From Mucilaginibacter rivuli (GTDB lineage: Bacteria; Bacteroidota; Bacteroidia; Sphingobacteriales; Sphingobacteriaceae): a DNA stretch of 64,000 bases. The DNA lies in contig NZ_JAHXPQ010000002.1 in NCBI RefSeq assembly GCF_019391655.1, positions 124,001-188,000 on the forward strand. Direction: 5' to 3'. Made by a program: the position numbers and the translations under genes. Below the pieces are notes generated by a model. That model made no database searches and had not been told where the DNA came from. It saw only the letters and a program-made list of their open reading frames with translations. Shown piece after piece: positions 1-64,000 of this stretch (positions within the stretch are counted from its first letter, which is position 1; every line of letters begins with the position of its first letter).

Positions 1-1008
1 CGTTGGGATCTTGTCGGTCAGTCTGAAGTTAACGCCGGTCATAACATATACGATACCATTGCTTGCGTTATAACTCTGAACGATAGTCGTCCCTCTGAGT
101 AGAGGAACCTTGACACGTTTAACTGACAATAAGGTATCCGGTAATTGCGGCTGCTGGTAGACCCCGGGTATGACGAGGTCCTTGGTCACGTTAAGTGCTG
201 CCAGAGTTTTTGTGCTGTCCGCTGTACTCGTAGTAAAATACTTCGTTACTTTGTTGTTTTCCGCGTCGAAAGCGGCATCGGTCAAAATGATATAGGTAAA
301 TTGCTGGTCCTCGTCGCGAAGATCTGCGGTTTGGTCAAGGTAGTAATTCTTATTAACGAGGCCTGTTCCGGGTTTCAGGATCGGCCGGCCATTACCATCC
401 ACGCCTGTTACTGTCGCCAATGTCGTGTCCTGATAAACGTAGTTTTGAGATTTAATATAGGCGATTTGTTTCTGACCCAGCGCCGTTTGCGAATTGATAA
501 ATTCCCAGATACTCATTTTTGGGATCACGGCAGCATCAATGATATGCAGTATACCATTGTTGGCGTATAGGTTAGCCTTAAGGATGTTCGACCCTTCAAA
601 TGTTCCCGAAGTTAGTACCCCGTTTTTACCATTGAGGGTTTTCAAACGAAGCGGGCTGGCCGCCATGTTGGTGGTTATCGCCAGGTTCACAATATGGTTT
701 CCGATGAATTGCTTTAGTTTAGCTGAATCGGTCAATATCGTAGATGCCACGCCCTGCATCGCCGTATTATTGGGTGCAAATACAGTGTAAGTCTTTGATG
801 CAGCCAATATCTTATCATATCCGGTTTTAATCACATATTGATAAAATATACTCAGGTCACTGTTTTGAGCGATCTGCACAGAAAGATTATTTTGCAAAGC
901 AGTATCAGAAATGAGATCGCGCTGGTCCCATTGATCTTTACAGCCTGTGATGAAGATGACCAAGAGGACAAACAATGTTGTGCAGCTATGGCGTATATTT
1001 TTATTCAT
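1..1008 (-). CDS. FAS1 (fasciclin) domain lipoprotein, C-terminus cut by window edge
   Basis: The reading frame starts at the ATG complementary to 1006-1008 and stays open to position 1, giving 336 residues of an incomplete protein. The N-terminus is a lipoprotein signal with lipobox FITGC (Cys23), so the protein is probably anchored in the outer membrane. A FAS1 domain follows, with the typical motif YTVFAPNNTA at residues 74-83 and a closing GILHIIDAAV segment. A second, more divergent FAS1-like domain seems to begin near residue 180. FAS1 domains mediate adhesion or ligand binding and have no known catalysis. It is the last visible gene of the minus-strand operon carrying SusC and SusD, separated from the preceding FAS1 gene by 55 bp that hold a strong hairpin. 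A surface glycan-binding role beside SusD is an inference from position. Confidence 0.85.
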   Translation of the reverse strand, partial: MNKNIRHSCTTLFVLLVIFITGCKDQWDQRDLISDTALQNNLSVQIAQNSDLSIFYQYVIKTGYDKILAASKTYTVFAPNNTAMQGVASTILTDSAKLKQFIGNHIVNLAITTNMAASPLRLKTLNGKNGVLTSGTFEGSNILKANLYANNGILHIIDAAVIPKMSIWEFINSQTALGQKQIAYIKSQNYVYQDTTLATVTGVDGNGRPILKPGTGLVNKNYYLDQTADLRDEDQQFTYIILTDAAFDAENNKVTKYFTTSTADSTKTLAALNVTKDLVIPGVYQQPQLPDTLLSVKRVKVPLLRGTTIVQSYNASNGIVYVMTGVNFRLTDKIPT

Positions 1009-1030
1009 AGTTTTTGTGGTGAAGTTTATT

Positions 1031-1051
1031 AAGCCGGGCAAAGCCCGGCTT
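1031..1051 (-). terminator. GC-rich hairpin between two FAS1 genes
   Basis: A perfect 9-bp stem (AAGCCGGGC / GCCCGGCTT) closes a 3-nt loop in the 55-bp gap. On the minus strand, the direction of transcription, it is followed by AATAAAC rather than a clean U tract. It may therefore be a partial terminator or an mRNA-stability element that lowers expression of the distal FAS1 gene. On the plus strand it is followed by TTTATT. Confidence 0.45.
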
Positions 1052-1063
1052 TTATTGCTTTGA

Positions 1064-2791
1064 TTAAGGAAAGGTAGAAGGAGTGTTGACTATATTGCCA
1101 TTTACGGACATGCACTTATCTGTTTGCGACATACTTGTTGGTATAAACTGGATCATGTCGAGGAATACATTGTTAGTACTACCTCCAGATGTCTTGATAC
1201 AAGTGAACCGAATCCGATGCACGTCTGTTGAAGTTATGGTTACTACGCCGGCTAATTGGGCAATATTGGTCGTGCTACCTGCCGGTTGCTCCGCGATGTA
1301 GCGTTTGTACCCTTGGGATTCTAAAACGGTACGGCTCGAAGTTGAACTCGGGAGGGTCGTGCCAAAATCAACGATCCGCCCAAGGGTTTGGCCATCTACG
1401 CTTACCTGGGTGAACCTTCCCTGGCCACCGGAACCACCATTACGATAGCAAATCCATACTTTGTAAGTACCTTTCACGATTAATGGGGTCACCGTTTCAA
1501 ACCATGAGGGAATTGTAGTAAAGCCCAATCGCAGGCCGATCAGCACATAATCATTATTTACAAAATATTGCTTGCTTCCGACGGCTCCATCAACCGTGTA
1601 GACCGGACCACTATAGTTGTTTGCTGCTTCCCAACTGAAAGCGCTGACCAGACCTGTCGTTATAGGGAGCGTAGCGCCGACTTTCTTATAAACCGATGTG
1701 GCTTTACGGAGCTCAGGCTGATCGGTAACATCGAAATACACGGGTGCCTGTTGGCGAACCTTGTATTTGAAATTAGTTTTTACACTCTGGATCACGCCGT
1801 TGTTCGCCGGAACATCGCCGAGAACGCGGTCGAGCGGTACTCCAACCTCCAAGATCCCGTTGAAAACAACCTGATTAAGAATAACATCGCTGTTGATCAA
1901 CGCTACAGGCAAATTCTCCTGCGGGGCCAACGTCGTTTGTGAGGGACTGCTGACAATATCACCAAGATACTGAAGACTGGGTATTATTCGATAGGCTACG
2001 TACAAGAAAAGGCTGTCGTTTGGATTCTTGGGGTTTCCTGTCGTTGAATATTTAGCTTTCAGATCAGCGAAACTTGTAATACCTGCCGCATTGAACACGG
2101 AATCTGTTTGAGCGATAACGGTCAGAAACGGCCGGTTAGAACTATTGGCCGGCACCACATTCAAGGTATCGTAGTAACCTGTGGCTGTTAGGGCCTGACT
2201 GAATATGCTGTATTTAGGATTGGCTGCGAGGATCTGTGCGATTGTTTGGGTTGGGGGTAATAATACATGGTCAAGGGTATGTATCAAGCCATTACCTGTC
2301 CTGATATTGGGTTGGATAACCTTTGCCTGTTTATTGATCACATAGGATGTTATACCGCCATCAATCGCGGCACCAGTTGTGATATATAATCCGAACATGG
2401 TCGCGGTCGGCAATTTGCCATCCGTAAAATTGAGTGTTGAAAGTGTATCCTGTACGATATGGAAACTTACGAAATCTTTCAGCGCATTATCGTCTATTTC
2501 GTCAACCGAAGATTTATTGATGGTTTGCAGATATGCGGTCATCGCCGTGTTATTCGGCGCAAAAACAGTATACCGGCCGTATGCTCCTAAAAATCCGGCG
2601 TAGCCCGTTTTGATCAGGGCCCGGTCGAAGATCGAATAGTCGGGGTTGGTGTCGAAATACTGAATAATATTCAGCGTTGGGTTCGTCGTGATCGGATACT
2701 GCTCTGGTTTGCAGCCACTAAAATAAAATAGAATCATCAGGCTTGCCGCTGCGAGTCTGCCTATTCTTTTGTTGATTATCGAATATTTCAT
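1064..2791 (-). CDS. FAS1-domain lipoprotein with C-terminal jelly-roll-like domain
   Basis: 575 residues. The signal peptide ends in lipobox YFSGC (Cys27). A first FAS1 domain covers about residues 36-180, with YTVFAPNNTA near 74-83 and the IHTLDHVLLPP closing segment. A second FAS1 domain covers about 184-345, starting IAQILAANPKYSIF. The last about 200 residues are different: rich in beta-strand and aromatic residues (for example YKVWICYRNGG and NNVFLDMIQF), resembling a carbohydrate-binding beta-sandwich. The gene lies 11 bp downstream of susD in the same operon, so it probably makes a surface lipoprotein working with the SusCD transporter. A glycan-binding or adhesion role is likely, but the ligand cannot be read from the sequence. 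Confidence 0.85.
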   Translation of the reverse strand: MKYSIINKRIGRLAAASLMILFYFSGCKPEQYPITTNPTLNIIQYFDTNPDYSIFDRALIKTGYAGFLGAYGRYTVFAPNNTAMTAYLQTINKSSVDEIDDNALKDFVSFHIVQDTLSTLNFTDGKLPTATMFGLYITTGAAIDGGITSYVINKQAKVIQPNIRTGNGLIHTLDHVLLPPTQTIAQILAANPKYSIFSQALTATGYYDTLNVVPANSSNRPFLTVIAQTDSVFNAAGITSFADLKAKYSTTGNPKNPNDSLFLYVAYRIIPSLQYLGDIVSSPSQTTLAPQENLPVALINSDVILNQVVFNGILEVGVPLDRVLGDVPANNGVIQSVKTNFKYKVRQQAPVYFDVTDQPELRKATSVYKKVGATLPITTGLVSAFSWEAANNYSGPVYTVDGAVGSKQYFVNNDYVLIGLRLGFTTIPSWFETVTPLIVKGTYKVWICYRNGGSGGQGRFTQVSVDGQTLGRIVDFGTTLPSSTSSRTVLESQGYKRYIAEQPAGSTTNIAQLAGVVTITSTDVHRIRFTCIKTSGGSTNNVFLDMIQFIPTSMSQTDKCMSVNGNIVNTPSTFP

Positions 2792-2802
2792 GATCTCTGT
2801 AT

Positions 2803-4323
2803 TTAGTTTTTATAGAATGGGTTTTGAACCAGGTTCGGATCGTTCAGGATTTCGTTGTATGGTATCGGCAGATAATGACTGTTCAAATCTTTCAATTTTG
2901 CCGTTGCCGACTGTTGTAAATTCCCTGGCATATTCGAGATAGAAGCTGTGATCAATTCATTAAGGTTTCTGTAATTGTTGCGTTTTGCATAGCGCAAAAG
3001 GTCGTACCACCGTTTTCCTTCAAATGCAAATTCTCTGGAGCGTTCATCTAATACATAAAGTGCAACAGCATCAGCATCTGTGGGGGAGGGAAACTCTAAA
3101 GTTGCCGGGAGTGCTTTGGCCCGAGTCCTGATTGTGTTGATGATGTCCAAAGATTCTGTACCGCGGTTTAGGTAGGCCATCGCTTCGGCTTTCATCAGAA
3201 GGACATCGGCATATCTATATACGATCCAGTGTGCGTAAAACTGATCGATCGAACGCGCTGTGGCATCACCGGTGACACCTGAATATTTCCATATCTGACT
3301 ATTGTTCGTATTAACGGAAACAAACCTGCCCCGGCGATCATAATTATTATCGTCGAGGAAATCGATATTGAAAACAGAACTCATCACATTTGGGGAGGCA
3401 AGAAATCTTGGTTTTTGCAGAAAAGCAGTGTAAAAAGAGTTCAGGATCTGGCTGTCGAACTGAAACTCAAAAATGCTCTCACTTGAATTACCCGAATAAT
3501 ATAAATTACCAAAGAACCCCGAATCTCCGGGAACCAAAGCAAATTGCCCCGAATTGATGACCTTGTCACAGGCGTCGATACAATCCTGGTAATTATCCAT
3601 CCATAAGTATACATCCGCTAATACCGCATCAACCGTGTATTTGGTGATTCTTCCTTTATCGGAGGCCCGGTTACCGTAAGAAATTGTCGCAGTTGGTTCT
3701 GCCGTGTTGAGGTCCTTTATGATCTGGGTAAGGATATCGGCCTGGCTGGTTTTCGATAGCTGTTGTACATCAGTGTCGCTTCCTGTCGATTTTAATTTCA
3801 GTGGTACATCACGAAATGTCCTGACCAGATAAAAGTAAAGCAGGCTACGAAGGGTCAAGGCCTCAGCAAGGTAGCTGTTGAGCTGCGCCTGAGTAAAAGT
3901 ATTATCTTTTGCGATCACCCCCGGAGCATAATCGATTAAGATATTGCACAGGTTGATTGTCCGGTATACTGCAGACCATTTAGCCAGCGTGTTGGTGGAT
4001 AGGATATTATCCTGTAACATATTCAATTCATCAGTTGCCACATTTGCTCCGCTGATCACGTTGTCGCCACGCAATTCCCCCCATAAGAACATGTATTCGG
4101 CCAGTTGCCTGTCCTTTCCTGCCGGATCGGCCAGCAATGAGGCATACAAGCCGAGAACAGCGGATTGAACCTGCTCTTTATTTTGCCAGAATTCCTGGCG
4201 GATCACACCATCCTGGGGATAGAGTGTAAGGTATTTTTTACAGGATGTTGCAACGAACATCAATATCGTTAACAAGGCCAGCTTGATCGTATTTCCTTTT
4301 GACATAATTTTTCGCGTTTTCAT
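2803..4323 (-). CDS. SusD/RagB-family outer-membrane nutrient-binding lipoprotein
   Basis: 506 residues, usual for SusD. Lipobox ATSC with Cys28; if Met7 is the true start the signal is simply shorter. The N-terminal half carries the alpha-helical TPR-like fold, including the QVQSAVLGLYASL and LTLRSLLYFYLVRTFRDVPL segments. The C-terminus has the family hallmark RSREFAFEGKRWYDLLRY. SusD proteins cap the SusC TonB-dependent channel and capture oligosaccharides at the cell surface. The gene starts only 2 bp after the susC stop, so the pair is translationally linked. The substrate cannot be predicted, because no glycosidase lies within this minus-strand operon in the window. Confidence 0.95.
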   Translation of the reverse strand: MKTRKIMSKGNTIKLALLTILMFVATSCKKYLTLYPQDGVIRQEFWQNKEQVQSAVLGLYASLLADPAGKDRQLAEYMFLWGELRGDNVISGANVATDELNMLQDNILSTNTLAKWSAVYRTINLCNILIDYAPGVIAKDNTFTQAQLNSYLAEALTLRSLLYFYLVRTFRDVPLKLKSTGSDTDVQQLSKTSQADILTQIIKDLNTAEPTATISYGNRASDKGRITKYTVDAVLADVYLWMDNYQDCIDACDKVINSGQFALVPGDSGFFGNLYYSGNSSESIFEFQFDSQILNSFYTAFLQKPRFLASPNVMSSVFNIDFLDDNNYDRRGRFVSVNTNNSQIWKYSGVTGDATARSIDQFYAHWIVYRYADVLLMKAEAMAYLNRGTESLDIINTIRTRAKALPATLEFPSPTDADAVALYVLDERSREFAFEGKRWYDLLRYAKRNNYRNLNELITASISNMPGNLQQSATAKLKDLNSHYLPIPYNEILNDPNLVQNPFYKN

Positions 4324-4325
4324 AA

Positions 4326-7300
4326 TTAAAAACTGGCTGTTAGCCCCAAAGTATAGGTGATGGAAGCAGGTGTGTTCGAGTTATCGATCGGTTGCTTATA
4401 GATATCACTTGATTTCGCCGATACTTCGGGATCCTGGCCTAAATAATGTGTGAACGTGTAAAGATTCTGCCCGCTGAAGTAAATACTTGCGCTTTTCAGG
4501 CTTAACTTTTTCGCGAACAGCGTCTCCAAATTGTACCTGATGGTTGCCGCACTGAACCTCAGGTAAGAACCGTCCTGAACATACCGGGAAGAACCAAGCC
4601 AGTTGTAACCTGTATTGAATGCAGCGCGTGGGATATCCGTTACATCACCGGGTTTTTGCCAGCGACGTAATACTGCTGTACTTTGGTTATTATATTTGTA
4701 TTCGTTCGTTGTGGTGACCATGGTGTTGTTGATCAGGTCGAACTTATAACGATAACTAAAAAACGCAGAAAATTTCCAGTTGCGTTTGTAGGTCACCGTT
4801 GGTCCAAAACCTCCTGTAAAGCGCGGATTCCCATTGCCCAGGTACACGATATCACGCGAATCGATTACACCGTCGTTATTGACATCCCTGTATTTTGCAT
4901 CGCCGGGTTGAAAGGTGTAGTCTACAGCGGGATAGTTGTAACGCATATAAACCGGTTTTTTATCCGGGCCTAAGATCTGTTTACCATCACGGTCGGTTGC
5001 GATCGTCGCATTTTGGTCTTTATAAACCCCGTCGAATATATAACCGTAGAACGAACCTAATGGATTGTTAACCTGCAAAAGTGAAAGGAAGGTGCCATTA
5101 GTGGTGCCTCCTCCATTCGAGGTATTGACTAATGGCGAGATCTCACGGATCACGTTCTCATTGTGGGCGATATTGAAGGTAAAGTCAACGATCAAGTCCT
5201 TTTTCTTTACGGGTGTAACATTGAAGCTGACTTCGAAACCCTGGTTATCCATTGTTCCCACATTCAGGTTCAGTGAAGTATACCCGTTGAAATTTGCAAT
5301 GGTCGGTGTGAAGAATAGATCCGATGTCCGGTTGCGATAAATTTCCCCGTCGAAGTTCACCCTTGAATTGAACAAGGACAGGTTGAAACCCAGGTTTTGT
5401 CCTTTTACTTTTTCGTACCGTAAGTTAGTCAGCTCAATATTAGATGAATAAACCGCGCTTTGTCCCAGGTAGGTCCAGTTAAAGTTGGAAAACTGGTTAT
5501 AAAAGGTATAGGGAGTACTTGGTGCATTGCCAATGATACCGTAACTGGCGCGCAGACTAAGATCGTTCAGGAACTTGAACCGTTTCATGAAGGGTTCGCC
5601 CGATAGGCGGTATCTTCCCGAAACCGAAGGGAAAAGGCCATAGCGGTGATCCGGCCCAAAATTCGAATTTGCATCCCCGCGTAAACCTACATTGATGATG
5701 TAACGATCAAAGAAAGAAAACTGTCCGCTTACCAATGCAGCAAGCTTGCGGACCTCTGTCGCTGTAGCTGCAACGCCCAGGTCACTGTTCTGGCTGCGTG
5801 AGGGATCGGAGGGGTCCTGCAAGTAAGATGAAGCTGTGTTGGCTGTCAACAGAGACTGACTCAAGCCTTTGTTATCATCAGTTTGGATCGATAACAAGCC
5901 TGAAAATGTTACTTTATCAGCGATCTGCGGGGTATAAACCAAATTGGTCTTTGATTGGACATCGTAACCATCCACATCATAATTGTAAGCGCGATTCACA
6001 GCAGTTTCGGTGGTCGGCCTGCCTGTAGCGCTTTGTGGTAAGAAACTGTTTCTTACCGCTGTGTTTACATCAAATTGTACATCAGAGGTCAAAATCAGTT
6101 TTCCAGGCGTGATCTGGTATTGCAGATTAAAGTGAGGCGTTATTCGGTCTGATTTGAGATTGTTAATCCCATACATCGCCATAGCAACAGGGTTAAAGGT
6201 TTCCGGGTACTGTCCCTGAATATTGGATGAGGGGGTAAAGAAATTTGGTGTCATATGGCCGTACTCGTCATATTCGTAGATCGACATGTTCGGCATCTTG
6301 TTGAAGGCGATATTGCGGATATTGCTGTCATCGGAGTTTTTGCCTACAGCCTGGTTTACATAATTGCCATCGGTGATTGAATGAGTATAAGCGATATCCG
6401 TGCGGAAACGCAGCCTGTCGGAAACCATATAATCGAGGTTGAGTCTCGCATTTAATCTTTGCAGCGAAGTTCCGAGGGTCGTGCCGGTTTGCGTCACATA
6501 CCCCAAAGACGCAAAATACCTGGCTTTCTCGCCACCGCCTGTGATCGAAAGATTGTTATCATGAGTGTAACCGTTCCTTGAAATAGCTTTAACCCAATCC
6601 GTATTCTGGCCATAATTATAATAATAGTAGGGGTCGGAGGGATCGCGTGCAAACTCTTTTGCTGTTAATGTATTCAGCGGTGTACCCTGCGGCGTGCCAT
6701 TAAGATATTCCTGAGGAATCAACTCAGAATATTGACCTCCATTCAGCAAGGGAAAAAGCGAGGGTTGAAGGCTTAATGCGCCTTTATAAGTATAAGTGAA
6801 TACCGGCGAACTAACGGCACCGCGTTTGGTCGTGATCACCAGGACACCGTTGGCTGCCCTCGCCCCCCATACCGCAGTCGCCGCAGCATCTTTTAGAACA
6901 GTGATCTCTTTAATATCAGAAGGTGCAATGCTAAGGAGAGATGCATAACCCTGCTCATCCGCGGTCTGGAAATTAAAATCCGCTGGCACGGCAGTTTCGT
7001 ATGGTAACCCATCCACTACGATCAACGGATCGGTCACGCCATTTATACTGGAAGTACCCCGAATCCTGATCGACATGCCTGCGCCAGGATCACCGGATGA
7101 CGCCACGATATCCACTCCGGGCAACCTCCCTTCAAGTGTAGCAGCGATTGATGTTGCCGAAAGTTCTTCCAGGTCTTTCGCTTGAATTGTCGTTGACGCG
7201 GTAGTTCTGTCACGTTCGTCAATCGGCAAACCAGAGCCATTATTTACCGTAGGGCGGGCTGTGACGTTAATCTCTGCTAAATTGGATTTTGATTCCAGGC

Positions 7301-7619
7301 TGACGTTAAATACCCTTTGCTTATCTATAGGTAAAACGACCGTTTTGTATCCAATATAGGAGAATTGTATTTTATTCGCTGTATTGGAAACCTTGATCGC
7401 GAAATTTCCATCGATATCAGTAGCTACCCCGGTGATTGTGCGTTTATCACTGTTAATTTCGATCACGGAAGCGCCGATGATGACGGCCTTATCAGCAGCA
7501 TCCGTTACCCTGCCCTTGACCAGAATCTTTTCGGCAGGTGCCTGCGCTATTGCTTGTCCTCTGATAAAGATGATTAACAGGGCGGAAAAGCAAAGTATAT
7601 AGTTAAATATTTTTTTCAT
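4326..7619 (-). CDS. SusC/RagA-family TonB-dependent outer-membrane transporter
   Basis: 1097 residues, typical of SusC. Signal peptide about residues 1-26, then a carboxypeptidase-regulatory-like beta-sandwich (about 33-115, VKGRVTDAADKAVI through FSYIGYKTV). The plug domain carries the signatures IRGTSSINGVTDPLIVVDG and LKDAAATAVWGARAANG, and a 22-strand barrel ends in the aromatic motif LGLTASF. The protein imports oligosaccharides across the outer membrane using TonB energy, with the adjacent SusD as lid. It is preceded by a FAS1 lipoprotein gene 19 bp upstream and followed by susD. The segment before the plug (LAEINVTARPTVN) is shorter and less like the usual EVVVTGYG motif, which is still present in the second SusC of this window. 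Confidence 0.95.
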   Translation of the reverse strand: MKKIFNYILCFSALLIIFIRGQAIAQAPAEKILVKGRVTDAADKAVIIGASVIEINSDKRTITGVATDIDGNFAIKVSNTANKIQFSYIGYKTVVLPIDKQRVFNVSLESKSNLAEINVTARPTVNNGSGLPIDERDRTTASTTIQAKDLEELSATSIAATLEGRLPGVDIVASSGDPGAGMSIRIRGTSSINGVTDPLIVVDGLPYETAVPADFNFQTADEQGYASLLSIAPSDIKEITVLKDAAATAVWGARAANGVLVITTKRGAVSSPVFTYTYKGALSLQPSLFPLLNGGQYSELIPQEYLNGTPQGTPLNTLTAKEFARDPSDPYYYYNYGQNTDWVKAISRNGYTHDNNLSITGGGEKARYFASLGYVTQTGTTLGTSLQRLNARLNLDYMVSDRLRFRTDIAYTHSITDGNYVNQAVGKNSDDSNIRNIAFNKMPNMSIYEYDEYGHMTPNFFTPSSNIQGQYPETFNPVAMAMYGINNLKSDRITPHFNLQYQITPGKLILTSDVQFDVNTAVRNSFLPQSATGRPTTETAVNRAYNYDVDGYDVQSKTNLVYTPQIADKVTFSGLLSIQTDDNKGLSQSLLTANTASSYLQDPSDPSRSQNSDLGVAATATEVRKLAALVSGQFSFFDRYIINVGLRGDANSNFGPDHRYGLFPSVSGRYRLSGEPFMKRFKFLNDLSLRASYGIIGNAPSTPYTFYNQFSNFNWTYLGQSAVYSSNIELTNLRYEKVKGQNLGFNLSLFNSRVNFDGEIYRNRTSDLFFTPTIANFNGYTSLNLNVGTMDNQGFEVSFNVTPVKKKDLIVDFTFNIAHNENVIREISPLVNTSNGGGTTNGTFLSLLQVNNPLGSFYGYIFDGVYKDQNATIATDRDGKQILGPDKKPVYMRYNYPAVDYTFQPGDAKYRDVNNDGVIDSRDIVYLGNGNPRFTGGFGPTVTYKRNWKFSAFFSYRYKFDLINNTMVTTTNEYKYNNQSTAVLRRWQKPGDVTDIPRAAFNTGYNWLGSSRYVQDGSYLRFSAATIRYNLETLFAKKLSLKSASIYFSGQNLYTFTHYLGQDPEVSAKSSDIYKQPIDNSNTPASITYTLGLTASF

Positions 7620-7638
7620 ATAAAGCGCCGTGGTTTGT

Positions 7639-9918
7639 TTAATTGTAGTTTAGGTAATTGTCGATCTGGTGGATGACGGTATAATTAGAAAGTATATTGC
7701 TGTTAGGCACTACGACATTACAGCGTTTACCCTGGTTATCCAGCACGTACATCGAGTTGATCGTTGTGAAAGTTTGTAGAAATAAGGGGGATCCGGTATT
7801 GGGGTCGCTCAGCAGTGTCGGGTAACTCGGCGGACTGCTTTTTTTACCATCTGGGACGATAGTTGTTCCGTTAATTATATGGTATTGGATGAATTTGTTT
7901 ACCTGATCGACCTCGGTTGACAAGGTCGGTTTATAATTCGGGATGCGCGTGGAACCGCTTGTCGTATACGGAAGCAGGCCGGCATTTACCGCGCTTTGTA
8001 TGGCTGCATTTGACGGAATCAGGATCGTATAAAACGTTCCAGGTAACATTCCGGTGATACTGCCGGTTGTAGAATTATATAATCCGCTATTTAGTAGGTA
8101 TTGATAAAAGCTATAGAAGGGAGACGTGGTTGTGGCAGCATTGGCCGCTATCGTGATGCCCACCTGATTGTTGGTATACAATGGCACACCCCCTGTCGTG
8201 TAATAGGCTTTGCCATTGGATGCAGTCACTGAACTAGTGATCCGGAGTGTTTGCCCGATATCGGCGTTCCCTGCAGCAAAGATCGTGTTGGCATTGTAGC
8301 GAAGATATTCGCCACCGGTCCCATCGCCGCTTCCGGTTTCAAATATGCCCTGCCCGGAAAGGTCATTGAGCTGACCTGTCGGTGTATTGGCAACAAGCAT
8401 ACTTACTAATCTTAACATATTCGTATTAGCAGTTCCTCCGATCACTGTGGCGGACGCACCACCGGGCGCAGTATAGGTAAAAGCACCGCTGGCAGAACTG
8501 TAGTCATAACCTAACGCACGGAATGCGACATCGGGGACCATAAATAGAGTGAACTTGAAACTCGGGTTGCTGACAACATATCGCAGGTTCATGTTCAGCG
8601 CGGTCGTCATTAATGAATAAGCGGGATCAAGATATGCCCGGCCAAAAACTGTAGTAAATACATTAGCTTGCTGAACCTTGTTTGTGCCGTAAAAGATACC
8701 ATTGCTGCCGAAATATTTATCTACAACATCCTTAGCGGCATCGAATCTTGCCGGCTCGCCCTGCATGTTGCTGGTTGAGGCGAATTTGGATGGCCAAACA
8801 GCGGTTTGGAACATGTGCGCATTTAGGAAATCCTGAATAATGTTTGCAGGCAGCTTATCGAAAGAGGGATAATGCTCAAGCAATACCGTATTGATATAGG
8901 CATCCAGCTGAGCATTGGTTGGCGCGAAAAGCGTATAGGTACCTTGCTGCCCGTCATTATCAGCAGTCTTTAAAAAATTCTCATTATTTAACGAAAAGGC
9001 CAGGGGATAGGTCGCGTTAAAATATGATTTCACATAGGCATTGCCGGTAGTTCCACTCGCTACCTGGTATTGGTGCGTTACATTCGCGTCAATGTTATAT
9101 TGGACATAATATTTGTCGAAAAGTTGCTTGAAGTGGCTGTAATTAGAATTGGAGGCCAAATATTGTTCGAGGCTTCGAAGCGGCGTCACCACCGAACTGG
9201 TCTCATAGATCACACCGTTTTCAGCTGCAATATCTTTGGTAAGCACCGTGCCGTCCACTACGTTAAATCCGGTATAAGTCGTGTTGGGATAGAAATAGTT
9301 ATAATCTGCTGCGCTAAGTTGTTTTGTGGCAAAGAACGCCGTTGTGAAGTAAGGTATATATTTATTATTAAAATCGCCGTAAACATATGTCGCTGTGTTG
9401 CGATTGGTGGCTACTGCAGTAAGCACCTGGCCCGCTACCGGATCCGTCCTTCCCTGCGGTGTAAAAAGTACCGTATCAGTATATAACCCACCATGGTAAG
9501 CGGTCCTTCTTTTAAAAGCGGTGTTAGCCTGATAACCCTGGGGTGACATATAATCCGAAATATGGTCGGTAAACGACGCGTTATAGGCCAAACTGTATTC
9601 AACTATACTTTTGGCTGTTGCGGCATCGATCTGGTCTATGCTGCTAATACCGTGCGCTGTAAAATATTTTTTGAAAGCGTCGTCATTCGGCGCGAACATG
9701 GTCCAATAACCCGCAGAGTTCAGCGTTTCGGCGTAACCGGCTTTGTCAATGCAGGCCAGGAGGTTAGTGAAGTTTCCCCTAGACTGTAGTATTTTATAGA
9801 TCGGCGCTTCAAGCGACGGAGGACGACCGTAAAACTGATCGATTGCTTGTTTACGGCAACTGCCGAATAGGATGAATACGACCGATAGACAGAATAGATT
9901 TCTGATCAATTTATACAT
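7639..9918 (-). CDS. Multi-domain FAS1 (fasciclin) lipoprotein
   Basis: 759 residues from the ATG at 9918. This start is preferred over an upstream in-frame TTG at 10056 because it begins directly at a lipoprotein signal (MYKLIRNLF..., lipobox LFGSC, Cys21). The first FAS1 repeat has YWTMFAPNDDAFKKYF at residues 71-86. Further FAS1-like units follow, marked by YTLFAPTNAQLDAYI, FTLFMVPDVAFRALGY and YTILIPSNAAIQSAV, so three to four repeats fill the chain. It is the first gene of the minus-strand operon, 19 bp before susC. Leading the operon, it is probably made in quantity as a surface adhesion or glycan-capture protein. No enzymatic motif is visible. Confidence 0.85.
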   Translation of the reverse strand: MYKLIRNLFCLSVVFILFGSCRKQAIDQFYGRPPSLEAPIYKILQSRGNFTNLLACIDKAGYAETLNSAGYWTMFAPNDDAFKKYFTAHGISSIDQIDAATAKSIVEYSLAYNASFTDHISDYMSPQGYQANTAFKRRTAYHGGLYTDTVLFTPQGRTDPVAGQVLTAVATNRNTATYVYGDFNNKYIPYFTTAFFATKQLSAADYNYFYPNTTYTGFNVVDGTVLTKDIAAENGVIYETSSVVTPLRSLEQYLASNSNYSHFKQLFDKYYVQYNIDANVTHQYQVASGTTGNAYVKSYFNATYPLAFSLNNENFLKTADNDGQQGTYTLFAPTNAQLDAYINTVLLEHYPSFDKLPANIIQDFLNAHMFQTAVWPSKFASTSNMQGEPARFDAAKDVVDKYFGSNGIFYGTNKVQQANVFTTVFGRAYLDPAYSLMTTALNMNLRYVVSNPSFKFTLFMVPDVAFRALGYDYSSASGAFTYTAPGGASATVIGGTANTNMLRLVSMLVANTPTGQLNDLSGQGIFETGSGDGTGGEYLRYNANTIFAAGNADIGQTLRITSSVTASNGKAYYTTGGVPLYTNNQVGITIAANAATTTSPFYSFYQYLLNSGLYNSTTGSITGMLPGTFYTILIPSNAAIQSAVNAGLLPYTTSGSTRIPNYKPTLSTEVDQVNKFIQYHIINGTTIVPDGKKSSPPSYPTLLSDPNTGSPLFLQTFTTINSMYVLDNQGKRCNVVVPNSNILSNYTVIHQIDNYLNYN

Positions 9919-10121
9919 ATGAAAAAAGTTAAAATTTACGTTCAGGCCTGGCGATAATGTTAGGTCTGATGTTCTGCTAATTGTTGCTATCGTCTTTCCT
10001 GGTTTCCGAAGGGCGGATTTGGCTGCCGCACAAAAATTCGGGCACAACCCGGGCAAGTAGAGTTCCTCTCATGTCTTTTAATTTTAGTTTAGAAATTGGT
10101 TTATCGTGTTGGTTGCACTTA

Positions 10122-10168
10122 GGTCATCATAACCAGCAATATGGTTGTAGAAACGGTTACTGATGACC
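10122..10168. repeat. Imperfect inverted repeat
   Basis: Left arm GGTCATCATAACC (10122-10134) and right arm GGTTACTGATGACC (10155-10168) are inverted copies differing by one inserted base, with 20 nt between. This could be a regulator site or an RNA hairpin in the divergent promoter region. Confidence 0.5.
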
Positions 10169-10402
10169 ACTCAAAAGTAGATCGAATAACTTGCAACGGG
10201 CTGTATAAATTGTCGCAATTATCCGGTGAATTTGTCTCAATTATCCTGCACGATTTTATATTGGGTTTTTGCTCCATTCGGATACTAAGGAAAAAAACTA
10301 ATACGCTGCATCTGCAATTAGGAATGAGCTGGCGCCCCGGTTTAGCGAAAAATCGACCAAAACCCGCTTGAAGACGGTTATAACGAGGGAAGCTGCAATT
10401 AA

Positions 10403-10413
10403 CCAAATTTTGG
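10403..10413. promoter_or_regulatory. CCAAA-N-TTTGG palindrome upstream of GH2 gene
   Basis: An odd-centred palindrome, CCAAA T TTTGG, lies 174 bp upstream of the GH2 start. The same core occurs at 13717-13727 upstream of the next gene. It is a candidate operator; no regulator is identified. Confidence 0.35.
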
Positions 10414-10586
10414 ATAAACTTTGATCAGGTATAAACGTCCAAACTGCCGATGCCTTTATTTACTTTTAGCCAACGATTATTACGGGTGTTACCGAACCTT
10501 TGGGACAGACTGTAATATCAGCTAATGCCGGACAGGCCCAGCGATAAACCAATTATTTAATATCATAAATTAACACTTTAAATTCT

Positions 10587-13547
10587 ATGCGTATCCGATC
10601 ACCTTATTTACTAATGATCTGTTTGCTTTGCGGACTCGCCGCTTTTGGTGCGGGCCCCAGAAAAAAATACAATTTTAACAGTTCATGGAAACTGCTAACC
10701 GGCGAAGCTACCGGTGCCGATGCCCCGGCGTTCGACGACAGCGGATGGAAGCCCGTTACCCTGCCGCATGCTTTTAATGAAGACGACGCATTCAGTAAAG
10801 AGATTGCTAACCTGACAACCGGAATTGCATGGTACAGAAAACACTTTAAAACCCCCGCCGGGTCTGACGGTAAAAAAATCTTTATTGAGTTCGAAGGTGC
10901 CAGAATGGGGGCCGAGGTTTTTCTGAACGGTAAATCTATCGGCCTGAGCGAGAATGGCGTAATGGCGTTCGGTTTTGATCTTACAGATCTGCTCAAACAT
11001 GATGGTACGGAAAACGTGATCGCTGTACGGGTCGATAATTCCTGGAAGTACAAGGAAAAAAGCACAGGGTCGGGTTTTGAATGGAACGATCATAATTTCT
11101 ATGCGAACTATGGCGGGCTGAATAAAGGCGTTTACCTGCACATCACCGATAAACTATACCAAACGCTACCCTTATACTCAAATTTGAAAACAACAGGCAC
11201 CTACATCTATGCCAGGGATATAGATATCGCTGGAAAATCAGCGGTAGTTAATGTTGAAACAGAGGTCAGGAATGAATATGTGGATGCGAAGACCTTCACC
11301 TATGAAGTTCGTGTCGAAGACATGGATGGCAAGACCGTGAAGACCTTCAGTGGCGGTACCATTACGCTAAAACCCGGAGAGACCAGGATCATCAAAGCAA
11401 ATGATAAAGTCAACGGTTTAAACTTCTGGAGCTGGGGCTACGGCTACCTCTATAAGGTATACACGAGCCTGAAATTAAATGGTTCAACAATTGACGAAGT
11501 GAAAACGGTAACCGGTTTCCGCAAAACCGAATTCAAAAACGGTATGGTATACCTGAATGATCGCGTGATCCAAATGAAAGGCTACGCGCAACGGACCACG
11601 AACGAATGGCCTGCTCTTGGCGTATCCGTTCCAGCCTGGATAAGCGATTTTAGCAATGGCTTGATGGTCGAAGGCAATGCCAACTTGGTACGCTGGATGC
11701 ACGTTACGCCATGGAAACAGGATGTGGAATCCTGTGATCGTGTAGGCCTGATCCAAAGTATGCCCGCAGGCGATGCCGAAAAAGATGGAACAAATCGCTG
11801 GTGGTCTCAAAGGCTTGAGCTGATGCGGGACGCGATGATTTACAATAGAAACAGCCCAAGTATCCTTTTCTACGAATCAGGAAATAGCGGGGTGAGTGAA
11901 GACCATATGAAGGATATGAAAGCCATTCGTGACGAGTATGATCCGTATGGTGGCAGGGCATCTGGGTCGAGAGATATGCTGGAAAGCAAAACAGCCGAAT
12001 ACGGAGGTGAAATGCTTTACATCGATAAAAGCGCGACGAAGCCACTTTGGGAAATGGAGTTTTCACGGGATGAAGGGCTGCGTACCTATTGGGATGAATT
12101 TTCCCCGCCTTTCCATAAAGAAGGCGTTGGACCGAAGCACAAGGAGAGCGAAGACCCGGCTTCTTACAATCATAACCAGGATGCCATGGCGCGTGAAGAT
12201 GTGATCCGCTGGTACGAGTACTGGCACGAGCGGCCAGGTACCGGTGACCGGGTAAGCTCCGGTGGTGTGAATATCATTTTTTCAGATTCCAATACGCATT
12301 TCCGCGGCGAAGAAAATTATCGTAATAGCGGCGAAGTTGACGCGATGCGTATCGCCAAGGAAGGTTTTTTCGCCAACCAGATCATGTGGGATGGATGGGT
12401 GGATCCTGACCCGAAAGGATTGCATATCATAGGTCACTGGAATTATGCCAAAGGCGTAAAAAAGAATGTAGATGTGATCGCGGCTGGTGCCAAGGTACAA
12501 CTTTTTATCAATGGCAAGTCGCAGGGCTACGGTGAAAGAAGCAGTCATTTCCTGTTCACTTTCAAGAATATCAGTTGGGAACCGGGAAACATCAAGGCCA
12601 TCAGCTACGATGAGAGCGGAAATAAGTTGAATGAGTCTCAATTGAACACTACTGGTCCAGCAACGGGTATCAAACTAACTGTTCGAACTGGTCCGGGCGG
12701 ACTGAAAGGGGACGGAGCGGACGTGGCCCTCGTAGACGTGGAAGCCGTTGATGCAAAAGGCTACCGCGTGCCTATTGCGATGGATATGATCAAATTTGAA
12801 TTAAGCGGTCCCGCAGAATGGCGCGGCGGGATCGCGCACGGCGCACCCGGAAATTATATCCTGTCGAAAACCTTACCGCTTGCCTGTGGTATCAACCGGG
12901 TGATCATTCGTTCCGTGCCTAAATCCGGCCAGATCATTCTAAAAGCAACTGCTGAAGGACTGAAGCAGGCATCGGTAACCATTACATCTGTTCCCGTTAA
13001 CGAACACGATGGGCTGGTAGAATACCTGCCCGGAACCGATCTTAAAACAAATCTGAGCAAAGGACCGACTCCGGCAGGACCTTCATACAAAATGAGCAGG
13101 CTGGCCGCAAAGATCGTAAAATCAACCGCCGGTTCGAACGCAGACGATGCACCGAAAACATACGATGATAACGATAAATCGCTTTGGAAAAGTGATGGTA
13201 CACTTCCTCACGCCTGGATCAAATATCAGTTGGACAAGCCCTACGAGATCAGCGAGATCACGATGAAAGTTTTAGGCTGGCGAACTAAAAAGTATCCGGT
13301 CAAAATACTTGTTGATAATAAAGAAGTTTACCAGGGTACGACCGAACAAAGCCTTGGCTATATTACCATACCTGTCAAAAAGACGAAAGGACAAACGGTA
13401 ACTATTCAACTTGCCGGTGCGGAAATAGAACAGGATGCTTTTGGTCTTATAGAGGTAAATGGTAAAAATCACCAGTCGGAAGGGGACTCCGGTAAAGGTA
13501 AAAATGCATTCGGCCTGGCTGAGGTGGAGATTTATCAAATGTTATAA
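10587..13547 (+). CDS. Secreted glycoside hydrolase family 2 protein with C-terminal beta-sandwich
   Basis: 986 residues with a signal peptide (about 1-21). The N-terminal GH2 sugar-binding domain covers about 25-190 (NFNSSWKLLTG, then WYRKHFK and VFLNGKSIGLSENG). An immunoglobulin-like domain covers about 210-310, and the TIM barrel begins near 315. The usual GH2 acid/base motif GNE reads GNS here (FYESGNSG, residues 428-435), with a Glu four positions earlier (E430). The nucleophile candidate is E491 in WEMEFSRDE. After the barrel come Ig-like domains (about 690-800) and an F5/8-type beta-sandwich (about 835-985). The protein probably cleaves a beta-galactoside or beta-glucuronide in the periplasm. 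It is monocistronic, ending in a strong terminator. Exact specificity is unknown, and the altered acid/base places it in an atypical GH2 subgroup. Confidence 0.85.
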   Translation: MRIRSPYLLMICLLCGLAAFGAGPRKKYNFNSSWKLLTGEATGADAPAFDDSGWKPVTLPHAFNEDDAFSKEIANLTTGIAWYRKHFKTPAGSDGKKIFIEFEGARMGAEVFLNGKSIGLSENGVMAFGFDLTDLLKHDGTENVIAVRVDNSWKYKEKSTGSGFEWNDHNFYANYGGLNKGVYLHITDKLYQTLPLYSNLKTTGTYIYARDIDIAGKSAVVNVETEVRNEYVDAKTFTYEVRVEDMDGKTVKTFSGGTITLKPGETRIIKANDKVNGLNFWSWGYGYLYKVYTSLKLNGSTIDEVKTVTGFRKTEFKNGMVYLNDRVIQMKGYAQRTTNEWPALGVSVPAWISDFSNGLMVEGNANLVRWMHVTPWKQDVESCDRVGLIQSMPAGDAEKDGTNRWWSQRLELMRDAMIYNRNSPSILFYESGNSGVSEDHMKDMKAIRDEYDPYGGRASGSRDMLESKTAEYGGEMLYIDKSATKPLWEMEFSRDEGLRTYWDEFSPPFHKEGVGPKHKESEDPASYNHNQDAMAREDVIRWYEYWHERPGTGDRVSSGGVNIIFSDSNTHFRGEENYRNSGEVDAMRIAKEGFFANQIMWDGWVDPDPKGLHIIGHWNYAKGVKKNVDVIAAGAKVQLFINGKSQGYGERSSHFLFTFKNISWEPGNIKAISYDESGNKLNESQLNTTGPATGIKLTVRTGPGGLKGDGADVALVDVEAVDAKGYRVPIAMDMIKFELSGPAEWRGGIAHGAPGNYILSKTLPLACGINRVIIRSVPKSGQIILKATAEGLKQASVTITSVPVNEHDGLVEYLPGTDLKTNLSKGPTPAGPSYKMSRLAAKIVKSTAGSNADDAPKTYDDNDKSLWKSDGTLPHAWIKYQLDKPYEISEITMKVLGWRTKKYPVKILVDNKEVYQGTTEQSLGYITIPVKKTKGQTVTIQLAGAEIEQDAFGLIEVNGKNHQSEGDSGKGKNAFGLAEVEIYQML

Positions 13548-13593
13548 TTAGTCTATCATTTTAGGACCGAAATTTAGGGTTGATATTTCCCGT

Positions 13594-13622
13594 GCCCCAG
13601 GAGCTGATCCTGGGGCTTTTTT
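13594..13622 (+). terminator. Intrinsic terminator after GH2 gene
   Basis: A perfect 9-bp stem (GCCCCAGGA / TCCTGGGGC) with a 5-nt loop is followed directly by six T residues. It lies 46 bp after the GH2 stop codon. Confidence 0.9.
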
Positions 13623-13713
13623 GATTATGAGCCAGAGTCAGTTCCCGTGCGGTAGATACTTTAACAACGTAGTTAAAAATGCAAGACATTACTTGTTCGC
13701 GATAATTTCAACC

Positions 13714-13730
13714 TGTCCAAACTTTGGACA
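13714..13730. promoter_or_regulatory. 17-bp palindrome TGTCCAAA-C-TTTGGACA
   Basis: A perfect odd-centred dyad with 8-bp arms lies 69 bp before the beta-propeller gene start. It contains the same CCAAA-N-TTTGG core as the site at 10403. Position and symmetry suggest a dimeric regulator binding site. Confidence 0.5.
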
Positions 13731-13798
13731 AGCTTTGGTCGTTGCAAAGCAATGCCGGCTGCAACCTTTTTTTTACATTAGATCACCAATTTTAAAGG

Positions 13799-15502
13799 AT
13801 GATGAGAATAGTAATTTTCCCCCGCAGCTACAGGGCTGGCCGATCTTTCCGAATTTTTTGTGCTTTTGCGCATTTATTGCCCCGCATTAATTTGCACGTC
13901 CTATGCCCTGCATTGCTGTTCGTGATGTGTAGTTTCCCCTTTGTCGTCCAATGTCAAAGCAAAAACAACAGTGCAGCTTATGGTTTTGTGCGATTTAATG
14001 TAAAAGGCAGGGATACAGCGACTTTCAGGTTGAGCAAACCAGCTTATCCGTTTCCGGGTCGAAAAAACGTCGTCATCAGGGTAATGCCCGAACTGGAAGG
14101 CGCTACAGGAGTAAAGTCGGCGGGTAAAATAACAGTACTTGAACTGAGTGCAGATGCTGAAGTGCTTATCGCATTGCCGCAAACGTTCGACCCTCAAAAT
14201 GATGCGTACCGGCCCATATTAGACAGTGCGTTAACGATCGCCGGCCTTCCGCCATATCGGATTTACGCGTTACGCTTGCCGTCAGGAATTCATTCCATAG
14301 ACAAAGAAAGTGAGGATGGTTTTATTGCCGCTGTGATCGCTCCCGGTCAAACCGGCCCGCGCAGAAATGGTAAAAAGCCGGATGGCCGGGAATGGAGGCC
14401 GTACCTGGTCGACGGCTTTTTGAAAGAAAAACCGCTATTTGAAATACTCTCGGGAAATGGTCAGATCGTGATCGATGAAGGGATGCCGGGAACAGAGGGG
14501 ATTCAAGGCGGATTTGAAAGTGGAACTTGTGTAAAGGTAAGCGGCGTCTACCATCTTTTTCCGACCGAACGTGCCGGTAAGGCCGGTAAAGGTCCGGAAT
14601 ACGACCGGGTAAAAACCCGTATCGGGCATTGGGAGAGCAATGATGCAATACACTGGACAAGAACAGGGACGGTATACCAGTCTAGTGGCACCTATGCAAT
14701 ATCTGAATCCGATAACCCAATGAACGACCGGCGCGGTGCTATTTGGTCTTTTAATGCTGTATTCAACAAAGAGGCGGACCGGTGGTACGGTTATTATCTT
14801 AGCTATACCGTCGATAAAAATATTCGCCCGAACCATTCTTTCGGCAGGATCTGGCGCACAATATCCCAAACAAAAGGTTTTGCCGGTATCGGCGGGCCTT
14901 ATGATGAAGGTACACTGATCATGGAGCCGGGGTTGGATTCGCAGCCCTGGGAGGGCAGGCAGGGTGTTGCTTCGTTTTACCCATTCCCGGTAGAAGGTGG
15001 CTGGCTGGCGTTTTATGCCGGGGCCTTTCCTTTTCACTCCTGGGCGGATTATCCAAAAAAAACATCTTTAGGCTGGCTGATCGGCCTTGCTTCCGCAAAA
15101 ACGATGGACGGCCCCTGGACAAGGCTCGACACTACGATGAACCCGGTCAAGAGCATTAACCCGGAGTTCCTCGAAAATCCTTTGGTTTACAAGTTGAAGG
15201 ACGAGGGTTATATCGCCATATTTGATGGCGGGCCTGATGATAACGGACATCATTTCGTGAATATGATCGGCTACGCGGTTTCGAGAGATGGCCTACATTG
15301 GAGCGAAGCCCGTTACATACCGCTCCATACCAAAATCCAAGCCTGGTGGAACGTCATGCGCACCCCGCTTTGCCTGATCCCGGAAGGAGATAATAATTTT
15401 ACAGTATTATTCGCTGCGATCAACTCAAAAAGATTTCACCCGATCGGCTCCGTGCGCTTAAAAATGGATACCAGGGTGTTTGAACAGTTGTTGAAATTTT
15501 GA
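13799..15502 (+). CDS. Putative secreted five-bladed beta-propeller glycosidase-like protein (GH43/GH32-like)
   Basis: 567 residues from the ATG at 13799. The signal-like hydrophobic stretch only begins near residue 33 (HVLCPALLFVMCSFPFVV), so a start inside the frame is possible. An N-terminal beta-sandwich (about 60-190) precedes a region with propeller character: repeated aromatic blade segments such as GIQGGFESGTCVKVSGVYHLFP, GHWESNDAIHWTRTG, NAVFNKEADRWYGYYLSY, GWLAFYAGAFPF and YAVSRDGLHWSEARY. 'SxDGxHW' repeats are typical of GH43/GH32/GH130-like propellers. Catalytic Asp/Glu residues could not be assigned with certainty. It lies between a GH2 gene and a second SusCD pair, fitting a glycan-utilisation role. 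Its CAZy family is uncertain and it might be a non-catalytic or unclassified member. Confidence 0.65.
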   Translation: MMRIVIFPRSYRAGRSFRIFCAFAHLLPRINLHVLCPALLFVMCSFPFVVQCQSKNNSAAYGFVRFNVKGRDTATFRLSKPAYPFPGRKNVVIRVMPELEGATGVKSAGKITVLELSADAEVLIALPQTFDPQNDAYRPILDSALTIAGLPPYRIYALRLPSGIHSIDKESEDGFIAAVIAPGQTGPRRNGKKPDGREWRPYLVDGFLKEKPLFEILSGNGQIVIDEGMPGTEGIQGGFESGTCVKVSGVYHLFPTERAGKAGKGPEYDRVKTRIGHWESNDAIHWTRTGTVYQSSGTYAISESDNPMNDRRGAIWSFNAVFNKEADRWYGYYLSYTVDKNIRPNHSFGRIWRTISQTKGFAGIGGPYDEGTLIMEPGLDSQPWEGRQGVASFYPFPVEGGWLAFYAGAFPFHSWADYPKKTSLGWLIGLASAKTMDGPWTRLDTTMNPVKSINPEFLENPLVYKLKDEGYIAIFDGGPDDNGHHFVNMIGYAVSRDGLHWSEARYIPLHTKIQAWWNVMRTPLCLIPEGDNNFTVLFAAINSKRFHPIGSVRLKMDTRVFEQLLKF

Positions 15503-15530
15503 TCCTGTAAGTATTTTTAGTTTCGGCGCG

Positions 15531-16781
15531 TCAGAAATGATATACTGGCTTGCCAGACAAGGTTTTCAATTCACAGTTCTTTACAAAACCATTGCCCTCG
15601 AACTCGATATAAAGCCCCTTGAACTCACCTAATGACTTGGTATAAGTGCCGGAATAAAGCAATTTATCGTTGACGTAAAGCGTTACCTGTTTGTTGTGAT
15701 CAATCAGCCGGACATGGTTCCATTTTTCCTGATCGATGACGAAGCGGGACAGGTTATGGCTTTTACCCTCGTATCGTTTTTCGCTGATCACATTGAGCCC
15801 CTTCGAACTGCAGCCGGCGCTGATCAATGTAAAACGTATCTGCCCGTCTATTCCGGCAAGGTGTATTTTCGTGTTATTGCAATAGATGCCTTTTTTACGA
15901 AGTAGGTTCTTAAAGGTCGTTTCAAATATAAAACCATCAGTCAATCCCTTTGTAGCCGTATAATTGGCTAAACGCGTGAAGGTAAGCGACGTTGTATCCA
16001 ATCCCATTTTATTTAATTGCTCGCTCGTAATATTAAAAATACTATCCGGGCCCGATCTTAAAGCAGGTATTTCGAAATAATGATTTGGCAGGTCGTTCTG
16101 GCGGTGAAAGGCAAGACCTATCCACTTATCCGAACGGATACTCACCTGCGATTCCGCGATTCGGCCGGCACGTGTTTGAAGGTATGCTGTGAACACCCCT
16201 GGGAATAAATAACTATGCGAGATATTCACCGCGCCCGGCTTAGTATAGATGATCCGGGATTTGTCACCGAAATTAATGAATACACTATCGGTTAATTCGG
16301 GCACCTGCAATTCAAAGAAAACCGTACTCGGCAATATCCCTTCCATGCTGGCTACTTTTATTTTGGCGGGTCCGGGATCATTTTTATGGAAGTGTAGCCA
16401 GCCAAAAATACCTGCGACAGCGAAGCTCACGATGAGGACCAAAAAGCCTATTAGATATTTCTGCCTATACCGGAATTTGTTAACTGGAACAGGCGGCATT
16501 TCTTTAGGGCGGTATTCCGGATGGTCTGACGGGTGTGGAGTATAGCCGCCATATTTCACCAGCGCCTCAAAAGTGGCCTGCTGCGGTACATAGTCTTCAT
16601 CTACCGCGATCTTGCCAAAGATTCGTTTCAATGTATTCGGACTGATGTTGACATGGGTAGCTTCCAGAATCTCACGGCTAAGATCCGCGAAATCCCCGTG
16701 TTTCCACGAAGCTGCATCTCCACGGTCAAAGCGGGTGATGCAGCAAAGTATAACTTCGTCAAGCCGGGTCCTTTTAGTCAT
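15531..16781 (-). CDS. Single-pass membrane protein: HTH-like N-terminus, PKD-like and lectin-like outer part
   Basis: 416 residues. Residues 1-80 are cytoplasmic and helical, with a segment ISPNTLKRIFGKI that looks like a recognition helix. A transmembrane helix spans about 108-130 (YLIGFLVLIVSFAVAGIFGW). The rest would be periplasmic: a PKD-like beta-sandwich (about 150-225, VFINFGDKSRI through HSYLFPGVFTAYLQT), then a concanavalin/LamG-like domain (about 235-416, HVRLIDHNKQVTLYVNDKLLYSGTY). It is divergent from susC across a 469-bp gap and convergent with the propeller gene. The layout suggests a membrane-bound sensor that links glycan binding outside to DNA binding inside, but this is inference. 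No known regulator family was recognised. Confidence 0.7.
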   Translation of the reverse strand: MTKRTRLDEVILCCITRFDRGDAASWKHGDFADLSREILEATHVNISPNTLKRIFGKIAVDEDYVPQQATFEALVKYGGYTPHPSDHPEYRPKEMPPVPVNKFRYRQKYLIGFLVLIVSFAVAGIFGWLHFHKNDPGPAKIKVASMEGILPSTVFFELQVPELTDSVFINFGDKSRIIYTKPGAVNISHSYLFPGVFTAYLQTRAGRIAESQVSIRSDKWIGLAFHRQNDLPNHYFEIPALRSGPDSIFNITSEQLNKMGLDTTSLTFTRLANYTATKGLTDGFIFETTFKNLLRKKGIYCNNTKIHLAGIDGQIRFTLISAGCSSKGLNVISEKRYEGKSHNLSRFVIDQEKWNHVRLIDHNKQVTLYVNDKLLYSGTYTKSLGEFKGLYIEFEGNGFVKNCELKTLSGKPVYHF

Positions 16782-17250
16782 CTGAGCGAAAGTATTAAAA
16801 ATTTATTAGCCATATATCTAAAACCTAACAAAAACCTTTGCGAAAGGCCGAGCGTGACCTTTGACGATTGTTAGCCGTAATTCTTTAATGCACTGATTTA
16901 TAGTATTTTCTGTTAGCTATCCAAATTCTGATCACACTTTGGTTAACTTTTGGTCAGCTAAGGATAAGTCGAAAATCTGGTTCTCCCTTTAAGTTTGACC
17001 AACCAATTTTTTAACCAAAATATGTTTGTGCAATCTGCTACAACGGTACCTATCCCAGGATTTGTGTTGTCCCATGCCGCCTTTCCAGGTGGGCAAATCA
17101 AGGAATATCACTTTCTTCCTTTTTTGTGGCTTACACTTTTTCGACAGGTGAGGCGCCAGCACTCCAGCCTGAACCATCTACCGGTTCTCTACGCAGATCC
17201 GTTCAGAGCACATAAAACTAATAGTTCATTATTAACCAACCAATTAAATT
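16782..17250. other. Divergent promoter region upstream of SusC
   Basis: 469 bp without a supported gene. It contains a 22-bp dyad at 16921-16942 and a TATGTTTG box at 17021-17028 that matches the Bacteroidota -7 consensus TAnnTTTG. A TTTG at 16994 sits somewhat far upstream for the -33 element. If that promoter is used, susC has a leader of about 215 nt. A 92-codon frame covers this leader but has no recognisable features and overlaps the susC start. Confidence 0.45.
16921..16942. promoter_or_regulatory. Nested dyad CCAAA-N3-TGATCA-N3-TTTGG
   Basis: A 22-bp symmetric site with outer arms CCAAA/TTTGG around an inner palindrome TGATCA, between the divergent membrane-protein and susC genes. 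The outer arms match those at 10403 and 13717, though the spacing differs. Confidence 0.4.
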
Positions 17251-20200
17251 ATGAGACACTATTTACAAATTAAGCTTGCGGGGTTTCACCGCTTGCAGGC
17301 GATCTTCGCCATTGGTATGCTGCTATTCACCTTGCCGCTGTCTGCCAACGCTTCGGTGACCTACACAAGAACAGGTACCAGCATGCGAGATATACGCTTG
17401 ACCGGTAGGGTTATCGACGAGACCGGCCAGCCGCTGATCGGAGTAGGTATCAAAATAAAAGGCGCTACCGGCGGTACGTCTACTGATGTAACTGGTGCAT
17501 TTACCATCAGTGTACCCGATAACGCCACACTGGTCCTCACTTATATCGGTTACGATACTCAGGAGATTTTGGTCGGTAATCAAACCAGTGTGACCATTAA
17601 GATGCTTCCGTCTTCAAAATCGCTTAACGAAGTGGTGGTCATCGGTTATGGTACGCAAAAGAAGTCGAACGTAACCGGATCAATATCTTCGTTGAAGAAT
17701 GACAATCTCGACCAAAGGCCGATCACTCGCGTAGATCAGGCGCTTGTAGGGCAACTGGCGGGAGTGAACGTTAAGCAAACGACAGGCGTACCCGGCAAAC
17801 CGTTTAGCATACAGGTTCGTGGCAACGCCTCGATCAGTGCCGGAAACGAACCTTTATATGTCGTAGATGGATTCCCCCTGACCCCCAACGCCTCGAATGT
17901 CGCAAACGGGTCATATTCCAACGGCAATCCGCTGGATAATATCAATCCTGCAGATATCGAAAATATCGAGGTGCTGAAGGATGCCGCCGCGGCGGCGATC
18001 TACGGTTCGCGGGCATCAAACGGTGTTGTGCTCATCACCACCAAACGTGGGAAAAGTGGCGCTCCCAGGATCACATTGAATACTTCAGTAGGCTATAATC
18101 AGGCCAGTAAGCAATTAAAAATGCTGAATGATGAACAGTGGATCGCCAGGGCTACTGAGATCATCAACGGTCAGTATATTGCCAAGGCGGGTGCTTTCGG
18201 TGCAACTGTCAACGATGATGCCAACACGCGCAGAGCAAAGCTGACCGCATCGGGGCTTCCGCTGTCCGGCAACCAGATCAATACGGCCTACATGCCTGAC
18301 CCGCGCTGGGCTATTCCTGGTCATCCCGGCCTGCAATACTATAACTGGCAGGATGTGATCGAACGGAAGGGCTTGATGCAAACTAATGAACTATCTATCA
18401 GTGGCAGTACGGATGCTGTAAGCTATTACGTATCGGGTGGTTATCAGGATCAAAACGGTTTCATTACCGGTCTCGGCTATAAACAGTATACCGTAAGGGC
18501 AAACGTTGAAGTGAACCTTTCCAAAAAACTGAAAGTTGGTGTTAACGTAGCACCAAGTTATTCGATCACCCAAGATCCGGGTGTCGAGGGTAAGGATGCG
18601 ATCTTCAGCACATCCCTGACCGGTACACCTTTGCAGGAAGATTCGGTAGGCCTTTACCCTAACTTCGGTAAAAATGCAGTAGGTACATATAGCGGTGGCT
18701 TTACGAGTCCGCTCGGGAAGTTGGAAAACAACGTCAATACATTAAAGAAGTACCGGACATTGACCAGTGGCTATGCAGAATATCAAATTCTTCCGAGGCT
18801 TTCCTTCAAGACGTCGGTGAATTACGACAATTCTATCGGCCGTACCAATGTCTATACGCCCTATTTTACTCAGGGTACCGTGGCATCACGTATCTTTTCA
18901 CCAACGAACCTGAACGTTTTGGCCACCACATCGGGTTCCTATAATGAATACCAGCGACAGACCTTTGTGATAGAAAATACGCTGAACTTCAATGCATCTT
19001 TTAAAAAGGTTCACACCCTGAGCCTGCTTTTGGGTCAATCTTATAATACTGACCGTTTGGATAACCAGTCCGCGAGCTCAGTCGGTGGTTATAACAATGC
19101 GACCGTACAAACTTTAAGCGCGGCAGCAGGCACCAGCGCCAATTCATCAGCAACAAGAAGTGTCCTGGAATCTTATTTCGCCAGGGCACAATACAGCTAT
19201 AAGGATAAGTACCTTCTACTGGCAAGTATTCGTAGCGATGGATCCTCGCGATTTGGCGAGAATAACAAGTTCGGTATCTTCCCGGCAGCTTCATTGGCAT
19301 GGCGGGTGATTCAGGAAGATTTTATGAAAAAAGCGCCTGTATTCAGCGACCTGAAAATTCGTTTCTCCTTCGGCGTGAATGGGAACAGTAATATTGGCGA
19401 CTATGCAAGTATATCGCAGATCGGTAATGCCAATATCGTTGCAGGCGGCACTCCGGCTGCAACCATTGGGCAGGCACCAAGCAACCTGGCCAATCCATCT
19501 TTGCAATGGGAGAAATCGCAAACCTACGATGGTGGCTTAGACTTCGGGCTTTTCAATAACCGCCTCACAGGGTCATTCGATTATTACAACAAGTTTAGTG
19601 ATCAGTTACTTTTATTTGTTCAGGTTCCAGAGATCACGGGTTTCGGTTCTTATTTGAGCAATGCCGGTTCGATGCGCAGTGTTGGTGAAGAGCTGGAATT
19701 GACATCGCGGAATATCATCGGACGTTTCGCTTGGAGCACAAGTCTGAATATCAGTCATAACCAAAACAAGATCGTTTCCCTTGGAGCCGGTCAAAACCAG
19801 ATTATTATTCCTAATTCATTCAATGTTTCTGATGCGATCCTGCGCGTAGGCGAATCGCTGAACAGCGTATACGTATTGAAATACAATGGTTTCCTGACGG
19901 CCGCGGACGTGGCGAATAAAGTACCTACGTATGGCGCGGAATCTGTCGGCGACCCTAAATTCGAGGATTATAATAGTGACGGCACGATTTCCGAAGCTGA
20001 TAAGCAGATTGTAGGTCATCCTAACCCCAGCTATACTTTCGGTATAACCAATACTTTCCGTTTCAAAAACTTCGAGTTGAGCGTGTTGGTTCAGGGTCAG
20101 CAGGGTGGTACATTCTATTCAGAACTGGCCCGGGCCATTGCGAGACCCGGGCAGGCATATACGGACAACGTACCTGCAAGCATCGTGAACCGTTGGTATT

Positions 20201-20544
20201 CAGAGACCAATACCGGTGACGGGCGTTATGGAAAGGCCTATGCAACTTATAACTCGCCTTTTGCGGCGACACAAGATGCAGTTTATTCAAGCGACTATAT
20301 CAGGGTCAGGAACATTACCCTGGGCTACAACTTTAAGCCGCTTATTAAGACCCCGGTAATTCAGGCTGCGAGGGCGTATATTTCGCTGGAGAATTTTTTC
20401 GGAGCTGATAAATATACCAATGGCCTGAACCCGGATGCGGCCAATACTACAGTTAGTACCAATTCGAATTATCCGCAGGCCGGTGATTATGGCGGCTTGC
20501 CATTGGCTAAATCAATTGTTTTCGGCTTAAATTTTACGTTTTAA
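17251..20544 (+). CDS. SusC/RagA-family TonB-dependent outer-membrane transporter
   Basis: 1097 residues. Signal peptide about 1-35 (hydrophobic core LQAIFAIGMLLFTLPLSANA). The carboxypeptidase-regulatory-like domain runs about 48-112 (LTGRVIDETGQPLIGV through LTYIGYDTQEI). The family motif LNEVVVIGYGTQKK precedes the plug, which holds VRGNASISAGNEPLYVVDG and LKDAAAAAIYGSRASNG. The barrel ends in FGLNFTF. It imports oligosaccharides with its SusD partner, which starts 15 bp downstream. The neighbouring GH2, CE6 and CE4 genes suggest an acetylated galactose- or uronate-containing glycan, though the substrate is not fixed by sequence. Confidence 0.96.
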   Translation: MRHYLQIKLAGFHRLQAIFAIGMLLFTLPLSANASVTYTRTGTSMRDIRLTGRVIDETGQPLIGVGIKIKGATGGTSTDVTGAFTISVPDNATLVLTYIGYDTQEILVGNQTSVTIKMLPSSKSLNEVVVIGYGTQKKSNVTGSISSLKNDNLDQRPITRVDQALVGQLAGVNVKQTTGVPGKPFSIQVRGNASISAGNEPLYVVDGFPLTPNASNVANGSYSNGNPLDNINPADIENIEVLKDAAAAAIYGSRASNGVVLITTKRGKSGAPRITLNTSVGYNQASKQLKMLNDEQWIARATEIINGQYIAKAGAFGATVNDDANTRRAKLTASGLPLSGNQINTAYMPDPRWAIPGHPGLQYYNWQDVIERKGLMQTNELSISGSTDAVSYYVSGGYQDQNGFITGLGYKQYTVRANVEVNLSKKLKVGVNVAPSYSITQDPGVEGKDAIFSTSLTGTPLQEDSVGLYPNFGKNAVGTYSGGFTSPLGKLENNVNTLKKYRTLTSGYAEYQILPRLSFKTSVNYDNSIGRTNVYTPYFTQGTVASRIFSPTNLNVLATTSGSYNEYQRQTFVIENTLNFNASFKKVHTLSLLLGQSYNTDRLDNQSASSVGGYNNATVQTLSAAAGTSANSSATRSVLESYFARAQYSYKDKYLLLASIRSDGSSRFGENNKFGIFPAASLAWRVIQEDFMKKAPVFSDLKIRFSFGVNGNSNIGDYASISQIGNANIVAGGTPAATIGQAPSNLANPSLQWEKSQTYDGGLDFGLFNNRLTGSFDYYNKFSDQLLLFVQVPEITGFGSYLSNAGSMRSVGEELELTSRNIIGRFAWSTSLNISHNQNKIVSLGAGQNQIIIPNSFNVSDAILRVGESLNSVYVLKYNGFLTAADVANKVPTYGAESVGDPKFEDYNSDGTISEADKQIVGHPNPSYTFGITNTFRFKNFELSVLVQGQQGGTFYSELARAIARPGQAYTDNVPASIVNRWYSETNTGDGRYGKAYATYNSPFAATQDAVYSSDYIRVRNITLGYNFKPLIKTPVIQAARAYISLENFFGADKYTNGLNPDAANTTVSTNSNYPQAGDYGGLPLAKSIVFGLNFTF

Positions 20545-20559
20545 TTGAATAGAAAGACG

Positions 20560-22101
20560 ATGAAAAATAAATACATCATAGCGACACTTTCGCTCCTTAT
20601 GTTTACGGTAGCATGCCGCAAGGATCTTGACCAGGTGCCTTTGTCATCAGCGACTACCGCGACCTTTTATTTACAAACCAGTGATTTTATACAAGGTACG
20701 AACGCGATCTATAATAGTTTGCGGGGCTACCCGACGCGGGCGATCTATTTATCCGAGATACGGTCGGATAATTTATACAACGATACGGAGCAGGGCCGGG
20801 ACTGGGACCCGCTGAAGGATTTTGCTAAGGGCATAGCCCCCAATAATTTAGTGGAGGAAGCGTGGGCATCAGATTTCAGTGGTATATTCAGGGCTAATAC
20901 CGTGTTGGACCAATTGAAAAAGAATGGCAACCTGGTCGGAGTGCCTGCACTGGCTAACAGGCTCACCGCCGAGGCGCGCTGTATGCGTGGCTTCTTCTAT
21001 TTCGATCTGGTAAGGTATTTTGGTAAAGTGCCGATCACACAAAGTCCGGTTACGGCGGAAGAAGCAAAAATTATACCCCGCAGCCCCGTAGCGGACGTTT
21101 ATCAATTGATCATGGCTGACCTCCAGTTTGCGATCGCCAATCTTCCGGCGAACTACGCGGGCGCATATCCTTCATATGTTACGACGGACGTGGGTAAACC
21201 GACCAAATTTGCAGCGGAAGCAATGCTCGCCCAGGTCTATATGGCAAGATCATCCGCAACCTATAATATCGAAGGCCCTGGAATGGCGACTAACGAATGG
21301 GGGCTGGCCTTACCCTTATTACAGGATATCATCAGTAACGGCGGATTCGTGTTCAACCCAAACTATGCCAATATTTTCGCCTACAGCAATACCAGCCCAC
21401 TGGTTAACAAGGAGGCAGTATTTGATATCATGTACATCAGTGGCCTCAATCCGATTTTAGGTAGTAATTTCCCGTGGCAGCTTGCACCGGCCACCTATTT
21501 CAGCTCGATCAACGCGCCGTCCTCCGGAAATGGCTCATTGGGCATTATGCCGGTATCAAATAACTTGCTTTCATCTTACGAGAGCGGTGATGTGAGGAAG
21601 GCTATTACCATTTTCACCAATGGTTTTACCTATGCCGGGAGTTTCGAGCCGCGCCCATTCTTTAAAAAGTACGTGGATATTAACAATATCCCCAAAAATA
21701 ACAACTCGGATTGGGGTGTGAATTATATGGTGATCCGCTATACGGATGTGCTGATGATGAAGGCCGAGTGTATATTGCGGGGCGCACCGGGAACTCCGGC
21801 TGATGTCGAAGCGATCATTAATCCGGTTCGCGTTCGTGCCGGGCTAACCGCAAAGACAGGCTATACTATCGCACAGCTTTTTGATGAGCGCAGGCGCGAA
21901 TTCGCAGATGAGGGTTACAGGTGGTTCGATCTTCAGCGAAGCGGAGATCTGGTTAATATGATGAATAATTGGGCAAGTATTGATGATAAAGCCACACCGA
22001 AACGGATCAATACAGTTACGAACAATTATGTAATTTATCCGGTGCCTCAGTCACAGATCAACGCAGCGCCTGGTTTATATACTCAAAACCCTGGCTATTA
22101 A
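20560..22101 (+). CDS. SusD/RagB-family outer-membrane nutrient-binding lipoprotein
   Basis: 513 residues from the ATG at 20560, chosen over an in-frame TTG at 20545 that abuts the susC stop. The lipoprotein signal MKNKYIIATLSLLMFTVAC places the lipid on Cys19. The helical SusD core is visible (DFIQGTNAIYNSLRGYPTRA, AEARCMRGFFYFDLVRYFGKVPI), and the C-terminal signature is DERRREFADEGYRWFDLQR. It partners the SusC immediately upstream. A strong terminator begins 5 bp after the stop, so susCD is a self-contained transcription unit and the following GH2 gene needs its own promoter or read-through. Confidence 0.96.
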   Translation: MKNKYIIATLSLLMFTVACRKDLDQVPLSSATTATFYLQTSDFIQGTNAIYNSLRGYPTRAIYLSEIRSDNLYNDTEQGRDWDPLKDFAKGIAPNNLVEEAWASDFSGIFRANTVLDQLKKNGNLVGVPALANRLTAEARCMRGFFYFDLVRYFGKVPITQSPVTAEEAKIIPRSPVADVYQLIMADLQFAIANLPANYAGAYPSYVTTDVGKPTKFAAEAMLAQVYMARSSATYNIEGPGMATNEWGLALPLLQDIISNGGFVFNPNYANIFAYSNTSPLVNKEAVFDIMYISGLNPILGSNFPWQLAPATYFSSINAPSSGNGSLGIMPVSNNLLSSYESGDVRKAITIFTNGFTYAGSFEPRPFFKKYVDINNIPKNNNSDWGVNYMVIRYTDVLMMKAECILRGAPGTPADVEAIINPVRVRAGLTAKTGYTIAQLFDERRREFADEGYRWFDLQRSGDLVNMMNNWASIDDKATPKRINTVTNNYVIYPVPQSQINAAPGLYTQNPGY

Positions 22102-22105
22102 TCAT

Positions 22106-22140
22106 AAAGCACCTGCTACAATATTGCGGCAGGTGCTTTT
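22106..22140 (+). terminator. Intrinsic terminator after susCD
   Basis: A perfect 11-bp stem (AAAGCACCTGC / GCAGGTGCTTT) with a 12-nt loop is followed by a short T run, 5 bp after the susD stop. Confidence 0.88.
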
Positions 22141-22194
22141 ATCAACATATCAAAAGAAATTCAATATTTTTAAATTTATAGGCACAATTATTTT

Positions 22195-25059
22195 ATGAAC
22201 GTACGTACCACTATCGCAGCGCTGTTGCTGTTTGTTAGTTTCCAGGCTGCTGCACAGGAGCAAATGAGTTTGAGCGGCAACTGGCACTTTGCCTTGGCCA
22301 AAACTGGGGAGGAAGCAGAACAACTGTCAAAATTTTACGAAGAGAAATTTGACGCTTCCAGTTTTAAACCGATACCCGTACCCTCTAATTGGGCCGTATT
22401 GGGATTCGAAGAGCCAGTGTACAGGGGCTTCAAGGAGGATAAAGCAAGCGAAGGGTTTTATTTGTATGAATTTAAAGCTCCATTGGAATACAAAGGTAAG
22501 CGCGTATTGCTGAATTTCGGGGGTGTTTGGTCATCGGCAGAAGTATGGTTGAACGGAAAACGCCTCGGTGATCATCATGGAGGATATTCATCTTTCGCCT
22601 TTAACGTTTCGGACAAGATCAAAGCCGGAGCATCAAACCAGCTCGCCGTCCGGGTGCGCCAGGTTAATGAAGATTATAAATTCGACGTCAATGACGACTG
22701 GACCTTAGGCGGTATCTACCGGGATGTAACATTGGAAGCCATGCCTCAAAAGAGGTGGTTCGATCACGTCGTATTCAAAACGGAATTTGATAAGGCTTAT
22801 CAGAATGCTGATCTTAAGATCAGCACCATGGTCAACGATAAAAACAAAGGTACCTTACCGGGGAACTATCCAAGTCCTGGAGAAGCCTATCATTTGCGAT
22901 TTACGTTGACCGATAAAGCCGGTAAAGTTATCGCTCATCAGGATTCGCTGATCCCTGCGCATACTTCCACCGGGCGGGAAATATTGACCAGTTTCCGTGT
23001 TAATGCCCCGTTGCGCTGGACAGCTGAAACGCCCTATTTGTATAATCTGCAAGTTGAATTGTTTGAAAAGGGGAAAGTAACCCAATCCTATGCCGCGCCT
23101 GTGGGCTTCAGGCAAATATCTACTGAAGGTGGTGTATTCAGAATTAACGGACAGGCTGTCAAATTGCGGGGAGTGAACCGACACGATGAACACCCAGATG
23201 TGGGTCGGGCTACGAACCGGAAGATATGGTTGCAGGACCTTACGCTCATGAAACAGGCAAACATCAATTATATCCGTATGTCCCATTATGCTCCGGCGAA
23301 AGGTTTCGTGCAACTGGCCGATTCTTTGGGGATGTATCTTGGCGAAGAGGTTTCTATGGGCGGCGCGGGCGAACTGATGTATAATCCCTCTTTTTCTCCC
23401 GCAGTATTACAGCGATCTTATGAAACCGTGGTGCGCGATATCAATGACCCTGCTGTCGTCTATTGGTCGATTGGTAATGAGGACCCGCTAACACCTTTAC
23501 ATCTGGCTTCGATCAAACTGGTCAAGGCTTTGGATCCGACAAGACCGGTACTGATTCCATGGAGAGCGGAAGAATGGCTGCCTGTCGATATTGATATTCT
23601 GGCGCCCCATTACTGGCAGCCAAAAGAGTATGATAACCTGGCCGCGCATTCCACACGACCGATCATATCAACTGAATACACCCATGCTTTTGGCGTCAAT
23701 GGTTTTGGCGGCCTGGAGCTTCGTTGGAAGGCGCTCACCAAGCATCCAGCAGGTGCAGGCGCAGCAATCTGGATGTGGGCGGATCAGGGCATCAAAACCC
23801 CTGTTAAGAGATTAAAAGGTAAAACTTCCGACATGAACGGGGGCGATGACTACCTGCGCATCGATGAAGCGGGCTGGGATGGCATCGTGGATTCTTACCG
23901 AAATTTTACCCGCGACTATTGGGAGGCCAAAGCGGTCTACGCCCAGGTTTATCCAGCAACGGATAAAATCTCTTTTTCTAACCGCCAGGCTACATTGGCG
24001 ATCCCAATACAAAATGATTTTGATTTTACTGATTTAAACACGGTTAAGATCGCCTGGTCGATATTTGCTGACGAGACCGAATTGGCTGCCGGTGCCGGAT
24101 CGGTCGCTGGTAAACCGCACAATGTTTCAACTTTCAATTTGCCTTTGGATAAGATCAAAAATATTGTTCCCGGCAAAACCTATTATGCGAGGTTCATTTT
24201 TACCAGAGCGGATGGAACGGAGATCACCAGAGAATCGATAGACCTGGTCCCGCAGGATAATAAATCGGCCAAAACTATCAGCGGTAACCTCACTGTAACT
24301 AAAGGCGACAATGTGATCATCGAAGCCGGGGAAACAAAATACACTTTTGATACTAAAACCGGGCAACTTATATCGGCAAGTTTAAAAGGCAAAACACTGG
24401 TTACCGACCTGCGACCGGTGATCTGGCACAAACCTGATCGTTCAGAAATGAGCGTCATTGGCAAGGCGGATGCTAAAGATGCCGCTGACCTAAATAAGTT
24501 TACACAATCGGTAGTTAGCTGGGATGTGCAACAAGGTCAGTCAGCAGTGATGATCAATGCCAAAGTGGATTATGTAGTCGATTCAAAAGATCAGTTCACC
24601 ACCACCTGCAATTATACGATTACTGCAGATGGGAAAATGAAAGTTAAATATCAGATAGCTACGAAAGTCGCGGTTTCCTGTGTTCCTGTAGTAGGTATGG
24701 CAGCCCAGTTCAGCGGAGACCTTGATCGGCTACGCTGGTTGGGTTTGGGTCCATACAGTGCTTATCCTAATAAAAGGTCAGCCCCTATCCTCGGCGTATG
24801 GGGTGGCGCTGCCAACGGGGCCGAAGTAGCGGGAACAAAAGCGATGCGATGGGCCGAACAATCTGGATCAGCCGGAATTGTGCGGGTGACCAATGACGGA
24901 TACCTTGAACATGATTCCGCTAAGCCGGGATCATTAAGCATCCTGTCAGGCGTTTTGGGTAGGCCGGAGAAAGGGCGTAAAGCTGATGATTCCGTTCCGC
25001 AACTCCTGACTAACGGTGAGCCGTTAACTGGTGAGTTCACCATTGAATTGTTTAAGTAA
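22195..25059 (+). CDS. Secreted GH2 beta-galactosidase-like enzyme
   Basis: 954 residues with a signal peptide (about 1-21, ending SFQAAAQ). Full LacZ-like layout: sugar-binding domain about 25-190 (LSGNWHF, VWLNGKRLGDHHGGYSSFAF), Ig-like domain about 190-310, and a TIM barrel starting at VKLRGVNRHDEHPDVGRA. The acid/base is E429 in SIGNED and the nucleophile is E494 in ISTEYTHAFG, both intact. Further Ig-like and Bgal_small_N-like domains follow (about 590-954, with MAAQFSGDLDRLRWLGLGPYSAYPNK). It hydrolyses terminal beta-galactosides or related residues in the periplasm. It follows susCD after a terminator and precedes two esterase genes, so it probably trims oligosaccharides imported by that SusCD pair. 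Confidence 0.9.
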   Translation: MNVRTTIAALLLFVSFQAAAQEQMSLSGNWHFALAKTGEEAEQLSKFYEEKFDASSFKPIPVPSNWAVLGFEEPVYRGFKEDKASEGFYLYEFKAPLEYKGKRVLLNFGGVWSSAEVWLNGKRLGDHHGGYSSFAFNVSDKIKAGASNQLAVRVRQVNEDYKFDVNDDWTLGGIYRDVTLEAMPQKRWFDHVVFKTEFDKAYQNADLKISTMVNDKNKGTLPGNYPSPGEAYHLRFTLTDKAGKVIAHQDSLIPAHTSTGREILTSFRVNAPLRWTAETPYLYNLQVELFEKGKVTQSYAAPVGFRQISTEGGVFRINGQAVKLRGVNRHDEHPDVGRATNRKIWLQDLTLMKQANINYIRMSHYAPAKGFVQLADSLGMYLGEEVSMGGAGELMYNPSFSPAVLQRSYETVVRDINDPAVVYWSIGNEDPLTPLHLASIKLVKALDPTRPVLIPWRAEEWLPVDIDILAPHYWQPKEYDNLAAHSTRPIISTEYTHAFGVNGFGGLELRWKALTKHPAGAGAAIWMWADQGIKTPVKRLKGKTSDMNGGDDYLRIDEAGWDGIVDSYRNFTRDYWEAKAVYAQVYPATDKISFSNRQATLAIPIQNDFDFTDLNTVKIAWSIFADETELAAGAGSVAGKPHNVSTFNLPLDKIKNIVPGKTYYARFIFTRADGTEITRESIDLVPQDNKSAKTISGNLTVTKGDNVIIEAGETKYTFDTKTGQLISASLKGKTLVTDLRPVIWHKPDRSEMSVIGKADAKDAADLNKFTQSVVSWDVQQGQSAVMINAKVDYVVDSKDQFTTTCNYTITADGKMKVKYQIATKVAVSCVPVVGMAAQFSGDLDRLRWLGLGPYSAYPNKRSAPILGVWGGAANGAEVAGTKAMRWAEQSGSAGIVRVTNDGYLEHDSAKPGSLSILSGVLGRPEKGRKADDSVPQLLTNGEPLTGEFTIELFK

Positions 25060-25073
25060 CTTCGTTCCGGCTT

Positions 25074-25090
25074 TCGTATTAGTAATACGA
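25074..25090. repeat. 17-bp odd-centred palindrome
   Basis: TCGTATTA-G-TAATACGA is perfectly symmetric with 8-bp arms, in the 70-bp gap between the GH2 and CE6 genes. It could be an operator or a small RNA hairpin. It lacks a T run, so a terminator is unlikely. Confidence 0.4.
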
Positions 25091-25129
25091 CTATCAAACG
25101 AATTTTAAATTTTACTCATAAATGTTTTA

Positions 25130-25954
25130 ATGAAAAGCATGAAATATATTGCCCTGTTATCGTTAATTGTTTGTGCACAGATCGCATCCGCTCAGATCAA
25201 ACCCAACACACGAACTGTCGTATCTCCACCAAAGAAGCTCTGGCTTTTTTTACTCGCAGGGCAGTCCAATATGGCCGGACGCGGAGCCGTGGAAGCCGCA
25301 GATACCATTCCCAATAGCCATGTATTGATTCTGAATAAAGATGGTAAATGGGAAATAGCAAAAGACCCTATTCATTTTGACAGGGATTATGCTGGCGTTG
25401 GGCCAGGTTTTACTTTTGGCAAGGCGATTCTGGTTAAAGACACATCTGTTTACATAGGCCTAATCCCCTGTGCTGTCGGCGGTTCCGCTATTAAATCCTG
25501 GAAACCTAACAGCGGTAAGAACTACCAGGTGGCGCTTGACCGTACCCGAGCAGCTATGCAAAGCGGAGAGTTGAAAGGGATTATCTGGGACCAGGGCGAA
25601 ACGGACTGTACAGAGAAGGGCGTTATTGACTATGCTGAAAAAATGACCGATCTCATTAATGGGTTCAGGACGGATCTTGGTAATGCCAAACTTCCGTTCA
25701 TAGCGGGCGAGTTACCCGCATTTCAAATGCAGCAACCCGACAAAGCCCATCAACTCGTCGATAATCCCTATGTTCAGCAGATAAATGCGGTTATCCATGG
25801 GTTGAAAGGTAAGATCACTAACTACGATTATGTTACTTCGGAACAAACTGAGCACCGTGGTGACCACCTCCATTATAATACAGTTTCCGCTCGCTTAATG
25901 GGTGAGCGGTATGCTGCCCTAATGAAAAAATTGCTGGCGATCAGCAGTAAATAA
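25130..25954 (+). CDS. SASA/CE6-family carbohydrate acetylesterase
   Basis: 274 residues with a signal peptide (about 1-22, ending ASAQ). The SGNH-type fold is shown by block I LLAGQSNMAGRG with nucleophile Ser46, the oxyanion segment CAVGGSAIKSW, the GIIWDQGETDC block and the final GDHLHYN with D245 and H248. Length fits the family. It removes O-acetyl groups from plant polysaccharides. The next gene, a CE4 deacetylase, follows after 13 bp, so the two probably act together on an acetylated glycan taken up by the upstream SusCD. Sialate O-acetylesterase is a common label for this family, but a plant-glycan substrate fits better here. Confidence 0.9.
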   Translation: MKSMKYIALLSLIVCAQIASAQIKPNTRTVVSPPKKLWLFLLAGQSNMAGRGAVEAADTIPNSHVLILNKDGKWEIAKDPIHFDRDYAGVGPGFTFGKAILVKDTSVYIGLIPCAVGGSAIKSWKPNSGKNYQVALDRTRAAMQSGELKGIIWDQGETDCTEKGVIDYAEKMTDLINGFRTDLGNAKLPFIAGELPAFQMQQPDKAHQLVDNPYVQQINAVIHGLKGKITNYDYVTSEQTEHRGDHLHYNTVSARLMGERYAALMKKLLAISSK

Positions 25955-25967
25955 TAAATCAGAACAG

Positions 25968-26717
25968 ATGAAAAAAATACTAATTATTATCACGGCTTGC
26001 CTGGCCTTTTCAGCGCAATTACTGCATGCTCAAACGGTTAAGGCCCAATCTCCGCCGGTCATTGTGCTCAGCTTTGATGATGCTGAGGAAAGTCATTATA
26101 TCAATGTTGCTCCCTTGTTAAAAAAGTTTCATTTTGGTGCGACATTCATGGTCTGTGAGTTTCCGGTCAAACCACCTGCCGATAGTAGCTATTACATGAC
26201 CTGGAAACAGATCAGAGAACTCTACGATATGGGGTTCGAGATCGGTAACCATACAGCACGGCACAATAATCTTACAAAAATGAGTGCTGATGAGATAAAA
26301 AAATCAGTTGGCTACATTGAAGATAAGTGTAAGCAATACGGAATACCTAAACCGATATCCTTTGCTTATCCGGGCAACCGTAATGATAGTGCTGCTGAGG
26401 TAGTCCTGAAACAGATGGGATATAAATATGCCCGAACCGGTGGCAGCGTTTACTTCACTCCGGGTAAGGATTCATATTTGGCTATTCCAAGTTATACAAT
26501 GGGATCAACTGAAAAGTTACAACCCAGGACAATGGAAGCACTTGAAAATCTGAGACCCGGTCAGATTTTGGCCTTTACCATTCATGGTATACCTGATCCG
26601 GTACATGATGGATATACCACTTCGGTCGATGTATTTACTAAATACCTCGAATATATGCGGGATCACCATTTCAAAGTTATTGCTATGCGCGACCTATCAC
26701 AATATATCACAAACTAA
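25968..26717 (+). CDS. Secreted polysaccharide deacetylase (NodB-homology, CE4)
   Basis: 249 residues with a signal peptide (about 1-21). NodB motif 1 reads LSFDDAE (D37, D38), with Ala in place of the usual Gly. Motif 2 is HTARH (H95 and H99), which with D38 forms the metal site. Motif 3 appears as FAYPGNRND, and a late TIHG block matches the conserved His motif. CE4 enzymes remove N- or O-acetyl groups from chitin, peptidoglycan or xylan. Placement 13 bp after a CE6 esterase favours O-deacetylation of an imported glycan. An N-acetyl substrate cannot be excluded. Confidence 0.88.
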   Translation: MKKILIIITACLAFSAQLLHAQTVKAQSPPVIVLSFDDAEESHYINVAPLLKKFHFGATFMVCEFPVKPPADSSYYMTWKQIRELYDMGFEIGNHTARHNNLTKMSADEIKKSVGYIEDKCKQYGIPKPISFAYPGNRNDSAAEVVLKQMGYKYARTGGSVYFTPGKDSYLAIPSYTMGSTEKLQPRTMEALENLRPGQILAFTIHGIPDPVHDGYTTSVDVFTKYLEYMRDHHFKVIAMRDLSQYITN

Positions 26718-26728
26718 CCTTTATCTAG

Positions 26729-26760
26729 CTTCAGGACAGCTGCTAAAAAGCATCCTGAGG
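26729..26760 (+). terminator. Weak hairpin after CE4 gene
   Basis: CTTCAGGA and TCCTGAGG pair with one wobble around a 16-nt interior that also pairs (GCT/AGC). Only a short CTTT follows. It is a possible terminator for the CE6-CE4 transcript. Confidence 0.35.
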
Positions 26761-26893
26761 CTTTGCGACCAACTGCTGGTTTTTAAAATAGCTGACTTCA
26801 GGGAGGCGGTAATGAAGGTCGGGTTGCGTTTGATTTTTTGTGTTCTGGGCTCTTTTACCCGTGAAATTGGAAATTTAAATTTGTTATAAATCA

Positions 26894-27039
26894 TTGATTA
26901 TCAAGTAAATGTGTAAATCAAGGAGCAAAAATTAAAAATGGTCTTAAATTGTTGATTATCAATATGTTACAGGTGTGATGTTCATGTTCTTTCTTGTACC
27001 TTATTTGTATCTTTTTTGTGTTAACTATTTGATTATCAA
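26894..27039. promoter_or_regulatory. Three copies of palindrome TTGATTATCAA
   Basis: Identical 11-mers lie at 26894-26904, 26952-26962 and 27029-27039. Each is a perfect dyad TTGAT-T-ATCAA. Centre spacings are 58 and 77 bp. They lie 340-480 bp upstream of the GH29 gene and look like operators for a dimeric regulator that may loop DNA. Confidence 0.55.
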
Positions 27040-27377
27040 TTATTTTTATTTTCTGTATCGGTAAATAACGCCACAAACAAGCAATAAGCATTGCATAATA
27101 AATTCATAAAAATAGCCTTATTTAAGCTTATTTTTTTCCTGTTTGACTGAGACAAAGCCCCCGTTTTCGTGTATTGAAAAAACTTAATAAATAAACTTTT
27201 ATCCATGTTACTTGATAAAAAAGTCGGATTTGTATAAAAAAAAGTCGAATTAACGCAACGAGAAATGCAGCACCGATAAATATATTTGTTATTGGATGGT
27301 TGTAATATAAACGCGCGGCGATATGAATACATCCATTCCAAAAGATACGGCAACCAACCGTTTAAAAACCTGATAAA

Positions 27378-29039
27378 ATGAAACGCAGAACATTAATTAA
27401 AGGGATGGCTGTTGCTATACCGTCGCTATACCTATCGCGGGCCTTGGGCAGCAATCTTTTTGATGGGCAACTTTTAAATGAGCCAATTGCCAAAGGGCCA
27501 TTCGAGCCAACATGGGAATCGCTGCAGAATTATCAAACACCTGAGTGGTATCGTGATGCCAAATTTGGCATGTGGGCGCATTGGGGGCCGCAGTGCCAGC
27601 CTGAAGCGGGCGATTGGTATGCAAGAGGCATGTATCAGGAAGGTTCGCGTCAGTATAAGTTTCACCTTCAGAAATACGGGCATCCATCAAAATTCGGATT
27701 TAAGGATGTGATCAATGTATGGAAAGCTGAAAACTGGAATCCCGAAGAATTGGTGAGCTTGTATAAAAATGCAGGCGCACAATATTTTATGGCCCTTGCC
27801 AATCATCATGACAATTTTGATCTGTACGATAGCAAGTATCAAAAACAATGGAACTCAACTAAGGTTGGTCCAAAAAAAGATTTGATTGGCGGTTGGGCAA
27901 AAGCCGCAAAAAATAACGGGCTGCCATTTGGTGTAAGTGTTCACGCCTCGCATGCATGGCGCTGGTATGAATCTGCGCAGCGGGCGGATAAAACCGGCCC
28001 CTATGCAGATATGCCCTATGATGGAAAACTTACAAAAGCAGATGGAAAAGGGCTATGGTGGGATGGCATGGACCCGCAGGAGCTGTATGCGCAGAATCAT
28101 CCGTTAAGCCAGCGTAGTTTAGAGGATAGTTCAATACACTCACAATGGGGTTGGGAGAATGGTGTATATCCGCCAACAAAAGCTTACATCGACAAATTTT
28201 ATAACCGTACTATAGAGCTTATTAACAAATACGATCCCGATGTTGTTTATTTTGACGATTCGCAGTTCCCGCTTTGGCCTGTCAGTGATGCCGGCCTGCG
28301 CATAGCTGCCCATTTATATAATAAAAGCATTAAAGAACATGGTAAACTTCGTGCTGTAATAAATGGGAAAATATTGAATGAAAATCAGCGTAAAGCTATG
28401 GTATGGGATATTGAACGTGGCCAGGCTAACGAAATTCAGCCCTTGCCATGGCAAACTGATACCTGCATTGGCGGGTGGCATTATGACAGGGGTTTGTATG
28501 AACGCAATGGTTACAAAACACCAAAAACTGTAATACAAACCTTAGTTGATATTGTAGCTAAAAATGGAAACCTGATGCTGAATATCCCTGTCAGAGGGGA
28601 TGGAACTATTGATGAAAAAGAAAGAAAGGTAGTTGAAGGGATTGGCAAATGGATGAAAGCGAACAGTGAAAGTATTTATGCCACAAGGCCATGGAAGATA
28701 TTTGGTGAAGGCCCGGCGCAAGAAGCAGCGGTAAAGTTAAGTGCGCAGGGCTTTAATGAAGGAAAAGGGAAGCCGTTTACTTATCAGGACATCCGCTTTG
28801 CAACTAAAGGCGATATTTTGTATGCTACTGCAATGGGTTGGCCTGAAGATGGTAAGCTGATTATAAAAAGTTTGGCTAAAAACAATGAGTATCTTTCAAA
28901 AGAAATTAAAAAAATAGAATGGGTGCCAACAAAACAACCTTTAAGTTTTGAAAGAAACGAAAATGGTTTGGTTATTTCGTTACCCGAAAAAACACCGGAT
29001 GAACTGAACTACGCGAATGTGGTAAAGATTTTTTCATAA
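27378..29039 (+). CDS. GH29-family alpha-L-fucosidase
   Basis: 553 residues. The N-terminus MKRRTLIKGMAVA resembles a Tat signal (twin Arg followed by a hydrophobic stretch), implying export of a folded enzyme. The TIM barrel shows GH29 hallmarks: EWYRDAKFGMWAHWGPQC, FMALANHHDNFDLYDSKY, and the nucleophile region DVVYFDDSQ with D293 or D294 as candidate nucleophile. A C-terminal beta-sandwich follows about residue 450. It removes alpha-L-fucose (possibly 2-O-methylfucose) from glycans. It stands alone, with its own long upstream region and a hairpin after the stop. The gene and its leader are visibly more AT-rich than the flanking GH2/SusCD genes, which may indicate separate acquisition. Confidence 0.9.
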   Translation: MKRRTLIKGMAVAIPSLYLSRALGSNLFDGQLLNEPIAKGPFEPTWESLQNYQTPEWYRDAKFGMWAHWGPQCQPEAGDWYARGMYQEGSRQYKFHLQKYGHPSKFGFKDVINVWKAENWNPEELVSLYKNAGAQYFMALANHHDNFDLYDSKYQKQWNSTKVGPKKDLIGGWAKAAKNNGLPFGVSVHASHAWRWYESAQRADKTGPYADMPYDGKLTKADGKGLWWDGMDPQELYAQNHPLSQRSLEDSSIHSQWGWENGVYPPTKAYIDKFYNRTIELINKYDPDVVYFDDSQFPLWPVSDAGLRIAAHLYNKSIKEHGKLRAVINGKILNENQRKAMVWDIERGQANEIQPLPWQTDTCIGGWHYDRGLYERNGYKTPKTVIQTLVDIVAKNGNLMLNIPVRGDGTIDEKERKVVEGIGKWMKANSESIYATRPWKIFGEGPAQEAAVKLSAQGFNEGKGKPFTYQDIRFATKGDILYATAMGWPEDGKLIIKSLAKNNEYLSKEIKKIEWVPTKQPLSFERNENGLVISLPEKTPDELNYANVVKIFS

Positions 29040-29367
29040 CACTTATATTTGAATTGCAGGCAATGCGGGTTGCCTGCAATTCGTATTCGAAGCATACTTA
29101 TTTGAGCTTTGGACATCAATGAGCCAATGCATCATTTGTATCAGCAGAAGTTGATCGTCTATTCAATAAACGATCATAATTATGGTCGGTCACAGCTTCG
29201 GGTCAACAGAAAGCACCGGCTGTCAATAGCCTCAATGGACAAATCACCGTCAGGGTTTACATAATATATTTTCCGATGAAAGTGACATTCATTTGAATGG
29301 CAAAATTTACCCATAGATATTGTACTAATATTTTTAGTAATCTGCAAATTATTTCTATTTTTGCTTC
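29040..29367. other. Intergenic region after fucosidase
   Basis: 328 bp with no gene seen. It holds the hairpin at 29051-29082 and, at its right end, a TATTTTTG box (29356-29363) only 4 bp before the next start codon. If that -7 box is real, the downstream transcript would be almost leaderless. Confidence 0.5.
29051..29082 (+). terminator. Long hairpin after GH29 gene
   Basis: A perfect 13-bp stem (GAATTGCAGGCAA / TTGCCTGCAATTC) with a 6-nt loop lies 12 bp after the stop. No strong U tract follows, so termination may be partial, or the element may stabilise the mRNA 3' end. Confidence 0.65.
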
Positions 29368-29613
29368 ATGATCGAAGAAGCGAAAGCCTGGGTCAGGCGT
29401 AAGAATGGTTCTGGAGAGATACTGCGTATCGTGTTTGAAATTCAGGATACGATACAATGCTATCATCTTTATGCTGCTTATGCGGATGATCATTTTGGCC
29501 GCATTCTATTTGATACAGAAGGATATTGGATATATGACGGTAAAAGCCTTACGGTTGATGAACAGGAGCAGGTAGCAATATTTATCCTCAGCCACATGGA
29601 AAAAAATAAATGA
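29368..29613 (+). CDS. Small protein of unknown function
   Basis: 81 residues, acidic-aromatic, no signal peptide or membrane segment (begins IEEAKAWVRRKNGSGEI; ends VAIFILSHMEKNK). Codon use and charge pattern look like a real gene, and it precedes the helicase gene by 80 bp on the same strand. I do not recognise the family. A TAnnTTTG promoter-like box lies immediately upstream. Confidence 0.6.
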   Translation: MIEEAKAWVRRKNGSGEILRIVFEIQDTIQCYHLYAAYADDHFGRILFDTEGYWIYDGKSLTVDEQEQVAIFILSHMEKNK

Positions 29614-29693
29614 ACAGGAGAGGATGCAACAATTGAGTTTTTTCGGGTTAACTCGCCTTTCGTGTAGTGCTGTAAATCTTTATATTTAAACCG

Positions 29694-31784
29694 ATGCAAC
29701 TGGAGCCATTTCACGAACTCGTTCTCCGATTTATTGAACAAACGGATCGTCCCATTTTCCTTACGGGGAAAGCAGGTACCGGGAAAACAACTTTCTTGCG
29801 TTATATCAAAGCAAGTGTCAGCAAAAACCTGGCAATAGTTGCACCTACAGCAGTGGCCGCCATTAACGCGGGTGGTGTTACCATACATTCTTTTTTCCAG
29901 GTACCTTTTGGCCCACAGGTACCCGGCAATAATATCGAGATCCGGCAGGTAAGCCAGGAAAAAGATAAGATACTTAAATGCCTTGACCTGCTTATCATTG
30001 ATGAGATCAGTATGGTTCGTGCAGATACGATTGACTATATCGATACCGTATTAAGGCAGGTTAAAGGCTCGTCCCGGCCGTTCGGCGGCGTGCAGTTGTT
30101 AATGATAGGCGACCTGTACCAATTACCACCTGTTTACGAAAAAGACTGGCCTGTATTACAGCGTTTCTACACAGGCCCTTATTTTTTCCATAGCCTGGCC
30201 TTTCAGCAAGTTGCGGTACTCACGTTTGAACTAACCCAGGTATACCGGCAAAAAGACCCGGTGTTTGTTGATATCCTGAACGATATTCGTAACGGGTATG
30301 CCAATAATGACATGCTTACGCGGCTCAATGCGCATTACCGGCCCCAACTGAATGCCGATGAGATAAAAGATCATGTTACACTCTCTACCCACAATAAGCT
30401 GGTCGATGAGATCAATCAGCTACGCCTTGCTGAACTGGATGGTGAAGCACATACTTTTAAAGCAACCATCACCGGCGACTTCCCCAAAGAAGGATATCCT
30501 GCTGAGGAACAATTACTGCTAAAGACCGGTGCGCAGGTGATGTTCATCAAAAATGACAGTTCCGGAAAGAAACAATATTACAATGGCCGTACCGGGCGCA
30601 TTACCGATATATCGCCAACAAGCATCCGCCTCAGTTTTCTGGATGACGGCACGGAGTTTGATGTAAACCCTGAAACCTGGAGTAATGTTAAATATGCGCT
30701 TGCAGAAAATGATCAAAAGGTAAGTGAGGCTAATAATGGTTCTTTCAGTCAATATCCTTTACGGCTTGCCTGGGCCATCACTATCCATAAAAGCCAGGGC
30801 CTCACCTTTGATAAAGCTGTGATAGATGTTGATTCCGCCTTCGCTTTCGGGCAGACCTACGTGGCGCTTAGCCGTTGCCGGAGTTTAGAAGGTATGATAC
30901 TTAAAGCACCTGTCCGTACGGAAAATATCCGCACAGATCCGGCGATTGTCCGGTTCATGCAACAAGCCATTGTAAACGTACCTGATGCCCGATTACTGGA
31001 AAAGACTATCCGCGAAATAGAGATCGAGGTGCTGAAGGATATTTTCGATTTTTCTGTTTTAACAGATGCCTGGCAGCGCTACAAACCGCACCTATTAAAT
31101 GGTGAACCTGCCAATAGTGCATTAACAGTGCATATCGGTCAAGCCGATCTGCAAATACAGAATGAGATCAGATCCGTTGGAGGGCTTTTTGTGAGAAAGG
31201 AATTATCGGCCTTAACAGCCGGTGAACATAACTGGACCGATGTAACTTTTAAAACGCGATTACAAAATGCCGCGGCCTATTTTGTACCGAAACTAACGGC
31301 CCTCATCACCGCCATTGATGGTTTTTATCTGGCACAAAAAAGCAATAATCTTTCTGCCGAATACTATGAAGCGATGAACCCTTTCATGGCTAATTTAAGG
31401 GCCCGAACCGCAGCTTTTATACAACTGCCAACAGCCGGGTCCACGCAAACTATTTTGTCGGCTATTCAGCAAGCGGGGCTCAGGTATCGCCCGGTTCAAA
31501 AGAATTGGAATCCCAAACCGGCTATCCCCGAAAAAGAGATCAGCAACCCGCAGCTTTATGCTCAATTATTGGAATGGCGCGTAAAGGCCAGTAAAGAGCG
31601 GAAAGTATTGGAATACGCGCTGGTATCAGATAATATGCTGAGTGATATTACCACGAAACTTCCACGCACATTACAGGAGCTGGCTGCTTTGAAAGGTTTC
31701 AGCACAATAAAAGCCCGGGATTTGGGAGATGATATCCTTAAGCTGATACGTGGTTATTTAGGGGAGGGTAACCTGTTTGGTTGA
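29694..31784 (+). CDS. Pif1/RecD-like superfamily 1 DNA helicase with HRDC-like C-terminus
   Basis: 696 residues, no signal. Walker A GKAGTGKT (25-32), Walker B LLIIDEISM (99-107), motif III GDLYQLPP, and the UvrD_C_2-type motif WAITIHKSQGLTFDKAVID followed by YVALSRC. The middle and C-terminal parts include an all-helical domain. The last about 70 residues (SDITTKLPRTLQELAALKGFSTIKARDLGDDIL) resemble an HRDC or HTH nucleic-acid-binding domain. The enzyme would unwind DNA 5' to 3' in repair or replication restart. Its stop codon overlaps the convergent topoisomerase III gene by 31 bp. It looks like a chromosomal housekeeping gene rather than part of the glycan loci. Confidence 0.92.
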   Translation: MQLEPFHELVLRFIEQTDRPIFLTGKAGTGKTTFLRYIKASVSKNLAIVAPTAVAAINAGGVTIHSFFQVPFGPQVPGNNIEIRQVSQEKDKILKCLDLLIIDEISMVRADTIDYIDTVLRQVKGSSRPFGGVQLLMIGDLYQLPPVYEKDWPVLQRFYTGPYFFHSLAFQQVAVLTFELTQVYRQKDPVFVDILNDIRNGYANNDMLTRLNAHYRPQLNADEIKDHVTLSTHNKLVDEINQLRLAELDGEAHTFKATITGDFPKEGYPAEEQLLLKTGAQVMFIKNDSSGKKQYYNGRTGRITDISPTSIRLSFLDDGTEFDVNPETWSNVKYALAENDQKVSEANNGSFSQYPLRLAWAITIHKSQGLTFDKAVIDVDSAFAFGQTYVALSRCRSLEGMILKAPVRTENIRTDPAIVRFMQQAIVNVPDARLLEKTIREIEIEVLKDIFDFSVLTDAWQRYKPHLLNGEPANSALTVHIGQADLQIQNEIRSVGGLFVRKELSALTAGEHNWTDVTFKTRLQNAAAYFVPKLTALITAIDGFYLAQKSNNLSAEYYEAMNPFMANLRARTAAFIQLPTAGSTQTILSAIQQAGLRYRPVQKNWNPKPAIPEKEISNPQLYAQLLEWRVKASKERKVLEYALVSDNMLSDITTKLPRTLQELAALKGFSTIKARDLGDDILKLIRGYLGEGNLFG

Positions 31785-33574
31785 ACTATCCGGGCAGAGC
31801 GTAGCAATTCCTGTGTAATCGATCGGGTATAGGTTTTGATCTCCTCCTGGAAATCTGCTACTGAGGCACCGGTACGTATCTCTTCTAATCGTTTTTCCCA
31901 GTTTCCTGTCAGTTCAGCTTGCGCAATGCGCTGGTCTTTAACAACATCATAAACACTTAAGCCTGTTTCAGTAGGTACAAGGTTCTTTTTTTCGCGGGCA
32001 ATGTAGTTTCTTTTCAGTAAGGTTTCAATGATAGCGGCGCGGGTAGCCGGCGTACCCAGGCCTCCTTCTTTCATCGCTTCCCGCAACTCTTCGTCCTCTA
32101 TCTCTTTGCCTGCGGTTTCCAGTGCTTTTAGCAAGGTAGCCTCATTATATAGCGGTTTGGGCTTGGTTTGTTTTTCTAAAAGCGCTTTGTCTAATATGGG
32201 CAGGTCTTCGCCTTGTATTACTTTAGGTAGTGTAGCGTTCTCCTCGTCTTTTTTCTCTTCGTCCTTATCATTGAATACCGCACGCCAGCCCGGTGTCTGT
32301 ATCACGGTACCACTTGCCATAAATTTTGACCCGGACAGGATCGTTATCCTGGTGATCTCTTTGATACAGTCCTGGTGAAATGCTTCCAGCATCCTACCTG
32401 CCACCATTTCATAGATGGCTTGCTGGTCAGCCGAAAGCTGGTATGGCTTTTCGCCGGTTGGCAATATCGCGTGGTGATCTGTTACTTTTTTAGCATTCAC
32501 GCTGCGCTTACTTAGCTTGATAGTTGACAACAGCGTAGCCTGTTTACCAAATTCCGGATGCTCTTTAAAGCCATCTATCAATGCCGGGACACCCGCAAAT
32601 ACATCATCGCCAATATAACGGCTGCCTGTACGCGGATAGGTTACCAATTTACCCTCATAAAGGTTTTGTAGTAAGCCCAATGTCTGGTCGGCAGTGAAAC
32701 CTTTGCGTTTATTAGCTTCCTGTTGCAAACTGCTCAGGTCATGTAATAAAGGCGGCGGTTCTTTTCGGGGCTTGGCTTCAACACTCAGCACATTTCCGGT
32801 AGCTTCAACCTGGTCTAAGATCAGTTGAGCCTCTTCTTTGGTTTTAAAATTCTTTTCAGAAACCGCTTTGAACGAAGCCCCATCCTTATCCGGCTGAATA
32901 CTGACCTGGAAATAAGTTTGTGGAACAAAGTTTTTGTTTTCCAGGTAGCGCGAACAAATCATGGCCAGCGTGGGGGTTTGTACCCGGCCAAGCGATAACA
33001 CGCCTTTATTGCCCGAAGCCAGGCTTAGGGCCTGCGTAGCGTTCATCCCAACTAACCAATCCGACTGCGAGCGGCAATGGGCCGAGTTAAATAAAGTATC
33101 ATAATCAGAGCCTGGTTTCAGATTTCGAAAACCTTCTTTTATCGCCTCATCGGTTTGAGATGATATCCATAGCCTTTTGAAAGGTTTTTTGCATTTAAGG
33201 TAATAATAAATATACCTGAAGATCAGTTCGCCTTCCCGCCCGGCATCCGTTGCCACAATGATCTCCGTTGCTTCATCAAATAAACTTTTAATAATATCAA
33301 GTTGCTTTTTCACACCCGGGTCATCTACCATTTGGCCGTTACTTTTAACCTTGCGGATGGAAAGCTTGAATTTAGGCGGTAGCATTGGCAGATTTTGCAC
33401 GCTCCATCCAAAGTAGCCATACTCCTGCGGGGCGGCCAGTTGTAACAAGTGCCCAAAGGCCCAGGTAAACGTATAGCCTTTACCTTCAATATACCCATCT
33501 TTTTTAGTAGTAGCGCCAAATACTTTGGCGATCTCACGTCCTACGGATGGCTTTTCTGCAATAATAACTTTCAT
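31754..33574 (-). CDS. topB: DNA topoisomerase III
   Basis: 606 residues from the ATG at 33574, chosen because MKVIIAEKPSVGREIA is the canonical N-terminus; an upstream in-frame TTG adds 14 non-conserved residues. The Toprim domain includes EKPS (7-10) and the acidic motif VATDAGREGELI (108-119). The catalytic tyrosine is Y313 in LVTYPRTGSRYI. Type IA signatures SLGRVQTPTLAMI and LHDLSSLQQEANKRKG are present. The enzyme relaxes and decatenates DNA, often with RecQ-like helicases. It converges on the helicase gene with overlapping 3' ends and is divergent from the histidine kinase gene. Confidence 0.95.
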   Translation of the reverse strand: MKVIIAEKPSVGREIAKVFGATTKKDGYIEGKGYTFTWAFGHLLQLAAPQEYGYFGWSVQNLPMLPPKFKLSIRKVKSNGQMVDDPGVKKQLDIIKSLFDEATEIIVATDAGREGELIFRYIYYYLKCKKPFKRLWISSQTDEAIKEGFRNLKPGSDYDTLFNSAHCRSQSDWLVGMNATQALSLASGNKGVLSLGRVQTPTLAMICSRYLENKNFVPQTYFQVSIQPDKDGASFKAVSEKNFKTKEEAQLILDQVEATGNVLSVEAKPRKEPPPLLHDLSSLQQEANKRKGFTADQTLGLLQNLYEGKLVTYPRTGSRYIGDDVFAGVPALIDGFKEHPEFGKQATLLSTIKLSKRSVNAKKVTDHHAILPTGEKPYQLSADQQAIYEMVAGRMLEAFHQDCIKEITRITILSGSKFMASGTVIQTPGWRAVFNDKDEEKKDEENATLPKVIQGEDLPILDKALLEKQTKPKPLYNEATLLKALETAGKEIEDEELREAMKEGGLGTPATRAAIIETLLKRNYIAREKKNLVPTETGLSVYDVVKDQRIAQAELTGNWEKRLEEIRTGASVADFQEEIKTYTRSITQELLRSARIVQPNRLPSPK

Positions 33575-33735
33575 AAAAGGTTGGGCGAATGTAGTGAACT
33601 GAAACCCGCGCAACAATGTATGTTGATAAATGGTTTGCCTTTATACGGATTAGAAAGATGGCATCCCGATGCGTATATTTACTGCGTGGTACGGCTCTCT
33701 ACCGGTCCCTTGCCACCTCTACATTGCATTATCCT

Positions 33736-35502
33736 ATGAAAATCAGTCGCTATTTCCGTGACCAATACCAGCAAGTACTGGACAGAGAGCCCGAAATGCT
33801 CACCAAAGCCCGTATCCGAATCCTCGCGCAGGCTATTTTGGCATTCATATTTTTATTCAGCTTAATGTTTATTTACAGTGCGGTTGCTAACTGGGGCACT
33901 TTAATTGCCGTAAGGCTGGGCATATTTCTGTTGCTTTTTATCAGCGCGTTCGTTTTGTTTTTATTTAAGCAACCCTGGACATTGGCCGGGCATTTATTCC
34001 TGGCCTGTTTCACCATACTGATCTGGTCGGGTGCACTGTTATCCCGGCAAGGGGTAACCCTGGTAACCGTTCAATATACGTTGCTTATCATTACCGGTGG
34101 CTATTATATCCTGGGCGCGCGATGGGGCCTCATTTATTCCCTGGCCAACTTGTTCCCTGTTATTGTGCTGGTGATCACGGAATATTTGTTTGATTATCAT
34201 TTTCCTACCCAGCAGATCACCACAAAACCTTATGCTTTCGTTTTTGTGCTGGTGTTCAATTTTGTACTGCTGGTTTTTATTCATTATCATTTTTTCAGAG
34301 CTTTCCGGAAAACTAACAAGCAGGAACAGTTGTTGAAAGCGGATCTGCAGGCAGCTTTGGCTGAGGCACAGGAGTTGGCAGCGGCCAAAACTAATTTTTT
34401 GTCCACTATGTCTCATGAGTTGCGCACCCCGTTGAATGCGGTGATCGGGATGACTAATATATTGGCGTTTGAAAATAAGCAGCCCGAACAAAAGGAAAAC
34501 CTGGATATCCTGCGCTTTTCTGCAGAAAACCTGATGGCTATCATCAATGATATCCTGGATTTCAACAAGATGGATGCAGGTCAGATCCAATTGGAGAAAA
34601 ATGATTTTAAACTGGATGACCTTTTGAAAAATGTGTATGGTGCTTTCCGCTCAAAAGCGGCTTCCAAAAACGTGGACTTTTTCTATCTTCCTGATCCGGA
34701 ATTGTTGTCACTGACTGTAACCGGCGATCAGGGGCGGCTTACGCAGATCTTGTTTAACCTGGTCGAAAATGCGCTCAAATATACTCCGGCGGGTTATGTT
34801 CGCCTGCAGGCCCGCGTTGGGTCAAAAACTCAGGACCAAGTTCGGATACTGTTCAGGGTAGAAGACAGCGGTATTGGCATTCCGCAGGATAGGCAGGAAA
34901 ATATTTTTGACCCGTTTGTCCAGGTACTCACCAAAACAAGCCGTCAATACCACGGCACGGGATTGGGATTAACCATTGTGAGCAGGCTTGTTGCGCTGCA
35001 TGGCGATGTGCTCACCTTTGCCAGCGAAGAAGGGCAGGGAACAACTTTTAGCTTTGGGCTCAGCTTCCCTATAGTTCATCATAAAATACTCCCAAATGCC
35101 GTATCAGCTCCGAGTGAAAAGACGATTGACACCTTACGCGTGTTGATTGCTGAAGATAATGCGATTAACGTACTGGTACTCAAAAAAATATTAAAAAACT
35201 GGAACATCCTTCCGGATGTGGCATTTAACGGACAGGAAGCAGTGGAGGCCTGCCAGCAAAAAGAATATGATGTGGTACTGATGGATATTAATATGCCGGT
35301 TATGGATGGCTTTGAGGCAGCTAAACTGATCAAGGAGGCAACGCCGCCGGGCAAAATGCCGGTACGGATCATGGCCGTAACCGCTTCTGTGAGTGCTGCA
35401 GATGAGCAACTGGGAGGACATCGTTACCTGGATGATTACATGCTTAAACCATTTAATCCGGAGCTTTTAAAAGAAAAATTGTTAATACTCTGCCAACCAT
35501 AG
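33736..35502 (+). CDS. Membrane-bound hybrid histidine kinase with receiver domain
   Basis: 588 residues from the ATG at 33736 (MKISRYFRDQYQQVL); in-frame codons upstream give no sensible extension. Residues about 30-195 hold five to six transmembrane helices without a large periplasmic loop. A short coiled coil leads to the HisKA domain with phospho-acceptor H227 in FLSTMSHELRTPLNAV. The HATPase_c domain includes LVENALKYTPAGYV, EDSGIGIP and HGTGLGLTIVSRLV. A C-terminal receiver domain (about 462-588) has phospho-acceptor D517 in VVLMDINMPVMDGFEA. No DNA-binding domain is present, so the output partner is elsewhere. It is not of the SusR-like HTCS type used by many glycan loci. The signal sensed is unknown. 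Confidence 0.93.
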   Translation: MKISRYFRDQYQQVLDREPEMLTKARIRILAQAILAFIFLFSLMFIYSAVANWGTLIAVRLGIFLLLFISAFVLFLFKQPWTLAGHLFLACFTILIWSGALLSRQGVTLVTVQYTLLIITGGYYILGARWGLIYSLANLFPVIVLVITEYLFDYHFPTQQITTKPYAFVFVLVFNFVLLVFIHYHFFRAFRKTNKQEQLLKADLQAALAEAQELAAAKTNFLSTMSHELRTPLNAVIGMTNILAFENKQPEQKENLDILRFSAENLMAIINDILDFNKMDAGQIQLEKNDFKLDDLLKNVYGAFRSKAASKNVDFFYLPDPELLSLTVTGDQGRLTQILFNLVENALKYTPAGYVRLQARVGSKTQDQVRILFRVEDSGIGIPQDRQENIFDPFVQVLTKTSRQYHGTGLGLTIVSRLVALHGDVLTFASEEGQGTTFSFGLSFPIVHHKILPNAVSAPSEKTIDTLRVLIAEDNAINVLVLKKILKNWNILPDVAFNGQEAVEACQQKEYDVVLMDINMPVMDGFEAAKLIKEATPPGKMPVRIMAVTASVSAADEQLGGHRYLDDYMLKPFNPELLKEKLLILCQP

Positions 35503-35720
35503 TTGATAATTATTGAGCCTGCTAAAGTGCATATGATTAATAGCTACCTTATTCATGTTATTAAATACCCTGCTTATTTTCTAAAACAATTTTCAGTCAA
35601 TATTCGTAAAATGCTAAAACCAATGCTTAATTATTAGCGTAATTAAGTACGTAACGCATTATGGTTAGTTATTGCCGGGTTTAAGTACCCGGAATACAGA
35701 TCAGTTTATAAACCAATTAG

Positions 35721-35900
35721 ATGTTATACATTCCTGTTCTCGCTTTGTTCGTTTTAGCTTTTTATAAATTTATCAATTATAAAATGTTGCTGGGCTCTGG
35801 CCGGATTCACCAGATCGAAGCTTCTATGATATGGTATAAAATAGCTCTTGCTTTAGGTATGATAGGGCTTGTGGTATTAACTTTTGTTAACCTGGGTTAA
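35721..35900 (+). CDS. 59-residue two-helix membrane protein
   Basis: A small frame with ATG at 35721 and TAA at 35898. It is hydrophobic at both ends: helix 1 about residues 2-16 (LYIPVLALFVLAFYK) and helix 2 about 37-56 (MIWYKIALALGMIGLVVLTF), joined by a short basic loop (GSGRIHQ). It is followed closely by a bidirectional terminator. The alternation of hydrophobic helices with aromatic/basic caps argues for a real small membrane protein. I do not recognise a family. Confidence 0.6.
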   Translation: MLYIPVLALFVLAFYKFINYKMLLGSGRIHQIEASMIWYKIALALGMIGLVVLTFVNLG

Positions 35901-35909
35901 TATATACGA

Positions 35910-35949
35910 AAACAAAGATGGACCACATTATACATGTCCACCTTTGTTT
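35910..35949. terminator. Bidirectional terminator between convergent genes
   Basis: Arms AAACAAAGATGGAC (35910-35923) and GTCCACCTTTGTTT (35936-35949) pair with one mismatch that is a G-U wobble on the minus strand. T-rich sequence lies on both flanks. It serves the small membrane protein gene and the convergent PL4 gene. Confidence 0.8.
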
Positions 35950-35963
35950 TTACAGTGATAATA

Positions 35964-38132
35964 TTACTTAGCTACTTCCAACCGTACTACATCATAGCAA
36001 ATACCACTGCCTACAGCACCTGCAGGTACGGTAAGTACTATTTTGTTTTGCCCGGGTTTCAATAAAGCAGCATCAAAGTTAAAATCGCGCTCTACCCAGG
36101 TGCCTTCAATACCATCGCGCATCATACTGGCGCCACCACCACCAATATCTGTAAAAGGGCCTGCTTCAGTTCCATTAATGCTGATGCCCAGTTGGCGTGC
36201 ACCCGAGCCTGATATGCCAAAGCGCAGCGTAGCCTTGCCTGTAGTTGGCGCATTGCCTGGCATGGTAAAGTTTATTGTCCATGGAGTGGCACGGCCTTGG
36301 TCGCGGCCATCGGGTTTAAAGTCGGTATCATGGGGCACATGGTAAATGTACCAGTCCTTGGCGGGATCAGATTTTCCTACGGTAAAGTTCACATCGTTAG
36401 GGAAAAATTTGGCATACTCAATGTACATGCCCCAATGCCAATGGTCGTCACCTTTGTAAAACTCTTTTGCCGAGCGGTTTGGTGTACCTATCTCAAATAT
36501 CACCTGACCGTAATGAACAGGCTTCCATTCAATAGCGCCCATGTCAAGCTTTTGGCCCGGAGTAATGGTTACGTATGCAACAGCATCATAAGCACCTAAT
36601 ACACCATCGGCAACAGCGTGCAACTGGTAAGTACCCGGGCGAACATTCGGGATGATAAAGCTGCCATCTTCGGCACCGTTTACCCAAAACTCATAGTGTT
36701 TGGCATCGTTTTGCCAGTTAAGCGATGGTGTGAAATTACCAAAACCAAAACCACCCTGGCGCGGCCCGTTTTGGCGTTGTGGTACAAATGTACCGCGGTT
36801 AGCACGTTTGCCATTAGGTAAAAGTTTTACCGCCGAAGTATCGCGCACGGGGATAGTTGCTGCGGGTGGAGTGGGCGGCGGTGGCGGTGTTACTGCAGCT
36901 AATGAACTATCCCTGCGTGGGCGCTGTGGCCGTGCCTTTGGTGCTTCATCCGGGAAAGATAAGCCCACTAACAAGTTTTTCAGTTTGGTAACCGTAGCCT
37001 GCGGGTCAACCAGTTTTAATTTACCTTTAACAGTGGCGCGTTCTGCGGCTAAAGGATAATCAACACCTTGCACAAAATTATATGGCCACCGGGCCTGCTC
37101 GGCTTTGGCTTTGTTTTTGGCATCAACAAATAATGTTTTCGGGTCAGCGCCGGTGGGCACGTAAATAAACATCGGGCCAACTACTTTGGTCCATTGCTCA
37201 CCTGCGGCAAAGGGTAGCTCGCTGCCTCCATAATGCGTACCGCGCCAGTAGTTCAGCAGGGTAGGGTCGCCGCCATCGCCATCGTCAATATGGCCGGTGA
37301 GTTCAAAGTGCAAAGGGCCGCTGCTCAGGTACTCGAACGAGGGGTTGATGATATATAAACCCACCTTCTCTTTAGTAGACGACCAGCCGAAAGCAGGTAT
37401 CTTAAACTGATCGGCCGAGTAATCATATTTATGCTCGGCACGTCCCTTATAAACGCCGGTAGTTAACCTGCGCGATTCCTTCATGTTCAGGTCATCGCCT
37501 GCATCCCAATCCTTGCCGGTAGGCATAATAAAGTTGCGCTGGTCATCTATCGACATCCAATCGAAAACCTGTGCCGACAACTTGAACCCAAACCTCGATT
37601 CGCCTACCGAACCTGCCGGGTAAGCTGCCTGGTGGGTGAAAATGGCATAAGTATAAAGTCCATGAGCGCCACGCTCAAGGGTATAACGAATTTCAAGGTC
37701 GGCAATTAAACCGCCACCTTGCCCGGCTGCCTGCGGGCCATCGCCCAATATCGATTTCCCATCCGAATAGCCTTTTACCGAAACTTCGGCGCGGTCGCCG
37801 TTTACCTTGGTGGGATCAATGGTGATCTTCGCTTCCAGCCTTGCTGCTTTGCTGGGCCGCTGCTCCCAATACCCCGCGTGCGAACCTGATACATAGCCCA
37901 TCAACTCAATGTTGGGGGTAGTAGTATTGGGCGTTTTTACGGATGTAAGGTCGCCGCTGCGCTTGTTCACCTTTACGGTGATGTAGCCGTTGCTCAGAGT
38001 GTAGGTGAGCCCGTCGTCGGTAACGGTAACCGCCGGACCTGCCGCTGCTACCTGGTTTTTCGGTTGTATCGCGATGAAAGATGACAGCGCCACAACAGCC
38101 GCCACCAGCGTTAATTTGTACATATTTTGCAT
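35964..38132 (-). CDS. Rhamnogalacturonan lyase (PL4 type)
   Basis: 722 residues with a signal peptide (about 1-31). The N-terminal catalytic beta-sandwich covers about 38-360 (LSNGYITVKVNKRSGDLTSV, SGSHAGYWEQRP, FDWMSIDDQRNFIMP). The middle fnIII-like domain (about 365-535) is interrupted by a Pro/Arg/Gly-rich stretch at about 396-470. The C-terminal CBM-like jelly roll covers about 540-722 (HYGQVIFEIGTPNRSAKEFYKGD, then INGTEAGPFTDIGG). PL4 enzymes cleave rhamnogalacturonan I backbones by beta-elimination. The gene is divergent from the RuBisCO-like protein operon across a 308-bp region with two palindromes, which suggests co-regulation with that pathway. Confidence 0.88.
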   Translation of the reverse strand: MQNMYKLTLVAAVVALSSFIAIQPKNQVAAAGPAVTVTDDGLTYTLSNGYITVKVNKRSGDLTSVKTPNTTTPNIELMGYVSGSHAGYWEQRPSKAARLEAKITIDPTKVNGDRAEVSVKGYSDGKSILGDGPQAAGQGGGLIADLEIRYTLERGAHGLYTYAIFTHQAAYPAGSVGESRFGFKLSAQVFDWMSIDDQRNFIMPTGKDWDAGDDLNMKESRRLTTGVYKGRAEHKYDYSADQFKIPAFGWSSTKEKVGLYIINPSFEYLSSGPLHFELTGHIDDGDGGDPTLLNYWRGTHYGGSELPFAAGEQWTKVVGPMFIYVPTGADPKTLFVDAKNKAKAEQARWPYNFVQGVDYPLAAERATVKGKLKLVDPQATVTKLKNLLVGLSFPDEAPKARPQRPRRDSSLAAVTPPPPPTPPAATIPVRDTSAVKLLPNGKRANRGTFVPQRQNGPRQGGFGFGNFTPSLNWQNDAKHYEFWVNGAEDGSFIIPNVRPGTYQLHAVADGVLGAYDAVAYVTITPGQKLDMGAIEWKPVHYGQVIFEIGTPNRSAKEFYKGDDHWHWGMYIEYAKFFPNDVNFTVGKSDPAKDWYIYHVPHDTDFKPDGRDQGRATPWTINFTMPGNAPTTGKATLRFGISGSGARQLGISINGTEAGPFTDIGGGGASMMRDGIEGTWVERDFNFDAALLKPGQNKIVLTVPAGAVGSGICYDVVRLEVAK

Positions 38133-38440
38133 ACTCAGTTTATGAATTGGTGTTCAATATACTAAAGGTATACAGGCTGGTTTAATTCGGCATCCTGTAG
38201 TGTGCGTATGCTACTACATTGTTACAAAAACATTGCGCAGCGGCATTGTGTAATTAATCTTTTACCTTGATGGGATATTTTTAAAAAATGCACCGCCATT
38301 TTAGCCAATAGCTAATATGATAAGATGCTACAATAGCATGTGAAAATGATACAGGGAATTATCCTCCACTTAAAATACATTTGTTTGGCTCGTTGTGCAG
38401 CCAAATTCGGATATTCACCAATGTATCCGAACCAATATCA
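38133..38440. other. Divergent promoter region between PL4 gene and RLP operon
   Basis: 308 bp without a gene. It contains two neighbouring dyads at 38301-38339 and a TACATTTG box (38376-38383) that fits the -7 consensus, about 57 bp before the RLP start. No matching TTTG -33 element is obvious. Confidence 0.5.
38301..38339. promoter_or_regulatory. Tandem dyads TTAGC-N5-GCTAA and ATGCTA-N3-TAGCAT
   Basis: Two perfect inverted repeats at 38301-38315 and 38325-38339 share the GCTA/TAGC half-site and lie between the divergent PL4 and RLP genes. A further half-site-like ATGCTACTACA lies near 38207. They are candidate operators for a shared regulator. Confidence 0.5.
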
Positions 38441-39688
38441 ATGGAAAGAATTACTGCAAAATACTACATAGAAACCCCTTTCGCGCTCGAAAAGGCCGCT
38501 GCTGTTTTGGCTGGTGAGCAATCATCAGGCACTTTTGTTGCTGTTCCCGGCGAAACCGAAGAACTGAAACAACGCTTTGCCGCCCGTGTAGAAAGCATTA
38601 CACCACTCGAATCTGTTACCGAACCCGTTATTCCAGGTGCTACCTCAAAAAGCGGTTTATACCATCGCGCCAATGTGGAAGTGTCATGGTCGGTAGAAAA
38701 TTTTGGATATAATCTGCCGGTGTTGGTATCAACCCTGCAAGGTAATTTATATGAAATTACCCAGTTCACAGGGTTAAAACTGATGGACATGGATTTGCCG
38801 CCATCATACGCAGACCATTTTGTAGGCCCGCGCTTCGGCATTTCAGGCAGCATGAAAAGCACCGGTGTTTCGGGCCGCCCAATGATCGGTACCATCATTA
38901 AACCTAGTATCGGCATGTCGCCGCAACAAACGGCCGATCTGGTTAAAACCCTGGTAACATCAGGCATCGACTTCATTAAGGATGATGAATTATTATCATC
39001 AGCCGCCAACTCAAAGTTTGAGGATAGGGTAGATGCTGTAATGAAGGTGATCAGTGAGCATGCCGATAAAACCGGCAAAAAGGTAATGTACGCCTTCAAC
39101 ATCAGCGACGAGATAGACAGCATGCTCAGCCGTTACGACTATATCATTAAGGCAGGCGGTACCTGCGCCATGGTCAGCATCAACAGCGTGGGCCTATCTG
39201 CCACCAAAAAAATATGCGACCAAGGCCAGTTGGTCATCCACGGTCACCGCAATGGCTGGGGAATGCTGAACCGCCACCCGTTACTGGGAATAGAGTTCCC
39301 GGCGTATCAAAAGCTATGGCGATTGGCAGGTGTAGATCAATTGCATGTTAACGGCATAGCCAACAAATTCTGGGAAAGCGATGATTCCGTTGTGCGCTCT
39401 ATCGAAGCCTGTTTAAAGCCGCTCTTTAAAGGCGAAACTCCGCTACCTGTGGTATCATCGGGCCAATGGGGTGGTCAGGCTTTCGAAACCTGGCGCCGCA
39501 CCAAAACTACCGACCTGCTCTACATGGCAGGCGGCGGCATCATGGCACATCCCGACGGGCCGGGTGGGGGAGTAACCGCCCTGCAACAAGCCTGGCAAGG
39601 CGCTGTTGATGGTTTGACATTAGAACAAGCCGCCCAACAATACCCCGAGTTCGCGCATTCTGTACAAAAATTTGGCGGCAAGTCATGA
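38441..39688 (+). CDS. RuBisCO-like protein, candidate 3-oxo-isoapionate-4-phosphate-processing enzyme
   Basis: 415 residues from the ATG at 38441; an upstream TTG adds a non-conserved 20-residue tail. It has the RuBisCO large-chain fold: an N-terminal domain about 1-130 and a barrel about 140-415. Key residues survive: K154 in TIIKPSIG, the metal-site signature GIDFIKDDE with K180 (carbamylatable Lys), D182 and E183, H267/H269 in IHGHR, H302 in LHVNG, loop-6-like K309, and a phosphate-binding GGG at 364-366. It is shorter than true RuBisCO, and the SGG motif is changed to SSGQWGG, so it is an RLP rather than a carboxylase. RLPs next to a DUF1537 kinase include OiaX (decarboxylase) and OiaT (transcarboxylase/hydrolase) of D-apionate catabolism. 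The kinase overlaps it by 4 bp. OiaX and OiaT cannot be told apart here. Confidence 0.85.
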   Translation: MERITAKYYIETPFALEKAAAVLAGEQSSGTFVAVPGETEELKQRFAARVESITPLESVTEPVIPGATSKSGLYHRANVEVSWSVENFGYNLPVLVSTLQGNLYEITQFTGLKLMDMDLPPSYADHFVGPRFGISGSMKSTGVSGRPMIGTIIKPSIGMSPQQTADLVKTLVTSGIDFIKDDELLSSAANSKFEDRVDAVMKVISEHADKTGKKVMYAFNISDEIDSMLSRYDYIIKAGGTCAMVSINSVGLSATKKICDQGQLVIHGHRNGWGMLNRHPLLGIEFPAYQKLWRLAGVDQLHVNGIANKFWESDDSVVRSIEACLKPLFKGETPLPVVSSGQWGGQAFETWRRTKTTDLLYMAGGGIMAHPDGPGGGVTALQQAWQGAVDGLTLEQAAQQYPEFAHSVQKFGGKS

Positions 39689-41073
39689 TGAACAAGCAGA
39701 ACCTGTTACTGGCCTACTACGGCGATGACTTCACCGGGTCGACAGACGCGCTGGAGTTTTTGAGCCGTGCCGGGATAAAAACTGTCCTCTTCATCGATGC
39801 GCCAACGCCCGGGCAACTATCCCGTTACCAGGGCCTGCAAGCCATCGGCGTAGCCGGGATGACACGTGCCATGCCGCCCGCCGAAATGGAAGCTGAGCTG
39901 CTTCCCGCTTTCGAAGCGGTGAAGCAATTAGGGGCACCACATGTGCACTATAAAGTATGCTCTACTTTCGATTCATCGCCAACTATTGGCAGTATCGGTA
40001 AAGCAGCGGATGTTGGCGCGAGCGTATTCAACGCACCATTCATACCGTTATTAGTGGCCGCTCCCGCATTAGGCAGGTATTGTGCTTTCGGAAACTTGTT
40101 TGCCCGTATGGGGATAGGCAGCACAGGTGAGATCTTTCGCCTCGATCGACACCCATCTATGAGCAAACACCCGGTAACGCCGGCTGATGAAAGCGACCTG
40201 CGCCTACACCTCTCAAAACAAACCACCAAAACAACCGGCCTGGTAGATGTTGCCGATCTTGAAAAAGGCGCTGATGTCGCGCAAGCAAAACTACAGTCCG
40301 AAATAGCCAAAGGCAACTCTGTTGTACTATTCGATGGCTTAAACGACGGGCATTTGCTAATCACCGCTAAGCTGATTGACACTTACGCTGACAGCGATAA
40401 ACCCTTATTCTCCATCGGTTCATCCGGCATCGAAATGGCCATGGGTTCGCTTTGGCAGGAGCAGGGTATCGCTCAACCAAAAGCAAACTGGCCTCATCCC
40501 GGCAAGGCAAAAAGCATGTTAGTTATATCCGGCAGTTGCTCCCCGGTAACGGCAAAACAAATAGCCTACGCGGCCGAGCACGATTTTGCCGAGATAAAAT
40601 TGGATACGCATGCAGTTGCCGTATCCGCGGATATAAACACCACTGTTGCCCCCTACATTCAACTCATCAGCGAACTGATGCAGCGCGGCATCCCCGTAAT
40701 ACTGCATACCAGCCTTGGTACTGCCGATCCGCGTTTCGCAAATACTTACCAGATCTTTAGTCAGCAGGGCTTATCTCAAAACGATATCCGTACCAAAACC
40801 GCGCAGCTATATGGTACCGCTTTGGGCATGATAGCCCTTGGCGTCGCTGCCAAATCAAACCTGCAACGCCTCATCATCGCCGGCGGCGATACCTCGGGTT
40901 TCGCCGCACGCGCCCTGGGCATCGAAGCTGTCGAAATGATAGCCCCGCTTTCACCCGGTGCACCACTTTGTAAAGCATACGCGCCGGGCTCAGCCGCTGA
41001 TGGCATCGAACTCAACTTTAAAGGCGGCCAGGTAGGCGCCGAAAACTATTTTGAAATGGTTCTAAACGGATAA
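39685..41073 (+). CDS. DUF1537 four-carbon acid sugar kinase family, OiaK-like
   Basis: 462 residues, starting in an ATGA overlap with the RLP stop. The N-terminal domain begins YYGDDFTGSTDALEFL (residues 11-26) and contains the conserved block HYKVCSTFDSSP (88-99). The C-terminal nucleotide-binding domain has GGDTSGFAARALG. DUF1537 kinases phosphorylate acid sugars (threonate, erythronate, 3-oxo-isoapionate). Fusion into an operon with an RLP points to 3-oxo-isoapionate kinase (OiaK), whose product is the RLP substrate. No ApsD, ApnL or ApnO homologue is in the window, so earlier steps of an apiose route would have to lie elsewhere. It is clearly longer than, and diverged from, the second DUF1537 protein at 49828. 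Confidence 0.85.
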   Translation: MMNKQNLLLAYYGDDFTGSTDALEFLSRAGIKTVLFIDAPTPGQLSRYQGLQAIGVAGMTRAMPPAEMEAELLPAFEAVKQLGAPHVHYKVCSTFDSSPTIGSIGKAADVGASVFNAPFIPLLVAAPALGRYCAFGNLFARMGIGSTGEIFRLDRHPSMSKHPVTPADESDLRLHLSKQTTKTTGLVDVADLEKGADVAQAKLQSEIAKGNSVVLFDGLNDGHLLITAKLIDTYADSDKPLFSIGSSGIEMAMGSLWQEQGIAQPKANWPHPGKAKSMLVISGSCSPVTAKQIAYAAEHDFAEIKLDTHAVAVSADINTTVAPYIQLISELMQRGIPVILHTSLGTADPRFANTYQIFSQQGLSQNDIRTKTAQLYGTALGMIALGVAAKSNLQRLIIAGGDTSGFAARALGIEAVEMIAPLSPGAPLCKAYAPGSAADGIELNFKGGQVGAENYFEMVLNG

Positions 41074-41085
41074 AACACATAAGCA

Positions 41086-41745
41086 ATGAAACAAAAAACA
41101 CTGGGCCTTATCCACACATCGGCCACCTTGATACCCGTATTTCAACAGCTTTGCAAAGACTATTTGCCGGGTGTAACTACCTTTAATATCGTTGACGATA
41201 GCATTGTCCGCAACATTCGCGAGCGTGGTGCTTTAACGCCCGAGATCAGCAAGCGCGTAGCTGATTACATCGCTTCCGCGGAAGATTCGGGTGCAGATTA
41301 CATCATGGTAACCTGCTCATCCATCGGCGCCGCCGTGGAGGCTGCTGCCGAACATACCGGCGTGCCTGTACTGCGTGTTGATCAGCCCATGGCCGATCTT
41401 GCTGTGCAAACGGGTAAACGCATTGGTGTTATCGCCACGTTGCAAACTACGCTTGGCCCAACCAGCGATCTGGTGCAACGCCGTGCTGCCTTGGCGGGAA
41501 AGGAGATCGAACTGACATCAAGAGTGGTTGACGGCGCTTTCGAAGCCCTCATGGCTGGCGATGCCGCTACTCACGATGCCTTGGTTGCCAATGCTTTGCG
41601 CGAATTATCAAAGAGCGTGGATGTGATATTGCTGGCACAGGCATCAATGGCACGTGTTGTTGATACCTTAAGTGAGGCTGATAAGATCGTCCCGATAGTG
41701 GCCAGTCCGCCTACGGCAATAAAACATTTAGCCTCCATTTTATAA
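41086..41745 (+). CDS. Asp/Glu/hydantoin racemase superfamily protein with one motif cysteine
   Basis: 219 residues. It has the two-domain racemase fold, with the first catalytic-type motif MVTCSSIG (Cys77). The second motif, normally containing Cys, reads ILLAQASMAR (about 181-190), so the second catalytic Cys is missing. Two-base racemization is therefore unlikely. A one-Cys isomerase or decarboxylase (compare maleate isomerase and arylmalonate decarboxylase, which share the fold) is possible. It follows the OiaK-like gene by 12 bp and precedes a BASS transporter by 1 bp, so it belongs to the RLP pathway. No such enzyme is part of the apionate routes I know of; its step is unassigned. Confidence 0.8.
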   Translation: MKQKTLGLIHTSATLIPVFQQLCKDYLPGVTTFNIVDDSIVRNIRERGALTPEISKRVADYIASAEDSGADYIMVTCSSIGAAVEAAAEHTGVPVLRVDQPMADLAVQTGKRIGVIATLQTTLGPTSDLVQRRAALAGKEIELTSRVVDGAFEALMAGDAATHDALVANALRELSKSVDVILLAQASMARVVDTLSEADKIVPIVASPPTAIKHLASIL

Positions 41746-41746
41746 T

Positions 41747-43033
41747 ATGAAAGCCTTGCAAAAGATATGCCTCGGCATAAGCACCATTTCGCTACTTTGT
41801 TTATTGGCAGGTGTGATAATGACTGCCGTTGTTAATATATGGCAGCCCGCCGCGGTTAGCCTTGCGGTTTCTTTTGCTATAGGTATTGGCGCTATACCCG
41901 CTTTAAAAAATTACCAGTATACCGCATGGATCATAGTTGCCGTGGTAGCGGCCATGATATACCCGCACGCTTTTTTAAAATGGGGAAGTGTAGATCTGCG
42001 TAATAAATGGCTCATACTTATTATCGTTCAGATGGTAATGTTTGGCATGGGTATCCAAATGAGCATCCGCGATTTTTCGGGCCTGGCAAGCACAGGTAAA
42101 GGTGTTTTAATAGGTTTGGCCTGTCACTTTTCGGTAATGCCGCTGATGGGTTTGTTATTAACCAAAATATTTCATTTTGAGCCCGAAATAGCTGCAGGCA
42201 TTATTCTTATCGGCTCGTGTTCAAGCGGCCTGGCATCAAACGTTATGGTGTATTTAGCGCGGGCTAACCTGGTTTTATCAGTAACTGTTACGGCTATGGC
42301 AACATTGGTTGCACCGTTCCTGACGCCTTTATTAATGCGCCTGTTGGCGGGTACACTTATTGAGGTGAAGTTTGTTGCCATGATGATGGAGATCATCAAG
42401 ATCGTTATTGTACCTATCGGCGCGGCCTTTCTGCACGATTATTTAAAACACGCCTCCCCGAAAGGGAAACGTAATGCTTACCTGATCACGGCGGCCTGTG
42501 TTATTTGGCTGGCATGCCAGTATTTGTTTTTGTGGGATATGATGAGCGCGATAATGTCGCCCGAAGCTGCACAATCATTAACGGTATTTAACTTTTTAAC
42601 GGGCGCTTTTATTACCGGCGCAGTTTATCACCAATTATATACCAGGTACACCAAAATTGACCAGTACATCCCATATTTATCCATGTTCGGCATTGTTTAT
42701 TTTACAACGGTAACCACCGCCGCCGGTCGTGATAATTTGATGCATGTGGGTGTATTGTTATTTTTAGCATCGGTAATACACAACGGAGCCGGGTACTTTT
42801 TTGGTTATTGGCTGAGCCGCTTGTTCAAGCTTGATAAAAACTCTGCCCGAACCATAGCTTTTGAGGTGGGCTTACAAAATGGGGGTATGGCATCGGGGCT
42901 GGCAGGTACCATGGGTAAATTATCAACCGTAGGTTTGGCTGCTGCCGTATTTAGCCCCTGGATGAATATCTCAGGCTCCATATTGGCTAATTACTGGAGA
43001 AAGCATCCTGTTAAAGATGAGCAAGCACAATAA
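41747..43033 (+). CDS. Bile acid:sodium symporter (BASS) family transporter
   Basis: 428 residues with about ten hydrophobic segments. The core BASS signatures are present: VMFGMGIQMSIRDFSG, the conserved GSCSSGLASNVMVYLARAN crossover region, and FEVGLQNGGMASGLAG near the C-terminus. The N-terminus has two extra helices (about residues 8-65) before the core, so it is longer than the classic about 320-residue form. BASS proteins move organic anions with sodium across the inner membrane. As the last gene of the RLP operon, it probably imports the acid sugar that the operon degrades, for example apionate. The substrate is inferred from context only. Confidence 0.88.
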   Translation: MKALQKICLGISTISLLCLLAGVIMTAVVNIWQPAAVSLAVSFAIGIGAIPALKNYQYTAWIIVAVVAAMIYPHAFLKWGSVDLRNKWLILIIVQMVMFGMGIQMSIRDFSGLASTGKGVLIGLACHFSVMPLMGLLLTKIFHFEPEIAAGIILIGSCSSGLASNVMVYLARANLVLSVTVTAMATLVAPFLTPLLMRLLAGTLIEVKFVAMMMEIIKIVIVPIGAAFLHDYLKHASPKGKRNAYLITAACVIWLACQYLFLWDMMSAIMSPEAAQSLTVFNFLTGAFITGAVYHQLYTRYTKIDQYIPYLSMFGIVYFTTVTTAAGRDNLMHVGVLLFLASVIHNGAGYFFGYWLSRLFKLDKNSARTIAFEVGLQNGGMASGLAGTMGKLSTVGLAAAVFSPWMNISGSILANYWRKHPVKDEQAQ

Positions 43034-43062
43034 AATTGTTACACAGTTTTTGCCCTTAAGCT

Positions 43063-43094
43063 AAAATCGTATATTTTATAGAGAAAATCTCACA
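43063..43094 (+). promoter_or_regulatory. 32-nt motif upstream of PL1 gene, shared with 44985-45016
   Basis: The sequence reads AAAATCGTAT, eight variable A/T bases, then GAGAAAAT, one base, TCACA. It matches the site at 44985 at 26 of 32 positions without gaps and lies 66 bp before the pectate lyase ATG. It is probably a regulator site or upstream promoter element. Confidence 0.65.
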
Positions 43095-43160
43095 TAAAAA
43101 GATTTGAAATTACCCTCATATTTGAATGTATTAACCAATAATACCTGAAAATCTTTAAAA

Positions 43161-44807
43161 ATGAATAGAAATTTAATTGCCGCAATTGTATTTTCTTGCG
43201 CTGTTTGTAGTTTACATACAGCACAGGCGCAATACCCAAAGATACCGCCCGCCCTGCAGGCTAAAACTGATTCGATAATGGACGTTGAGAAAAAACGTTC
43301 GGACAATGCCTTCGAAAAAGCGATGGTGATCATAAAAAAAGAAGAAGCCGCGGGCAAACCTTATGTGCCATGGGCTGCAAAACCTTCAGATCTGCCCCAG
43401 GCTAAAATTCCGGCTTTCCCGGGTGCCGAGGGTGGTGGCGCTTATTCATTTGGCGGCCGTGGTGGCCGTGTTATCGTGGTAACCAACCTAAACGATAGCG
43501 GTCCCGGCAGCTTGCGCGATGCATGCGAGCAAGGCGGTGCGCGTATTGTGGTATTCAACGTTGCAGGTATCATCAAACTAAAACTGCCCATCAGCATCCG
43601 TGCACCTTATATCACCATCGAGGGCCAAAGCGCTCCCGGCGATGGTATTTGCATCGCAGGCGAGTCGGTTTGGATCGATACACATGATGTAGTGGCCCGT
43701 TTCCTGCGTTTCCGCAGGGGCGCAACGGATGTTACCCGCCGCGATGATGGCTTTGGTGGTAACCCGGTAGGTAATATCATGCTTGATCACTTATCAGGTA
43801 GCTGGGGACTGGACGAAGTAATGTCGATGTACCGCCACGTGTACGATCGTACAGGTAAATCATTAAAACTACCAACGGTAAACATCACCATGCAAAACTG
43901 TATGTTCGCCGAGGCCCTGGATACCTACAACCATGCTTTTGGCAGCACCATTGGCGGCCACAACAGCATGTTTGCACGTAACCTTTGGGCCAATAACATT
44001 GCCCGTAATCCTTCGGTAGGTATGGATGGCGATTTCAATTTTGCCAACAACGTTATATTTAACTGGTGGAACCGCAGCGCCGATGGTGGCGATAACAGGT
44101 CGTTCTATAACTTTATCAATAACTACTATAAACCGGGGCCAATTACGCCCACAGATAAACCTATCGGTCACCGTATATTAAAACCGGAGGCAGGCCGCGA
44201 TAAAGGCTTTAAAGATGCCTTTGGCCGTGTATACGCCAATGGTAACATTATTGAAGGCAATGAGCGTGTAACAAAAAATAACTGGGATGGTGGTATCCAG
44301 ATAGGCGAAGGCCCTGATGCCGGCCGCCTTACCGATAGCATCCGTTCAAACGAGCCGTTCCCAATGCCAAAAATTGCCTTATTAACCGCGCAGGAAGCGC
44401 ATGACTATGTATTGGAAAACGTTGGCGCTAACCTGCCAAAACGCGATGCTGTTGATGCCCGCATTATCCGCGAAGTAAAAACAGGAAAAATAGAATACGT
44501 ACCTAATACAGATAACCACGTTGGTTCCCAGTTTTTAAAACATCGTTTGCCGGATGATTCGTACAAACAAGGTATCATTACCGATGTAAGCCAGGTTGGC
44601 GGTTACCCTGAGTACAAGGGCACTCCATACAAAGACAGCGATAACGATGGTATCCCTGATGCATACGAGATCAAACATGGCCTTAATCCAAAGGATGCTA
44701 AAGACTCGGCAGCAATGGCAAAAGATGGCAGCGGTTATGCCAATATCGAAGTTTATTTGAATAGCCTGGTACCATTAAACACGGTTATACCCGTCGCAAA
44801 AAAGTAA
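43161..44807 (+). CDS. Secreted pectate lyase (PL1-like) with C-terminal Ca-binding-type repeat
   Basis: 548 residues with a signal peptide (about 1-24, ending HTAQAQ). The parallel beta-helix starts at about 83 (IPAFPGAEGGGAYSFGGRGG, then VIVVTNLNDSGPGSLRDA), typical of Bacteroidota PL1-type pectate lyases. ITIEGQSAPGDGICIAG and FLRFRRGATD give the stacked strands and the basic catalytic region. The C-terminus has DSDNDGIPDAYEIKHGLNP (about 492-510), a thrombospondin type 3-like calcium motif common in these lyases. The enzyme cleaves homogalacturonan or the RG-II backbone by beta-elimination. It has its own promoter, with the 32-nt motif, and its own terminator. Confidence 0.9.
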   Translation: MNRNLIAAIVFSCAVCSLHTAQAQYPKIPPALQAKTDSIMDVEKKRSDNAFEKAMVIIKKEEAAGKPYVPWAAKPSDLPQAKIPAFPGAEGGGAYSFGGRGGRVIVVTNLNDSGPGSLRDACEQGGARIVVFNVAGIIKLKLPISIRAPYITIEGQSAPGDGICIAGESVWIDTHDVVARFLRFRRGATDVTRRDDGFGGNPVGNIMLDHLSGSWGLDEVMSMYRHVYDRTGKSLKLPTVNITMQNCMFAEALDTYNHAFGSTIGGHNSMFARNLWANNIARNPSVGMDGDFNFANNVIFNWWNRSADGGDNRSFYNFINNYYKPGPITPTDKPIGHRILKPEAGRDKGFKDAFGRVYANGNIIEGNERVTKNNWDGGIQIGEGPDAGRLTDSIRSNEPFPMPKIALLTAQEAHDYVLENVGANLPKRDAVDARIIREVKTGKIEYVPNTDNHVGSQFLKHRLPDDSYKQGIITDVSQVGGYPEYKGTPYKDSDNDGIPDAYEIKHGLNPKDAKDSAAMAKDGSGYANIEVYLNSLVPLNTVIPVAKK

Positions 44808-44840
44808 AGGAAAATCCTTGCCTCAACTTTGAGCATAAAC

Positions 44841-44870
44841 AAAACCCGGAACAAATAATTCCGGGTTTTT
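44841..44870 (+). terminator. Intrinsic terminator after PL1 gene
   Basis: AAAACCCGGAA and TTCCGGGTTTT form a perfect stem around a 7-nt loop, ending in a T run, 33 bp after the pectate lyase stop. Confidence 0.88.
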
Positions 44871-44984
44871 GGTTAAATATACTTCCCCCGGGTATTTAAA
44901 AATTGGTAAATTGCATTGTAGGATATTTTTAGTAATATCATCATTAATAAGTTCCTGAATAACTTTTGGGGTTAAGTCCATGAT

Positions 44985-45016
44985 AAAATCGTATTATATC
45001 AAGAGAAAATATCACA
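44985..45016 (+). promoter_or_regulatory. 32-nt motif upstream of long operon, shared with 43063-43094
   Basis: Same layout as the site before PL1: AAAATCGTAT, eight variable bases, GAGAAAAT, one base, TCACA. It lies 71 bp before the first gene of the long operon, close to the 66 bp seen at PL1. A TTGAC at 45021 and a TAGTTTTG at 45039-45046, just downstream, could be the core promoter. Confidence 0.65.
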
Positions 45017-45087
45017 ATAATTGACACTTATATAAAAGTAGTTTTGAGTTCTGTTTAAATGTAGCTAACCATAGCCTGTTAACCTGT

Positions 45088-46650
45088 ATGACTGATTTTT
45101 TACGTAAAGCGTGTATCGCCGTGATCTTATTTCTGATCACCGCCAACCTGTGCATCGCGCAATCGAAAAAGCAGCCTGTAGGTTTCGATAAGCTGAAGAA
45201 ATACGTCACCTATTTCAACTCCTTAGATACCGAAGCGGTAAAAAATTATATACCCAATGCCGAGGCTTATACCTGGCTCTCAAAAAACATCCCCTTGTTC
45301 GAGTGTCCCGATAAAACCATCGAGCAAATGTACTATTACCGCTGGTGGAGTTTCCGCAAGCACTTGGTGCAAACGCCAACGGGTTTTGTATTTACAGAGT
45401 TTATTACCCCGGTAAAATTCGCGGGTATATACAATACCATCAGCTCAGCCCTGGGCCACCAGGTTAACGAGGGCCGCTGGCTGCACGATCAAAAATACAT
45501 CCAGGACTATGTATCATTCTGGTTGTTTGAAGATGGCAAACAGGCCAAGCCACATTTTCACGGCTTTAGCAGTTGGGTTGATGATGCCGTTTACAGCAAC
45601 TATTTGGTTAATAAGGATAAGGCATTCATCCAAAAAGCACTGCCAGCTTTAGATGCCGATTACCGCCTCTGGGAAACAGAAAAACAACTGCCCAACCGCA
45701 TGTTCTGGCAATTTGATGTAAGGGATGCTATGGAAGAATCCATCAGCGGTTCCCGTAAGGATAAAAATATTCGCCCCACCATAAATAGCTACATGTATGG
45801 CAACGCCAAAGCGCTTGTCGCAATGGCAAAGCTTACAGGTAACGATACCCTGCAAACACGCTACGCCGCAAAGGCTGCCGACCTGAAACAACTGGTTCAG
45901 CAAAACCTGTGGAACAACGATGCTAACTTTTTCGAAGTAAAACTCACAACCGGCAAATTTTCGGATGCCCGCGAAGCCATAGGCTTTATCCCCTGGTATT
46001 TTAACCTGCCCGATGATAATGCCAAATACGCCGCGCAATGGGATCAGTTAATTGATACCACTGGCTTTAAAGCGCCATGGGGACTAACCACAGCCGAAAG
46101 GCGCCACCCAAAATTCCGTACACACGGCGTTGGTAAATGCGAGTGGGACGGTGCCGTATGGCCCTACGCTACCACGCAGGACCTGAAAGGCCTGGCTAAT
46201 CTGCTAACCAACTATACCAACAAAGGCAAAATGAGCGCGAAGGTGTTCTTCGACGATTTTAAACAATACGCATGGTCGCAGCAAATGAACGGGCACCCCT
46301 ACATAGGCGAGTACCAGGATGAAAAGAACGGCGCATGGCTTAAAGGCGATAACCCAAGGAGTACATTCTACAACCACTCAAGCTATGCAGATTTAGTAAT
46401 AAACGACCTGATAGGCTTAAAACCCCGCGCCGATGAAGTGCTCGAACTTTACCCCCTCATCCCGCAAGGGCAATGGGATTGGTTTTGTTTAGATAGCGTG
46501 ATCTACCACGGCCGCAATCTTACCGTGATATGGGATAAAACCGGTAAAAAATATAATAAAGGCAAAGGCCTGCTAATTTATGCTGATGGTAAAAAAATAG
46601 CCCAAAGCGAAGCCCTGAAGCATGTTTTAGCAAATCTGCCTGTTAAATAA
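45088..46650 (+). CDS. (alpha/alpha)6-barrel glycoside hydrolase, trehalase/MGH1-like
   Basis: 520 residues with a signal peptide (about 1-25, ending NLCIAQ). Aromatic and acidic segments typical of (alpha/alpha)6 glycosidases run along the chain: MYYYRWWSFRKHLV, EGRWLHDQKYIQDY, HGFSSWVDDAVYSNY, RMFWQFDVRDAMEESISG, ECEWDGAVWPYATT-like CEWDGAVWPYATTQ, and FYNHSSYADLVINDLIGL near the end. The pattern fits the mannosylglycerate hydrolase-like/trehalase clan, though the family number is not certain. It is the first gene of a >19-kb operon containing acid-sugar catabolism and pectin hydrolases. A side-chain exo-glycosidase role in rhamnogalacturonan breakdown is inferred. Confidence 0.75.
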   Translation: MTDFLRKACIAVILFLITANLCIAQSKKQPVGFDKLKKYVTYFNSLDTEAVKNYIPNAEAYTWLSKNIPLFECPDKTIEQMYYYRWWSFRKHLVQTPTGFVFTEFITPVKFAGIYNTISSALGHQVNEGRWLHDQKYIQDYVSFWLFEDGKQAKPHFHGFSSWVDDAVYSNYLVNKDKAFIQKALPALDADYRLWETEKQLPNRMFWQFDVRDAMEESISGSRKDKNIRPTINSYMYGNAKALVAMAKLTGNDTLQTRYAAKAADLKQLVQQNLWNNDANFFEVKLTTGKFSDAREAIGFIPWYFNLPDDNAKYAAQWDQLIDTTGFKAPWGLTTAERRHPKFRTHGVGKCEWDGAVWPYATTQDLKGLANLLTNYTNKGKMSAKVFFDDFKQYAWSQQMNGHPYIGEYQDEKNGAWLKGDNPRSTFYNHSSYADLVINDLIGLKPRADEVLELYPLIPQGQWDWFCLDSVIYHGRNLTVIWDKTGKKYNKGKGLLIYADGKKIAQSEALKHVLANLPVK

Positions 46651-46666
46651 AAATGAAAAATAATAA

Positions 46667-47821
46667 ATGAGTAACCTGCAAAATATAACCATTCACTTCC
46701 CCGGCAAACTAACATTTGGCAACGGGTGCATTGCAGCGTTATCGGATGACCTGTTGCGTTTAGGCAGCAAAAACGTTTTTATCGTTACCATAAAACCATT
46801 GCTGTTACAGCTAACATCGTTAATTGGTGATATCGAAAGCAAAGGTATTAAAGTACATATTGATACAAGTGTTGAGCAGGAACCTACATTTAAGGATTTT
46901 GAGCAACTCATGGCCATTGCCACGCAAGCCGAGCCCGATGCTGTGATAGGTATTGGGGGAGGCAGCGTGTTAGACGTAGCCAAACTGGTGGCTGCCCAAC
47001 TGAATAATACACAAGCGCTAAGCGAGATCGTAGGCATCGGCATGTTAAAGGGCCGTAGCACTACACTCATTTGCGCGCCTGCAACAGCGGGTACAGGCAG
47101 CGAGGTATCGCCAAATGCCATTTTGGTTGATGATGCCGACCATCAGAAAAAAGGGATCATCAGTCCGTTTTTAGTACCCGATATTGTTTACGTTGACCCG
47201 ATATTAACCATGAGCGTCCCCGGGGCAATAACTGCAGCTACAGGTTTAGATGCTTTGATCCATTGCATTGAGGCTTACACCAATAAATTTGCCCACCCAT
47301 TAATGGATATGTACGCCATTGAAGGTGTACGCTTAATAGGCGCCAACATTGTACAGGTAGTAAAAAATGGTAATAATGAGCATGCCCGCACACAGGTTGC
47401 CATGGGCAGTTTACTGGGCGGCTTTTGCCTTGGCCCGGTAAATACAGCCGCGGTGCACGCGCTTTCCTATCCTTTGGGTAGCAGTTTTAACCTGGCGCAT
47501 GGCTTGTCAAACGCGTTATTATTGCCTTACGTGATGGAGTATAATTACACTTCATCGCCACAAAAGTATGCTGAAGTAGCCATTGCTTTAGGCTGCGATC
47601 GCCGGGCCGATGACCTGCTTACCGCGAAGGCCGGTATCGAAAAAGTAAAACAACTGATCGAACAATGCGGCATACCCGCGCGGCTAAGGGATGTGCAGAT
47701 ACCATCATCTGCAATACCCGAAATGGCCGAAAACGCGATGAAAATTACCAGGCTGTTAAAGAATAACCCCCGCGAGGTAACGTATGCCGACGCGGTTGAA
47801 ATATTTAACGCGGCCTATTAA
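46667..47821 (+). CDS. Iron-type (group III) alcohol dehydrogenase, candidate C4 semialdehyde-acid reductase
   Basis: 384 residues, cytoplasmic. Nucleotide-binding motif GIGGGSVLDVAKL (95-107). All four metal ligands of the family are present: D195 and H199 in GLDALIHCIE, H264 in VNTAAVHALSYPLG and H278 in NLAHGLSNALL. The family oxidises alcohols or reduces aldehydes with NAD(P). It lies directly before a DapA-family lyase, PdxA2 and a DUF1537 kinase. The aldehyde released by that lyase from an acidic 2-keto-3-deoxy sugar would be a four-carbon semialdehyde acid, and reduction would give the threonate-type substrate of the kinase. Family assignment is firm; the reaction is inferred from operon logic. 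Confidence 0.9.
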   Translation: MSNLQNITIHFPGKLTFGNGCIAALSDDLLRLGSKNVFIVTIKPLLLQLTSLIGDIESKGIKVHIDTSVEQEPTFKDFEQLMAIATQAEPDAVIGIGGGSVLDVAKLVAAQLNNTQALSEIVGIGMLKGRSTTLICAPATAGTGSEVSPNAILVDDADHQKKGIISPFLVPDIVYVDPILTMSVPGAITAATGLDALIHCIEAYTNKFAHPLMDMYAIEGVRLIGANIVQVVKNGNNEHARTQVAMGSLLGGFCLGPVNTAAVHALSYPLGSSFNLAHGLSNALLLPYVMEYNYTSSPQKYAEVAIALGCDRRADDLLTAKAGIEKVKQLIEQCGIPARLRDVQIPSSAIPEMAENAMKITRLLKNNPREVTYADAVEIFNAAY

Positions 47822-47852
47822 ACTGAATAATACACACATTGAAATATATTGG

Positions 47853-48785
47853 ATGAAAAAGAAGTATAGTGGTATAATTATCCCAACCATAACACCACTC
47901 ACCGAAAGGTTTGAGTTGGATAAGGCCGGGGTAAAAAACATGTTTACCAACTTTAGGGCAAATGAGGTAAAGCCATTCATATTGGGCACTACGGGCGAAT
48001 CGGCTTCGTTACCTAACGACCTGAAACGCGATTATATCAAACTGGCGGGCGAACTAAAGCAGGGTACCGACCAGGTATACGTAGGCATTGCCTCAAACCG
48101 TTTCGAAGAATCGGTAGCATTGGCTAAGTATGCTTTTGATAACGGTGCCGATGCCGTAGCGGCGCATTTGCCGTACTACTATAAACTATCAGAATCGCAG
48201 ATAAAAACCTACTTTGAGCAATTGGCCGATAAATGCGGCGGGCCGCTTATTGTTTACAATATCCCGGCAACAACGCACATGTCATTACCCTTAAATTTGA
48301 TTAATGAGTTGAGCCAACACCCCAATATTGTTGGTGTAAAAGACTCCGAACAAAATGAGGACCGTGTGCGCGACTCGATCGAACTATGGAAAGAGCGCGA
48401 AGATTTTAGCTACTTTTTAGGATGGGCGGCACGCTCGGCCCTAGCCTTGTTAAACGGCAGCGATGGTTTGATACCAAGCTCGGGTAACCTTTTCCCGGGT
48501 ATCTATAATGATATGGCGCAGGCCGCCAAACTCAACAATGTTGAAGCGGTAAATGCACTGCAGCGCAAATCAGACCTGGTAGGTAAATTATACCAATCGG
48601 GCCGTTTATTGGGCGAATCGTTATGGGCGTTAAAAGTGCTGATGTTCAATTCGGGCATCTGCCAATCGCATGTAATGCCGCCGTTGCGCCCGCAATCTGC
48701 CGAAGAAGAAGCAAACCTGGCAAAAGGTTTATACGAATTAATGAAGAGCGAAGGCCTCGAAGTAAAAATTGATATATGCGATTAA
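47853..48785 (+). CDS. DapA/N-acetylneuraminate lyase family class I aldolase
   Basis: 310 residues from the ATG at 47853 (MKKKYSGIIIPTITP); an in-frame upstream codon overlaps the previous gene and adds no conserved sequence. The TIM barrel has the pyruvate-binding GTTGE (45-49), the catalytic Tyr135 in IVYNIPATT and the Schiff-base Lys163 in VGVKDSEQN. Members cleave or form bonds between pyruvate and an aldehyde, or dehydrate sugar acids. The next gene, pdxA2-like, overlaps by 10 bp. With reductase, kinase and PdxA2 around it, retro-aldol cleavage of Dha, a C7 diacid of RG-II, to pyruvate and a C4 aldehyde acid is the best-fitting role. Kdo cleavage is an alternative but would not feed the kinase/PdxA2 pair. 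Confidence 0.9.
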   Translation: MKKKYSGIIIPTITPLTERFELDKAGVKNMFTNFRANEVKPFILGTTGESASLPNDLKRDYIKLAGELKQGTDQVYVGIASNRFEESVALAKYAFDNGADAVAAHLPYYYKLSESQIKTYFEQLADKCGGPLIVYNIPATTHMSLPLNLINELSQHPNIVGVKDSEQNEDRVRDSIELWKEREDFSYFLGWAARSALALLNGSDGLIPSSGNLFPGIYNDMAQAAKLNNVEAVNALQRKSDLVGKLYQSGRLLGESLWALKVLMFNSGICQSHVMPPLRPQSAEEEANLAKGLYELMKSEGLEVKIDICD

Positions 48786-49828
48786 AACCTATTATTGCCA
48801 TTACCATGGGCGACCCGGCAAGTATTGGCCCCGAGATCGCGCTGAAATCGTTATTAGATAAAACTTTATATGATATCTGCCAGCCCTTACTGGTTGGCGA
48901 TTTTGATGTGTTCGAACAGATCAGGAATATACTCAACATCGATATCGCGATAAACAAAATATCAGCGGTAAGCCAGGCCAAATTTGAATACGGAACCATA
49001 GATGTATTCGATCTGGCTAATACCGATGTATCACAACTTAAGTTTGGTGAGATATCTGCCAACTGCGGCGAAGCTGCTTTTCAATCTGTTAAAAAAGTAA
49101 TTGAATTGGCTTTGGCAGGAGAGGTGGATGCTACCGTAACGGGCCCCATCAACAAAAAATCGATAAACGAAGCCGGGCACCATTATGCCGGGCATACCGA
49201 AATATACGCGCATTATACCGGCACAAAAAAATACGCCATGTTATTGGTGGAAGACCATATCAAGGTGATCCACGTATCAACCCACGTATCCTTGCGCCAG
49301 GCCTGCGACCTCGTAAAAACCGACCGTATACTCGAAGTAACCGAACTATTGCATAACGGCATGATCAGCCTGGGCGAAACCAACCTGAAAATTGGCATCG
49401 CGGGCCTTAATCCGCACGCTGGTGATTCGGGCCTGTTTGGTACCGAAGATGACCTGGAAATATTGCCCGCTGTCGAAGAAGCACGCCGCCGGGGTTATGA
49501 TGTAGAAGGCCCGGTGCCCCCCGATACCATGTTTGCCAAAGCCGCGACAGGTTATTACGGCGGCGTGGTAGCCATGTATCATGATCAGGGACATATCCCG
49601 TTCAAGCTTGCGGGCTTTAAATGGAATGCCGAAAAAGGGCAAATGGATAGTGTTAAAGGTGTAAATATTACCATGGGCCTGCCCATCATCCGTACCTCGG
49701 TTGATCATGGTACAGCCTTTGAAATAGCAGGTAAAGGTATTGCCAGTTGCGATGCCATGACGCTGGCTATCCAATCTGCCGTGCAGTTACATAAACACCA
49801 GTCTGTTGCTAAAACTGTTGCCATATAA
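48776..49828 (+). CDS. pdxA2: PdxA2-like 4-phospho-threonate dehydrogenase (decarboxylating)
   Basis: 350 residues. PdxA family motifs: MGDPASIGPEI (11-21), TGPINKKSI and HYAGHTE (136-142). The three metal ligands are H170 (STHVSLR), H214 (NPHAGDSG) and H269 (MYHDQGH), at the spacing of E. coli PdxA. In vitamin B6 synthesis PdxA oxidises 4-phosphohydroxy-threonine. Beside a DUF1537 kinase the PdxA2 subgroup oxidises D-threonate 4-phosphate, which then loses CO2 to give DHAP. The kinase gene starts within the stop codon of this gene. No other B6 biosynthesis gene is near, which supports the catabolic role. Confidence 0.9.
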   Translation: MRLKPIIAITMGDPASIGPEIALKSLLDKTLYDICQPLLVGDFDVFEQIRNILNIDIAINKISAVSQAKFEYGTIDVFDLANTDVSQLKFGEISANCGEAAFQSVKKVIELALAGEVDATVTGPINKKSINEAGHHYAGHTEIYAHYTGTKKYAMLLVEDHIKVIHVSTHVSLRQACDLVKTDRILEVTELLHNGMISLGETNLKIGIAGLNPHAGDSGLFGTEDDLEILPAVEEARRRGYDVEGPVPPDTMFAKAATGYYGGVVAMYHDQGHIPFKLAGFKWNAEKGQMDSVKGVNITMGLPIIRTSVDHGTAFEIAGKGIASCDAMTLAIQSAVQLHKHQSVAKTVAI

Positions 49829-50985
49829 TGATGGTGGTTGTTGCGGATGATTTAACGGGTGCTGCAGAAATAGGCGGCATCGGCATCCGTTACAACCTGG
49901 ATGTGGAGCTGAACACGCACGTTAACCGGCAATCAAAAGCCGATCTGCTGGTAATATCAACAGATACGCGTTCCATGTCGAAATCCGACGCCATCCTGGA
50001 AACAGGTAAGGTAATGGATGATGTGATCAAGCTTTACCCAACGCTGGTATATAAAAAAACAGATTCTGTTTTGCGTGGTTACGTTGCCGAAGAACTGCAT
50101 GTCCAAATGCAAAAGCTAAACGTAAAACGTGCGTTTTTCATCCCCGCGAACCCGCATTTAGGCAGAACTGTTGTTGATGGCGAATACTTGATAAGCGGCG
50201 AACCATTGCACCAAACTGCATTTGCCAACGACCCTGAATTTCCTGCCAAAACATCATCGGTAACAGCCTTACTTTCTGATAAGGGTGTAAATATCCATTC
50301 GCGAAAGCATACGGATACTGTGCCGGGCGAGGGGATTATAGTAGGGGATGCCGCCAACTCGGATGACCTGCAAACCTGGGCTGCATTAGCGGGTAACGAT
50401 ATGGCCTTGGCCGGGGCATCAGGTTTTTTTAGTGCTTTGTTAGATAAAACAGCTTTTTCGGTTAAGCAAACAACAAAACCACGCCAATTTCAAACGCCTG
50501 TGCTCATTGTATCGGGTACAGCGTTCAACAAAAGTGCCGATGCCATACAACAGCTAAAACTTGACGGACAGCCCGTTAGTTATATGCCCGCCGACATAGC
50601 GCAGGCAGAAACCTACAACGCCAAAAGATACCTCGATTGGTGCCTTGAAATTGCAGGCTATATCACTACATTTGGCAAAGCCATTATAGCCATTAATCCT
50701 GCGGATACCGTGGGCATAACAAACCAGGCAGCTTTGCTTAGAGATAAAACTGCTATCATCGTCAGTATGGTTTTTAAACAAACCCCTATTAATGAATTGC
50801 TGATAGAAGGCGGTTCAACCGCTTCGGCAGTGCTGAAGCATTTAGGTATTTCAAAACTTTACCCTGCCGAAGAATTATCGCCCGGCGTAGTAAGGATGAA
50901 AGCTAGTGATTCTGATCTGTACATAACCATAAAACCCGGCAGCTATACCTGGCCCGAAACCTTAAAACAACATACATTATACTAA
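49828..50985 (+). CDS. DUF1537 acid-sugar kinase, D-threonate kinase (DtnK)-like
   Basis: 385 residues, starting in a TAATG overlap with pdxA2. The N-terminal motif VVADDLTGAAEIGG (4-17) and VYKKTDSVLRG (74-84) are typical of DUF1537 kinases; the nucleotide-binding domain contains LIEGGSTASAVLKHLG. It would phosphorylate the 4-OH of a threonate-type acid to give the PdxA2 substrate. Compared with the OiaK-like kinase at 39685 it is about 75 residues shorter and has a different substrate-domain motif, suggesting different substrates. The next gene is an SSS symporter 4 bp downstream. Confidence 0.88.
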   Translation: MMVVVADDLTGAAEIGGIGIRYNLDVELNTHVNRQSKADLLVISTDTRSMSKSDAILETGKVMDDVIKLYPTLVYKKTDSVLRGYVAEELHVQMQKLNVKRAFFIPANPHLGRTVVDGEYLISGEPLHQTAFANDPEFPAKTSSVTALLSDKGVNIHSRKHTDTVPGEGIIVGDAANSDDLQTWAALAGNDMALAGASGFFSALLDKTAFSVKQTTKPRQFQTPVLIVSGTAFNKSADAIQQLKLDGQPVSYMPADIAQAETYNAKRYLDWCLEIAGYITTFGKAIIAINPADTVGITNQAALLRDKTAIIVSMVFKQTPINELLIEGGSTASAVLKHLGISKLYPAEELSPGVVRMKASDSDLYITIKPGSYTWPETLKQHTLY

Positions 50986-50989
50986 CCCG

Positions 50990-52570
50990 ATGCAAACCCA
51001 AACTCTACATATTATTGATTACGTTATTATCGTCGCCGCGCTGATAACATCACTTAGCATAGGCCTCTGGTTTGGTAAGGGGCAAAACAGCACGCAAAAA
51101 TATTTTGTATCAAAAGGGAGTATACCGCCGTGGGCCATCAGCATGAGCTTAATGGCAACACTCATCAGCAGTGTTACCTTTTTGGCGTACCCCGGCGAGG
51201 GCTTTTCATCAAACTGGATCTTACTGGTGCAAGGCTTAATGGTGCCGGTTGTACTGCTTTTTATGGCCTGGTTTATTGTACCGCTCTACCGCAGGGTTAT
51301 CGGCATCAGCGCTTATGAATACTTTGAAAAGCGTTTTGGTGTATTCGCGCGCATGTATAGCTCTATAGCCTTTGTACTCACGCACTTCTCCAAAATGGGG
51401 ACTGTTTTCTTCCTGCTCGCGTTAGCGTTATCTAACATGACAGGCGTTAACACCTTCCTCATCATCTGGATCATCGCCATCGTGGTTATTGTGATCACAC
51501 TTGTAGGCGGTATCGAGGCTGTTATCTGGGCCGATGTGGTTCAGGGTTTTTTATTGATCGCGGGCGGCGTGGTATCGTTAATATTGATTCTTTGCTCGGT
51601 AAAAGGCGGCCCTGCCGAGATATGGCATATTGCCCAATCCAACGGCCATACCGGTTTTGGCCCATACGATTTCAATTTCAAAAAGCTCACGTTTATCGTT
51701 ATGGCTATCAACGGCGTGTTTTACGCCATTCAAAAATACGGTACCGATCAAACCATGGTGCAGCGCTATTTAACTGCCGATAGCGATAAAAAAGCCATTA
51801 AAGCATCCATTATGGGTGTAGCGTTAACTGTTCCTTTATGGATTATGTTTATGTTCATCGGCACCGCGTTATTCGTTTTCTATACACAAAACCCATTACC
51901 TGCAGGCACACGTCCGGATGCGGTGTTCCCGTATTTTATCATGACTAACTTGCCGCAAGGTGTAGTAGGGTTGATCCTGGCGGCATTAATTTCAGCAGCC
52001 ATATCAAGTTTAGGCTCCGATCTTAACTGCCTTGCCGCCGTAGGCGTGGTTGATTTTTACAAACGCTTACGCCCCGGCCGCACCGATCTGCAAAACCTGA
52101 ATGCCGGCCGCTGGATCGTGGTTTTTGGTGGTTTAGGTGCCGTTGGTATCGCGTCGTTATACCTGTTAGCAGGCGATGAAGGTGTTTTGGGTATTGTATT
52201 TACCCTGTATTCCATCTTTTCAGGCGGCATCGCGGGTATATTCCTGCTGGGATTATTCAGCGCGAGGGCAAACAAGCAAGGCCTGTTCATTGGCATCATG
52301 GCCTGTGTGTTGTTTACGGCCTATGCTTTCTTATCCTCAACTAAAATAGGTTTAGGTAAAGATAAGCACGTGTTAATTGATATGGGGGTTTGGGGTTTTA
52401 AACAGCATAAGTACATGCTGGGCGTATACAGCCATTTAATTGTTATTGGTGTAGGATATGTGGCAAGTTTATTCTTCCCGAAACCAAACCTCAACAAAAA
52501 CCTGCTTTACAGCGGATGGCTGGAAAAACGCAGGAATCCCGTTAAGGAAACAGAAGTTAGAAACGGATAA
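50990..52570 (+). CDS. Sodium/solute symporter (SSS) family transporter
   Basis: 526 residues with about 13 transmembrane helices starting at residue 9. SSS family features include ISMSLMATLISSVTFLAYPGEGF, the GGIEAVIWADVVQGF block after helix 5, and AALISAAISSLGSDLNCLAAV in helix 8, where sodium-ligand Ser residues lie. Many family members carry sugars, sialic acid or other acid sugars with sodium. Its place directly after the kinase in the aldolase/PdxA2 module suggests that it imports the acid sugar degraded there. A hydrolase gene follows after 8 bp. Confidence 0.93.
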   Translation: MQTQTLHIIDYVIIVAALITSLSIGLWFGKGQNSTQKYFVSKGSIPPWAISMSLMATLISSVTFLAYPGEGFSSNWILLVQGLMVPVVLLFMAWFIVPLYRRVIGISAYEYFEKRFGVFARMYSSIAFVLTHFSKMGTVFFLLALALSNMTGVNTFLIIWIIAIVVIVITLVGGIEAVIWADVVQGFLLIAGGVVSLILILCSVKGGPAEIWHIAQSNGHTGFGPYDFNFKKLTFIVMAINGVFYAIQKYGTDQTMVQRYLTADSDKKAIKASIMGVALTVPLWIMFMFIGTALFVFYTQNPLPAGTRPDAVFPYFIMTNLPQGVVGLILAALISAAISSLGSDLNCLAAVGVVDFYKRLRPGRTDLQNLNAGRWIVVFGGLGAVGIASLYLLAGDEGVLGIVFTLYSIFSGGIAGIFLLGLFSARANKQGLFIGIMACVLFTAYAFLSSTKIGLGKDKHVLIDMGVWGFKQHKYMLGVYSHLIVIGVGYVASLFFPKPNLNKNLLYSGWLEKRRNPVKETEVRNG

Positions 52571-52578
52571 CAAAAGAT

Positions 52579-55350
52579 ATGATGAAGGCGTCGGTTAAAA
52601 TACAATTGATTATTGCAGGGCTGTTTTGTTTTTTTAATGGTTTTGCAAATACGGCTGCACCACAACAAATAATTACCGTTGTTACGCCGCTAAAAGCCAA
52701 TGTGCGTGTTGATTTTGGTGCGAAAAAATTAACAACGGCCTTAACTTCAATTGGCTATAAAGTCAATACATCACATCAAAATACTACACCCACGTCCGGA
52801 AAAGTTATTGTAATTGGTATAACCGGGGATGCCTTACTCATCAAAGCCATTTCCGCCTGGCACATGCCGATGAAAAAGATCGCTTTTGTAAAAGAAGGCT
52901 TTTTCATCAGCACTTCGTCGCAAAAAAATATCATTGTCCAGGGCCTTGATAATTCAGGGGCATTATACGGCTGTATCGAACTTGCTGATCAAATTAAAGC
53001 CACCGGTAAATTACCCGAAACCATCAACGTTTCCGATCACCCCGAAATGGTACTGCGCGGCGCATGTATCGGTTTGCAAAAGTCGACTTATCTGCCTGGT
53101 CGCGGGGTGTATGAGTACCCATACACCGAAGCTACTTTCCCTTGGTTTTACGATAAGCAGCTTTGGATAAAGTACCTTGACCAAATGGTGGAGAACCGCA
53201 TGAACTCCCTTTACCTGTGGAACGGCCACCCATTCGCTTCGCTGGTAAAGCTGAAGGAGTACCCTTACGCTATAGAGGTTGACGATGCCACTTTTAAAAA
53301 GAACGAAGAGATCTACCGGTTCCTCACCGAGGAAGCCGACAAGCGCGGTATCTGGGTGATACAGATGTTTTACAACATCATGGTATCAAAACCCTTCGCC
53401 GAATATAACCATATCAAAACACAGGATCGTAACCGCCCTATTATTCCACTAATTTCGGATTATACCCGCAAGTCTATCGCTGCTTTCGTAGAGAAGTACC
53501 CCAACGTTGGCCTCATGGTCTGCCTTGGAGAGGCTATGGAGGGCGTTGGTCAGGATGATGTGGATTGGTTTACCAAAACCATAATCCCCGGCGTTAAGGA
53601 TGGTTTGAAAGCTTTAGGCAAAACCGATGAACCGCCAATCGTGCTCCGTGCCCACGACACCGACGCGCCCATGGTGATGAAATACGCCCTGCCGCTTTAC
53701 AAAAACCTGTACACCGAAGCCAAGTACAATGGCGAAGCACTAACCACCTATACCCCACACGGCCCCTGGGCTGATCTGCACCGCACACTGAGCCACTTAG
53801 GCAGCGTGCAGATAGAGAACATCCATATCATGGCTAACCTGGAGCCCTTTCGCTATGGCTCTGCTGATTTTATACAGAAATGCGTACTTGCCATGCACAA
53901 TGTTTACGGATCTAATGGACTGCACATTTACCCGCAGGCCTCTTATTGGGATTGGCCGTACTCTGCCGATAATGCCGGTACAAACCGTCTGCTGCAAACC
54001 GACCGCGACTGGATCTGGTACAAAGAATGGGCGCGCTACTCCTGGAACTGTCACCGCGACCGCGAGCAGGAAAAAACCTATTGGGATAAACAACTGGCTG
54101 AAAAGTACGGTACCGACACCAAACACGGCGCCGATATTTTAGAAGCCTACGAGCAAAGCGGCGAAATAGCGCCCAAGTTATTACGCCGGTTTGGTATTAC
54201 CGATGGTAACCGCCAAACCTTAACGCTGGGTATGTTTATGAGTCAGTTGGTTAACCCCGAAAGGTATGGCTTGTTCACGCTGTTGTACAACTCCGAAGGG
54301 CCGGAAGGGGAGATGCTCTCCGAATATGCCAAGCGCGAATGGAAGCACCAGCCACACATTGGCGAAACCCCGGTAAACGTGATAAATGATGTAATAGCCC
54401 ACGGCAAAGCGGCTGTTGCAGCTATAGAGGCTGCAAGCCCTGCCATAAAAGCCGACAAAGCTGAGTTCACCCGTTTAAAGAATGATATGTACTGCTACAA
54501 TGAACTGGCAGATTTTTATGCTGATAAAGCCAATGCGGCTTTGCTGGTATTGAAATACAAATACTCCAACAATATCGCCGATCTGCAGGCGGCTATCCCA
54601 TATCTTAAAAGCAGCGTAACACACTTCCAAAAACTGTCCGATCTCACCAAAAACACTTACCTGTATGCCAACAGCATGCAAACATCACAACGTAAAATAC
54701 CCATTGGCGGTAACGATGGTAAGATGAAAACCTGGGTGGAACTGCTACCGAAATACGAAGCTGAACTAAAAACATTTACCCACAATGTCGATTCGTTAAA
54801 ACAACACCAAGGCGAACCGTCGGTAGATAAAAATCCGCCGTTAAATCCGGTAAACGTTACTTGGCATTCAAAAACTGAAGGCATATATTCATTCCCGAAA
54901 GGTGAATCAGTTTACAGCGATACGACGCTAAAAACTAGTGTTTACGATGATGTTTTGAAAAACCTGCAAGGCGTCCGCTTATCCCAAAAGGAACAAATAG
55001 CTAAAGGTACCACGCTTAAATTCACTACTGATAAACCGGTAAAGCTCTTGGTGGGTTTCTTTAAAGAAAAAGGCAAAAACTATTCGCCCGAACCAACTCT
55101 GGAGAACGATGCCAGCGCCAACGATTATAACCAGGCCGAAATAAAAATTGGCAACGCCATTGTATTTGCTGATATGCCACCGGTTAACATCCACGCCTAT
55201 TCTTTCGCGGCGGGTACACATACCCTAACTTTGGCTAAAGGCGAATGCCTGGTATTAGGCTTTGTTGATGGTAATGCCACTATCCCGGTTTACGATGCCG
55301 CGATGCATAAAGGTGGAGCAAATAAAAAAATTGACGCGCTGTTTCAATAA
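52579..55350 (+). CDS. Large secreted glycosidase with GH67/GH20-like N-domain and TIM barrel
   Basis: 923 residues with a signal peptide (about 1-25). An N-terminal alpha/beta domain (about 30-150, GKVIVIGITGDALLIKA then SGALYGCIELADQI) resembles the domain preceding the barrel in GH20 and GH67 enzymes. The barrel follows (about 155-480: MVLRGACIGLQKS, WIKYLDQMVENRMNSLYLWNGHPF, GLMVCLGEAMEGVGQ, IVLRAHDTDAPM, LHIYPQASYWDWPYS), then a helical region (about 500-740) and a C-terminal beta-sandwich. Acidic candidates are E in LGEAMEG and D in RAHDTDAP. An alpha-uronidase role fits a pectin locus, but no family number can be given with confidence. It heads the hydrolase half of the operon. Confidence 0.7.
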   Translation: MMKASVKIQLIIAGLFCFFNGFANTAAPQQIITVVTPLKANVRVDFGAKKLTTALTSIGYKVNTSHQNTTPTSGKVIVIGITGDALLIKAISAWHMPMKKIAFVKEGFFISTSSQKNIIVQGLDNSGALYGCIELADQIKATGKLPETINVSDHPEMVLRGACIGLQKSTYLPGRGVYEYPYTEATFPWFYDKQLWIKYLDQMVENRMNSLYLWNGHPFASLVKLKEYPYAIEVDDATFKKNEEIYRFLTEEADKRGIWVIQMFYNIMVSKPFAEYNHIKTQDRNRPIIPLISDYTRKSIAAFVEKYPNVGLMVCLGEAMEGVGQDDVDWFTKTIIPGVKDGLKALGKTDEPPIVLRAHDTDAPMVMKYALPLYKNLYTEAKYNGEALTTYTPHGPWADLHRTLSHLGSVQIENIHIMANLEPFRYGSADFIQKCVLAMHNVYGSNGLHIYPQASYWDWPYSADNAGTNRLLQTDRDWIWYKEWARYSWNCHRDREQEKTYWDKQLAEKYGTDTKHGADILEAYEQSGEIAPKLLRRFGITDGNRQTLTLGMFMSQLVNPERYGLFTLLYNSEGPEGEMLSEYAKREWKHQPHIGETPVNVINDVIAHGKAAVAAIEAASPAIKADKAEFTRLKNDMYCYNELADFYADKANAALLVLKYKYSNNIADLQAAIPYLKSSVTHFQKLSDLTKNTYLYANSMQTSQRKIPIGGNDGKMKTWVELLPKYEAELKTFTHNVDSLKQHQGEPSVDKNPPLNPVNVTWHSKTEGIYSFPKGESVYSDTTLKTSVYDDVLKNLQGVRLSQKEQIAKGTTLKFTTDKPVKLLVGFFKEKGKNYSPEPTLENDASANDYNQAEIKIGNAIVFADMPPVNIHAYSFAAGTHTLTLAKGECLVLGFVDGNATIPVYDAAMHKGGANKKIDALFQ

Positions 55351-55358
55351 ATTAAACT

Positions 55359-58178
55359 ATGAAAAAATTATCGGCTATATGTTTGGCGGTTTTCCTTTCG
55401 GGGACGTTCATATCCGCGCAGGCGCAGCAAAAACCGTTAAAATTATGGTACGATAAACCCGCCGAAAAATGGACGGACGCCCTACCCATTGGCAATGGCA
55501 GCCTCGGCGCCATGATATACGGCGGCGCAGCCAGCGACCATATCCAATTCAATGAGCAAACCCTGTGGACAGGCAGCCCCCGCAAATACCAGCGCGACGG
55601 CGCGGCAAACTACCTCCCCAAAATACGTCAACTCCTATTTGACGGCAAACAAGCCGAGGCCGAAGTTTTAGCGGGTAAATATTTTTTGGGAACTAAAGAC
55701 CATGAACTGACCTACAGTGCGGATTCACTCGCATGGGTTAAGAAGATGCTTTTAATAAAAACTCCCGCTGAAGAAAAATTTAATGACGCCAATTGGAAGG
55801 CCATCAACTTACCCACCGAACAAGGCTGGGAAAAGACAGACGGTTTTGATGGTGTAGACGGCGCGGTTTGGTTCAGGACTACTTTTGATAAGCCTGCCAA
55901 CTGGACAGGCGACGTTGTTTTGAATCTTGGCCGTATTCGTGATGCAGATATTACCTACGTAAATGGAAAGAAAGTCGGCGAGACAAGCGGTACCACTTAT
56001 CGCAAATACATCATACCAGCTTCGCAAATGCATGCGGGCTTAAATACCATTGCTGTACAGGTTTTTAATTTTAATGACAAGGGGGGCTTTACCAGTAACC
56101 CTAAGGAACTGAACTTAATACAGTTGATCAGCGATAAAAACGTGCCGATCAGTCTTGCACATGGCTGGAAATATTGGATACAGGATACCAACCCGCCCGT
56201 CTTCCCATCTTACGAAGCATCTTATCAACCTTTCGGCGACCTGTTTTTAAACTTCGCCAATAAAGGCGAGGTAAGCAATTACAAACGCTCACTCGATGTA
56301 AAAACCGCTGTTGCCAATGTAAGCTACACGCAAAACGGCGTGAATTTTACACGAGAGTATATTTCGAGCTCGTCCGATAAAGCCATCGCGATACACCTGA
56401 AAGCAGACAAGGCCGGGCAGATCAACTTCGATGCTTTATTCGCATCGCTGCATAAAATGTCTGCTATAAAACAGGTTGACGGAAATACGATCAGGTTAAC
56501 GGTGCAGGTGAGCGGCGGCGCTTTAAAAGGGACAGCCTATTTGTATGCCGATGTGAAAAACGGCAAAGTAAGTGTAGCTAAAGGGCGGTTGCATATTGCT
56601 GATGCCGACGAAGCAACGTTATATCTTGTAGCCGCTACCAATTTCAAAAACTACAAAGATGTTTCCGGCGATCCCGATGCCATCTGCAAGCAACGCCTTC
56701 AAAACATTAAAACAAAAACCTACACGCAAATTGCAAAAGCGCACATCGCCGATTACCAGCGTTACTTCAATAAATTCAACGTCGATTTGGGCTCAGGCAA
56801 AAACGAAAGCCTGCCGACCGATGAGCGCATCAGGCTATACAATCCGACTGACGACCCCAGCCTGCTGTCGCTGTACATGCAATACGCGCGTTACCTGCTC
56901 ATCTCCTGTTCCCGTCCCGACAGTCAATTACCCGCCAACCTGCAAGGCATCTGGAACGATCAGATTACGCCGCCATGGGGCAGCAAGTACACCACCAACA
57001 TCAACCTGCAGATGAACTATTGGTCTGCAGAGCAATTGAACCTGACCGATTTGAATAAACCCTTATTCAGCATGATTAGCCAATTATCGCAGGCAGGTAA
57101 GGCAACCGCAAAAATACACTATAATGCACCGGGTTGGGTACTGCACCATAATACCGATATCTGGTTAGGTACTGCGCCTATCAATGCCTCGAACCATGGC
57201 ATCTGGCAAACAGGCGGGGCATGGCTTTGTCGCCATTTATGGGAGCATTACCTGTTCACGCAGGATAAAGCCTTCCTGCAAAAGGCTTACCCCGAAATGA
57301 AAGGCGCGGCTGAGTTTTTTGTGAGCACTTTGGTGAAAGATCCTAAAACAGGTTATCTCATCAGCACCCCATCCAACTCGCCCGAGCACGGTGGTTTGGT
57401 TGCCGGGCCTACAATGGATCGTCAAATTATCCGCGACCTGTTTAAAAACTGTATCGCGGCATCGCAGGTATTGCATATTGATGAAGCATTTAGAAAAGTT
57501 CTTGAAGAAAAATATAAACAGATAGCCCCCAATCAGATTGGCAAATACGGCCAGCTACAGGAGTGGATGGAAGATAAGGATGATACCGCCGATACCCACC
57601 GCCACGTTTCGCACCTGTGGGGCGTTTTCCCGGGCACGGATATTACATGGGACGGTACGCCAACCATGATGCACGCTGCTGAAAAGAGTTTTCAATACCG
57701 TGGCGATGATGGCACCGGCTGGAGCCTGGCCTGGAAAGTAAACCTGATGGCGCGCTTTAAACATGGTGATCATGCCATGCTGTTAGTGAATAAACTACTT
57801 TCCGTTGCCGAAAACGGCTCAGCCAAAGAACGCGGCGGCGTTTACCATAACCTGTTCGATGCCCACCCGCCATTCCAGATAGACGGTAACTTTGGCGGCG
57901 CGGCGGGCATTGCCGAAATGCTGGTTCAAAGCCAGGCCGGCTATATCGAATTGTTACCCGCATTACCAACAGCCTTACCAAACGGCGAATTAAAAGGCAT
58001 CTGTACCCGCGGCGGTTTCGTGTTGAATCTGGTTTGGAAAGACGGTAAGTTGACATCATTGGATGTAATATCCAAAACGGGCAATACTTGCACCATTAAA
58101 TACAACGGCCTGGTCCAAAACTTCAAAACCATAAAAGGCAAAGTATACCATTTTGATGCTAACCTGAAAGCGATATAA
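55359..58178 (+). CDS. GH95 alpha-L-fucosidase/alpha-L-galactosidase with inserted jelly-roll domain
   Basis: 939 residues with a signal peptide (about 1-22). The GH95 N-terminal domain begins KLWYDKPAEKWTDALPIGNGSLGAMI (28-53). It is interrupted at about 111-285 by a GH2-type sugar-binding jelly roll (NWKAINLPTEQGW, WFRTTFDKPANWTGDVVLNLG, NGKKVG). The GH95 sequence resumes at YQPFGDLFLNF. The (alpha/alpha)6 catalytic domain holds QLPANLQGIWNDQITPPWGSKY with the family Asn/Asp residues, HHNTDIWLGTAP and HVSHLWGVFPG. GH95 enzymes release terminal alpha-L-fucose or, in RG-II degraders, alpha-L-galactose. Genes are 8 bp and 5 bp from their neighbours, so it is in the operon core. Confidence 0.9.
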   Translation: MKKLSAICLAVFLSGTFISAQAQQKPLKLWYDKPAEKWTDALPIGNGSLGAMIYGGAASDHIQFNEQTLWTGSPRKYQRDGAANYLPKIRQLLFDGKQAEAEVLAGKYFLGTKDHELTYSADSLAWVKKMLLIKTPAEEKFNDANWKAINLPTEQGWEKTDGFDGVDGAVWFRTTFDKPANWTGDVVLNLGRIRDADITYVNGKKVGETSGTTYRKYIIPASQMHAGLNTIAVQVFNFNDKGGFTSNPKELNLIQLISDKNVPISLAHGWKYWIQDTNPPVFPSYEASYQPFGDLFLNFANKGEVSNYKRSLDVKTAVANVSYTQNGVNFTREYISSSSDKAIAIHLKADKAGQINFDALFASLHKMSAIKQVDGNTIRLTVQVSGGALKGTAYLYADVKNGKVSVAKGRLHIADADEATLYLVAATNFKNYKDVSGDPDAICKQRLQNIKTKTYTQIAKAHIADYQRYFNKFNVDLGSGKNESLPTDERIRLYNPTDDPSLLSLYMQYARYLLISCSRPDSQLPANLQGIWNDQITPPWGSKYTTNINLQMNYWSAEQLNLTDLNKPLFSMISQLSQAGKATAKIHYNAPGWVLHHNTDIWLGTAPINASNHGIWQTGGAWLCRHLWEHYLFTQDKAFLQKAYPEMKGAAEFFVSTLVKDPKTGYLISTPSNSPEHGGLVAGPTMDRQIIRDLFKNCIAASQVLHIDEAFRKVLEEKYKQIAPNQIGKYGQLQEWMEDKDDTADTHRHVSHLWGVFPGTDITWDGTPTMMHAAEKSFQYRGDDGTGWSLAWKVNLMARFKHGDHAMLLVNKLLSVAENGSAKERGGVYHNLFDAHPPFQIDGNFGGAAGIAEMLVQSQAGYIELLPALPTALPNGELKGICTRGGFVLNLVWKDGKLTSLDVISKTGNTCTIKYNGLVQNFKTIKGKVYHFDANLKAI

Positions 58179-58183
58179 TTACC

Positions 58184-61100
58184 ATGCGGGGAAAAGGGAA
58201 TATATGCAAACCATTAGCAGCAAGTATATTGCTGGTGGTAGGTGTGTTTTTTTCCTTGCCGGGAAATGCAGTAAAAAAAGCATGGGCCAAGAGCGATTCC
58301 CCTCTCGAGAGGGGTGTAGGGGTGTGTCCTTTGCGAGCGACAGGCAAATCACTTAACACACCCCCGCCAACGCACCTTCTTACGCACCCCCTCTCAAGAG
58401 GGGAGTCTGCTTCAAAAATTCCTGTTCGCACCGACATTCTCCTAAAAAACAACTGGCTCTCCACAGCCGATGACAAAAATAGTAACGCCTACAACGGCTT
58501 CGAACAGTCCGCGTTCAAGCCAACAAACTGGAAATCCGTTACCATCCCCCACAACTGGGATCAGTACGAAGGTTACCGCCGCCTAAAACATGGCAACAGG
58601 CACGGCTACGCCTGGTACCGCACCAATTTCAAAGTCAGTCAGGTTACATCCGGAAAACGCGTGTTCCTGTTTTTTGAGGGCGTAGGTTCTTACGCTACCG
58701 TCTGGCTGAATGGCAAAAAGGTAGGTTACCATGCAGGCGGTCGCACTACCTTTACATTGGATGTTACCGATGCCATCAAACCCAACCAACAAAATTTATT
58801 AGCCGTTCGTGCCGATCATCCCGCTTCGATACAAGACCTGCCATGGGTTTGCGGTGGCTGCTCTGATGAGGTTGGTTTTTCGGAAGGCTCGCAACCGATG
58901 GGGATATTCAGGCCGGTTCATGTCATCGTAACCAATCCTATCCGTATACAACCTTTTGGTGTGCATGTTTGGAACGATACGACAGTATCTGAAAAGTCGG
59001 CAACCTTGCAAATGCAAACCGAGGTTAAAAATTATTCTCCACTTCCTAAAAACATCAGCATACTAAATACCTTGTTCGACGCTTCGGGCAAAACTATAAA
59101 GCAAACACAAACAAATCAGGTTGTTGCTCCGGGTGCGGATATAACCATCCCGCAAACCGTAAGTATAAGGGAGACGCATTTATGGTCATTGGAACATCCA
59201 TACTTGTACAAATTAGTTACCGAGATCAAAGAGAACGGTAAAATAACCGACCGTGAAATAACCCCTTACGGCATCCGCTGGATAAGCTGGCCCATCGGCA
59301 GAGCAGGTAATAATAAACAGTTTTTGTTGAATGGGAAACCCGTATTTATCAATGGCATTGCCGAGTACGAGCACAAAATGGGTAATAGCCACGCCTTTAC
59401 CGATGCTGAGATACACACCCGCGTAATGCAGGTGAAGGCCACGGGTTTCAACGCTTTCCGCGATGCCCACCAGCCACATAACTTGGCTTATCAAAACTAT
59501 TGGGATAAGTTGGGTATCTTATGGTGGCCGCAATTTACTGCCCATATCTGGTACGATTCCCCTGCATTTCGCGAAAACTTCAAGGTGCTGTTAACCGATT
59601 GGGTAAAAGAACGCCGCAACAACCCGTCGAACATTTTATGGGGATTGCAGAATGAGAGTAAACTGCCCGAAGCTTTCGCCAAAGAGTGTTCGGAGATCAT
59701 CCGTAAGCTCGACCCAACGGCATCATCACAACGCAAAATAACCACCTGCAATGGTGGCACCGGCACCGATTGGGACGTGCCCCAAAACTGGACCGGCACC
59801 TACGGCGGCGACCCGCAAACTTACGCTGCCGATATAAAGAAACAGGTATTGATAGGGGAGTACGGCGCATGGCGTACCCAAGGTTTACATACCGAAGGGC
59901 CTTTTCAGCATAGTGGGCCTTTGAGCGAAGATCGTTTTGCACAATTAATGGAAACCAAAGTACGCCTGGCCGAATCGGTTAAAGACCAGGCCGCGGGGCA
60001 TTTTCAATGGCTTTTGTACTCGCACGAGAACCCGGGCCGTACACAAAGTGGCGAAGCGTTACGCGATCTTGATAAGGTAGGCCCGGTTAATTACAAGGGC
60101 CTGCTAACCATTTGGGGGCAACCTACGGATGCATTTTATATGTACCGCGCAAATTACGCCCCCAATAAAACCGGGCCGATGGTTTATATCTTGTCGCACA
60201 CATGGCCCGGCCGCTGGTTAACACCAGGTAAAAAAGATAGCATTTCGGTATATTCCAATTGCGATGAGGTGGAACTTTTTAACGATGTTGATCACGTTTC
60301 GCTTGGGCGTAAAAAGCGTGGCTCGATAGGTACGCATTTTCAATGGGATGGAGCCGAAATAAAATACAACGTGTTATACGCGGTTGGCTATGTAAATGGA
60401 AAGGCCGTCGCGAAGGATAAGGTTGTGCTCAATCATTTGCCGCCAGCGCCACATTTGAAAGCATCGGAAGCATCGCTTACTGATGTTTTGAAACCAACAG
60501 CGGACTATACCTATTTATATCGCTTCAATTGCGGCGGCGGCGCATACAAAGATACCTATGGCAATACCTGGAGTGCCGACATGGACACACGGAGTTGGGG
60601 CGATGAGTTTAAAGGTTTATCCGGTCAATTTGCAAGTCAGCAACGTACTTTTGATCACATCAGCGGAACAAACAACAGTAAGTTGTTTCAAACGTTCCGT
60701 TATGGAATGGATAAGTTGAAATTTCAATTTGAAGTGCCCGACGGCACATACAATATCGATTTGTTTTTTACCGAACCATGGTATGGAGCCGGCGGCGGGA
60801 TGGATTGCACAGGCTGGAGGCTGTTTGATGTTGCGGTTAATGACGAGGTGAAGATAAAAGATTTGGATATTTTTAAAGAAGCAGGTTATAACGTAGCCCT
60901 TAAGAAAACAATATCGGCAACGGTTAAAGGAGGGATGCTCACCGTATCTTTCCCAAATGTTTCTTCGGGTGAGGCGCTGATATCTGCAATCGCGATAAGC
61001 TCATTAAAAAAGCAGGTATTATCAAATAATGTACAGCTTGTTTCTGTATCTGATTTTGTCAGTTCAATAAGCCACACGGTAAGCAACCCGCAATTTGAGG

Positions 61101-61882
61101 CAGAGAACCAACATTGGTTGGATATTGGTGATCAGCAATACAAAGGTTCCGGTATTACAATCAGTAAGTTGCCGCCTGTGCTTTACGGCGCAGAGTGGCT
61201 GAAAACGGAGAATAAGCCTTACAATGGTATAACCGAGATAAAGCTTAAGGGAGAAGGAGTGAATGTTTATATAGCCATGAGTGTCAGTCAGGAACAAAGG
61301 CCCAATTGGCTTAAAGATTACGAAGTCACCGGCTTGTATCTTGAGAATGACTATAAGGTAGGCTACAAAATGCCAATTTACAAAAAGGTTGTGCCTCACA
61401 TGAAACTGGAGTTAGGCGAAAATAAAGGCGACTTGCAGTACGTGGTGGCGTTCAAATTTCCTGATCAAATGGAACCTGCTACCGACTTAAAACCAACCGT
61501 TTCTTACAAATGGGATGTAGCGAAATTAAACGGTGACGGATTTGTCAAAGAAGAAGTCGGAGGCAAAAAAGGTGTCACATTCAAGTCCGCAACAGCGGCT
61601 TCAATAGAATGGGGCATCACTACTGGTGTCGGCGAAAGCCACGAATTACGCATCCGCTATTTTAACCCGACAGGTAAAAAGCTAAGAGGTAAACTCAAAC
61701 TGTTTGCAGCCGATGGTACGTTAATGAGGGAGGCCGATCTGGAGTTTGGCATTAACCAGCCCGATAAATGGAAATCGGCAACCACAACAACGGGTACCAG
61801 TATTAATGCAGGCAATTATAAAATTATCCTTTCGGCAGAGAATGTGGAAGGTTTAAGCATATCAGGATTGGAAGTACAATGA
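58184..61882 (+). CDS. Large GH2 glycosidase with malectin-like domain and repeat-derived insert
   Basis: 1232 residues. The signal peptide is about 1-35. Residues about 37-75 are encoded by a palindromic repeat element (SPLERG ... PLSRGE) and do not look like enzyme. The GH2 sugar-binding domain starts near 85 (KNNWLSTADD, WKSVTIPHNWDQYEG, VWLNGKKVGYHAGG), followed by an Ig-like domain (about 270-375) and the TIM barrel. The acid/base is E491 in GLQNESK and the nucleophile E559 in LIGEYGAWR. A malectin-like beta-sandwich covers about 780-945 (YLYRFNCGGG, YNIDLFFTEPWYGAGGG), and further beta domains end the chain. It probably removes a beta-linked galactose or uronic acid from pectin side chains. 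Its 3' end overlaps the CE15 gene by 4 bp. Confidence 0.87.
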   Translation: MRGKGNICKPLAASILLVVGVFFSLPGNAVKKAWAKSDSPLERGVGVCPLRATGKSLNTPPPTHLLTHPLSRGESASKIPVRTDILLKNNWLSTADDKNSNAYNGFEQSAFKPTNWKSVTIPHNWDQYEGYRRLKHGNRHGYAWYRTNFKVSQVTSGKRVFLFFEGVGSYATVWLNGKKVGYHAGGRTTFTLDVTDAIKPNQQNLLAVRADHPASIQDLPWVCGGCSDEVGFSEGSQPMGIFRPVHVIVTNPIRIQPFGVHVWNDTTVSEKSATLQMQTEVKNYSPLPKNISILNTLFDASGKTIKQTQTNQVVAPGADITIPQTVSIRETHLWSLEHPYLYKLVTEIKENGKITDREITPYGIRWISWPIGRAGNNKQFLLNGKPVFINGIAEYEHKMGNSHAFTDAEIHTRVMQVKATGFNAFRDAHQPHNLAYQNYWDKLGILWWPQFTAHIWYDSPAFRENFKVLLTDWVKERRNNPSNILWGLQNESKLPEAFAKECSEIIRKLDPTASSQRKITTCNGGTGTDWDVPQNWTGTYGGDPQTYAADIKKQVLIGEYGAWRTQGLHTEGPFQHSGPLSEDRFAQLMETKVRLAESVKDQAAGHFQWLLYSHENPGRTQSGEALRDLDKVGPVNYKGLLTIWGQPTDAFYMYRANYAPNKTGPMVYILSHTWPGRWLTPGKKDSISVYSNCDEVELFNDVDHVSLGRKKRGSIGTHFQWDGAEIKYNVLYAVGYVNGKAVAKDKVVLNHLPPAPHLKASEASLTDVLKPTADYTYLYRFNCGGGAYKDTYGNTWSADMDTRSWGDEFKGLSGQFASQQRTFDHISGTNNSKLFQTFRYGMDKLKFQFEVPDGTYNIDLFFTEPWYGAGGGMDCTGWRLFDVAVNDEVKIKDLDIFKEAGYNVALKKTISATVKGGMLTVSFPNVSSGEALISAIAISSLKKQVLSNNVQLVSVSDFVSSISHTVSNPQFEAENQHWLDIGDQQYKGSGITISKLPPVLYGAEWLKTENKPYNGITEIKLKGEGVNVYIAMSVSQEQRPNWLKDYEVTGLYLENDYKVGYKMPIYKKVVPHMKLELGENKGDLQYVVAFKFPDQMEPATDLKPTVSYKWDVAKLNGDGFVKEEVGGKKGVTFKSATAASIEWGITTGVGESHELRIRYFNPTGKKLRGKLKLFAADGTLMREADLEFGINQPDKWKSATTTTGTSINAGNYKIILSAENVEGLSISGLEVQ
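58295..58407. repeat. Palindromic repeat element inserted in frame in GH2 gene
   Basis: About 113 bp bounded by inverted ends GATTCCCC...GGGGAGTC. The left end holds the perfect 16-bp palindrome CCCCTCTCGAGAGGGG (58299-58314) and the right end CCCCTCTCAAGAGGGG (58388-58403). Inside, GGGTGTGT and ACACACCC pair, and TTTGC/GCAAA form a central hairpin. The whole element can fold as nested stems. It is open on both strands, encoding SPLERG and PLSRGE-like peptides either way. It lies between the signal peptide and the first enzyme domain. Confidence 0.8.
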
Positions 61883-63123
61883 AGCACAAAACCATATATA
61901 TAATATTCTTTTTGCTATGGTTAAGCAATCATACCTCCGCGCAGCAAAAAGTAACCAACCTGCCCGATGTGCTGACCATGAGCACCGGCAAAAAAGTAAC
62001 TACTGCCAAACAATGGGAAAAACAACGTAAACCCGAACTCTTAGCATTTTTTAAGCGGGAAATGTATGGGCAAATGCCGGGCAAACCTGCGGGTATCGCT
62101 TTCAAAGTATTTGATGAGAATAAGAATGTGCTTGGCGGCAAAGCCACCCGCAAGCAGGTAACAGTTTACTTTACAGGAAACGTTGACGGCCCAAAGATGG
62201 ATATCCTGATGTATATCCCTAATAAAGTGAAAAGAAAAGTACCCGCCATAGTAGGATTAAATTTCGATGGAAACCAATCTGTAAATGCTGATCCGGCCAT
62301 AAAGATCACCACCAGTTGGGAAGATAAAGGCACTAAAGGCGTTATAAATAACCACGCTACCGAAGCTATGCGCGGTACTAACGCCAGCCAATGGCCTTTG
62401 GAAATGATCATTGATAAAGGCTATGCTATTGCCACCGTTTACCGCGGCGATATTGATCCTGATTTTGAAGGCGGTTTACCATTGGGCGTACGCTCGCTGT
62501 ACCCCGAACTACAAAACCGTGGCGATAATTTTAGCACGGTGAGTGCCTGGGCATGGGGGTTGAGCCGTATATTGGATTATTTGGAAACAGATAAAGCCAT
62601 TGATAGTAAGCATGTGGCTGTGTTTGGCTTTTCGCGATTAGGTAAAGCCGCGCTTTGGGCTGGTGTTACCGATGAGCGTTTTAAATTAGTGATCAGTAAC
62701 GAATCGGGCGCGGGTGGGGCAAAGCTGTTCCATTATACAGCGGGGGAGGGCATCCGCAGGTTGTGCACCAAGTTTCCGCATTGGTTTTGCGGCAACTTTA
62801 AAAAGTATATGGATCAGGATTCCATCCTGTCCTTCGATCAGCACATGGTTATCAGCATGATAGCGCCGCGCCCCGTTTATGTAGCCAGTGCGCAGGGTGA
62901 TAGTAATTCCAACCCCGAAGGGGAGTTTTGGGGAGCAAAAAACGCCGAGCCTGTTTATAAATTGTACAATAGTAATTACAGTTTGCCAACTGATAGCTGG
63001 CCCGCGTTAAATACGCCTGCTGTGGGCCGCATAGCCTATCACATTCGCCCGGGCGGCCATGATGTTAAGGATTACGATTGGATACAATACCTCAACTTTG
63101 CTGATAAATATTTAAAGAAATGA
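61879..63123 (+). CDS. CE15-like glucuronoyl/uronate methylesterase
   Basis: 414 residues with a signal peptide (about 1-22). It has an alpha/beta hydrolase fold. The nucleophile elbow is GFSRLGK with Ser252 (CE15 consensus G-x-S-R-x-G), the catalytic His is H394 in RPGGHDVKDYDW, and NESGAGG follows the elbow as in CE15 members. CE15 enzymes hydrolyse methyl (or lignin) esters of glucuronic acid. Related esterases demethylate uronic acids in RG-II chains. ATGA overlaps at both ends (GH2 upstream, GH78 downstream) show tight translational coupling, consistent with unmasking uronate residues for neighbouring glycosidases. Confidence 0.85.
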   Translation: MKHKTIYIIFFLLWLSNHTSAQQKVTNLPDVLTMSTGKKVTTAKQWEKQRKPELLAFFKREMYGQMPGKPAGIAFKVFDENKNVLGGKATRKQVTVYFTGNVDGPKMDILMYIPNKVKRKVPAIVGLNFDGNQSVNADPAIKITTSWEDKGTKGVINNHATEAMRGTNASQWPLEMIIDKGYAIATVYRGDIDPDFEGGLPLGVRSLYPELQNRGDNFSTVSAWAWGLSRILDYLETDKAIDSKHVAVFGFSRLGKAALWAGVTDERFKLVISNESGAGGAKLFHYTAGEGIRRLCTKFPHWFCGNFKKYMDQDSILSFDQHMVISMIAPRPVYVASAQGDSNSNPEGEFWGAKNAEPVYKLYNSNYSLPTDSWPALNTPAVGRIAYHIRPGGHDVKDYDWIQYLNFADKYLKK

Positions 63124-64000
63124 TGAGAAAATACCTTTTGCTGAATATGTTGCTGCTGATCGCGATAAGTACTTTCGCGCAAAGTTTAAGCGTAAGCAAC
63201 CTGCGTTGCAATAGCCGAAAAGATGCTGATGGCATTGTAACTGCTCACCCTGTATTGAGCTGGAATTTAAACAGCGACGGGCATAATGTTATGCAATCGG
63301 CCTATCGCGTTTTAGTTGCTGATGATGCTTCGGTGTTACAAAAAGGCACGGGTAATGTTTGGGATTCGCAAAAGGTAAATTTGGGCGCATCTATAAATGT
63401 AGCTTATACCGGTAAGTCATTGCAAGCTGCCAAAACTTATTATTGGCGCGTAATGGTTTGGGATAACCAAAAGCACGCGTCGCAATGGAGCGCCATCGGC
63501 AAATGGCAAATGGGCTTATTAACCGTTGCCGATTGGAAAAATGCTGCGTGGATAGGCTACGAAGTCATGCCCGATTCGGTGAAGATATTGCCGCATTTAA
63601 CCGAAAAAGGAGAGAAAAAGCGTTCTCCCGGGTTAGATATTTTACCCATCCTCCGCAAAAACTTCGCGATAAACAGGCCCGTTAAAAATGCCACCATGTT
63701 TATCTCCGGCCTGGGCCATTTTGAAATGAACCTGAACGGACAAAAGGTAGGCGACCATTTTTTGGATGCCGGATGGGTAAACTATCAAAAAGAAGCCCTG
63801 TACACCAGTTTTGATCTGACAAATTTGTTGAAGCATGGCGAAAATGCCATTGGTGTAAGCCTGGGTAATGGCATGTATTTTACGCCATCGGGCAGGTACC
63901 GAAAATTGACTGTGGCCTATGGCTATCCAAAAATGAAATGCTGCCTGCGTATTGAGTATGCTGATGGCACATCAGAAAATATGGTGAGTAATACTTCTTG
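63120..64000 (+). CDS. GH78-type alpha-L-rhamnosidase, C-terminus cut by window edge
   Basis: The frame starts in an ATGA overlap with CE15 (ATG at 63120, second ATG at 63123) and stays open to the window end, 293 codons. Signal peptide about 1-21 (LLLNMLLLIAISTFAQ). An fnIII-like domain follows, with the pattern NLRCNSRKDADGIVTAHPVLSWNL typical of bacterial rhamnosidases (about residues 25-120). The start of the Bac_rhamnosid_N domain is seen in VKNATMFISGLGHFEMNLNGQKVG and SLGNGMYFTPSGRY. The catalytic (alpha/alpha)6 domain lies beyond the edge. It removes alpha-L-rhamnose from rhamnogalacturonan side chains or oligosaccharides. Confidence 0.88.
   Translation, partial: MMRKYLLLNMLLLIAISTFAQSLSVSNLRCNSRKDADGIVTAHPVLSWNLNSDGHNVMQSAYRVLVADDASVLQKGTGNVWDSQKVNLGASINVAYTGKSLQAAKTYYWRVMVWDNQKHASQWSAIGKWQMGLLTVADWKNAAWIGYEVMPDSVKILPHLTEKGEKKRSPGLDILPILRKNFAINRPVKNATMFISGLGHFEMNLNGQKVGDHFLDAGWVNYQKEALYTSFDLTNLLKHGENAIGVSLGNGMYFTPSGRYRKLTVAYGYPKMKCCLRIEYADGTSENMVSNTS

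Follow-up and report, generated by a model that had tools for sequence, protein, structure and literature searches.

The plant pectin rhamnogalacturonan II (RG-II) has a very complex structure, and gut-bacterial enzymes that degrade it have been described. Among its constituents is the rare seven-carbon acid sugar Dha (3-deoxy-D-lyxo-2-heptulosarate), which in plants is known only from RG-II. Dha is released by the Dha hydrolase family GH143, represented by the propeller of BT_1020 (PF24067). In the accessible papers on RG-II degradation, we found no account of the fate of Dha after its release. The earlier note on this DNA knew of no described Dha catabolic operon either, and neither such an operon nor a Dha catabolic pathway turned up in the literature that could be searched. 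For four-carbon acids, Zhang and co-workers are said to have reported in 2016 a D-threonate catabolic pathway consisting of DtnK and PdxA2, with DHAP and CO2 as products. Apionate routes reportedly run via RuBisCO-like enzymes rather than DapA and PdxA2, as ascribed to work by Carter in 2018.

The window analyzed here, a stretch of 64,000 nt from Mucilaginibacter rivuli, contains five adjacent genes between positions 46667 and 52570, all on the + strand:

46667-47821, + strand, Fe-type (group III) alcohol dehydrogenase, FeADH (PF00465/PF25137)
47853-48785 (longest ORF 47784-48785), + strand, DapA/NAL-superfamily class I aldolase (PF00701)
48776-49828, + strand, PdxA2-type dehydrogenase (PF04166, 340 bits)
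49828-50985, + strand, DUF1537 four-carbon acid sugar kinase (PF07005+PF17042)
50990-52570, + strand, SSS-family Na+/solute symporter (PF00474; TIGR00813 over its cut-off)

The earlier note had described five tightly packed genes of these families, and all were recovered where it had placed them. For the aldolase, a start at 47853 (310 aa) is more likely than the longest-ORF start at 47784. The gene order is common to most of 80 related Bacteroidota loci: FeADH and DapA were each recovered by tblastn in 78/80, DUF1537 was found in nearly all and SSS, as the fifth gene, in most. Median gaps between successive genes in these loci were 6, -4, 5 and 23 bp. Because both order and tight spacing are kept across most of the 80 homologous loci, the grouping reflects more than chance. 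Many of the carriers are soil and plant-associated Bacteroidota, and strains of Mucilaginibacter, Spirosoma and Pedobacter are among them.

We propose that these genes very probably form a catabolic module for Dha from RG-II side chain D. GH143 would free Dha from the side chain outside the cytoplasm, and the SSS symporter, as the putative inner-membrane importer, would bring it in. Cleavage of the C3-C4 bond by the DapA-type aldolase would yield pyruvate and a C4 aldehyde acid (2,3-dihydroxy-4-oxobutanoate), the latter being reduced to D-threonate by FeADH at the expense of NAD(P)H. The DUF1537 kinase would then form D-threonate 4-phosphate, and PdxA2 would oxidize and decarboxylate it to DHAP and CO2, returning the reduced cofactor. 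The net reaction would be Dha + ATP to pyruvate + DHAP + CO2 + ADP and roughly redox-neutral. Our re-derivation of the stereochemistry agreed with the conversion of Dha to D-threonate previously put forward: in the D-lyxo configuration, C4 lies left, C5 left and C6 right, and cleavage at C3-C4 followed by reduction gives a four-carbon acid in which C2 points left and C3 points right. This is therefore D-threonate, exactly the acid that DUF1537 and PdxA2 handle. Together with the linkage to GH143 described below, the stereochemistry supports the reading of the genes as Dha-catabolic.

Inspection of the individual proteins was consistent with the proposed roles. The metal-binding and catalytic residues pointed out earlier were all present and conserved among homologues, namely D195, H199, H264 and H278 (the D-H-H-H ligands) in FeADH, H170, H214 and H269 in the PdxA protein, and, numbered from the short start, Tyr135 and Lys163 in the aldolase. 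The closest solved structures to FeADH were 1,3-propanediol and lactaldehyde dehydrogenases, and it scored under all NCBIfam equivalog cut-offs; we propose it as the reductase of the C4 aldehyde acid. The aldolase has the hallmarks of a DapA/NAL-superfamily pyruvate aldolase, with a TIM barrel in its AlphaFold model (pLDDT 92.5) and with the Schiff-base Lys163, the catalytic Tyr135 and the carboxylate-binding pair Thr46-Thr47 invariant in 78 homologues. The best structural matches of the model were 4xky (Z 38.5), the NAL 5c54 and YagE, with Z about 38. Where YagE has Asp-Asp and 4xky has Glu-Glu in the alignment, the residues of all 78 module aldolases are small and uncharged, which fits a negatively charged substrate tail. 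Judged from context, the substrate of the aldolase would be Dha.

The module PdxA belongs to the PdxA superfamily (PF04166, 340 bits) and is nearer to PdxA2 than to PdxA of the PLP pathway. Its closest solved relatives were 4jqp, 2hi1 (PdxA2) and the D-threonate 4-phosphate dehydrogenase 6e85, with 280 bits for 2hi1 and 271 bits for 6e85, compared with ≤181 bits for PLP-type PdxA structures. Since it fell under the cut-off of the NCBIfam equivalog PRK03371 (321 vs 583 bits), we regard it as a PdxA2-like subfamily and not as a member of that equivalog. A conserved extra segment, WNAEKxQMDSVK, lies beside the HDQGH motif and is missing from both solved relatives in the alignment. Furthermore, a second PdxA, 35% identical, sits elsewhere in the genome (C1:676631), so the module PdxA is an extra paralogue. 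We propose that it acts as a D-threonate-4-phosphate dehydrogenase, releasing DHAP and CO2 by oxidative decarboxylation. The kinase has the two domains of DtnK (PF07005 + PF17042), and its best NCBIfam model was the D-threonate kinase NF047819, albeit far under the equivalog cut-off (123 vs 450 bits), so that its assignment as a D-threonate kinase rests on context and its stereospecificity is a prediction. DUF1537 and PdxA2 are credited with handling D-threonate (Zhang 2016, cited in PMC10971088).

The module is embedded in a locus for pectin degradation. As noted before, it lies within a pectin-hydrolase operon, and it is followed by an alpha-galacturonidase, GH95, GH2 and a glucuronoyl-esterase-type gene:

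45088-46650, + strand, MGH1-like glycoside hydrolase (PF22422), directly upstream of the module
52579-55350, + strand, alpha-D-galacturonidase (NF049878, 1514 bits vs cut-off 1300), downstream operon gene
55359-58178, + strand, GH95 glycoside hydrolase (PF22124)
58184-61882, + strand, GH2 with malectin domain (PF02836/PF00703/PF11721)
61879-63123, + strand, glucuronoyl-esterase-like protein (PF22244)
C7:214725-216569, GH143 Dha hydrolase (PF24067, 412 bits)

GH143 follows the module at a distance of about 38-39 kb, and an apiosidase (PF13204), GH141, GH106, GH127 and GH78 are also found downstream; with GH95 and GH2, this gene content identifies an RG-II utilization locus. In 39 other loci, the module sits between a sialidase-like gene and the esterase; in M. 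rivuli no module is present between these two, and it is found ∼50 kb away within the same RG-II locus. At 38381-43033, 3.6 kb upstream of the five genes, lies a RuBisCO-like/DUF1537 module reminiscent of apionate catabolism.

The neighborhood search proposed in the earlier note revealed a close association with GH143. GH143/PF24067 was present in 64/64 tested genomes with FeADH, DapA and PdxA2, compared with 0/2 genomes with PdxA2 and DUF1537 only, 21/345 genomes sampled across the phylum and 16/83 module-free genomes of the same class (Fisher tests, which ignore kinship among the genomes). It lay within 60 kb of the module in 45 of 50 cases, at a median distance of 12.6 kb. The association has exceptions in both directions: two genomes whose divergent module is complete or largely so (G074, G176) have no GH143, and many GH143 genomes have no module (e.g. 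G080, G138 and G222, the last of which showed no module-type PdxA2). In Bacteroidota, the sialidase-like gene co-occurs with the module almost as universally as GH143 does, so the linkage marks RG-II and not Dha alone. As further RG-II enzymes also co-occur with the module, the exact substrate is one that we infer.

The sialidase-like gene (BNR_2, GH33-like fold) was found upstream of the module in 49/80 loci, mostly directly adjacent, and is linked, sometimes fused, to a GH78 rhamnosidase. BT_1020 was not among the matches listed in a profile search of this family against the PDB. We considered the sialidase-like protein as a Dha hydrolase and dropped this idea, since GH143 is found separately in the same loci; this and the GH78 fusion make Kdo the likelier substrate, and the fusion makes the protein a candidate Rha-Kdo hydrolase. 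Its frequent proximity could suggest that the five genes themselves degrade Kdo, the aldolase producing pyruvate and D-arabinose and the other genes acting on arabinose-derived acids. We consider this improbable: cleavage would yield a neutral C5 sugar, leaving the C4 acid kinase and PdxA2 without a role. In several genomes, moreover, a separate SSS2-DapA2 pair lies beside the module, between it and the sialidase-like gene, which suggests that Kdo is handled separately by this candidate aldolase/transporter pair. Finally, one genome with a divergent module (G031) carries GH143 ∼7 kb past the SSS gene but lacks any close homologue of the sialidase-like gene, which points to Dha rather than Kdo; it is through this genome alone that we used the sialidase-like gene to choose between the two sugars.

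There is an equally small chance that DUF1537 and PdxA2 constitute a D-threonate/D-erythronate pathway beside an aldolase and a reductase that are unrelated to it and serve a different 2-keto-3-deoxy acid, such as 2-keto-3-deoxy-L-fuconate/rhamnonate, cleaved to pyruvate and lactaldehyde. Lactaldehyde and 1,3-propanediol dehydrogenases are indeed the closest named relatives of FeADH, and two loci, L028 (with an MFS transporter) and L059 (where the pair adjoins SSS2 and DapA2 of the proposed Kdo type), carry PdxA2 and DUF1537 and lack FeADH and DapA. In all other loci, however, FeADH and DapA are closely packed with PdxA2, and genomes that have them also have GH143 (64/64, vs 0/2 of those without); no sugar-acid dehydratase or deoxysugar dehydrogenase was prominent among the recurrent neighbors. 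The general RG-II linkage and the nearby apionate-type module would also be compatible with a module for a related keto-deoxy aldarate or for some other component of RG-II (aceric acid, acids derived from apiose), which we judge slightly less probable still. As mentioned above, apionate routes reportedly do not use DapA and PdxA2, and a separate candidate module for them is present. Obtaining a C4 acid by retro-aldol cleavage needs a C7 keto-deoxy aldarate, and the one such compound known from RG-II is Dha.

If the Dha reading is correct, it provides a complete, assayable route with D-threonate as a sharply predicted intermediate, and gives functions to four genes so far named by family only. 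The module could then serve as a marker separating bacteria that consume Dha from those that merely release it, and as a possible source of enzymes for making or measuring Dha. On balance, we also favor the view that Bacteroidota carry this dedicated pathway together with a neighboring Kdo pathway (GH78-linked sialidase-like hydrolase, SSS2, DapA2), in which case gene sets lying side by side would release and consume both ulosonic acids of RG-II.

Compared with known systems, the locus shares GH143 and other RG-II enzymes with RG-II degradation by Bacteroides thetaiotaomicron (BT_1020, GH143/GH142). Its aldolase has the class I Schiff-base fold and catalytic residues of the sialic acid, Kdo and KDG aldolases NanA and YagE, but differs from YagE and 4xky by the small residues in place of the Asp/Glu pairs, and is linked to C4-acid steps, not to amino-sugar or hexose steps. 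A DUF1537 kinase is also used in the apionate pathways (OiaK/OiaX), there for a branched RG-II sugar acid; those pathways presumably operate without the aldolase, Fe-ADH and PdxA2 that the module has. The closest resemblance is to the D-threonate pathway (DtnK + PdxA2), where a DUF1537 kinase likewise adjoins a PdxA2-type dehydrogenase and DHAP and CO2 are the expected products. The module differs in its RG-II linkage, its SSS transporter, the extra PdxA2 segment and two preceding enzymes, an aldolase and an Fe-ADH, by which a C7 ulosaric acid would be turned into D-threonate. On bioinformatic grounds, we regard it as a new catabolic version of the D-threonate route.

The FeADH-DapA-PdxA2-DUF1537-SSS module is genuine and conserved, and is linked to degradation of rhamnogalacturonan II (RG-II). 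All five genes that the earlier note had placed at 46667–52570 of the window were confirmed on the + strand, with the domains and catalytic residues listed for them. One correction was needed: the start of the aldolase is probably 47853, not 47784, and the numbering of Tyr135 and Lys163 counts from 47853. A second PdxA elsewhere in the genome shares 35% identity with the module PdxA2, which is therefore not the sole candidate for vitamin B6 synthesis. Directly after its HDQGHIPFKL motif, PdxA2 carries a conserved extra segment, WNAEKxQMDSVK (residues 283–294; window 49622–49657), also present in stand-alone PdxA2 copies and a possible marker of the PdxA2 subfamily.

Scanning with PdxA2, taking one genome per species, yielded 184 relatives, of which 80 were kept. 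Gene order and strand were the same in most of these 80 loci, with median intergenic gaps, in gene order, of 6, −4, 5 and 23 bp, and carriers include Mucilaginibacter, Pedobacter, Sphingobacterium, Larkinella, Spirosoma, Niastella, Chitinophaga, Flectobacillus and Pontibacter. Identity across carriers was 74–83% for PdxA2 but only 31–51% for the kinase. Two loci, L028 and L059, encode PdxA2 and DUF1537 without FeADH and DapA, followed in L028 by an MFS transporter, and look like stand-alone D-threonate units. Divergent modules (PdxA2 identity 54–62%) occur in three genomes from one other family (loci L098, L100 and L101); in L098 and L101 a sulfatase-type gene lies immediately upstream.

The D-lyxo hydroxyls point left at C4 and C5 and right at C6. 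Retro-aldol cleavage of Dha at C3–C4 would yield pyruvate and OHC(C4)-C5(left)-C6(right)-COOH; reduction at C4, with the carboxylate turned to the top, would then give C2 left and C3 right, which is D-threonate. The proposed stereochemical course thus held on reworking. The reduced cofactor used by the reductase would be regenerated by PdxA2. The DUF1537 family is known to contain a D-threonate kinase (PMC10971088), PdxA2 works in organic acid catabolism (PMC9997740), and related L-threonate routes enter at DHAP (PMC12540250). These enzyme families are already known; the assembled Dha pathway was not found in the limited set of literature searched.

Structures of NAL, YagE and DapA fit the aldolase model (pLDDT 92.5) with similar scores (Z 36–38.5), so the fold is uninformative on the substrate. 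Whereas YagE has Asp-Asp and 4xky Glu-Glu, the aligned positions are uncharged (Ala, Gly, Ser, Ile, Leu or Val) in 78/78 module aldolases; small or aliphatic residues there would be compatible with, but do not prove, an anionic substrate tail.

Among the recurrent neighbours of the module are a GH78 alpha-L-rhamnosidase, a sialidase-like PF13088 protein, an alpha/beta-hydrolase-type esterase, a sugar isomerase-like protein and GH141, besides GH2, GH28-like and GH127 proteins read from sequence or own-genome relatives. The sialidase-like gene and esterase flank the module in 39 other loci; in the M. rivuli genome they lie 3 bp apart, with the module ~50 kb upstream inside the same locus. On the contig, where the window occupies 124001–188000, this locus extends downstream to ~250 kb and contains an apiosidase (PF13204), GH143, GH78, the sialidase-like gene, esterase, isomerase, GH141, GH106 and GH127. 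Three features of this region are:

Window 38381–43033: candidate apionate/isoapionate module (RuBisCO-like protein, second DUF1537 kinase, Asp/Glu racemase-family protein, SBF-family transporter)
Contig 194669–197202 (locus L084, 6669–9205): second SSS symporter and DapA-family protein, own genome
Contig 223704–224834 (locus L085, 15704–16834): sialidase-like gene, PF13088, GH33-type fold

The genes at 38381–43033 probably serve RG-II apiose; the top NCBIfam model for the RuBisCO-like protein was OiaX, at 521 bits, under the cut-off of 700.

The own-genome GH143 matched PF24067 ('BT_1020-like, N-terminal beta propeller') with 412 bits. The family takes its name from BT_1020; the N-terminal part of that protein is reportedly the GH143 Dha hydrolase (Ndeh 2017). 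In the phylum-wide sample, PF24067 exceeded its cut-off in 21 of 345 genomes (18/85 of the same class), and module-type PdxA2 (over 490 bits) occurred in only five, three of them with GH143. GH143 was not found in this sample in G074 and G176, two of the three divergent-module genomes, though module-type PdxA2 is present; in these carriers another polysaccharide may be the source of Dha, which is also reported to occur in the scales of prasinophyte algae. Among 66 genomes reached via homologous loci, the neighbourhood check proposed earlier bore out the association: GH143 was present in 64/64 genomes with FeADH and DapA (counting L015, outside the DapA cluster, as DapA-positive by tblastn) and in 0/2 without them (L028, whose 2.2 Mb assembly may be incomplete, and L059). 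By coordinates, from which a shared contig was deduced, GH143 lay ≤60 kb from the module in 45/50 (median 12.6 kb). Fisher tests on the co-occurrence gave very small p values, ignoring shared ancestry. Seven sampled genomes (G080, G138, G222, G150, G166, G269 and G286) have GH143 and the sialidase-like gene with module-type PdxA2 absent; they may release Dha without the module route or use another.

RG-II carries both Dha and Kdo (PMC12168206): arabinofuranose caps Dha on side chain D, and rhamnose caps Kdo on side chain C (PMC12282258). The second SSS/DapA-family pair, a candidate Kdo importer and aldolase, lies between the sialidase-like gene and the module in L004, L011, L018 and L022, and also occurs in L008. 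In the divergent carrier G031, which has the module, GH143 lies ~7 kb past the SSS gene, whereas the sialidase-like gene has no close relative in that genome. The simplest reading assigns Kdo to the second pair and Dha to the module, and we hold with good confidence that Dha is the module's best-supported substrate. The sialidase-like protein has a predicted GH33-type fold (pLDDT 86.8). In seven loci (L018, L022, L066, L068, L070, L072 and L080) it forms a fusion with GH78, and its gene adjoins the GH78 rhamnosidase gene elsewhere across RG-II loci; fold and fusion suggest that it acts on Rha-Kdo, as a candidate Kdo hydrolase for side chain C. BT_1020 offers a parallel arrangement, combining GH143 with an arabinofuranosidase (GH142) as the sialidase-like protein is combined with GH78 here.
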